Both the position numbers and the translations under genes were made by a program. Below, piece by piece: positions 1 to 35,101 of a stretch of DNA of 35,101 nucleotides. This stretch comes from Deltaproteobacteria bacterium. GTDB taxonomy: Bacteria; Myxococcota_A; Polyangia; HGW-17. The stretch covers positions 1 to 35,101 of the forward strand of contig JAQICJ010000044.1 of NCBI GenBank assembly GCA_027858615.1, written 5' to 3'. The notes below the pieces were generated by a model. The model was not told where the DNA came from, made no database searches, and worked only from the letters and a program-made list of their open reading frames with translations. Every line of letters starts with the position of its first letter. Within the stretch, counting starts at the first letter, position 1.

Positions 1-2
1 GT

Positions 3-638
3 TTGGACGATACGGAAATGGCGACTGAAAGTTTGACCAGAAAAAAATACAGAAAAGTAGTTTCCCAGCAACTTCAATTGTTTTCCAGCCGAAAAAACTC
101 CATGAATTCCAGCCAAAGATCATTATATGATCAAATTATGTCCACTTTTGAAAAGAGTGTAAAAATTGAAGACAGAATGATTGCCGCTAACGGCAAAATG
201 ATGGAAATTGCTTCTTTCAAATTGAGACAATTCAAGCAAAGTGTTGAGGAAGAAAAGAAAAAGCTTGAACTCTACAATTCTCAATATTCAAGCTACAACA
301 ACAGAACTGGCAGATTGGCCGAATCAGTGTCTCAGAGCAGCCTCAGTAAAGTTGCAGGTAAATTCAAGAAAATTGTTATGGAAGCAGATCTGGGTCTGGT
401 AGATGTTTCCTGGTCAAAAAGAGCCAAAACCAGAACCAAGTGGGCCAATCTGGTTCGCGAATCCAGAAAAATTACTGATGAATTAAAACAAAGTTACTCT
501 TATGTTGTTAATAACAAAATAAAAATAGAAGAAAAAAAATACTCAGACCCCTTTGCTGCCAAAAAATCTACAGGGAAAAAGAAAGCTGCAGATACAGAAA
601 ATAAAAAGCCGAAGGCTGCAAAAGGAGACACTAAATGA
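3..638 (+). CDS. Lys-rich coiled-coil protein, 5'-truncated
   Basis: The gene runs in from the left edge, so its true start is not visible; the TTG at base 3 is only the first in-frame candidate and has no visible ribosome binding site. The 211 visible residues are strongly helical and charged. They hold a probable coiled coil around residues 60-105 and end in a Lys/Ala-rich tail (about residues 185-211). No signal peptide, membrane segment or catalytic motif is seen in the visible part. The stop overlaps the next start in an ATGA arrangement, and AAAGGAG at 621-627 serves the next gene, so the two are translationally coupled. I do not recognise the family. Its place in front of TPR and motor genes suggests an accessory part of the same machine, but that is inference from position only. 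Confidence 0.7.
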   Translation: MDDTEMATESLTRKKYRKVVSQQLQLFSSRKNSMNSSQRSLYDQIMSTFEKSVKIEDRMIAANGKMMEIASFKLRQFKQSVEEEKKKLELYNSQYSSYNNRTGRLAESVSQSSLSKVAGKFKKIVMEADLGLVDVSWSKRAKTRTKWANLVRESRKITDELKQSYSYVVNNKIKIEEKKYSDPFAAKKSTGKKKAADTENKKPKAAKGDTK

Positions 639-2722
639 ACAAAACACCCAGTAAGTTGATAGTTTGTTTGATTCTGGTGGTTGCTCTTCCGGCAGCGGCT
701 CAGAATAAAAAGAAAAAGACTGAAGACAGAAAAATATCTAAAGCTATTAAAAACCTTAGAGACGACTACAAATTTTTCAAACAGGGAGTTTTAAACTTCA
801 ATAATACCACTGAATATCTTGTTAAACGCAGTCGACGTAATGAAAGAATTTTCCTTGAAGAAAAACTGGAAGCCAAAACTGAAAAAGCCAAAGTTAAAGA
901 CATCATTGAAAGAGCCAAACTTTTAAAACTTCTTGAGGAGAAACTTAAAAAATATTCCAAATCCAAAGATCCCCTCTGGGTACCTGAGATTTTATGGAGA
1001 ACCGGTGTTCTTTATCACGAAATAGCTGAAGAATTAAATCTCTGGGTTTTTAATGAAGATGAAGAAACAGGCAAGGTCAAAAAATTTGATCCTGAATATG
1101 AAAAGATTCTCCAGAAAGCTTACAAATTGGGTAAAGGTGCTATTCGACCTGCTGATACCACTTTGGGAGTCAATCATTATCGCAAGAAAGCCGCAGATAA
1201 TCTAAAAAGACTGGTTACCGAATTTCCCCAGTTCAGGGCCATTGGTTCTGTTTATCATCTTTTGGCACGTCTTTATGAGAAGCCGCCTCTTTCTATTCAG
1301 GATATTGATAACAAAATGCCCGCCAAAGTATCTTTGGGGGCTGTTTGTTCCAATTGGCAATATCAGCCTTTCCAAAATGATTTTAAAGAATTTCTTAAAA
1401 ACAAGGGACAGGGTCTGTTAACTGCCGAGTCTGATAAAAATTATAAAAACTGGATGATCTACGATTTTCCCACAAATCTACCTTTTGATCTTTTTAAGAA
1501 TTGTCAGGCTGTAAATGGTTCAGTTCAATTTATCGGAACTGCCTGGGCAACTTTGGGTAAATTTCTGTCCAAGAAAACAATCGAATTCAAGCCTGTTAAT
1601 CCGGATGCCACAGAAGAAGAACAGATTAAGGTTAAATTGTTCAATCTGGCTATGACAAAATGGGCAGCTCTCAGTGCCTATAACAGAGCTTTGAGTTCTG
1701 ATTTCAAAGAATTATCCACCAGGGGTTATGTAGTCTATTTTGCTGGTTTGATGCTTTATCAAAACGAGATAAACCCTGCTCTGGCCATGAAATTATTCGA
1801 TCAGGTCATCGATATGGGACAGAATCAAGATGAAAATTCTCCCCACGAAGCTGCTATCAAATATATTGGGTTTTTGATGCAAGAAGAAAAAATCGACAGT
1901 TCCAAATACAATTGGACCAAACCCTATCCGGTAAAATGTGACGGTAAATGCCCCCTAAAAAAATTGCGGGTCTATTACAAAGATAAAATGCATAAACCCC
2001 ATGTAAAAAGAATCTGGCTGGGAGTGGCCGACTTTTTCAGGGGTCTTGAAGACAACAAGATCTACCAGAGATCCGAACAAGATCTGATCCATGCTTACAA
2101 TATCTACAGTTATATTTTTCGCAAAATGGATGTTGAAGGTGGCTGGAAATACAATCCGCGCAAAGCCGATATTTTTTGGAAGATGAGAGAGATCATCACT
2201 GAACAGATGCAAAATTATCGCTCTTTGCTAAAAGAAGTGAAAAGCAGGCGAGACATAAAAGAAATCAGAAATAAAATCAGTTTTTGGAGTAACAAAAAAA
2301 ATGCTCTTTCCCAATATGCTTTGAATACAGTATTTGCTCCGGGAGAAATCCAGAAATTCCTTACCAGCCATCAAAAATTTTTATCAAGAAACGCCATTAA
2401 AAAAATGAAGTTAAGGACAGTATCTCTTGATAAATTGCGAAAAGATATAGTAAATATCAAAAGTTATGCCCTGATTTCTTCAGGTGAGATTTTGGCAGAT
2501 CAGGCCAAGGATCTTTTTTTCCAATACCAAAAGGCAAAGGGAAGTCGCAAGGAAGAATTACGCAAACAGGCCAAGTCTGCGTTTGAGAAGGCTTATAAAT
2601 ATTTTTTGGGAATTATGGAAGAATACCCCAACAGTATTTACGAATACAATTCCATGATCCGAATCCTGGAATTTTATTGTGAACTGCCGGGAAGCAGTGA
2701 CGATTCAATCAGCAAAGACTAA
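635..2722 (+). CDS. Exported TPR-like protein, N-terminal part of a larger frame
   Basis: Residues 1-22 form a Sec signal peptide (hydrophobic core ending in an Ala-rich AAA/Q site), so the mature protein is periplasmic or outer-membrane associated. The rest is helical and rich in Lys, Tyr and aromatic residues spaced as in degenerate tetratricopeptide repeats. The start overlaps the stop of the previous gene and has AAAGGAG 7 bases upstream. The 695-residue product ends at a TAA (2720-2722). The reading frame continues without another stop for 3 kb into the next entry, so this is probably the N-terminal half of one protein of about 1,700 residues. Large TPR proteins next to a TPR lipoprotein and an aglR-type motor recall GltD/AgmU of the Myxococcus gliding machine. 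I cannot show homology from sequence alone. Confidence 0.75.
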   Translation: MNKTPSKLIVCLILVVALPAAAQNKKKKTEDRKISKAIKNLRDDYKFFKQGVLNFNNTTEYLVKRSRRNERIFLEEKLEAKTEKAKVKDIIERAKLLKLLEEKLKKYSKSKDPLWVPEILWRTGVLYHEIAEELNLWVFNEDEETGKVKKFDPEYEKILQKAYKLGKGAIRPADTTLGVNHYRKKAADNLKRLVTEFPQFRAIGSVYHLLARLYEKPPLSIQDIDNKMPAKVSLGAVCSNWQYQPFQNDFKEFLKNKGQGLLTAESDKNYKNWMIYDFPTNLPFDLFKNCQAVNGSVQFIGTAWATLGKFLSKKTIEFKPVNPDATEEEQIKVKLFNLAMTKWAALSAYNRALSSDFKELSTRGYVVYFAGLMLYQNEINPALAMKLFDQVIDMGQNQDENSPHEAAIKYIGFLMQEEKIDSSKYNWTKPYPVKCDGKCPLKKLRVYYKDKMHKPHVKRIWLGVADFFRGLEDNKIYQRSEQDLIHAYNIYSYIFRKMDVEGGWKYNPRKADIFWKMREIITEQMQNYRSLLKEVKSRRDIKEIRNKISFWSNKKNALSQYALNTVFAPGEIQKFLTSHQKFLSRNAIKKMKLRTVSLDKLRKDIVNIKSYALISSGEILADQAKDLFFQYQKAKGSRKEELRKQAKSAFEKAYKYFLGIMEEYPNSIYEYNSMIRILEFYCELPGSSDDSISKD

Positions 2723-2767
2723 ACGCTCAAAGAAAAAGAACCGGTTCCTTATTATTATTTCATTGAA

Positions 2768-5734
2768 TTGGCAACTGACAAAAAAACTGCAAAAAAGAAA
2801 ATTTATGAAGGACTGAAATGGGGACGAAAGGTCAGAGATTCCCATCTAGGTAACCAGTGGCGCAAAAATGCGGCAGCAGTTATCAACTACCTTTACATGG
2901 ATAAATTGGAATACAAAGATCCTGAATATCCTTTCGATCCTAAAAAAGAAGAATCGGTGCAATTTAAATTCAAACCCCAGGAAATTCCTGAAAATTACAG
3001 AAATTACATAACTGATGCTAAAATTTACATGAAGCTGTTTCCGGAAGATGAAAACTCCCCGGTGTTTTTATATAAAATTGCTAGAATATATTTGAAATAT
3101 CAACATCTTGAGGAGGCAAGGAAATATTATAAACAAATTCTTGAAGATTATTGCAGTAATGAAGTGGCTTATTCTGCCAGTTACGATATTTTTCTCACCT
3201 ATAAACACCAGTATTATCCTCCGGAAAAACAAACCGAATTCAAAGAAAAGAGAAATTCCGTTATTGCCGAATTGGAGAAAAAGAAATGTGGTGGGGATGA
3301 GAAACATCGAGAGCTTATGGATATGATAGCCAAACTCGAATTAAACGAGTTGGTGAGGACTTCCCGAAAAAGCTTTGATGAAGCCATGGAAGCAAAAGAA
3401 AAGAAAAATAATGATCCTGAAAAGTGGAAAAAAGCTTTGGCCCACTATGAGGTTCTGGTTAAAAAAATTCTCAATCAGAAACCAAAAAATGAAGAAGAAA
3501 AAGCAGAAAGATTTCGCAATCTTTTTGGAATTTATTGGAATACTTATCTCGCCAAAAAGGAACTTGGCGATTTCAAAGGTGCTATAGAGACCCTTGAAAC
3601 TATCAAAAGAAAAAAAGATGTTTTTGCCGTAGCCGAAAACAAAGGATATAAAGAAATCATCTATTACGAGCTTGCTGAAGCATATACTCGAGCTTTTGAC
3701 GACAAAAATGCCATCCTCATGTGGAGAGAACTGGCTAAAACAGGACCAAAGGGAACCTGGAAAATCAGAAAAGATGACAAAGTCAAAAAAACAAAAAGCA
3801 GTCAGTTCAAATTCATGGCCGAAGAGAAGATATTCTGGATTTACAAGGCGAGAGGCAAGGAATACAAGCAGGAAATGATGGAACAGGGGAAAAAGCTGGT
3901 TGATATCTTTGATATCGGCAAAAGGCAATATCAAACCAAATTTACAATTCCCGAAAAGGATGCTTACGAAAAACTGGCAACTCAAATTAATGTCAAAAAA
4001 GATGAAGTAGATAAATATTTCAAAGTATTTTGGAATTGCGATTCTGGTAATTGCCAAGCGACTGTAACTGATAAAAAAATATATTATCAGGAAATGATGT
4101 TTGATCTTGAATTGAGTGATGCCTTCGAAGGTAGAGTTTCCACCATTACTCTTAAAAATGCCCTCAAGGAAGTAGAAAAGATGGAGGATATTTACAACAG
4201 ATATCTGCCTCTTTCCAAAATATTCACCGAAAAAACCAAAGATGGCAAAAAAATCTATCTGACTGCAAGTAAATATGAATCCATGTGGAAAAAAAGATTG
4301 AATCTGATCTATCAGAAAGCTTCAATCTGGAACAGAATTGTTGAAAAAAGCAGACCTGGTTCTGCAAGTTGGACTCAAGCCAAGGAAGAATATTCCAAAT
4401 ATCTTGAACAATACAAAAAATTGTATGAAAAGAATTTCAGTGCCCAGCCTCAGTTGAATCCAGGTTATGCAGTTATTTACTATGGGGAGGCTTTGATTAA
4501 ATTCATCAATGAAGAATATCAAACCGTGCAAGATCCCTTCCCCAAAAAACAGCCCCAGGCTATTGGTTTATATCAGGATGCCCAGCTTGAACTGATTGAA
4601 TTGCAAAAAAAGGTTTCCGGACAGAGTGAAACCTTGCAAAAACAGGTTAAGAAACTCAATGAAAAACTGGAAAAAGCAAAACAGCAGTATATAAATGAAA
4701 TTAAAGAATTTATCGATGCTCTTCAGAAGATTCAGGCACATCAAAATAAATCCAAGGTTCTTTCTCAGAAAGATTTGCTCAAATATTACAATCGCTTCAA
4801 AAAATACAATAAAAAATACCCAAATTTTATCAAAGATTTACAAAAAGTTGGGTTTCAGAAAGCACTGACCAAGCTTATTCTTTCCCAAAAAGACATCAAA
4901 AATTATCAGAAGCAGATTCAAAAATTATCAGGAAATTTTTCCAAGGATTATCCCAAACAGACCAAAAAATACATGGACAAATTTCTGCCCAAAATGAAAA
5001 AGGCATTGGCAGAGTTGAAGAAACAATACAGTGAAAATCCTGTGGCCTTAATTGATCAACTTGAAAAAACCTACAAAAAACTGGTGAAGATCACAAAAAC
5101 CAAGCCCCAGTTAACCTTTGCAGATTTGCAGCAAATACTGCAGCCTCTCGGTCAGATGGCTATTCTCAGTATAATGTTGCCCTCAAATAATGCACTGGCC
5201 TTAACCTACAATGTATCCCAGTCAGTTAAGAACAGGGCTGACAGTTACAGTTGGTATAAAGAGCAAAAGGGTTATCTCAGAAAACAAGTTGCCAAAATCA
5301 AAGCTGATCTGTTGGCTTTGAAGATGAGACTTCTCAGATATGGGATTAAATTTTTCAAAGATGCCCCTTACCTGGAAAAATTAAGCAAAGTTGAATATCA
5401 AGAAAATCCTGATGCCAAACTTAAGGAAGCTGGATGTCCCAAGGTATCAAAAAAAGAAGATCTTCAATGTTTTCTTGATTACAAACGCAAGACTTATTAC
5501 CAGAGAAGCTACACCTTGAAAGAAGGCAACAAAACAGTTGAAAAGGAGATAATTCCCCTTGATAAGTTGAAATTCGAATATACAAAAACCTACGAAGAAC
5601 TTCACAAAATTGTGAAAAACGAGAATGTTAGCAGCAAACACATTATTGAAGCCTATGAAAACTACCATAAAATTATTTCTGAAGGTAAGGGGTTCGGTGA
5701 TATTTACGAACCTAAACTCGAATTGGTTAAATAA
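2768..5734 (+). CDS. TPR-like/coiled-coil protein, C-terminal part of the same frame
   Basis: This frame is in phase with the gene ending at 2722; the 15 codons between them (2723-2767) are open. The first start-like codon is a TTG at 2768 with no Shine-Dalgarno sequence before it, and the first ATG (2897) also lacks one. The protein has no signal peptide, odd for a partner of exported proteins but expected if it is the C-terminal half of the upstream product. Early parts (about residues 70-130 and 240-330) look like TPR helices, and a clear coiled coil lies around residues 610-660. The rest is Lys/Tyr-rich helix. Either a nonsense mutation or sequence error split a single gene, or it is a separate poorly initiated gene. 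I favour the first. Function is unknown beyond a likely periplasmic scaffold. Confidence 0.7.
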   Translation: MATDKKTAKKKIYEGLKWGRKVRDSHLGNQWRKNAAAVINYLYMDKLEYKDPEYPFDPKKEESVQFKFKPQEIPENYRNYITDAKIYMKLFPEDENSPVFLYKIARIYLKYQHLEEARKYYKQILEDYCSNEVAYSASYDIFLTYKHQYYPPEKQTEFKEKRNSVIAELEKKKCGGDEKHRELMDMIAKLELNELVRTSRKSFDEAMEAKEKKNNDPEKWKKALAHYEVLVKKILNQKPKNEEEKAERFRNLFGIYWNTYLAKKELGDFKGAIETLETIKRKKDVFAVAENKGYKEIIYYELAEAYTRAFDDKNAILMWRELAKTGPKGTWKIRKDDKVKKTKSSQFKFMAEEKIFWIYKARGKEYKQEMMEQGKKLVDIFDIGKRQYQTKFTIPEKDAYEKLATQINVKKDEVDKYFKVFWNCDSGNCQATVTDKKIYYQEMMFDLELSDAFEGRVSTITLKNALKEVEKMEDIYNRYLPLSKIFTEKTKDGKKIYLTASKYESMWKKRLNLIYQKASIWNRIVEKSRPGSASWTQAKEEYSKYLEQYKKLYEKNFSAQPQLNPGYAVIYYGEALIKFINEEYQTVQDPFPKKQPQAIGLYQDAQLELIELQKKVSGQSETLQKQVKKLNEKLEKAKQQYINEIKEFIDALQKIQAHQNKSKVLSQKDLLKYYNRFKKYNKKYPNFIKDLQKVGFQKALTKLILSQKDIKNYQKQIQKLSGNFSKDYPKQTKKYMDKFLPKMKKALAELKKQYSENPVALIDQLEKTYKKLVKITKTKPQLTFADLQQILQPLGQMAILSIMLPSNNALALTYNVSQSVKNRADSYSWYKEQKGYLRKQVAKIKADLLALKMRLLRYGIKFFKDAPYLEKLSKVEYQENPDAKLKEAGCPKVSKKEDLQCFLDYKRKTYYQRSYTLKEGNKTVEKEIIPLDKLKFEYTKTYEELHKIVKNENVSSKHIIEAYENYHKIISEGKGFGDIYEPKLELVK

Positions 5735-5767
5735 TCCTTTGCTCCTGATTTCGCTCCTGGTGTTAAT

Positions 5768-6904
5768 ATGAAACTGTATAAACTCAAATCAAATCTCTTG
5801 ATTATCTTGGCCATTGCTTTCATTTCCCTTTTTGCAATTGGTTGTAAATCCAAAAAAAAGGGAAAGACTGTTCCGGACAGCAAGACTGATAAAACTGAAA
5901 AACAAGCGGCCAAGAAAGATAATTCAAATACTTCAAACGGACAACAAGGTCAGGATAATTCTCAGACAAAATCAGCCGATAAACTAGAAAAAGATCAGAC
6001 TCTCAGCAAAACAGATGGTAAAGAGGCGGACAGTTCAAACAAAAAAACCGGTGAGCAAAGCAAAGTTGACAAAAAAATCAGCAAAGAGCAGGAATTAAAG
6101 GAACAACTCAGAAAAGATCTGAAAACAGCCCGTTCACTTCTGGAAAAAGGCGATAAAAGTTCTCTCGAAAAAGCAATAAAGCTTTGCAGCAAGATTCTCG
6201 AGGTAAACTACAGCCATGTTGAAACAGTTCAAATTATAGCCAGAGCCGAGTTTCAACTGGAAAGATACGGTAAGATGCTTACTGCTCTTGAAAGAATCAA
6301 AGAAATTCGTAAAAAGATGAATCCTCCTACCAAACCAACAGGTTTTTATCATCTGCTCAAAGGACGTTATCACTTGAAGTTAGCCCGAGAGTACAGAAAA
6401 AAAGGATTTTTGCTGAAAAGTGAATCCCAAATGGCTCAAGCCAAAAAGGAATTTGCTGCCAAAACAGCTTCTGAATTGCCTATGGTCAAGTTTATCAAGG
6501 GAAGTCTGGCTCTCGAAAGAGGAGAATACCAAAAAGGTCTTCGTCTTTTGGAAAGTGCTGATCAGTCTAATGCAGCCAAAATCAAAAACAATTGGAAATT
6601 CCAGCTTAATCTCAGTGTTGCTTATTTGAAAACCGGCAATTATGTCAAGGCTGAGAAAAAGTTGAAATATATACTCAATACCTTGAATTCCAAGTGCTAT
6701 AATTGTCATTATAATTTGGCTCTCATCTATTCCATGTGGGACAAGGTACCTGATTTGGGCAACCTTTCCAACAGGGACAGAGCCGATCTGGCAATTAAAC
6801 ATGCAAGCAAATATATCTCATATCTACGTCGCGAAAAAAGCAGAAACAAACATCTGGAAAAAATTCTGCTTAGTTGGATAAAAAAGGCAAAAAGCAAAAA
6901 ATAG
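5768..6904 (+). CDS. TPR lipoprotein, GltE-like
   Basis: The first 26 residues form a lipoprotein signal ending in a lipobox with the acylated Cys at position 26, followed by Lys residues and no Asp at +2. Outer-membrane anchoring is therefore expected. Residues 28-110 are a low-complexity Lys/Asp/Gln/Ser linker. Residues about 115-375 are helical pairs with TPR spacing, including a Cys-x2-Cys near residue 315. The gene starts 33 bases after the giant TPR frame and the next gene begins 8 bases after its stop, so they share a transcript. A TPR lipoprotein in this position fits the GltE component of Myxococcus gliding complexes, which as I recall is a TPR lipoprotein beside GltD. The name is tentative; the lipoprotein and TPR calls are firm. 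Confidence 0.75.
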   Translation: MKLYKLKSNLLIILAIAFISLFAIGCKSKKKGKTVPDSKTDKTEKQAAKKDNSNTSNGQQGQDNSQTKSADKLEKDQTLSKTDGKEADSSNKKTGEQSKVDKKISKEQELKEQLRKDLKTARSLLEKGDKSSLEKAIKLCSKILEVNYSHVETVQIIARAEFQLERYGKMLTALERIKEIRKKMNPPTKPTGFYHLLKGRYHLKLAREYRKKGFLLKSESQMAQAKKEFAAKTASELPMVKFIKGSLALERGEYQKGLRLLESADQSNAAKIKNNWKFQLNLSVAYLKTGNYVKAEKKLKYILNTLNSKCYNCHYNLALIYSMWDKVPDLGNLSNRDRADLAIKHASKYISYLRREKSRNKHLEKILLSWIKKAKSKK

Positions 6905-6912
6905 GTAATTTT

Positions 6913-7152
6913 ATGTTTAAAAAAATTATATTTTCACTTACACTGTTGGCATTATCGGGAATGTGTTTCAATCTGCCCCAGGTTCATGCCCAATCAAATG
7001 ATGCAATTGAGGTTCAGATCCCTAAACCTAAATTTGAAATTTTTCGTGCTTGGGAATACAGTAGTTTTTGGAAATGGGACGAAAAAGACCCCAGGTTTTT
7101 TCGAGATTTTTTAATAAAAATACATAATTCCCTTTCTTCAGGACCATTTTAA
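6913..7152 (+). CDS. Small exported protein (CglF/GltF-like?)
   Basis: The chosen ATG at 6913 gives 79 residues with a textbook signal peptide (positive n-region, hydrophobic core, cleavage after VHA near residue 26). An upstream TTG at 6874 would place extra charged residues before the signal and overlap the previous gene, so I reject it. The mature part is only about 53 residues, rich in Phe and Trp. It ends in a segment with Phe-Arg-Asp at 63-65 followed by F-L-x5-S. The 84-residue exported protein at 33488, in front of the FHA gene, has a very similar ending. Small exported proteins (CglE, CglF, GltF) belong to the Myxococcus gliding machinery. The assignment rests on size, export signal and context, not on proven homology. 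Confidence 0.7.
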   Translation: MFKKIIFSLTLLALSGMCFNLPQVHAQSNDAIEVQIPKPKFEIFRAWEYSSFWKWDEKDPRFFRDFLIKIHNSLSSGPF

Positions 7153-7191
7153 AGAAAGTTGCTGTTTTTTTGTTTTAAAGTTCCACAAAAT

Positions 7192-7203
7192 AGGTTATAA
7201 CCT
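7192..7203. promoter_or_regulatory. Perfect 12-bp palindrome AGGTTATAACCT upstream of aglR
   Basis: The palindrome lies 144 bases before the aglR-like start. An identical copy stands upstream of the gltJ-like gene at 16221-16232. The core TATAAC also resembles a -10 box, so it could be an operator overlapping a promoter or simply a promoter element. Confidence 0.45.
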
Positions 7204-7332
7204 AGCCCGAGATATGAGAAGGAGATTTTCTTTCATTTCTTTATTGATTTAACCAAGATTATTTTGTAGTAATTTAATATTAATTTTTTAACGATATTTT
7301 TTTTCATTAACCCGGGCATCATGGCCCAATAC

Positions 7333-7337
7333 GGAGG
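7333..7337 (+). promoter_or_regulatory. Strong ribosome binding site for aglR
   Basis: GGAGG lies 9 bases before the ATG at 7347, stronger than the sites of the upstream genes. It fixes the start of the channel subunit. Confidence 0.7.
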
Positions 7338-7346
7338 AATAATAAT

Positions 7347-7982
7347 ATGAGCGGTCTAGCAAAAGCATTTGTAGACGGTGGTGAATTTATGTACGTAATC
7401 CTTTTTGCATCTGCATTCGGAATTGCAATCATCATCGAGAGAGCAATCTTTCTCCTTTTCAGGTACAACATCAACGCAGAAGCATTCATGAGTCAAATTA
7501 TGCAATTAGTTGGCTCCAATAATATAGATCAGGCCATCAAGCTTTGTAATGCAGCTCCTACTGCAGCTCTTCCCAGAGTTATCAAGGCTGGCCTTACCAA
7601 ATACAGTGAAGGCCCAATGGCTGTATCAGCAGCAATTGAAGAAGCAAAACTGGAAGTTGGTCCTGAAGTATCCAAAAGAACTCCTGCTCTCCAGGGTGTA
7701 GCCAACATTGCTACTCTTTGTGGACTGCTTGGTACTATTCTTGGTATGATCCAGGCTTTTGATGCTCTTGGTACAGCAACTCCCGAAAACAGAAGTGCTG
7801 TTCTTTCACATGGTATTGCTGTTGCGATGAACACAACTGCTTTTGGACTTATTGTTGCAGTTCCCTGTCTTACCGGCCATCTTCTTCTCATGGGCTTCAC
7901 CAAGAAAATTCTCAACGACGTAGAACTTTTCTCTACCAAACTTGACAACTATCTTGCCAGAAGACTCAGCAGAGCCAGATAA
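7347..7982 (+). CDS. aglR: MotA/TolQ/ExbB proton channel, AglR-like
   Basis: This 211-residue inner-membrane protein has the three-helix layout of the TolQ/ExbB/MotA family: helix 1 at about 14-36, a cytoplasmic domain, then helices at about 117-139 and 155-183. The Gly-rich segment around 126-133 (GLLGT) and the Asn-Thr-Thr-Ala-Phe-Gly stretch at 162-167 are typical of helices 2 and 3, which line the ion path. In this family a pentamer surrounds a dimer of TolR-like subunits and turns proton flow into motion or energy for the outer membrane. Two TolR-like genes follow directly, matching the aglR-aglQ-aglS motor of Myxococcus gliding. No tolA, tolB, pal or tonB gene is near, and gltJ- and gltG-like genes share the window. 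I therefore prefer AglR over TolQ or ExbB. Confidence 0.8.
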   Translation: MSGLAKAFVDGGEFMYVILFASAFGIAIIIERAIFLLFRYNINAEAFMSQIMQLVGSNNIDQAIKLCNAAPTAALPRVIKAGLTKYSEGPMAVSAAIEEAKLEVGPEVSKRTPALQGVANIATLCGLLGTILGMIQAFDALGTATPENRSAVLSHGIAVAMNTTAFGLIVAVPCLTGHLLLMGFTKKILNDVELFSTKLDNYLARRLSRAR

Positions 7983-7985
7983 GGC

Positions 7986-8050
7986 ATAAACAAATTACCT
8001 TTGTTTATAATTAATAAATTTACCGATTTCTGTCATTGGGAAATCGGTAA
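7986..8050 (+). promoter_or_regulatory. Two tandem perfect hairpins between motor genes
   Basis: First stem: 7986-7994 pairs perfectly with 8000-8008 (9 bp, 5-base loop). Second stem: 8020-8030 pairs perfectly with 8040-8050 (11 bp, 9-base loop). Neither is followed by a T-run, so a full intrinsic terminator is unlikely. They more likely act as an RNA-stability or processing element that sets different levels of channel and partner subunits. Confidence 0.5.
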
Positions 8051-8080
8051 GCTTCAAACATGAAGTTAAGGAGATCTTAA

Positions 8081-8707
8081 ATGGCAAAATTCGAATTAGA
8101 AGATGATTTGGAAGACATCAATTTAATGCCGATTATGAATCTGCTTTGTTTGCTTATTCCTTTTCTTCTCCTGAGTGCACAGTTTATTCAGATTGGTATC
8201 ATTCTGGTTGATACACCTCGTAAGTCGCGTGTAAAGGATAAGAAAAAGAAAAAAGACAAGAAAGTCATGGGTCTTGTTATAGATATCACCCAAGAGGGAT
8301 ACTATGTATCCACCAAAAAGGGTTCTGTTTGTCCTGAACGCAAAAATAACGGGCAACCTTGTATTGCGGTAGTTCATGCTGGTGGTGAAAAGAAGTACAT
8401 GTATGATAAATTGCAAAAGTATCTTTACACCAAATTGTACAAACCAAACTACAAAAGCAATCGTGACAAGAAAGATGGAACTTTTGTCGATTGGGGCAAA
8501 GTAACCATCCGACCTCAGGATCAGATTGAGTATGATGTAGTTATCAATACTCTTGATGCTGCCAGAGAATTGCCCAACGAAGCCAAAGGTGAACTTGAGG
8601 GCTTGGAAAGTGGCAGTCTTGTTTGCAGTTTCAAGAAACCGCAAGGCAAAAAAGAGTGGGAATTACGTGGCAATTGCATGTTTCCCCTGGCCGCACTCGG
8701 TCGCTAG
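8081..8707 (+). CDS. ExbD/TolR-like motor subunit with Asn in place of the ion-binding Asp
   Basis: The protein (208 residues) has a short acidic N-terminus, one transmembrane helix at about 15-40 and a periplasmic domain, as in ExbD/TolR/AglQ/AglS. In that family a conserved Asp in the helix binds the proton. Here the equivalent position in the Met-Pro-Ile-Met-x-Leu segment is Asn20, so this subunit probably cannot carry the proton by itself. After the helix comes a Lys-rich stretch and then a periplasmic domain of about 130 residues with two Cys (near 82 and 91). AAGGAG lies 7 bases upstream of the ATG. The next gene encodes a second family member that keeps the Asp, so the pair probably works together. 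I cannot say which is AglQ and which AglS, so no symbol is given. Confidence 0.75.
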   Translation: MAKFELEDDLEDINLMPIMNLLCLLIPFLLLSAQFIQIGIILVDTPRKSRVKDKKKKKDKKVMGLVIDITQEGYYVSTKKGSVCPERKNNGQPCIAVVHAGGEKKYMYDKLQKYLYTKLYKPNYKSNRDKKDGTFVDWGKVTIRPQDQIEYDVVINTLDAARELPNEAKGELEGLESGSLVCSFKKPQGKKEWELRGNCMFPLAALGR

Positions 8708-8761
8708 TTCCAGATCAAGTTATAATAATCCCGAGCAGGCTTAATCAAAGGAGCTGATTTA

Positions 8762-9322
8762 ATGTACAACAATGATTTAAGAACAGCCGAAGAAGAGGCA
8801 ATGGCCAAAAAATTGGCCGAAAAAAAGGCAGCGAGAAGAAATAAAAAGGATGAAGATAATCCTTTAGCGATTACCTCCCTAATGGATGCTCTTACCATTA
8901 TTCTTATTTTCCTGCTCAAAAGCTATGGTTCAGATCCCATGAGTGTGCCTCAAAAGAAAAATGAGTTGATGATTCCAAAATCAACTTCCATGAGTAACAT
9001 GGTTGAATGTGTGGATATCCAGATTTCACGTACTAGTATTGTGGTGAAGGGCAAAAAAGTCGTCACTATAAACAACCTCGGTATTTCTTCTCAAGATGCA
9101 CCCAATGGATACATTATCAAAAATCTCAAAGACAGGCTTGACGATCTTAGAAATAAAGAAATAGAAGCCAAGCAGATAAGTGCCAAAAAGTTTCAGGGTG
9201 AAGCTTTTATAGCAGCTGATACCAAAATTCCATGGAAACTAGTGGATCAGGTATTGAAAACAGCGGTCAGAGCCCGTTATCTCAGATTCAGTTTTGCCAT
9301 TGTCAAGACGAGGGGTGGCTGA
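8762..9322 (+). CDS. ExbD/TolR-like motor subunit with conserved Asp (AglQ/AglS-like)
   Basis: This 186-residue protein has a very charged N-terminal cytoplasmic tail (residues 1-33), one transmembrane helix at about 36-54 and a periplasmic domain with the ExbD/TolR fold pattern. Asp42, in the Ser-Leu-Met-Asp-Ala-Leu segment at the cytoplasmic side of the helix, is in the position of the proton-binding Asp of TolR and AglQ. The start has AAAGGAG 9 bases upstream. It ends the motor operon: aglR-like channel, Asn-type subunit, Asp-type subunit. Together they can form a proton-driven engine, and this subunit is the one expected to carry the proton. No gene follows on this strand until 16546. Confidence 0.77.
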   Translation: MYNNDLRTAEEEAMAKKLAEKKAARRNKKDEDNPLAITSLMDALTIILIFLLKSYGSDPMSVPQKKNELMIPKSTSMSNMVECVDIQISRTSIVVKGKKVVTINNLGISSQDAPNGYIIKNLKDRLDDLRNKEIEAKQISAKKFQGEAFIAADTKIPWKLVDQVLKTAVRARYLRFSFAIVKTRGG

Positions 9323-9596
9323 TTCCTCCGTTTGCCACTGCTCTTAACACTTTTCTTCCTTTTCTTCCTTTTCTTTCTATTCTTCTCTGTTATTCCTCTT
9401 AAAAGTAAATCAATCAAAAAGTCATTCTATTACTTCAGGTGGTTTAAAATTTTAAAATATGAAGATTTAGTGTTGTTGCAACTCAAAGAATATATAGGCA
9501 AAAGCATATCCATAGACTAGTTGCAGCCATGATTACGAGTTGTTTTTCTGTTTGTGGATTTCTGGAATGAATGGTTATTTGGGAAAGTATAAAAAG
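9323..9596. other. Gene-free gap between converging operons
   Basis: The gap lies between the end of the motor operon (+) and the end of recR (-). It opens with a pyrimidine-rich tract on the + strand (about 9350-9393, repeats of CTTTTCTTC). A short open frame there reads as Leu/Phe low complexity and has no good start. I see no convincing terminator hairpin. Confidence 0.5.
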
Positions 9597-10190
9597 TCAA
9601 TCATCAAGGGATGTTCGTCGGGAAAGAGCTCTGGTAATTGTGATTTTGTCAGTGTATTCAAGTTCGCCGCCAAAAGGAATTCCTGCTGCAATTCGGCTGA
9701 TTTTTACCGAATCCTTGAACAATTCAAAAATATATTGAGAGGTTGTTTCTCCGTCCACTGTGGAGTCAAGAGCTAAAATCAACTCTTGAATATTATCTTC
9801 AGCAATTTTTTTTTCCAGTTCTTCAAGTTTTATATCTTCAGGAGTTATGCCATCAAGAGGGGAAATATTGCCAAAAAGAATATGATAGCGACCTTTGAAG
9901 GAACCGCTGGATTCAATTGCCATCATGTCCTGGGGTTTGGTTACAATGCATAGAATCTCACTGTTGCGAGAAGGATTGCTGCAGATTGAACAGACTGAAT
10001 CTACGCTACAATAAAAACCACAGATTCGGCAGTTATTTACCAGCGGAAGATCAATCAGACCTGAGGCTATATCTTTGCCCAATTCAGGTGAATCAATCAG
10101 AAAAAAGGCAAGCCGTCTGGCAGTTTTTCTACCGATACCGGGAAGACGACTCAATGATTTGATAAGATTGTCAAAAGCTGGTGGCAACAT
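9597..10190 (-). CDS. recR: Recombination mediator RecR
   Basis: RecR works with RecF and RecO to load RecA on gapped DNA. The 197-residue length is typical. The N-terminus has the helix-hairpin-helix segment (LPGIGRKTARRLAF, residues 16-29). A zinc site follows (Cys54, Cys57, Cys67, Cys70). Then comes a Toprim domain beginning about residue 78, with the acidic pattern seen around LALDSTVDGETT (near 138-149). The C-terminus carries the usual GIPFGGELEYTD-type Walker-like segment (about 172-183). It starts 6 bases after the ybaB stop and is last in the dnaX-ybaB-recR unit, a very common bacterial order. Confidence 0.95.
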   Translation of the reverse strand: MLPPAFDNLIKSLSRLPGIGRKTARRLAFFLIDSPELGKDIASGLIDLPLVNNCRICGFYCSVDSVCSICSNPSRNSEILCIVTKPQDMMAIESSGSFKGRYHILFGNISPLDGITPEDIKLEELEKKIAEDNIQELILALDSTVDGETTSQYIFELFKDSVKISRIAAGIPFGGELEYTDKITITRALSRRTSLDD

Positions 10191-10196
10191 TGAAAT

Positions 10197-10547
10197 TTAT
10201 ATGTTTCCCCCGAAGGGTGAATTTTTAAGAATGGAAGCCATGGGACCTAGTTCTTCCACAGTAACTTCTTGGGCCTTGGTTTTGCATTTATCCAGGGTTA
10301 TGTTAACTGCAGCTGCGATCAAATCACACATCATTTCTGGATCATCCATTTCCTGCAACTTTTGGTCTATTTCTATTTCTTTTACTTTGAGGTTGGCATT
10401 GGCTGTAACTTTAACCAAGCCACCTCCGGATTCTCCTGTAACCAGGACCTTATTAAGCTTGCTTTCCATATTTTTCATTTTTTCCTGCATTTTTCCCATG
10501 GAAGGAAGCATTGATGATAGCTGGCTGAAATCAAATTTATCTGTCAT
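10197..10547 (-). CDS. ybaB: YbaB/EbfC nucleoid-associated protein
   Basis: YbaB/EbfC proteins are small dimeric DNA-binding proteins of the nucleoid. The product has 116 residues. An N-terminal Met-rich amphipathic helix with Gln and Lys (residues 10-33) is followed by the typical strand TGESGGGLVKVTANANLK (about 38-55) and the helix DDPEMMCDLIAAAVN near 72-86. The start has AGGAG 7 bases upstream, 41 bases after dnaX. Its position between dnaX and recR is the usual one. Confidence 0.92.
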   Translation of the reverse strand: MTDKFDFSQLSSMLPSMGKMQEKMKNMESKLNKVLVTGESGGGLVKVTANANLKVKEIEIDQKLQEMDDPEMMCDLIAAAVNITLDKCKTKAQEVTVEELGPMASILKNSPFGGNI

Positions 10548-10588
10548 GGTTGACTCCTGAAGTAGTTAATTAAGTGAAATTGTGGAAT

Positions 10589-12451
10589 TCAATCCTGAAC
10601 GAGCTTTTTACGGGAAATAATTTTGCCTTCAAAATTATCGATTAAGAGACGGGCTATTTTATTACGTTTGATGGATTCCTCAATGTTTTTTTCTTTTATG
10701 ATCTGGTTGCGAGCTGATTTTTCTACCTTGGAGAGATTGGCGGGTTTGCCTTCCGGAATACTTTTCCAGTCTATCTTTTCGGTGGTTTCAGAAATGTCCA
10801 GTTTGACCGGAACAGAAAATTCACTTGAGAATTTTTTTTCTATGGATTTACGGTTATCATTCAAGTGTTGAAGTGAAAGATCAAATCCGGAAGGAAGATC
10901 AAGCTGCAGGATGATACTGTTGTTTTGTATTTTGGCTTGTTTGAATCTGAAGTGTTCAAGATGAACCAACAGCAGGGGATCCTTCTTGCGAAAAATCTTA
11001 AGAATTCTATCCCAATCGGATTTGGAAAATGCGTTTATCTTTTTCCCAGGGGAAGAATTATCAGTTTTATTGTTGGATACCTCTTCTGGTTTTACTGGTT
11101 TTTGCTTGAGAACATGGTCGTAATGGCCTGTATCCTGGGAAGATGAGTTGGACGCAACAGTAGATGCTTGTGGTTTGGCTATATTTGCCTGGTTTGTTTT
11201 GTTGTTATCAGAATGGGAATTGCCGATATCAACTGAAGCAACTTCTAATTCAGTTTTTTTTTTAAAAGAAAGGGGTTTGGCCGGAAGATCTTTGCGAGTT
11301 TTATGTTCAAGAGTTTCAAGTTTATCTATAAGATCTGCAACAGGTAGCAGGGGTTCGGTGAGAACCAGTTCCATCAGCACCATTTCGAGTGAATTTTTTG
11401 GAGAAAGGGAGCGAGAGATTGTATTGAGATTAAGAAAGAGGTGATTGAAAATCTGATAGAGATGCTGAATTGAGGTTGAAGCTGTCAGATTGCGTAATTC
11501 CTGAGTATTTTGAGTGCTGGTAGTCAACAGGGGTTCCGGATCGTCACAAGTTTTAACTACCAGTAAATCACGAGCAAAGTAGGCTAGAGATTTGGCGAAA
11601 TGAACAAGATCGTAACCGTCGTAAAAAACCTGATTAAGAATAGAAAATAATTGGTTTGAATCCCTTTGGAGTAAAGCTTGGATAAGGTTGATAAAGAAGT
11701 CGTTTTCAACAACACCAAGAACAATTTTAATTTCTTCCGCTGTAATTTTGGATTCTTTGTCATCGTGGTTGGCTAGAACCTGATCAAGAATACTCAAGGT
11801 GTCTCTGACACTTCCTTGTCCTTCAATTGCAACCAGCCTGGCTGCAGGTTGTGTAATAGAAAATTTTTCCATTTGCAGAACAGAGATAACATGATCAGTA
11901 AGAGCCGACAATTTTACCCTTTTAAAATCGAAACGCTGAACTCTTGAGAGGATTGTAGCCGGTATTTTGTGGGGTTCTGTAGTTGCGAAAATAAAAACTA
12001 TATGAGCCGGAGGTTCTTCGAGTGTTTTGAGAAGAGCATTGAAAGCGCTGATGGTCAGCATATGAACTTCATCAATGATGATGATTCTGTATTTTGCACC
12101 TGAAGGCAGATAGCGGATGTCTTCTCTCAGATTTCTGACATTTTCCACTCCGGTGTTGGTTGCGCCGTCTATTTCAAGAACATCTACATCTTTCCCCTTG
12201 GTTATATCCTGGCAGTGGGAACATTGATTACACGGTTCGGGAGTGGGGCCTTCGATACAATTCAATGCTTTGGCCAGAAGTCTTGCAGTTGAAGTTTTGC
12301 CTGTGCCTCTAGCTCCGGTAAACAAAAAAGCGTGGTGGATTCTTTTTGATTTGAGCGCATTTGTCAGGATAGTAACAATGTGTTTCTGCCCGACAAGTTC
12401 TTGAAAGGTTTGAGGCCTGTATCTTCTTGCTAGTACTAGGTAAGACAATTT
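10589..12451 (-). CDS. dnaX: DNA polymerase III tau/gamma subunit DnaX
   Basis: DnaX is the clamp-loader ATPase of the replicative polymerase. I start it at the TTG at 12451 because this gives the family's usual opening (SYLVLARRYRPQTF). The upstream GTG at 12508 lies inside the SRP RNA gene. From this start the 620 residues hold Walker A (GARGTGKT, about 46-53), a four-Cys zinc module (about 65-80), Walker B (IIIIDEVHML), sensor 1 (TTEPHKIPATILSR) and helical domain III. A charged Ser/Lys-rich linker and a tau-specific C-terminal region follow. An A10 run at codons 397-400 (bases 11263-11254) lies at the start of the linker, and slippage either way ends translation within two codons. That would yield a gamma-like short form, as known for E. 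coli and Thermus. Confidence 0.92.
   Translation of the reverse strand, partial: KLSYLVLARRYRPQTFQELVGQKHIVTILTNALKSKRIHHAFLFTGARGTGKTSTARLLAKALNCIEGPTPEPCNQCSHCQDITKGKDVDVLEIDGATNTGVENVRNLREDIRYLPSGAKYRIIIIDEVHMLTISAFNALLKTLEEPPAHIVFIFATTEPHKIPATILSRVQRFDFKRVKLSALTDHVISVLQMEKFSITQPAARLVAIEGQGSVRDTLSILDQVLANHDDKESKITAEEIKIVLGVVENDFFINLIQALLQRDSNQLFSILNQVFYDGYDLVHFAKSLAYFARDLLVVKTCDDPEPLLTTSTQNTQELRNLTASTSIQHLYQIFNHLFLNLNTISRSLSPKNSLEMVLMELVLTEPLLPVADLIDKLETLEHKTRKDLPAKPLSFKKKTELEVASVDIGNSHSDNNKTNQANIAKPQASTVASNSSSQDTGHYDHVLKQKPVKPEEVSNNKTDNSSPGKKINAFSKSDWDRILKIFRKKDPLLLVHLEHFRFKQAKIQNNSIILQLDLPSGFDLSLQHLNDNRKSIEKKFSSEFSVPVKLDISETTEKIDWKSIPEGKPANLSKVEKSARNQIIKEKNIEESIKRNKIARLLIDNFEGKIISRKKLVQD
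11254..11263 (-). promoter_or_regulatory. A10 slippery run in dnaX (possible tau/gamma switch)
   Basis: On the coding strand ten A residues follow TTT. The normal frame reads Lys-Lys-Lys-Thr-Glu. A -1 shift, or one extra A in the mRNA, reads AAC then TGA. A +1 shift, or one A lost, reads CTG AAT TAG. Both end just after domain III, giving a protein of about 400 residues. Confidence 0.55.
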
Positions 12452-12489
12452 TATTTGGTTTGGGGGTTGTTGAGGGTTGATAAAATCAA

Positions 12490-12585
12490 CCTTTGAGGCT
12501 TCAGGCACCCGCTTTCCAAGCTACCGTTGCTTCCTTCCGGATCTGGCGGGATTCACTCGGATTACGTCGCCTGAAGCCTCAAAGG
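12490..12585 (-). ncRNA. ffs: Signal recognition particle RNA (4.5S, small bacterial type)
   Basis: The RNA forms one long hairpin: a perfect 17-bp closing stem pairs 12490-12506 with 12569-12585. The tip carries the family signature on the minus strand, CCGGAAGGAAGCA, with the GGAA tetraloop and the asymmetric loop that binds Ffh. The length of about 96 bases fits the short 4.5S class without an Alu domain. It lies 7 bases downstream of tRNA-Ser(GGA) and just upstream of dnaX on the same strand, a common arrangement. The ends are taken from the stem and may be off by a few bases. Confidence 0.92.
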
Positions 12586-12592
12586 CTGATCA

Positions 12593-12680
12593 TGGCGGAG
12601 AGAGGGGGATTCGAACCCCCGGTGCCATTAAGCACACACGATTTCCAATCGTGCTCCTTAGGCCACTCGGACACCTCTCC
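12593..12680 (-). tRNA. tRNA-Ser, anticodon GGA
   Basis: Read on the minus strand, 88 bases begin GGAGAGG and end CCTCTCC-G-CCA with the CCA encoded. The anticodon loop TTGGAAA sits between CACGA and TCGTG, giving anticodon GGA (reads UCC and UCU). There is a long variable arm, as expected for serine, and a T-arm with GGTTCGAATCC. It is followed within 7 bases by the SRP RNA, so the two are probably cut from one transcript. Confidence 0.96.
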
Positions 12681-12753
12681 TCAATTGACTAATCAATTGG
12701 AAAAAAAGAACTTATGAGTTGTTAAATACTCAAAGTTGGTTTTGAAAAGAACC

Positions 12754-12843
12754 TGGCGGAGAGAAAGGGATTCGAACCCCCGGTACGGTAAACCGTACAC
12801 CTGATTTCGAATCAGGCTCCTTTGACCACTCGGACATCTCTCC
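12754..12843 (-). tRNA. tRNA-Ser, anticodon CGA
   Basis: The 90-base minus-strand gene has acceptor GGAGAGA/TCTCTCC and encoded CCA. The anticodon loop TTCGAAA sits between CCTGA and TCAGG (anticodon CGA, reads UCG). The long variable arm is TGTACGGTTTACCGTAC. It lies 73 bases upstream of tRNA-Ser(GGA) on the same strand. Confidence 0.96.
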
Positions 12844-12898
12844 GTTTTATAACATCTCTAATTAAAAATAAAAGCTGAAATGCAATAAATTTAGAGAA

Positions 12899-12932
12899 AG
12901 AATGGATTGCCTCTCAAAGAGTTCTCCATTCT
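12899..12932 (-). terminator. Nested hairpin, possible terminator of the beta-propeller gene
   Basis: Outer stem 12899-12906 pairs with 12925-12932 (8 bp, perfect). Inner stem 12911-12914 pairs with 12918-12921. Read on the minus strand it is followed by the T-rich but imperfect TTTCTCT. It sits between the beta-propeller lipoprotein gene and the tRNA-Ser genes. Confidence 0.35.
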
Positions 12933-13054
12933 CAGTCAGCTATTTATAATTTGTTGGACAGGTAAAATCAAGCTGAATTTGGGAATAATGAGATCTTGTT
13001 GTATTTGCAGGGAAATATTTACCTGACTTTGAAAAATGGAGCTTTCACAGGAAA

Positions 13055-15595
13055 TTATTCTATTTTGAAAGCCTTGAGTCGGGATTTGGTGAAAGTTGAT
13101 TTATTGCTGTTAAAAAGAGTGATGACCAGAGGTTCATTTTTCTCCGGGCTTTTGAATGGCAGCATGATGTTGTGTTCATCGGTGGCCGTCCATAATTTTT
13201 CAACTTTTTTGCCATCAGGAGAAATGGAAATAACAGAATAGAAATTATGATTTTCAGCCGGAGAGCTTATTTCAGAATTGGGATGATACCAGGGAGCTCT
13301 GGCGGAAACCAGCAGGTGACCATGGGAATATACAGGTGGACCTGAAAGTTTATTAAAGCACAAACTCCAATTTACTTTTCCTGTTTCAGGGGAGATCAAA
13401 TGCAGACACCGGTGAGAAGGACCTGGCACAATAAAACCTTCTGGAGTTGAGCGCAGCCAAAATTGTGGGTTGTTTAATCCGCAATCTCGAGGTTCAAGCT
13501 GGGAGAGGTCTTTGGCTGTTCCAATTTCCGGGGGATGATGGGAGAATTTTTTTGTCCACAAAACTTTGCCTGTTGACAATTGGATACCTGACCAGGAACC
13601 GCTGCTGTCAACAGCTTTGAGGTTTTTCCAAACAATAATCGGATAGTCCGACACATTAAGATAGGAATCGGGAAAATCCTTTTTTTTGTATTCTTTGATT
13701 TCTTTGTCTTTTACAAGTTTGTTTCCGGATGAGGTTTTTACATACCATGATTCATCATTGGCAGAAACCACCACCGCCTTTTCAACTTCTGGGAAAAGAT
13801 CTTTTGTTTTTTTGCCGTTTTTGAGATTTCTGGTGTAGAAGCCATTTCTCTTTCTGATGAAAACAGTATTATTGGTTGAAAGGGCATATTCTTCTTCATC
13901 CAGATAATCCTGCCATTCAATTTTTTTAAATTTCTGGTTGATGCAGACCAGGTAATCTGTTTTATCCAGAAGGACATGATTTCCGTGACGGGCAAGCAAG
14001 GATACTGTATTTTCCTGTTTGCCCGGTAAAGTAAAGCTTTTGATAATTTTGCCGTTATCGACATTAATTGCTTTAAATAAGCCGTCCACAGCAGAAAAAA
14101 CAAGATTGTCTTTTGTCCAGACAGGCGTATTGATGTCAATTGTACTTGAATCTGATTGTATTCTTGAATATCTTTTGTGTTTTTTGGGTTTGCCCAGTTT
14201 GATGTTAGTGGCTGCATGGGGCATGGCAGATGAAAAAAGACGCAGGTACAGGCGGTTTAACCGGGATTTGATCGGCCAGTTGGTTTGCAGGAGAAGGGCT
14301 ATTCTGTCTCCTTTGCCATAAAGAACATCTTTTAATTCAGCCTGAGTTGATTTGATTTTCAATTTCCCGGACCATAGGTTTTTGCCACTTTTTCCCTGGA
14401 AAATATTGATTTTTCCTGATTTGTCCTCGGCTGCAATGATATTGTCCCGGTGAGCAATGAATTTGATTCGATGGGATAAGGTTTTGGTGTATTCAAGTTT
14501 GCCGGTTCTCTGAGCAAACACCAGAAGTTGATTGTTAAGACGACAACTGATCAGGCCTGCTCCATTTGTACACAGATCACTTGCCATAATTTTTTTGGAA
14601 ATAATTTTGCCTGATTTCAGATTGATGGGGATAAATATTTTGTGGTTGAGTCCATCTGTGAGGAACATCGAAACCAAATTGTCGTGAACCATGATATTGC
14701 GGTTTCTGCGTATTTTGCCGGGCAGGGTGAGTTGTTGTTGTTTGTTGGCTTTGTCATTCCATCTGATTCTGGTTTCATAGATATATTTTTCAAAAATAGT
14801 TGGTACCAGGAGTATATTTTGAGAAAGGGGCAGATCGGCAGGCCAGAGTTTTTTATCAAGTTCTTCTCTGAATTTCCAGATTTCCTGATTTTTTTCAACG
14901 GAAACCGCTCTCAAAAAGCCGTCTTTGGTTCTGAGGAGTACTGTTTCTTTTTTGCCTGTAACCGGGAAACTGCTGGCTAGTCGCACGAACATTCCCTGAT
15001 TCAGAGGTTTCATGTCGGCAATTATCTGTTTCTTGTCAAAATCGGGATAGTTAAGAAAATATGGAGTGGAATCGCCAATAAACAATTTTTTGCCCATATC
15101 TGCAAATCCGTGTTTGGAATCAATGCGGTTGCCAGCTGAGCCATCCTGGCGGGAAAGGGAATAAAGCGCTCCATAACGGCTGATATACAAGATTTCCTTC
15201 TTTCTCATGGAGTAGTTTATTGTCCAGGGAGCTTTGTTACGGAATAAAGACATGGAGCGACGTTTTTGCCAGATAATTTTACCATCTTTACTGTTCAGCA
15301 GTGACTGTATTTTGGGTACAGGTCTTGATTTGGTTCCTCTGAAACCCACCAGATAAATGGAATCTTTATCCTGATCTGCCGCAATTGTGAGGTTTTTGAT
15401 TTCTTTTTTCCATAAAGCAGTTAATTTTATTTTACTTTCTTTATGTTGTAACTGATTTTCTTCGGGTTTTGAATTTTGGTTTTTTTTCTGGTTTTTTCCC
15501 TTTTTGCAACCATTAAATACACTACAAAGAGAAATCAGGATCAAGAAAACAAGGATCCACCAGAAACTGGTTTTAGGTTGAGAAATTAATTTCAT
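13055..15595 (-). CDS. Beta-propeller (PQQ-like repeat) lipoprotein
   Basis: The ATG at 15595 is preferred because AAAGG lies about 10 bases upstream, while the in-frame ATG at 15613 has no such site. The 846-residue product begins with a lipoprotein signal: hydrophobic core at about 11-28 and Cys30 in a Phe-Asn-Gly-Cys lipobox, followed by a Lys/Asn/Gln-rich linker. The mature part repeats the pattern of Asp/Asn-Gly-Lys-x-x-Trp strands typical of PQQ-like/BamB-type propeller blades. Examples are segments with SKDGKIIW, NQEIWKF, STGKVLW and ETGKVNWSL. Many blades imply a large, possibly double, propeller. Catalytic quinoprotein residues are not evident, so binding or scaffolding is more likely. 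The gene stands alone on its strand, upstream of the tRNA-Ser pair. A link to motility is not shown. Confidence 0.72.
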   Translation of the reverse strand: MKLISQPKTSFWWILVFLILISLCSVFNGCKKGKNQKKNQNSKPEENQLQHKESKIKLTALWKKEIKNLTIAADQDKDSIYLVGFRGTKSRPVPKIQSLLNSKDGKIIWQKRRSMSLFRNKAPWTINYSMRKKEILYISRYGALYSLSRQDGSAGNRIDSKHGFADMGKKLFIGDSTPYFLNYPDFDKKQIIADMKPLNQGMFVRLASSFPVTGKKETVLLRTKDGFLRAVSVEKNQEIWKFREELDKKLWPADLPLSQNILLVPTIFEKYIYETRIRWNDKANKQQQLTLPGKIRRNRNIMVHDNLVSMFLTDGLNHKIFIPINLKSGKIISKKIMASDLCTNGAGLISCRLNNQLLVFAQRTGKLEYTKTLSHRIKFIAHRDNIIAAEDKSGKINIFQGKSGKNLWSGKLKIKSTQAELKDVLYGKGDRIALLLQTNWPIKSRLNRLYLRLFSSAMPHAATNIKLGKPKKHKRYSRIQSDSSTIDINTPVWTKDNLVFSAVDGLFKAINVDNGKIIKSFTLPGKQENTVSLLARHGNHVLLDKTDYLVCINQKFKKIEWQDYLDEEEYALSTNNTVFIRKRNGFYTRNLKNGKKTKDLFPEVEKAVVVSANDESWYVKTSSGNKLVKDKEIKEYKKKDFPDSYLNVSDYPIIVWKNLKAVDSSGSWSGIQLSTGKVLWTKKFSHHPPEIGTAKDLSQLEPRDCGLNNPQFWLRSTPEGFIVPGPSHRCLHLISPETGKVNWSLCFNKLSGPPVYSHGHLLVSARAPWYHPNSEISSPAENHNFYSVISISPDGKKVEKLWTATDEHNIMLPFKSPEKNEPLVITLFNSNKSTFTKSRLKAFKIE

Positions 15596-15760
15596 GAATC
15601 GATAACCTTTCATATTTTTGTTTGTTTTGCGCTAGAACCATTTATTCATTACCATAATAATCTTGAGGGATGAGGACAAGATCTAATTTAAAAATTTGAT
15701 AGGAGTGTAATTTTGCACTATAAATGATCTTTAGAAAATTATTAGTCAGCAGTTTGAATT

Positions 15761-15782
15761 ACTGAAATAATTTTCAGTTTTT
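15761..15782 (+). terminator. Small hairpin with short T-run upstream of the 6S-like RNA
   Basis: ACTGAAA (15761-15767) and TTTCAGT (15772-15778) pair perfectly around a TAAT loop, and the T's run to 15782. It looks like a short intrinsic terminator, but no + strand gene is seen before it. Confidence 0.35.
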
Positions 15783-15844
15783 CATAAAACTGTCGGTAAT
15801 TATTTGAAAAAATGTTTTCTTATTATTATCGGTGTTCTTTATTT

Positions 15845-16008
15845 AGTTCCCGTCCCAGAATGGGTGTTATTAGCTGAGTAAGAAGTTTGGCTCAGATGCG
15901 CACAGTAACTTCGCAGACATAGTTGATACTATTTCAAGAAGTTACAACAAAGCAGATGAGGTGAAATTCCGTTCTCAGACGAATACCTTCCTTTTTGGGA
16001 TGGGAACT
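15845..16008 (+). ncRNA. Structured RNA, 6S (SsrS)-like
   Basis: About 164 bases fold into a single rod of nested stems. These are 15845-15857 with 15996-16008 (13 bp, one G-U), 15863-15868 with 15982-15987, and 15874-15878 with 15974-15978. A large open bubble follows (about 15879-15904 opposite 15946-15973). The top arm is 15905-15912 with 15938-15945, capped by 15919-15923 with 15928-15932. A long closing stem, a large central bubble and a terminal arm in about 160-200 bases is the layout of 6S RNA, which mimics an open promoter and binds RNA polymerase. T6 (16017-16022) follows on the + strand, which favours this orientation. No reading frame covers it. The fold is by eye, and the family call is inference. 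Confidence 0.5.
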
Positions 16009-16155
16009 AGTTACTATTTTTTCTAGCAAAATAGACAAAAATATATTAACATCTATCCTCTGAAAATGTGTTGTTCAAAAGCAATTCATTCCAAATGAAA
16101 ATGTGTTTTTTAAAAAAAATCAGAAACAATATTTATTTTATTCATTTTTTTTGAT

Positions 16156-16188
16156 ATTGCTCAATTATTGCTCAATTATTGCTCAGTC
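16156..16188. repeat. Three tandem 11-bp repeats (ATTGCTCAATT)
   Basis: Two exact units (16156-16166 and 16167-16177) and a third that diverges only at its end (16178-16188). The period is close to one helical turn, so the same face of DNA is presented three times, as at sites for cooperative regulators. Confidence 0.6.
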
Positions 16189-16220
16189 CTGTTTTCTGTT
16201 TAATTAAAAACATTAACTTT

Positions 16221-16232
16221 AGGTTATAACCT
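16221..16232. promoter_or_regulatory. Perfect 12-bp palindrome AGGTTATAACCT upstream of gltJ
   Basis: Identical to the palindrome upstream of the aglR-like gene (7192-7203). It lies 313 bases before the gltJ start and 33 bases after the 11-bp repeats. Confidence 0.45.
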
Positions 16233-16349
16233 CTTGTTTTAAAAACAGATGTTGTTTCATAAAAGCAGTATTTTTGAAGTTAATAATGAGTTGTTTTTTA
16301 TGGTTGATCCGATTTTTTTCGGGAATTTTAATTAATCCAATCATATAAA

Positions 16350-16379
16350 TTGACAATTTACGTATCAATTATGTTAGAT
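16350..16379 (+). promoter_or_regulatory. Possible sigma-70 promoter of gltJ
   Basis: TTGACA at 16350-16355 is a perfect -35 box. The best -10 candidate (TTAGAT, 16374-16379, spacer 18) is weak, so the promoter is only a candidate. Confidence 0.3.
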
Positions 16380-16463
16380 CATTTCCCATGAACCTTCGTG
16401 GGATCAGTCAGTCCGGTTTTCGAAGTTTTGGTTTACTCAGCTTTCATGGAGTTACCAGATAAG

Positions 16464-16515
16464 ACTTCAGGTATTTTACTGATTTCATCAACAGAAATCA
16501 GATTTGTACTGAAGT
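16464..16515 (+). promoter_or_regulatory. Two-stem folded leader directly before gltJ
   Basis: Outer stem ACTTCAG/CTGAAGT (16464-16470 with 16509-16515), extended by TA/TA past one bulged G. Inner perfect stem 16479-16486 with 16494-16501 (8 bp, 7-base loop). It ends 30 bases before the ATG and upstream of AAGGAG, so it may control translation or mRNA stability. Confidence 0.4.
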
Positions 16516-16545
16516 TTAGAAATGGAAACCAAGGAGTAAAGTTCA

Positions 16546-18222
16546 ATGAAAATAATTTGTGACAATTGCCATACAAAATATTCCATAGCCGACAAAAAGT
16601 TGACTAAAGGCAAAGTTTTCAAAATAAAATGCAAGAAGTGTGGGAATGTTATTGTTGTCAAACCACAAGAAGAAGAGGAAGAAGCTGACGAGGACGCTAC
16701 TAGGGTTGTTGATTACTCAGCCATGTCAGGTGGTGGGAATGAGGCGAAAGCTGCTCCCGCAGAAGCTGTAAAAATCTGGCATGTAGTTATCAATGACAAT
16801 CAAGAGGGGCCATTTACGATTGCAGAAATAAAAGCCAAATCTGCTCTTGGTGAAATTACCAGAGATACTTTTGCCTGGAGAGAAGGGCTGGACGACTGGA
16901 AATCCATTTACAAGATTGATGAATTTTCAGAAGTTTTCGCTGCAGAACCGGCTTCAGAACCAGCTTCAGAACCAGCTTCAGAACCAGAAGATCCTTTTGC
17001 CTCTTTCGATTCAGGGGGAGCTTTTGGTGGAGATGAAAAGGACGATCTGTTCGGAAGTGAGTCAGAAGATGAAAATCTGCCCAAAATGAAAGGGCAGCGT
17101 CATGAGAATTCTGTTTTATTTTCACTTGATAATTTGCAAAATCTGGCTGCAGGCAAAAAGAAAAAGAAAACAAGTCGTCCCGGATACATAGATCCCAAAA
17201 GCAAAGGTAGCGGGCTTGTGGATATTGAGGAAATGGCTACATCTATATCTACCGGATCAAATCAACAGAATGACGATTTCGATCTTCCAGCCGCACCGGT
17301 TGTTGCCAATCCCTTGACCACTGCACCGGTCCTTACTCCGGCAGCAGCTCCTCAAATGCAATCATCAACCCGGGGGGCACCAGGTCAGCAAGCCAAGAAA
17401 AATAATAAGGTTCTCTTTATCGGACTGGGAGCATTTTTGCTGATAGTAGTACTTGCAGGTGGATTATTTATCTTCAAGGGCAGAGATTCCAAAGACAGTT
17501 CCGACAAAAAATCAACCAAGGTTGCTCAAAAAAATCAAGGTGACGATAAAAACAAGGTTGCCGCCAAAGACAAGAAGGATGCCGACAAAAAAGACGCTGA
17601 CAAAAAAACCAGTGATGGAAACGGCGATAAAGTAGATGACGCCAACAAGAAGGATGAAGATAAAAAAGACGCCGACAAGAAGGATGAAGATAAAAAAGAC
17701 GCTGACAAAAAAAATACTAAATCAGGTTCATCCGGTAGTTCCCGCAAAAGCCATAATACTGGCAAAAGCCATAATACTGGTAAAAGCCATAATACTGATA
17801 AAACCGGTGACTCCGGTTCATCAGATTCAGGCAGCAAGAGTGGGTGTACCAAAGTCTGGTGTATGTTGAAGAATAATAAACCATCCTGTTGTAAAAAATA
17901 TGTCTCCGGCGGAGGTTCAAGTAATTCCAGCAGTGATCCCTGTGCCAAGCACTCTAAAACAACATTGGCCGGAAGCGACGTCAGAACCGCCATTAATAAA
18001 GTCCGTGGTCGGGTAAGACGTTGTTTCTCCAAATACGGTGTTCATGGAACAGTTAAAGTAAGAGTCAAGGTTAAATGCAACGGCCGGGTGATCTATGCTT
18101 CTCCCAGAGGTAAACACAAGAGTACACCGGTTGGAAAATGCATTGCCAGAGCCGTTCGCGGAGCCAAATTTCCCAAATTCAAGAAAAAATCCACTGCCTT
18201 TACTTATCCCTTTGTTGGTTAA
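16546..18222 (+). CDS. gltJ: GltJ/AgmX-like protein: zinc ribbon, GYF, TM, TonB-like C-terminus
   Basis: Domains in order: an MJ0042-type zinc ribbon (Cys5, Cys8, Cys29, Cys32); a GYF_2 domain at about 75-130 (Trp-His-Val..., Gly-Pro-Phe, Trp-Lys); Ala-Ser-Glu-Pro repeats; one transmembrane helix at about 288-309; Lys/Asp-rich repeats (about 339-390) and Lys-Ser-His-Asn-Thr-Gly repeats (401-418); then an AgmX/PglI-type C-terminal domain from about 474 with paired Cys. This is the order of Myxococcus GltJ (AgmX), an inner-membrane protein whose cytoplasmic zinc and GYF domains interact with the polarity/motor system and whose periplasmic tail reaches outward. The start has AAGGAG with good spacing. 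The long repeats between membrane and C-terminal domain suit a periplasm-spanning spacer. PglI-type paralogues share the C-domain, so orthology needs a tree. Confidence 0.8.
   Translation: MKIICDNCHTKYSIADKKLTKGKVFKIKCKKCGNVIVVKPQEEEEEADEDATRVVDYSAMSGGGNEAKAAPAEAVKIWHVVINDNQEGPFTIAEIKAKSALGEITRDTFAWREGLDDWKSIYKIDEFSEVFAAEPASEPASEPASEPEDPFASFDSGGAFGGDEKDDLFGSESEDENLPKMKGQRHENSVLFSLDNLQNLAAGKKKKKTSRPGYIDPKSKGSGLVDIEEMATSISTGSNQQNDDFDLPAAPVVANPLTTAPVLTPAAAPQMQSSTRGAPGQQAKKNNKVLFIGLGAFLLIVVLAGGLFIFKGRDSKDSSDKKSTKVAQKNQGDDKNKVAAKDKKDADKKDADKKTSDGNGDKVDDANKKDEDKKDADKKDEDKKDADKKNTKSGSSGSSRKSHNTGKSHNTGKSHNTDKTGDSGSSDSGSKSGCTKVWCMLKNNKPSCCKKYVSGGGSSNSSSDPCAKHSKTTLAGSDVRTAINKVRGRVRRCFSKYGVHGTVKVRVKVKCNGRVIYASPRGKHKSTPVGKCIARAVRGAKFPKFKKKSTAFTYPFVG
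16951..16986 (+). repeat. Three exact 12-bp coding repeats (Ala-Ser-Glu-Pro)
   Basis: GCTTCAGAACCA occurs at 16951-16962, 16963-16974 and 16975-16986 inside the gltJ-like gene, on the cytoplasmic side just after the GYF domain. Exact DNA repeats suggest the copy number can change by slippage. Confidence 0.85.
17638..17697 (+). repeat. Two 30-bp coding repeats (Lys/Asp/Glu-rich)
   Basis: Units 17638-17667 and 17668-17697 differ at one base, and a partial unit follows. They encode alternating Asp-Lys-Lys segments in the periplasmic spacer of the gltJ-like protein. Confidence 0.8.
17746..17799 (+). repeat. Three 18-bp coding repeats (Lys-Ser-His-Asn-Thr-Gly)
   Basis: Units at 17746-17763, 17764-17781 and 17782-17799 are identical except at the last two bases. 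They lie in the periplasmic spacer of the gltJ-like protein. They have no spacers and are not a CRISPR array. Confidence 0.9.
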
Positions 18223-18312
18223 AACCATTTCACTTTCCTTTTCCCCGAACAAGCCCAGCAGGGTTACCTCCCTTTTTTTCTATTAGAATTTATCTGAAAA
18301 CTGTTTTTTTCT

Positions 18313-18326
18313 CTATCTGCAGATAG
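18313..18326. promoter_or_regulatory. Perfect 14-bp palindrome CTATCTGCAGATAG
   Basis: It lies 193 bases before the sigma-54 regulator start. A second inverted repeat, AGAATG (18325-18330) / CATTCT (18337-18342), overlaps its end. It is a possible operator, for example an autoregulatory site of the downstream regulator. Confidence 0.35.
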
Positions 18327-18519
18327 AATGGTCTATCATTCTGAAATAATAGTAAATATTTAAAATTCATTATTTATTGGTGGGAAATTTTGCTCCATTG
18401 CATCTATTGAACTATACTCCACTAAATGTTCCTTTTCCCCGGATATTCCTGTTTTGTAATAATTGAGTCTGAAAAAAGGTTTTATATCCGCAGCAGAAAA
18501 GGAATGGAGTTTTATTCAA

Positions 18520-19902
18520 ATGACAAAAATCTTCAAGAAAATACTGATCATAGAAGATGAACCAGGTTTGTTGCAATTGTTGAAATTGCTTCTTTCCGGA
18601 GAGGGATATGAACCTGTTTGTGCGAAAAATGGTCAAGAAGGTCTGAATATAGCGCTGAATGATAAAGAAATTGATTTGATTATAACCGATGTAAAATTGC
18701 CGGGAATGGATGGAATTGAAATTCTGAAGGCGGTCAAAAAAGAATGTCCCCAAATTGTCATAATAGTGATGTCGGCTTATGGTACGATTGAGCTTGCAGT
18801 TGAAGCATTGAAAAATGGAGCTTTCACTTTTATAGCCAAACCATTCAGAAAAGACTTTATTCTTCATAATATCAGACAGGCGGAAGAAAGGGAGCTTCTC
18901 AAGGATGAAAATCGTTTATTGAGGGAAAGGCTCCAAACAAAGGAAAATGAAACCAGATTAATTGGCAGAAACAAAGATTTTCTTCGGATTATCCAAAAAA
19001 TAGATAAAATTGCCCCTTTTGATACCACAGTCCTTATTCTCGGGGAGAGTGGAACCGGAAAAGAACTGGCTGCCAGAAGAATCCACAAATTATCAAACAG
19101 GAAGCATAATTTTACTTCAGTAAATTGTGCCGCCATTCCGAGAAGTTTGCTTGAAAGTGAATTATTTGGTCACGCAGAAGGTGCTTTTACTGGTGCTCAC
19201 AAGAAAAAGAACGGTCTTTTTCTGGAAGCCTCGGGAGGAACTTTATTTTTGGATGAAATTGGAGAGCTTCCCCTGGAATTACAGGCCAAGTTATTGAGAG
19301 TTCTGCAGGAAGGAGAAGTCAGACCTGTAGGAAGTAATCAGAATATTCGAGTTGATTTCAGATTGATTGCTGCCACCTCGAAGGATCTGACCAAAGAAGT
19401 CACCCGAGGGGCTTTCAGAGAAGATCTTTTTTACAGATTGAACGTTGTTCCCATAACAATGCCTGCGTTGAGACAGAGAAAAGATGATATTCCAGTTCTT
19501 ACAGAGTTTTTACTTGAAAAATATTGTAAAAAGCTGGGTTTGAAGAAAAAAAGGGTAAAAAGATCTGTTTACGGAGAATTGGAACAATATGACTGGCCTG
19601 GAAATGTAAGGGAATTAGAGAATATTATTGAGAGAATGGTTATTTTAGTTGACGAAGAAGAGATCTCTCTGGATGATTTGCCGGATATGACCGGGAGTTC
19701 CAAAGAAAAGATCTGGGGAAAATTTAAGCAGGATGGTTTTTCCATAAAAAAATCAACCAGAAATCTGGAAAAATATTTAATTGAAAAAGCATTGAACCAG
19801 ACCAGGGGAAAAAGGGGAGAAGCAGCAAAATTGCTGGAAATAAGTGAACGAACTCTGCTTTATAAAATAAAGGATTATGAGCTTGATCCGAAAAATCTAT
19901 AA
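18520..19902 (+). CDS. Sigma-54-dependent response regulator (NtrC/PilR class)
   Basis: The ATG at 18520 (TGGAGT about 10 bases upstream) removes a poor N-terminal extension and begins directly at the receiver domain. The 460 residues contain the receiver (acidic pocket Glu12-Asp13, phosphoacceptor Asp57, Ser85, Lys107). The AAA+ domain has Walker A (GESGTGKE, about 175-182), the sigma-54 contact loop GAFTGA (221-226) and a Walker B with Leu-Asp-Glu. A Fis-type helix-turn-helix follows at about 420-458. The protein would be phosphorylated by a sensor kinase and activate sigma-54 promoters. No histidine kinase is next to it. It precedes pilM, so a PilR-like role in pilus gene control is plausible, but the receiver-AAA-Fis layout is common to many such regulators. 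Confidence 0.9.
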   Translation: MTKIFKKILIIEDEPGLLQLLKLLLSGEGYEPVCAKNGQEGLNIALNDKEIDLIITDVKLPGMDGIEILKAVKKECPQIVIIVMSAYGTIELAVEALKNGAFTFIAKPFRKDFILHNIRQAEERELLKDENRLLRERLQTKENETRLIGRNKDFLRIIQKIDKIAPFDTTVLILGESGTGKELAARRIHKLSNRKHNFTSVNCAAIPRSLLESELFGHAEGAFTGAHKKKNGLFLEASGGTLFLDEIGELPLELQAKLLRVLQEGEVRPVGSNQNIRVDFRLIAATSKDLTKEVTRGAFREDLFYRLNVVPITMPALRQRKDDIPVLTEFLLEKYCKKLGLKKKRVKRSVYGELEQYDWPGNVRELENIIERMVILVDEEEISLDDLPDMTGSSKEKIWGKFKQDGFSIKKSTRNLEKYLIEKALNQTRGKRGEAAKLLEISERTLLYKIKDYELDPKNL

Positions 19903-19927
19903 AAGATCAAAAAGATTGAAAAAGAAT

Positions 19928-19945
19928 TTGGCACATGTAATCTTA
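19928..19945 (+). promoter_or_regulatory. Weak sigma-54-like promoter before pilM
   Basis: TTGGCAC (19928-19934) is a perfect -24 element, but the -12 position ten bases later reads CT instead of GC. It is 78 bases before the pilM ATG and directly follows a sigma-54 activator gene. A 9-bp direct repeat ATGTAGTAT (19945-19953 and 19985-19993) lies between it and pilM. Confidence 0.25.
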
Positions 19946-20011
19946 TGTAGTATATTGTAGTTAAAGATAGTTTATGTGAATACAATGTAGTATTCGTTGA
20001 AAGGAATAGAT

Positions 20012-21061
20012 ATGGCTTCCAACTGTATAGGACTTGATATTGGATCATCATCAGTAAAATTGGTGCAATTGAAAGAAACCCGTAAAGGTTTGATTTTAAG
20101 AAATTTTGGAATAAATCCTCTACTTGAAAGTCCCATAGCTGACGGGGCAATAATTAACCAGGTGGCGGTATTGGAAGCGATAGAAGCACTTTTTTCCAGG
20201 CTGGAACTGAAGAAAAAAGATGTATCTCTGGCAATTTCAGGCAGAAACGTGATTGTCAAAAAGATCCTGATGCCGATTATGAACAAAACTGATCTTGAAG
20301 AGGAACTGGCGGTTGAAATGGTTCACCATATTCCTTTTGATAAGGATGAAGTTGAAGTGGATTATGAAGTAGTGGTTCCTTCTAATAGTGAAGGTCAGAT
20401 GGAAGTTCTGCTCGTGGCCAGTAAAAAAGAAATAGTTGAGGATTATCTGGACGTTGTCAGAGAAGCAGGATTAAATCCGGTAGTACTTGATGTAGCTTCC
20501 TTTGCTGTTCAAAATATTATTGAAAGAACTCGCGGTATTGATCCAAATGAATCATATGTAATTCTTAATATAGGTGCTTCTTCAACTTCAATAAATGTTG
20601 TTATCAATGGGATTACCACCTTTGTCAGAGATATTGGAATAGGTGGAAATTCGATAACAGGAGAGATCCGACGTTCCATGCAGATTACTCTTGATGAAGC
20701 TGAGACCAAAAAACGGGAGGCTGCTTCCGGTATGTCTCCTGACAAAGAATTGATGAAAATTGTAACAGAAGTCTGCAACGTAATGGCAGGAGAAATTCAG
20801 CGTTCCATCGACTTTTTTCTCTCCACAGTAAATGTAAAGAAAGGCGTGAAAATCATTGTTACCGGCGGAGGTGCATTGATGAATCCTCTGATCAGTTCAA
20901 TTGAGAATAAATCTAATATGGTTGTTGAAAAATTTGATGGATTTGCCAGAGGCATAATTGTAGATGAATCAAAATTTGATATGCCATTGCTGCAAGCACA
21001 GGCCTCTACAGCTTCTGTTGCTTTAGGACTGGCTTTGCGAAAACCTGGAGATTGGCGCTGA
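20012..21061 (+). CDS. pilM: Type IV pilus assembly protein PilM
   Basis: PilM is an actin-like cytoplasmic ATPase that binds the N-terminus of PilN and joins the pilus motor to the membrane alignment complex. The ATG at 20012 has AAGGA 6 bases upstream; the TTG at 19997 is rejected. The 349-residue product opens with the phosphate-1 loop (GLDIGSSSVKLVQL, about 6-19), has a Glu-rich segment preceding HHIPFDKDEV near 105, a second loop with GASSTS (about 188) and the adenosine loop VTGGGALM (about 288-295). It leads a pilM-N-O-P-Q run in the standard order, with 24 bases to pilN. Confidence 0.94.
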   Translation: MASNCIGLDIGSSSVKLVQLKETRKGLILRNFGINPLLESPIADGAIINQVAVLEAIEALFSRLELKKKDVSLAISGRNVIVKKILMPIMNKTDLEEELAVEMVHHIPFDKDEVEVDYEVVVPSNSEGQMEVLLVASKKEIVEDYLDVVREAGLNPVVLDVASFAVQNIIERTRGIDPNESYVILNIGASSTSINVVINGITTFVRDIGIGGNSITGEIRRSMQITLDEAETKKREAASGMSPDKELMKIVTEVCNVMAGEIQRSIDFFLSTVNVKKGVKIIVTGGGALMNPLISSIENKSNMVVEKFDGFARGIIVDESKFDMPLLQAQASTASVALGLALRKPGDWR

Positions 21062-21085
21062 GTAAATATCAGTCAGGAGAATAAA

Positions 21086-21742
21086 ATGATTAAAATAAAT
21101 TTGGTTCCTCAAAAGGTATCTCCCAATGTTGCTAGAGGAAAACAGTGGCTTGGATTGTTTCTGCTGGCCATTGGACTGACTGCGGCAGGATGTTATTACC
21201 ACTATAATTCTATGGTTGATCTTTCCAGTATTGAGGAAAACAAAAAGAAGGCCGCTTCGCTTGCAAGGCAGAAAAAGGATTTGTTCAAACAGATCGGGAA
21301 AATAAAGGTAATCCCGGCTGAGAAGAAAAAGAAGATACAAGAACGCTACAAAAAGAAATTGAAAATGGTAACGAGAATTGAAAATGTTCGCTCCAACCCT
21401 GTATTTGCTCTTTTGGAACTCTCCAGAATATTGAGTATCGGTCAAATGCCGACTGTTGTGTCGAGTTTGAATCAGACAAAGATCAATCTTGATCCCAACT
21501 GGGTGCCCACGCCGATTTATCTCACCAGTCTCAAGGAAAATAATCGTGAAGTCTCCATAAAGGGGGTAACAATGAGCTATTCAGATGTAAGTGAATTTGC
21601 TAAACGACTTAATTATTCAGCCTATTTTCGCAATCCCGAAATAGTTGAAACCAAAAAAATCAAGGAAAAAAAGAAAACCAAAGATAATGATATTGAAATA
21701 ACCAAAGTAGATTTTTCTCTCAGGGCAATAATGGTTTATTAG
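21086..21742 (+). CDS. pilN: Type IV pilus alignment protein PilN
   Basis: This 218-residue inner-membrane protein starts with the PilM-binding motif Ile-Asn-Leu-Val-Pro (residues 4-8) and has one transmembrane helix at about 20-40. A Lys-rich coiled-coil stretch (about 48-100) and a ferredoxin-like periplasmic domain follow. Ribosome site AGGAG precedes the ATG by about 6 bases. It dimerises with PilO in the periplasm. The coiled coil is unusually Lys-rich, in keeping with the other proteins in the window. Confidence 0.9.
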   Translation: MIKINLVPQKVSPNVARGKQWLGLFLLAIGLTAAGCYYHYNSMVDLSSIEENKKKAASLARQKKDLFKQIGKIKVIPAEKKKKIQERYKKKLKMVTRIENVRSNPVFALLELSRILSIGQMPTVVSSLNQTKINLDPNWVPTPIYLTSLKENNREVSIKGVTMSYSDVSEFAKRLNYSAYFRNPEIVETKKIKEKKKTKDNDIEITKVDFSLRAIMVY

Positions 21743-21783
21743 TTGCCGAGAGATGACGAAAACCAATATTTTCGAGGTATATA

Positions 21784-22410
21784 ATGGAACGTATCTATAA
21801 CTGGCTGGCTACTTCCTCTCTTGTTCACAAGGCAGGTATAATGGCTGTAATTTGTGGAGGAATAGTCGGTTACTATTATTTTGTTCCCTATGCGGCTGTA
21901 AAGGGAAAAGTCAAAAAATTTGAAGACAAGGTTAATTATGCCCGGATATCTCTTTCATCTTCCAGAAAGAAATTGACCAGGACCAAAGCCGCCCGCAAGG
22001 AATTGATGGAAATCGAAAAAAGAGGAAAAAACCTCAGCACCAGAATTCCCAGTTCAGTGGATATGTCTCAGTTAGTAGGCGAACTTGATGAAATGGCAGA
22101 TGAAATAAATATTCGCAAGATAAAGCCTGTTGATGAAGAACAGAGTATTGGAACTGAAGTTAAAATAAAACCGATAGAGTTTGAATTGACCGGCAGATTT
22201 CATCCTATTTGCCGATTTTTGTACAAGATGTTCCAGATGAACAGACTTATGGATGTTGGTGATATTACGTTGTCTCTAGTAGATAAAAAAAGTGGCAGAA
22301 TCAAAGAAATAGAAAAAAAACATCAACTTAAGGCCAGCTTTACTGCCAGAATTTATTATTCTCCAACTATTGTTGAAGTGGAAGAGAAGAATGACAAAAG
22401 AAAAAGATAA
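21784..22410 (+). CDS. pilO: Type IV pilus alignment protein PilO
   Basis: The 208-residue protein has a short cytoplasmic tail, one transmembrane helix at about 15-36, a coiled coil at about 42-75 and a periplasmic ferredoxin-like domain (ELTGRFHPICRFLYKMFQM region near 138-156). It pairs with PilN and recruits PilP. It stands 41 bases after pilN and is followed by a 149-base gap before pilP, longer than the other gaps in this operon. Confidence 0.88.
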   Translation: MERIYNWLATSSLVHKAGIMAVICGGIVGYYYFVPYAAVKGKVKKFEDKVNYARISLSSSRKKLTRTKAARKELMEIEKRGKNLSTRIPSSVDMSQLVGELDEMADEINIRKIKPVDEEQSIGTEVKIKPIEFELTGRFHPICRFLYKMFQMNRLMDVGDITLSLVDKKSGRIKEIEKKHQLKASFTARIYYSPTIVEVEEKNDKRKR

Positions 22411-22559
22411 CAGGAACCAAAAATTAGTAACGATTAAGGGTTCCCTTTTTCAGAATGGTTTACAACAAAGTTGACCGATAAAAAAAGTCCCTGTTCAGAA
22501 GTGGATACCAGGAATTTGAATGAGTTGACAGTTTATTTTACTATAACACGGAGTTGAAA

Positions 22560-23258
22560 ATGTCTTTTGCAACAAAAATTTTGATATTACTCTTGACCCT
22601 TATTCCCGTTGGCTGCGGTATTGGGGATAAAGGTGGAAAATCCAGAGGAAAGAAGAAATCTTCGGGCAGACCATCAAATCTCAGACCGGGAGAAAATAAA
22701 CAGAAAAATGTCAAGAATGTACAATTAGTAAATAAATTTGATGCTTCGAAATTGCAGATTCCACCTTTTAACAGAAAGGCGCAGAATATTCCTCCGGAGA
22801 TGTTTACCGAAAATGGGAAAGAAAGACGAGATCCCTTCAGAAACTTCCTCCTGGAGAACAGCGGGAATATCAGTAATCAATCAGATCAGTCTCTTTCCGG
22901 AGAAAAAGGAGGAACAGTACTTCTGGAAGATTACGGGCTTAACAATCTCAATTTAACTGGAATAATCTGGTCTGCCGGAAGAGAAAAAGCTTTGTTTTCT
23001 AATTCAAGGGGACAACCGACTACAGTGCTTAAGGGTGACAGAATTTCCAAATCAAAAGCTCTGGTTAAGGAAATAACCCATGATAAGGTTCTGGTAGAAT
23101 TAAAATCAGACAATGATGAATCGGGAAAAATAGTAACTTTTAGTCTGGAAAGGACAAATATGCCCTACCAGATTCAATATGAAAAACTCAGATCTGATCA
23201 ACGCGGAATCAGAATCAGAAATAGAAGATACGGAAGATCCAAAAGGAGGAGAAAATGA
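22560..23258 (+). CDS. pilP: Type IV pilus lipoprotein PilP
   Basis: The ATG at 22560 has GGAG 6 bases upstream; the in-frame TTG at 22554 is not needed. The 232-residue product begins with a lipoprotein-like signal, Cys19 in a Pro-Val-Gly-Cys box (Pro at -3 is unusual). A disordered linker follows, then the conserved Asp-Pro-Phe-Arg segment and the PilP beta-domain (LTGIIWSAGREKALF... and VLKGDRISKS...). PilP links PilN/PilO to the N0 domain of the secretin PilQ. The C-terminus is an Arg/Lys-rich tail. The stop overlaps the pilQ start (ATGA), so the two are translationally coupled. Confidence 0.9.
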   Translation: MSFATKILILLLTLIPVGCGIGDKGGKSRGKKKSSGRPSNLRPGENKQKNVKNVQLVNKFDASKLQIPPFNRKAQNIPPEMFTENGKERRDPFRNFLLENSGNISNQSDQSLSGEKGGTVLLEDYGLNNLNLTGIIWSAGREKALFSNSRGQPTTVLKGDRISKSKALVKEITHDKVLVELKSDNDESGKIVTFSLERTNMPYQIQYEKLRSDQRGIRIRNRRYGRSKRRRK

Positions 23259-26200
23259 ATATCATTAAATTAATAGGAAAAACAGGAATTGCGGTTTTTC
23301 TCTTTCTGAATTTTCTGCTTCCAGTCAGAGTTGAAGCAAAAAATAATAAACTTAATTTGATCAGGAGTATTTCAACAAAATCTGATCTCTACAAAGAATC
23401 AATAACTTTTTGGGGATCCAGACCTGCTACTTTCAGTGCCTACAAGTTAAAAAATCCCAGAAGATTGATCATCGAGTTATCCCATACTTACATTAAAAAA
23501 TGTTTACCTGGCGATTTGAAATCTTCTGTGGTTACTACTGTGAGTTGTAAAAATTTAAAAAGAGGGAAGCAGCGCATATCCCAGGTTGTTTTCAATCTAG
23601 ATTCGATGGTGAAATATCGAATTAATTCCCAAGGCTCCAAAGTAAAATTGGAAATACATGTGGATCAGTCCCGGGTTTCCAAATCCAATTTGATCAGAAT
23701 CAAGATCAAAAAGATGAAAAGCCAGCTAGATTCAATGAGAAATCAACTTGATTCAGCACAGAAGAAGCAACTTGAGTATCAGAAAAAATTAAAAAGCACT
23801 TTGAGTAAGGTTCGCAGGAAAAGCAGGAAAAATAACATCCTGCAGAACAAAATTAAAAGATCCCATCGTGAAATTGCCAAGCTCAAAAATAAAAGAATTA
23901 ATCTGGAAAGCAATCTGAAATCAGCCAGAAATCAACTTGAAAAAACACGTCTGGTTGAAAGAAAAATTAAGATAAGAATAGAAAAATTGAGACAGAAAGT
24001 TGATAAAATCCAAAACAGCAGAAAACAAAACATGAAAAAGCTGGCCAGGATAAATAATTCTTTTCAATCCAGACAGAAAACCAAAGGAAAACTTCTGGCA
24101 AAAATAGGTCAGGATAAATCACAGTTGAAGCAGCTTTCGCAAAAAATCAAAGCTATGAAAAACAAAAACCAGACTATCAGTAAACAACTGATGGATCGTC
24201 TGAGTTTTTTGAAAAAAAGATTGAAAAATTCCCGGAGCAGGCTTGTTTCTACCCGCAAGGAACTCAACGTTTTTACTGCCAGAAGAAAAAAAATACAGAA
24301 ATTGTGCGACCGGGAGGAAAAGCGTTTCAGATTACTGAAAAAAGATTTGCAGGAACAGAAAACAACCTTGGTAAATCGTATAAACAAGTTGAATAAGAAA
24401 AACAATAAACTGGCTCAAAGGAAGAACAAGCTTGAACAGGAATTGTTATCCTTGAAAAACAAGAGAAAGCAACTTGATAAGATTGTCAACAAAAAGGCCA
24501 GTCTGTCTAGTTTCATTAAAAATAAAACCCAGAAGGCAAAAAATCTGCATTTGAAGATGAAACAACTGGCCAAAACTGAACAGGAAAAAGTTCAGGCAGC
24601 CAGACAGTTGAAAAGCCGTCTGAAAAGTCTGATCAAAAAGCAGCGCCAGGATTTGAAACAACTTGAATCAGTAAAAGACAAAGAAGTTAAACTGTTGTCA
24701 ACTCTTCAAACTTTAAGGAAAAAACACCGAAAATTGCTGGCTCAGGAAAAGTTGAAACTACAGAAATTGAAAGAGCAGGGCAAAAATAATAAAACCCGTC
24801 GCCGCATGAAAGCACGTCAGTTAAAACGAATCAAAGAGATCAAAAAATTGAGCCGTAAAGCTGAGTATTGGAAAAAGCTGGTTGGCAAAAGAGAAAATGA
24901 ACTGGGACAGGTTAAGACCAGAATTAAAAGAATGAATTCCAAGTTTACAAAAATGCGTTCACGTTACCTGGAGATCAGAATGGAGGTAAGTCAACTCAGC
25001 CACAACCGAGATCTGATCAGAAAAAAGATTCGCAAATCCAAAGAAAACCTCGAATCCCTCAATCTTAATGCCAGGGAAAAAACAAGAGACTTAATCAGGA
25101 TTAAAAAAGCCATTAGAACCAAATCCAGAGTTTTTGATCGAATCAGCAAAAAGCTGGCCAAGGTCAAAAAGGGATTGGGGTGGTTATCTCGTCGCAAAAC
25201 AATCAAAGAAAAAGAGCTGGAAGAATTAAATAAAACAGCTACCAGACTCCAGCAGAAAGTAACAGCCAGAAAGAGTGAAATTAAAGAATTGAGAAATGAG
25301 AGAAGTCAACTTCTTTCCAGATTCAAGCAACTCAACAAGCGAAAAGCTCAACTGCAGACCCAAATCAAAAATTACGAAAATAAAAAACGATCAAAAAAAC
25401 AGAATCTGCAGGCGGATATTACCAAGATGAAAGAAGAATTGGCAAAACTCAAAAAGACTCGCCGGAAACTTGTTGAAAAAGTAAGTGCTATTGAGTCCAG
25501 AAAGAGAAAGATTGAAAAAATCAGAAACAGTTCCGGATACAATGGAAAATTGCTGGCTCGCATCAATAAAGTTGAGTTTAAAAATTCACCCTGGTCCCAT
25601 CAGGTTATTATGTCTTTCAAAGGTAAGCAGGTTCCAGCAAAAATCTTTCACAAAGACAAACTTTTTACCTTGAGGATAAAGGGAGTTGAATTTGCCAAAC
25701 GATTGAACAGAAAGGTTGATACTGAAGCCTATGATGGTCCTGTAAAAAGTTTTCTCACCTGGAACAAAAGTCAGACCAAAATGCCAGTTGCTGAATTAAA
25801 AATTAACACCAGAGGTGTGCGTAAAGCCCAGATAAGAAGAAGAAAGGGAAAAATTATAGTTTTGATTCCCAAAAGTGTTACAGAAGTAAGAAGAGATAAA
25901 AGGCAGAAATCCCAAAAAGTTGCTCCTACCAGGGTTGCCAGTTATCGTACAGCTCTCAGAAAAACAACTGAGAAACTGCCGCAAGCTTCTTCCCGTCGCA
26001 AGCGACTTTATTTGAACAAGAGAAGAAGTAAAAGAGCAAGTAGAAGAAGATCGGGCAAAAAAAGATACAAAGGGCGTTTTGTCGATCTAGATTTCAAAGA
26101 TGCCGATATTCACAATGTAATCAGGCTTGTAGCAGAAGTGTGGGGCAGAAATGTTGTTATCCCTGATGAAGTAAAAGGCACAGTTTCCATAAAATTAAAC

Positions 26201-27370
26201 AATGTACGAGTGGATCGAGCCTTTGATGTAATTTTGAAATCCAAAGGATTGAGCTGGTCTTATGAAGGTGGCAAGATCATCCGGGTTATCACCATGGATC
26301 AGATGAAAAAAGAAAGGGCGGAACGTCTGGCGAAAACCAAGACCAAGGTAAGGATGATCAAGACCGAAACCAGATTGATTCCCATCAATTATGCTGATGC
26401 AGAAGAGATATCCAAGTCGATAAAAGAAAACATCAAAAGTAACCGGGGCAAGGTTTCCTTTGATAAGAGAACCAATGTTATTATTTATACAGATGTTCCC
26501 TCCAAACTCAGTGTTGCTCGCAAATTGATCAACTCCCTGGATATGCCTACTCCCCAGGTTCAGATCGAAGCCAGAATTGTTGAGGCTGAATCTACTTTCC
26601 TGAGAGAAATAGGGGTTCAATGGGGAGGAAGTGTTCTTGCCAATTCAGCCAACGGTAATCCAACCGGATTGATCTTTCCCAGTAATATTGGCATGGCCGG
26701 TGGAAACATGGATCAACTTACCAGTACTGGAGGAATTGGATCAGCTGGAGCTGCCAATCCTGATTTTGCTGTAAATCTGCCAGCTTCCACGGGACAGGGT
26801 TCCGGTGGTGCTTTGGGAATGACTTTGGGTTCTCTGGCAGGAGCTGTCAACATAAATCTGAGGCTTTCAGCCATGGAGGAAGTTGGCCACGTTCGTTCCA
26901 TTGCAACTCCCAAAATCACCACTTTGGATAATGTGGAAGCAAAAATCAGCCAAGGTGTTGAAATTCCTTATCCTCAGAGCAGTGCCCAGGGAAATACAGT
27001 TATTATGAAGCAGGCTGTTCTTTCTCTGGCGGTAACACCTCATGTTACCAATGACAATAATGTAAAAATTAAAGTCAAGGTAACCAAAGATGAACCTGAT
27101 GAAACCAACAGAGGTGCAGATGGTTCTTTGGGTATTGCCAAGAAATCAGCAGAAACACAGATGCTGGTAAAAAGTGGAGATACTGCCGTAATTGGTGGAA
27201 TTTACAAAAGACAATCCACCCTGGTTTACAGGAAAGTTCCCTGGTTTGCCGACATACCGGTAATTGGATGGTTGTTTAAAAGTAAGTATAAAAGAGATAA
27301 CCGCAGTGAAATTTTGATTTTTATTACTCCCAGGGTGTTAAATCGTTCAGATGTGGTAAGTAAAAAATAG
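23255..27370 (+). CDS. pilQ: Type IV pilus secretin PilQ with giant coiled-coil insertion
   Basis: PilQ forms the outer-membrane ring through which the pilus passes. The product has 1,371 residues, roughly twice the usual size. Order: signal peptide (1-28), AMIN domain (about 32-137), a Lys/Arg/Gln/Leu-rich coiled coil at about 143-757, a second AMIN-like domain (about 766-875), a basic linker, secretin N0/STN domain (about 940-1010), N1 domain (about 1035-1110) and the secretin core from about 1115. The core ends VPWFADIPVIGWLFKS and then a strand FITPRVL. The C-terminal half is a normal PilQ, including the family motifs, so the pore should be intact. The coiled coil between the AMIN domains is what makes it odd; AMIN domains usually bind peptidoglycan and lie close together. 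The frame is open throughout with no sign of an assembly join. Confidence 0.93.
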   Translation: MNIIKLIGKTGIAVFLFLNFLLPVRVEAKNNKLNLIRSISTKSDLYKESITFWGSRPATFSAYKLKNPRRLIIELSHTYIKKCLPGDLKSSVVTTVSCKNLKRGKQRISQVVFNLDSMVKYRINSQGSKVKLEIHVDQSRVSKSNLIRIKIKKMKSQLDSMRNQLDSAQKKQLEYQKKLKSTLSKVRRKSRKNNILQNKIKRSHREIAKLKNKRINLESNLKSARNQLEKTRLVERKIKIRIEKLRQKVDKIQNSRKQNMKKLARINNSFQSRQKTKGKLLAKIGQDKSQLKQLSQKIKAMKNKNQTISKQLMDRLSFLKKRLKNSRSRLVSTRKELNVFTARRKKIQKLCDREEKRFRLLKKDLQEQKTTLVNRINKLNKKNNKLAQRKNKLEQELLSLKNKRKQLDKIVNKKASLSSFIKNKTQKAKNLHLKMKQLAKTEQEKVQAARQLKSRLKSLIKKQRQDLKQLESVKDKEVKLLSTLQTLRKKHRKLLAQEKLKLQKLKEQGKNNKTRRRMKARQLKRIKEIKKLSRKAEYWKKLVGKRENELGQVKTRIKRMNSKFTKMRSRYLEIRMEVSQLSHNRDLIRKKIRKSKENLESLNLNAREKTRDLIRIKKAIRTKSRVFDRISKKLAKVKKGLGWLSRRKTIKEKELEELNKTATRLQQKVTARKSEIKELRNERSQLLSRFKQLNKRKAQLQTQIKNYENKKRSKKQNLQADITKMKEELAKLKKTRRKLVEKVSAIESRKRKIEKIRNSSGYNGKLLARINKVEFKNSPWSHQVIMSFKGKQVPAKIFHKDKLFTLRIKGVEFAKRLNRKVDTEAYDGPVKSFLTWNKSQTKMPVAELKINTRGVRKAQIRRRKGKIIVLIPKSVTEVRRDKRQKSQKVAPTRVASYRTALRKTTEKLPQASSRRKRLYLNKRRSKRASRRRSGKKRYKGRFVDLDFKDADIHNVIRLVAEVWGRNVVIPDEVKGTVSIKLNNVRVDRAFDVILKSKGLSWSYEGGKIIRVITMDQMKKERAERLAKTKTKVRMIKTETRLIPINYADAEEISKSIKENIKSNRGKVSFDKRTNVIIYTDVPSKLSVARKLINSLDMPTPQVQIEARIVEAESTFLREIGVQWGGSVLANSANGNPTGLIFPSNIGMAGGNMDQLTSTGGIGSAGAANPDFAVNLPASTGQGSGGALGMTLGSLAGAVNINLRLSAMEEVGHVRSIATPKITTLDNVEAKISQGVEIPYPQSSAQGNTVIMKQAVLSLAVTPHVTNDNNVKIKVKVTKDEPDETNRGADGSLGIAKKSAETQMLVKSGDTAVIGGIYKRQSTLVYRKVPWFADIPVIGWLFKSKYKRDNRSEILIFITPRVLNRSDVVSKK

Positions 27371-27385
27371 AGAAGAGGTTCTATC

Positions 27386-28129
27386 ATGAAAAATTATTTT
27401 AAAATTATTCTGGTTTTACTGGTGATGGCAACTGGAAGCTGCGCTGAAAACAGTGCTTCACTGGTGATCATTCAGAACCAAGCTCCTGAAGAAGGATGTA
27501 CAGCCTCCAATCAGGTTTCAACTGATTTTCTTTCCCATGGGATTATTGATGTAGGAGCCGCAAGATATGGCCTTGATCCTCGTTATATCGGCTGGTTTGT
27601 AGTTGAAAACAATCTGACTTCAACCGTCGAAAGCAATGGTATTGAGTTGAATAAAGTAGAGATCAAGCAGGCTAATGTTTCATTGAATTTGGGAGCAGCC
27701 GGTTCTAATCTTGGCAGTGAATATACCAAATTTTCAGATTCTACTTTTGTTTCCATACCACCCGATGAAACCAGATCTGTACAGGTTAACCTTATTCACC
27801 CCAATGTGGCTGACAGATTGAATATTCAAGAAGGCCAATTTATTGAGGGTTTTGCTTCGCTGCAAATTATTGGAGAAATAGGGGGAACAGAGATCGAAAC
27901 CAACAAAATTACCTTTCCCATCACTATCTGTTACGGATGTCTGGTTCAAAACATTGGTCCCTGTGATGCTGCAGTTTTTCCCGAAACCCTGAGCGAGGGA
28001 CACAGTTGTAATAAAACTCAGGATGAAGAGTTGCATTGTTGTTTTGATTCCAATGCTTCAGATGCAGATAATCCTTATCGCTGTCCTGCTGTTGAAGATA
28101 CTTCATCCAATAATTCCAGTGCAGATTAA
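27386..28129 (+). CDS. Unknown Cys-rich lipoprotein at the end of the pil operon
   Basis: The 247-residue product has a lipoprotein signal with Cys19 in a Thr-Gly-Ser-Cys box. The mature part is mostly beta-type sequence with Asn, Gly and Ser. The C-terminal 70 residues contain at least seven Cys (including Cys-Tyr-Gly-Cys and Cys-Cys), suggesting disulfide-bonded export. It starts 15 bases after pilQ, with AGAGG upstream, and is closed by a strong terminator, so it is transcribed with pilMNOPQ. I do not recognise the family. By position it could be a PilQ pilotin or a partner of the secretin at the outer membrane, but it lacks the TPR pattern of Tgl/PilF. Confidence 0.75.
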   Translation: MKNYFKIILVLLVMATGSCAENSASLVIIQNQAPEEGCTASNQVSTDFLSHGIIDVGAARYGLDPRYIGWFVVENNLTSTVESNGIELNKVEIKQANVSLNLGAAGSNLGSEYTKFSDSTFVSIPPDETRSVQVNLIHPNVADRLNIQEGQFIEGFASLQIIGEIGGTEIETNKITFPITICYGCLVQNIGPCDAAVFPETLSEGHSCNKTQDEELHCCFDSNASDADNPYRCPAVEDTSSNNSSAD

Positions 28130-28145
28130 TTTTTAATCTTTTTTT
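28123..28145 (+). terminator. Intrinsic terminator of the pil operon
   Basis: AGATTAA (28123-28129) pairs perfectly with TTAATCT (28133-28139) around a TTT loop and is followed by a run of T's (28140-28145). The stem contains the stop codon of the lipoprotein gene, so transcription ends right at the end of the coding region. Confidence 0.8.
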
Positions 28146-28332
28146 CTCCTGTTTGTTCCAATAGATCTTTCTTTGTATTCATTCTCAGTTTATTAGCTTT
28201 GGAATTTTCCCCTGACAATAATTTGAAATTCAGAAGTCTTGAATTTATTTCTGAAATAATTTATGTCCTTTCTGGAATTGTATTTTTTCATAATGGATTG
28301 CAATAATCTTTATTTTTCCCAATGGTGTTTAA

Positions 28333-29370
28333 ATGAAAAAAAAACTGACCTACAAAAGTTCAGGAGTTGATATTGACAAGGGAAATGAGCTGGTTGACAG
28401 GATTTCTCAAATGTCAAAAAGTAATGTCAAGGGAGCTAATTTATCAGTTCCGGGAGGATTTGCCGGACTTTTTTCCCTGTCTGACCAATACAGTGAACCG
28501 ATTCTGGTATCTTCAACAGATGGAGTTGGAACCAAGTTGAAGATTGCTTTTGCAATGGATAAACATGATACAATTGGCCAGGATCTGGTGGCAATGAGTA
28601 TTAACGATATTCTGGTTGCCGGAGCTGATCCTTTGTTTTTCCTTGATTATCTGGCAACTTCTCATCTAGAAGTTGATGCCGCTGCAGAAGTTATTGAGGG
28701 GATCAATCGTGCTTGCAATTCCTGTCAGGTTGCCCTGCTGGGGGGAGAAACGGCTGAACTGCCGGGTTTTTATCAGCCGGGGGAATATGATCTGGCCGGA
28801 TTTGCAGTTGGAGTTGTTGAGAAAGCAAAAATTCCAGATCCAAACCTGGTAAAGGCAGGTGATTTGATTTTGGGTTTGCCATCTTCCGGTCTTCATTCAA
28901 ATGGTTACAGCTTGGCCAGAAAAGTATTTTTCGAGGTTATGGAAAAGAAGATTGACTCAATTTTTCCCGAATTAAACAAGAGTGTGGGGGAACTTCTGCT
29001 TGAACCCACAAACCTCTATGTAAACCAAGTCAAAATTCTTCTGGAAAATAATCTGGTCAAAACAATGGCTCATATTACAGGAGGAGGACTGGTGGAAAAT
29101 CCACCCCGTACTTTACCTGAAGGCTTGGGAGCCGATATTCGCATGGGGGCATGGCCTCTACCTCCGGTTTTCAACATAATCAGTGAAGCCGGGGTCGGAT
29201 TTAATGAAATGGTAAGAACCTTCAACATGGGAATAGGTTATATCTTTGTCATAGCTCCAGAAAACCAGGAGAAAGCAAAAAGATTGCTCTCCAAATCCGG
29301 GTTTTCAAGTTATGTAGTTGGTTCCATAAGTGAAAGAGAAAAGGGGAAGGAAACCAGGTTTATAAAATGA
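28333..29370 (+). CDS. purM: Phosphoribosylformylglycinamidine cyclo-ligase (AIR synthetase)
   Basis: PurM uses ATP to close the ring of FGAM to give AIR, the fifth step of purine synthesis. The 345-residue length is standard. Visible motifs are the ATP/substrate segment STDGVGTKLKIA (about 58-69), the GQDLVAMSINDILVAGADPLFFLDY region (about 80-104), LLGGETAELPGFY (about 136-148) and the C-terminal HITGGGL (about 246-252). There is no clear ribosome site before the ATG. The last four bases overlap the next gene (ATGA), coupling purM to the purN fusion. The 203 bases upstream follow the pil terminator and show no riboswitch I recognise. Confidence 0.95.
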   Translation: MKKKLTYKSSGVDIDKGNELVDRISQMSKSNVKGANLSVPGGFAGLFSLSDQYSEPILVSSTDGVGTKLKIAFAMDKHDTIGQDLVAMSINDILVAGADPLFFLDYLATSHLEVDAAAEVIEGINRACNSCQVALLGGETAELPGFYQPGEYDLAGFAVGVVEKAKIPDPNLVKAGDLILGLPSSGLHSNGYSLARKVFFEVMEKKIDSIFPELNKSVGELLLEPTNLYVNQVKILLENNLVKTMAHITGGGLVENPPRTLPEGLGADIRMGAWPLPPVFNIISEAGVGFNEMVRTFNMGIGYIFVIAPENQEKAKRLLSKSGFSSYVVGSISEREKGKETRFIK

Positions 29371-30509
29371 TTATCAGAAAAACAGCAGTTTTTGTTTCCG
29401 GGCGGGGATCCAATTTTGAAGCTTTGGCTGATTATGCTCAGAAAAATGATGTTTCCTATCAAATAAAACTGGTAATTACTGATAATCCTGAAGCGCCTGC
29501 TCTTGCAAAGGCAGAAAAACGCAATTTGCCGGCAGTTATTTTTTCTCCAACGAATTATTCCGGGAAAAAAGAATATGAAGAAGCAATTTTCGAAAAATTG
29601 CAGGAAGAAAAAATTGAGGTTATCGCACTGGCAGGTTTTATGAGAATTGTCGGTAAAACTCTACTTACAGCTTTCCCCAATAGAATTCTCAATATCCATC
29701 CTTCCCTCCTGCCCTCATTCAAAGGGTTGAATGCACAGAAACAAGCTTATGACTATGGAGTAAAATATACGGGTTGCAGTGTTCACTTGGTTGATGCCAG
29801 TATGGATACCGGTCCTGTTCTTGAGCAGGAAGTTGTTGCAGTTTCTGATTCATGCAGTCTTGAAGAATTAAAGGACTCCATTCTGGTCAGAGAACACATG
29901 CTCTATCCCTTTGTGCTGGATAAATTCTGTCGCGATGAATACCGGCTGGAAGACAGAAAGATCAACAGGATCAAGCTTTCTGAAAAGGCAAAACCCTATT
30001 ATGAAAATTTCTGCGCTTTGCATTATTCAGATAATTATGAAGAATTTCTGAAAAAATTCAAAATCAGTAAAAGGGAAAAAGTGGCTGTAAGTGCTTGTGG
30101 TCTTGGTATTCCCTGCCGTTATGATGGTTTGTCAAAAAGTTGTCCTGAAGTTTTGGAGCAAGTTCAGGGAAAAAGGGTTTTGCCAATTTGTCCTGAAGTT
30201 ATGGCCGGATTGTTTATTCCCAGGAAAAAGATGGAATTTATCAAGGGGGACGGATGCAGGGTATGGTTCCATCCTGATGGATTGCGAAATTGTGATGGAA
30301 AAAATATGAACAAAGCAATGATCAGGGGAGTACAAAAGTTGCTGGCTGCTCTGAATATGGCAAAAGTGGAAAAAATCCTTTTGAAATCAAAAAGTCCCAG
30401 TTGTAGTTTATCAAAGGTATATAAAAATGGAGTACTGGTTTCCGGCAAAGGAGTTGCTGGCTGCAAACTTGAACAGGAAGGATTTAAACTGGAAGAATTT
30501 AAAGGGTAA
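29367..30509 (+). CDS. purN: PurN (GAR transformylase) fused to a DUF523/TudS-like domain
   Basis: Residues about 4-190 are a complete formyltetrahydrofolate-dependent GAR transformylase. They include the SGRGSNF phosphate loop, NIHPSLLPSFKG with the catalytic Asn and His, and HLVDASMDTGP with the catalytic Asp. After a linker (about 190-235), residues about 236-378 form a DUF523 domain with its full Cys set: SACGLGIPCRYDG, CPE and SPSC. DUF523 includes TudS, an iron-sulfur thiouracil desulfidase, so a [4Fe-4S] cluster is plausible. PurN is normally about 200 residues and separate. I see no internal stop or ribosome site that would split the two. The role of the fusion is unknown; a link between purine synthesis and removal of sulfur from bases is only a guess. 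Confidence 0.9.
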   Translation: MIIRKTAVFVSGRGSNFEALADYAQKNDVSYQIKLVITDNPEAPALAKAEKRNLPAVIFSPTNYSGKKEYEEAIFEKLQEEKIEVIALAGFMRIVGKTLLTAFPNRILNIHPSLLPSFKGLNAQKQAYDYGVKYTGCSVHLVDASMDTGPVLEQEVVAVSDSCSLEELKDSILVREHMLYPFVLDKFCRDEYRLEDRKINRIKLSEKAKPYYENFCALHYSDNYEEFLKKFKISKREKVAVSACGLGIPCRYDGLSKSCPEVLEQVQGKRVLPICPEVMAGLFIPRKKMEFIKGDGCRVWFHPDGLRNCDGKNMNKAMIRGVQKLLAALNMAKVEKILLKSKSPSCSLSKVYKNGVLVSGKGVAGCKLEQEGFKLEEFKG

Positions 30510-30559
30510 AAAGTCGGATTATTATTGAAAATCAAATCTCAAATCAATAATTATTTACC
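30505..30559 (+). terminator. Nested hairpin after purN, possible terminator
   Basis: Outer stem GGTAAA (30505-30510) / TTTACC (30554-30559), inner stem ATTATTGA (30521-30528) / TCAATAAT (30544-30551), both perfect. It contains the purN stop codon. The tail that follows (TTTACTTCC) is a poor T-run. Confidence 0.4.
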
Positions 30560-30697
30560 TTTACTTCCAGGTTGATATTTTGACTTGAAATTGATCTTTA
30601 CGGGTTTAGATAGCCATGTAAGCCAATTTCAGCTATAAAAATTTTATCAAAAAGTGAAATTATAGGTAGAATTTTATGATCTGGTTGAACTATCCAA

Positions 30698-30724
30698 TTG
30701 ACAACTAAAATAAAAATTTATAAT
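30698..30724 (+). promoter_or_regulatory. Sigma-70 promoter of the kinase gene
   Basis: A perfect -35 box TTGACA (30698-30703) and a perfect -10 box TATAAT (30719-30724) stand 33 bases before the kinase ATG. The spacer is 15 bases, shorter than the usual 17, so strength may depend on an activator. Confidence 0.5.
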
Positions 30725-30756
30725 CTACAGCTGAACAACCAATTTGTGAGGAGCTC

Positions 30757-33318
30757 ATGACCAAGAAGCCACGACCATTTGGAAAATATTATCTGCTGGA
30801 AAGAATAAACGTCGGAGGGATGGCTGAAGTTTTCCTTGCCAAGTCATTTGGTTCAGACGGCTTTGAAAAACTTGTGGCAATCAAAAGAATTTTGCCGAAC
30901 ATCGCTGAAGATGAAGAATTCATCAAGATGTTTATTGACGAGGCAAAAATTTCTGTAAAATTGAACCATCCCAATATTGCTCAAATCACAGATCTCAACC
31001 AGGAAAAAGGAGTTTATTATATTGCCATGGAATATGTTCATGGCAAAGATGCCCGCAGTATTTTTGAAAAGTGCAGAAGTAGCAGAAAGCCCATGAGTCT
31101 GGCTCAGGCATGTTTCATCATCATGAAAGTCTGTGAAGGACTCGATTATGCTCACAACAAGAAAGATTCCAATGGAAATCAGATTGGTATTGTTCATCGG
31201 GATATCAGTCCGCAGAATGTACTTGTATCATACGAAGGTGATGTCAAGATAATAGATTTCGGTATAGCCAAAGCCGCTGGTAAAGCTTCCAAAACTCAAG
31301 CCGGTATTTTGAAAGGTAAATTTGGTTATATGTCTCCGGAGCAAGTCAGAGGACTTCCCCTTGATCGCCGGTCAGATATTTTTTCCCTGGGTATAGTTCT
31401 TTATGAATTACTCACAGGAGAAAGACTCTTTGTAGGAGAATCTGACTTTTCCACTCTGGAAAAGGTCAAAAATGTCGAAATTCTTCCACCAAGCACCTAT
31501 AATACCAAAATTCCGGAACAGCTCGAACAGATAGTATTGAAATCCTTGGCTAAAAATGTGGAAGAGCGTTATCAAAACGCCAGTGAAATGCATGATGAAC
31601 TGCAGGCTTTCATGTATACCAGCGGTGAGTTCTATTCCCGCAAAGATCTCAGTTCCTGGATGAAAAAGATCTTCAAAAATGATCTGCAGGAAGCCAAAGC
31701 AAATCTTGAAGAATATAATAAAATAAGCATGACTCCCCAGATGAAAAGCAAAATCAACAAGGGGGGGAAAAGTTTTCTTGATGGTCCTGCACCCATGATC
31801 GACAAAGGTGCACCTGCGGCGGCTTCATCAACCCAACAAAATGAACAAAGCCAGGGTTGGTGGGAAGAAGATGAAGATATAGAAACTGAACTGTATGACA
31901 AGCCCGAAGATATGTTGGAAACAGAGGAGAAGACAGAACAGCGTCCAGTGGCATCCGAGTCTCCCAATTTGCAACCGGGTTATAACCAGCAGCATGCACC
32001 ACCACCACCCAGGAAAGCTCAACCCTCAGGTCGAAGGCCTCCTGTTTCCGGTGAACCACCAATCAATAACCCTCAATATCAGCAACCAGCAGCTACTGCC
32101 AGTGAAGCCTACAATTACAACAATCAGCCCGAGTTGGTTTCTCAATATTATAGTGCCAAACCAAAAAAAAGCGGCAAAGGTCTGCTCATCGGGATAACTG
32201 CTCTTCTTTCAGTTCTGGTGGCAGGATTTCTGGTCTGGTTTTTTGTTATCAACAAACCTGAATCAGAAAAGGTTATGCTCAAAGTCAAAGTTTCCCCTGC
32301 TCGGGGAGTCAATGTTCAAATTGCCGACAGCAACAACAAACAAATCAAAGTTCCCGGAGAACCACCTCTTGAGTTAGAGTTGAAACCAGGAAAATATAAA
32401 ATAATCCTTGATAAGAAAGGTTATAAAAAAGTAACAGAAGATATTGTTCTCACAGCAAATTATATTCTTGACAAAAATCTGGAACTGGATCCCGAGGAAA
32501 ATGTTTTCAAACTTCACATAGTTGGAGAACCCAAAGGGGCAACCGTTTGGCTCAACGGCAAGGAATATGCCGATAAAACACCATGGAAAGGCATGGATAT
32601 AAAGGCTGGCACCTATAAAGTCGAAATAGGCAAAGATGGCAAGTTTTATCGGTTTAAAGAAGTTTATAGCAAAAAAATGGGTGAATCCCTCAAAATCAAT
32701 TATAAGCTCATGCCCAAAAAAGCTACAATCAAGGTTAAGGTAACACCGGACAAGAGCAGAGTTTGTGTTGTAACCTCCAAAGATGCAGAGCCTACCTCTG
32801 GAGTATGTAATTACAGCCATAAGGGCGATTTGCAGTTTGAGCCTTCACCTGAAAAGAAATACTGGTTAAAGGTTGAAAAAACAGATTATGAAACCAAAAC
32901 TCTGGAAATGGATATCAAAGGAAAACTTGCCTGGGGAAAAAACCAGAATATTCAGTTGAACAAAAAATCGGGAAAAGCAGTTGTCTCAAATCGATATACT
33001 CCACCTTCAACTAATACGAATAACCGCAATACATATACACCTCCCATGACCATCATGGTCAAAAAGGTAATGAACACTAGACCTGCAATGACTGTACATA
33101 AACCTGCCAGTCGGGGAAGTGGCACTTTGAGAATAAATTCCAGACCTCGCTCCACAGTTTATATAGACGGTGCCAAAAAAGGCTGGACCCCCAATAAAAT
33201 TAAATTAAGTTCCGGCAGACATAAAGTGACTTTAATCAATAACGCCCAGGGTAAAAGAAAAACCATTTATGTCACCATCAAATCAGGTAAATCAATAACT
33301 AAAATTATAAAATTTTGA
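30757..33318 (+). CDS. Membrane Ser/Thr protein kinase with PEGA domains
   Basis: The 853-residue protein has an N-terminal Hanks-type kinase (about 8-285). Visible motifs are a Gly-rich loop, Lys43 in VAIKRIL, HRDISPQN in the catalytic loop, DFGIAK, and a Ser-Pro-Glu in place of Ala-Pro-Glu. It therefore looks active. A Pro/Gln-rich linker (about 330-465) and one transmembrane helix (about 476-495) follow. The outside part carries three to four PEGA-like repeats, the last about residues 786-853 (STVYIDGAKKG). PEGA domains probably sense or bind something in the periplasm. The ATG has GAGGAG upstream. It is followed by an exported small protein and an FHA gene, so it may belong to the gliding machine's control, though such kinases are numerous in Myxococcota-like genomes. 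Confidence 0.92.
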   Translation: MTKKPRPFGKYYLLERINVGGMAEVFLAKSFGSDGFEKLVAIKRILPNIAEDEEFIKMFIDEAKISVKLNHPNIAQITDLNQEKGVYYIAMEYVHGKDARSIFEKCRSSRKPMSLAQACFIIMKVCEGLDYAHNKKDSNGNQIGIVHRDISPQNVLVSYEGDVKIIDFGIAKAAGKASKTQAGILKGKFGYMSPEQVRGLPLDRRSDIFSLGIVLYELLTGERLFVGESDFSTLEKVKNVEILPPSTYNTKIPEQLEQIVLKSLAKNVEERYQNASEMHDELQAFMYTSGEFYSRKDLSSWMKKIFKNDLQEAKANLEEYNKISMTPQMKSKINKGGKSFLDGPAPMIDKGAPAAASSTQQNEQSQGWWEEDEDIETELYDKPEDMLETEEKTEQRPVASESPNLQPGYNQQHAPPPPRKAQPSGRRPPVSGEPPINNPQYQQPAATASEAYNYNNQPELVSQYYSAKPKKSGKGLLIGITALLSVLVAGFLVWFFVINKPESEKVMLKVKVSPARGVNVQIADSNNKQIKVPGEPPLELELKPGKYKIILDKKGYKKVTEDIVLTANYILDKNLELDPEENVFKLHIVGEPKGATVWLNGKEYADKTPWKGMDIKAGTYKVEIGKDGKFYRFKEVYSKKMGESLKINYKLMPKKATIKVKVTPDKSRVCVVTSKDAEPTSGVCNYSHKGDLQFEPSPEKKYWLKVEKTDYETKTLEMDIKGKLAWGKNQNIQLNKKSGKAVVSNRYTPPSTNTNNRNTYTPPMTIMVKKVMNTRPAMTVHKPASRGSGTLRINSRPRSTVYIDGAKKGWTPNKIKLSSGRHKVTLINNAQGKRKTIYVTIKSGKSITKIIKF

Positions 33319-33487
33319 AAGTTTATCGGTAAAATATTTAAAATCTGTAAAAACAACATGTTACACAAATCCATACAACATCATCACCTTTGCATTAAAA
33401 TTTTTCAAAAATTTTAGGTTGTAATGGGAAGCATTAAGTTGTAAAAGCGTATTATGGTTGCATCAAACCATATTGGAGGTTTATACC

Positions 33488-33742
33488 ATGAAAATTTTAA
33501 AAGTTCTATTTTCAGTCGCCCTTGTTTCAATTATTGCTTTACCAGCAACCAGTGTTCAAGCTCAGGAAAAAGAAAAGAAAGTCATCCAAGAATTAGACCT
33601 TGGTAGTGAGGCTCTTGACGGTGAGTTACTTGGACCTGATCAAGGATTTATGAGTGGAAGAAAAATTTCCATTATGAATTCACTTATTCAGTTCAGAGAC
33701 GATTTCATAGCTGAAATGATCAAATCCGCTGAAGATCTGTAA
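33488..33742 (+). CDS. Small exported protein (CglF/GltF-like?)
   Basis: The ATG at 33488 has GGAGG 8 bases upstream and gives 84 residues with a clear signal peptide (cleavage after VQA near residue 25). The mature 59 residues are acidic. They end in a helix with Phe-Arg-Asp at 69-71, then F-I-x5-S (73-80) and a terminal Ala-Glu-Asp-Leu. The 79-residue exported protein in front of aglR ends in a similar way. Myxococcus has small exported gliding proteins (CglE, CglF, GltF), and as I recall gltF lies in the cluster with gltG. The next gene here is gltG-like, 66 bases downstream. The family name remains tentative. Confidence 0.72.
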   Translation: MKILKVLFSVALVSIIALPATSVQAQEKEKKVIQELDLGSEALDGELLGPDQGFMSGRKISIMNSLIQFRDDFIAEMIKSAEDL

Positions 33743-33808
33743 GGTAATAAGCTTGAGATAATTTGTTTGGCTTTATTGTTTCAACAACTTTTTTGAGGAG
33801 ATAACACC

Positions 33809-35101
33809 ATGGGAGAAAACAACTCCATTCCCATTAATTTTAAGATATATCGTAAAGATGCCAGTGGCAAACCCAACTTTTTACGCGAAGAAGATTTTGA
33901 TCAGGAAGTAATCAAAGTTGGTAAAGGCTCAGCTGCCAATCTCAGACTTGATGACGATACTGTGGCATTGATGCATGCCTACATCCAGATCAATGAAAAC
34001 AATGAAATTCATATTTCAGATGTTGTTTCAAAAACTGGTACCATCGTTAACGGTAATAAAGTTCACAAAGAAAAATTGAATCCAGGGGATGAAATCCTCT
34101 TGGGAAATTCTTTACTTGTTGTAAATTTTGAAGCAGCTCAGGAACAAGCCGCGCCTGTAGAAGCAGCTATACCTGACAGTGCTGCTGGGGGACAGTCAAC
34201 TTTTACTGCTGACCCAGCTGTAATGTCCACTTTTTCCAGCGAACCTGTCGACCTTACCAAATATGAAGACGAAACAAAAAGACAGGCAATGGTTGTCACC
34301 ACCTTTCAGGACCGAAAGGCACTTCAGAAAAATGTTCTTAGAGATCATATAGCCGGGGAAAAAAGCGGTTTGCCAGCAAAAATAGCTCTTTTTCTGGGAA
34401 TAATCCTGGTGCTTGGTGGAATGTTCATGGGTTATAAAGCCCTCAACATTGTCAAAGAAGAGCAAAGAGTAAATGATATCATCAGAGAAATTGCCAAGGA
34501 CAAAGGTCTTTCCGATAAATTTGTACCCAAAGTTCAAGGAAATTTCGGAGTTGAAATTGCCGGTATTCTGCTAACCATCTTTGGAGCTACAATTTTTGTT
34601 ACAGGTATGGCTACAGTTTTCAAGCGCAAGAATATTCTGGCCAATTATACCATAGGTGAAGATCCTGAATCAAATTTCCATTGCAGTTCAGAAAACCTGC
34701 CCGATCCCAAATTTCCTCTGGTTAAAACAGACAGAATCGAAGGTTATCATCTTCTGTTCAATGACAAAATGGAAGGCTCAGTAACAGAGCCAAGTGGCAA
34801 GAAATACATGCTGACTGAGTTGATTCAACAAGGTCAAGCCCAATCAGCTGAAGTATATCCGAATACCTACGATTATATAATTCCAAATGATCATGTGGTT
34901 GAAGTTAAAATGGGAGATTATTCCTGGGAAATTAAAGCGATGAAGCAGCCAAAACTGATTCTGCCTTTCAATCTTCCCAAAGAGATTTTTTATCTGCAAC
35001 TTTTTCTCTGGATTGGTGTAGTAGGAGTTTTTGCCTGGTATTTCAATTATATCCAAGGTGACGAACTTTTCAGCCAGGATGTTGAACAACAGCAGGTTAC
35101 A
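33809..35101 (+). CDS. gltG: FHA-domain membrane protein, GltG-like, 3'-truncated
   Basis: The frame is open from the ATG at 33809 (TGAGGAG 8 bases upstream) to the window edge, giving 431 residues without a stop. Residues about 33-107 are an FHA domain, but key phosphothreonine-binding positions differ. The usual Gly-Arg is Gly38-Lys39, and the Ser-Arg-x-His signature reads Ala53-Leu54-Met55-His56; Asn81-Gly82 is kept. Three hydrophobic helices follow at about 190-212, 247-271 and 393-414, with a soluble stretch before the third. FHA plus membrane segments next to a small exported protein and a kinase recall GltG of the gliding complex. The expected periplasmic TonB-like end would lie outside the window. 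Other FHA membrane proteins are possible. Confidence 0.65.
   Translation, partial: MGENNSIPINFKIYRKDASGKPNFLREEDFDQEVIKVGKGSAANLRLDDDTVALMHAYIQINENNEIHISDVVSKTGTIVNGNKVHKEKLNPGDEILLGNSLLVVNFEAAQEQAAPVEAAIPDSAAGGQSTFTADPAVMSTFSSEPVDLTKYEDETKRQAMVVTTFQDRKALQKNVLRDHIAGEKSGLPAKIALFLGIILVLGGMFMGYKALNIVKEEQRVNDIIREIAKDKGLSDKFVPKVQGNFGVEIAGILLTIFGATIFVTGMATVFKRKNILANYTIGEDPESNFHCSSENLPDPKFPLVKTDRIEGYHLLFNDKMEGSVTEPSGKKYMLTELIQQGQAQSAEVYPNTYDYIIPNDHVVEVKMGDYSWEIKAMKQPKLILPFNLPKEIFYLQLFLWIGVVGVFAWYFNYIQGDELFSQDVEQQQVT

Follow-up and report, generated by a model that had tools for sequence, protein, structure and literature searches.

AMIN domains are usual, but not universal, in PilQ, the secretin of type IVa pili. 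The PilQ protein of Pseudomonas aeruginosa, about 714-731 aa in length, carries two of them ahead of its N0, N1 and secretin domains (PMC10653833) and has no coiled coil. That of Myxococcus xanthus, 901 aa in length, carries three (PDB 3jc8; PMC10653833), which are required for polar recruitment and have been proposed to bind polar peptidoglycan. The solved PilQ chains that we matched range from 571 to 901 aa and have short AMIN linkers. Neisseria PilQ contains small basic repeats that are reported to affect pilus formation (PMC3441751). A long periplasmic coil has been described in a different kind of protein, Deinococcus SlpA (of the SlpA/OmpM type), whose solved arrangement consists of an outer-membrane barrel, a coiled coil of ~28 nm and an N-terminal domain that binds the cell wall (PMC9388160).

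The window analyzed here is a stretch of 35,101 nucleotides (contig JAQICJ010000044.1, assembly GCA_027858615.1) from a member of the class Polyangia, and all features of its pil operon lie on the forward strand. The ORF at 23255-27370, with an ATG at 23255, a stop codon ending at 27370 and no internal stops, encodes a 1,371-aa protein that scores 410.9 bits against the NCBIfam profile TIGR02515 (cut-off 284.35, E 6.5e-123). It is the final gene of pilMNOPQ, preceded directly by pilM (19997-21061; PF11104, 6.4e-64, and TIGR01175 over its cut-off), pilN (21086-21742; PF05137, 7.1e-13), pilO (21784-22410; PF04350, 1e-13) and pilP (22554-23258; PF04351, 7.7e-09), the end of which overlaps the start of pilQ by 4 bases. 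No other secretin in this 3.67-Mb, 92.9%-complete genome exceeds the TIGR02515 cut-off; the other listed secretin frames, of 840 and 495 aa, score lower. By its profile score, its operon position, its N0-N1-secretin order and its AMIN domains, the ORF encodes an orthodox type IVa pilus secretin PilQ. Directly 3' of pilQ is a gene (27386-28129, +) whose 247-aa product is acidic, has an N-terminus resembling that of a lipoprotein (ATGSC) and matched no Pfam or NCBIfam family. Farther downstream are a PurN glycinamide formyltransferase gene to which a 2-thiouracil desulfurase domain seems to be fused (29367-30509, +) and a gene for a Ser/Thr protein kinase bearing PEGA repeats (30757-33318, +).

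The PilQ protein begins with a putative signal peptide (residues 1-28, MNIIKLIGKTGIAVFLFLNFLLPVRVEA; 23255-23338), assigned from the translation, followed by a first AMIN domain, AMIN1 (residues 34-135; 23354-23659), a coiled-coil insert (residues 143-757; 23681-25525), a second AMIN domain, AMIN2 (residues 768-872; 25556-25870), and a short, very basic linker (residues 885-944; 25907-26086) with net charges of +15 and +17 per 50 residues. In the C-terminal part, Pfam finds, in order, N0 (PF21305/STN, residues 945-1011; 26087-26287), N1 (Secretin_N, residues 1039-1101; 26369-26557) and the secretin domain (residues 1206-1362; 26870-27340), the last of which matches PF00263 at 3.1e-45 and is supported by TIGR02515 as well. 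An earlier note made from the DNA sequence had proposed the order AMIN-coil-AMIN-secretin, with a normal C-terminal secretin, and Pfam, family profiles and AlphaFold bear it out. Cut out of the window PilQ, AMIN1 scores 22.6 bits against Pfam AMIN (gathering score 20.5), and the same family is matched by AMIN1 in 38/38 aligned orthologues. AMIN2 of the window PilQ itself has no Pfam AMIN match, but its counterpart does in 39/40 aligned orthologues, and AlphaFold, PDB profile matches and Foldseek also support the assignment. MAFFT stacked the AMIN2 rows onto the AMIN1 rows in an alignment of AMIN fragments, and the two domains are therefore alike.

In the AlphaFold monomer, a beta domain is followed by helices at 143-753 and then by a second beta domain. 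The top Foldseek matches of the model are PilQ and AmiC, and its matches also include hairpin coils, namely Rad50, the MukB elbow, Smc arms and a chemoreceptor. The AMIN1 family profile aligns to residues 24-145 of M. xanthus PilQ (chain match 1.9e-35), and the AMIN2 family profile aligns to residues 327-481 (6.5e-31) and also to the Neisseria B2 domain, matches that place the coil between the counterparts of M. xanthus AMIN1 and AMIN3. AMIN1, the last AMIN domain, N0, N1 and the secretin domain are orthologous in the two proteins, whereas M. xanthus PilQ has no coil and carries its second AMIN domain and linkers (residues ~146-326) at that place. For P. aeruginosa PilQ, the chains in PDB 6ve2 and 9x0w likewise gave matches with two AMIN domains ahead of N0, N1 and secretin.

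Between residues 141 and 757 there are no prolines, seven glycines, 207 Lys and Arg residues and 54 Asp and Glu residues, and the hydrophobic period is 3.50 (windowed power z = 23 relative to shuffles). The description of residues ~143-757 as a Lys/Arg-rich coiled coil thus holds, as does the estimate that a straight helix of this length would measure ~90 nm, far more than the width of the periplasm (615 x 0.15 = 92 nm). We rejected tandem repetition as the origin of this coil, since it contains no clear long repeats, unlike some giant coils of relatives.

Conserved G/N-rich breaks interrupt the helix near residues 301, 510 and 707 in the window's order, at spacings of about 209 and 197 residues, and the heptad phase shifts near 310-360, 500-510 and 712. 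The first break (residues about 301-307, KNKNQTI, with NG-K/Q/R in relatives; 24155-24175) is seen in the alignment, with phase drift afterwards; the second (residues 504-513, GKNN, with G-N in relatives; 24764-24793) is seen in the alignment, as a phase jump at about 500-510 and as a loop in AlphaFold runs both with an alignment (508-512) and with a single sequence (504-513); the third, weaker one (residues about 704-710; 25364-25384) has an alignment z of 3.1 and a phase shift near 712. Breaks 1 and 3 are not loops in either AlphaFold run, and the single-sequence run has an additional loop at 636-645. Both runs predict helices for the insert, but their pTM values, 0.30 and 0.23, are too low for helix packing to be taken from them. 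Since about 200 helical residues span ~30 nm, the arm of the window's order probably folds back in segments of about that length, and we infer an antiparallel fold of the coil. Folding back, one of several shapes offered in the earlier note, is probable since three breaks are kept within the order, although only that at 504-513 also appears in both AlphaFold runs. A universal 200-residue segment was considered and rejected: it held in the window's order and in the repeats of another family (f30), but breaks elsewhere are irregular.

The insert is real and is not unique to the window protein, and it occurs clade-wide in two myxobacterial classes. A search of secretins for the AMIN-coil-AMIN order, suggested in the earlier note, found it across the clade. 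Every relative in the window's family and order has a long PilQ, apart from those in which a contig end truncates the gene, and PilQ frames of at least 1,000 aa occur in about 67 of the 113 genomes of the class with a PilQ match at 1e-90, a count in which some shorter frames are cut by contig ends. Two single-contig genomes, of 5.05 and 5.85 Mb, encode coils of 287 and 278 residues. Among 80 named loci, the coil spans at least 150 residues in 13 (one of them, L105, labelled Bradymonadales) and is absent from the PilQ of Myxococcus, Corallococcus and Anaeromyxobacter. Coil length across the clade ranges from 210 to ~2,025 residues, the latter being the helical span of the longest PilQ examined (2,787 aa). 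The flanks in orthologues are mostly 130-160 residues before the coil and 140-210 residues between the coil and N0. In a phylum-wide survey, PilQ frames are mostly 2,100-2,830 aa in family f30 and up to 2,089 aa in family f34. The PilQ proteins encoded at loci L154 (G204), L155-L161 and L165 measure 2,097-2,787 aa; their coils account for about 1,350-2,025 residues, and several contain internal repeats of about 200-270 residues. One long pilQ frame (2,215 aa; G254:C37:11967-13226) contains a single in-frame TAA.

The coil is old. On a quick IQ-TREE tree of the secretin part (124 rows), which alone cannot separate gain from loss, one 94-row clade contains 63 of the 64 coil rows. Within this clade are the window's class, whose rows of Byssovorax and Sandaracinaceae point to Polyangia, and rows of Bradymonadales type, but neither Myxococcus nor Anaeromyxobacter. 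Only 5 changes of coil state are needed on the tree, compared with 36.5 when labels are shuffled. Given the coil-free outgroups, the simplest reading would be one old gain and then several losses, which we would place on the Polyangiaceae/Sandaracinaceae side, in G031 and in L102. A separate case is L109 (from MAG 4559-240), whose coil-bearing PilQ sits on a long branch outside the main clade, adjoining a coil-free row; its coil may represent either a separate gain or an older origin.

Across the window's order, the coil shares 22-26% identity with its orthologues, compared with 74-82% for N0 through secretin, yet coil length stays within 582-693 residues with 6-11 gaps, and coil alignments hold their register for some 600 residues (z 10-24 relative to heptad-block shuffles). 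Against coils of other orders, identity hardly exceeds that of the heptad control (z about 3.4-3.6), so the case for homology across orders rests on position more than on sequence. By rough Nei-Gojobori estimates for five close pairs, coil dN/dS lies at about 0.09-0.13 in all but one, for which it is 0.28, values that indicate purifying selection on a sequence that drifts while its length is kept. Several giant coils have lengthened by internal duplication. Those of f30 contain repeats of 199-232 residues, each with two weak, unequally spaced glycine motifs; the coil-coding part of pilQ in L162 (G169, bases 5246-6272) has 13.7 copies of a 75-base (25-residue) repeat; and the L167 (G226) coil has nearly identical 103-residue repeats (autocorrelation z 26) that point to a recent expansion.

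What might such a coil do? Our preferred reading, to which we assign a probability of roughly 0.45, is that it serves as an extended spacer, which would place AMIN1 at a distance from the ring and so anchor the pilus machine in the wall. The coil, lying between the first and the ring-proximal AMIN domains, would act mainly as a mechanical spacer that holds the predicted peptidoglycan-binding AMIN1 ~30 nm or more from the ring. Each of an expected 12-15 subunits would then extend as a long arm with its tip attached to the wall, and the arms, if load-bearing, would moor the machine against pilus retraction and spread the load over a wide patch of wall. We favor a spacer because both AMIN ends and the heptads are kept while the sequence drifts and the length varies by lineage; in orthologues the coil invariably separates the same pair of AMIN domains. 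The polar-recruitment role of the M. xanthus AMIN domains and the SlpA arrangement are further points in its favor. Several observations count against the long-arm reading. Length varies tenfold and several lineages may have lost the coil while keeping PilQ, so no fixed reach is needed; the AlphaFold models have low pTM and lack loops at breaks 1 and 3; and the unequal glycine motifs of the f30 repeat leave a universal 30-nm segment unsupported.

The main rival is that the coils of neighboring subunits pair, bundle around the ring and stiffen its vestibule, with AMIN1 staying in. The conserved breaks would permit such folding back, the strong a/d heptads suit pairing between subunits, and secretin rings, judging from PDB relatives, would bring 12-15 copies together. 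However, 12-15 copies of a 2,025-residue coil would make a very large collar, and tenfold variation in length is more readily reconciled with a spacer than with a packed shell; we consider this explanation unlikely. The earlier note had envisaged a large basic collar, and while the window coil is indeed very basic, this is not general among orthologues.

Charge also bears on a second, improbable alternative, in which the K/R-rich coil is an arm for binding polyanions, be they LPS, wall polymers or DNA, the last perhaps during DNA uptake. The Pro-free stretch of the window PilQ has a net charge of +163, two families of the same order have strongly basic coils (+212 and +178), the net charge per residue of the window PilQ, 0.169, is the highest among the ORFs compared, and DNA binding has been reported for Neisseria PilQ (PMC2884949). 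The genome of the window is, however, AT-rich and Lys-rich overall, and the net charges of orthologous coils range from -38 to +212, most of those outside the window's order being near neutral. Strong positive charge is thus local to some lineages, and we rejected it as a shared function of the coil.

Long heptad coils commonly associate. This would favor lateral association between the coils of different pilus machines, which would form a polar scaffold that clusters the machines, but we regard such a lattice as quite improbable given the very rapid drift of the sequence (22-26% identity). Finally, there is virtually no chance that a fusion or misassembly joined two genes into the frame 23255-27370, the artefact that the earlier note had allowed for in case relatives had a normal-sized PilQ: nothing was found in its favor, relatives share the insert, which recurs in many genome assemblies, including two chromosomes on single contigs, a signal peptide and AMIN1 stand ahead of the coil, and the coil is under purifying selection.

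A link between the coil and gliding parts had also been suggested. Upstream of the pil operon are a gene for a GltJ/AgmX-like gliding protein with an MJ0042 zinc ribbon, a GYF domain and a myxo_SS_tail (16546-18222, +; E 8.8e-40 to NCBIfam GltJ, below the curated cut-off), an ExbB/TolQ-like gene (7347-7982) and two ExbD-like genes (8081-9322), similarities that suggest Agl/Glt-type genes near the operon. Of 59 relatives, 27 have GltJ-like matches (E <= 1e-15), none of which exceeds the family cut-off, and these turn up whether the coil is present or absent. The two show no correlation among these 59 and the link is not supported, although this is a weak test because GltJ is multi-domain.

The long-arm reading can be put more broadly, and here we are more tentative: across two Myxococcota classes, the secretin ring may bear 12-15 coiled-coil arms that moor it to distant peptidoglycan and that lengthen by internal duplication. 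If so, the arms, which would measure about 30 nm in the folded state and might contain as much as hundreds of nm of helix, would serve as guy-ropes. Few secretins have been studied as well as PilQ, and a coil of up to 2,000 residues alters the view of how the machine can be anchored. The clade also offers a natural length series (0, and 210 to 2,025 residues) in which the effect of wall anchoring on pulling force and on polar placement can be followed. Bradymonas and its relatives, which are predators, have been cultured, and electron microscopy has shown their pili (PMC7460792), so tomography is feasible in this group, the coil being known here from loci and not from any named isolate.

Consistent with the earlier note, we found no PilQ with a long coiled coil in the literature searched, mostly without subscription papers, such that earlier notice is possible; passages searched in a survey of myxobacterial pilus genes (PMC6060248) make no mention of coils. 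The nearest described variation is that of the Neisseria basic repeats, where the corresponding stretch between the B1 and B2 beta domains is variable, basic and of low complexity. Those repeats are short and no coiled coil has been reported in them, whereas the window insert consists of 615 residues of heptads without near-identical repeats. The other nearest precedent, Deinococcus SlpA, is alike in its working and is not homologous: SlpA/OmpM proteins have an SLH domain and a trimeric, porin-like barrel, where the window PilQ has AMIN domains and a secretin ring.
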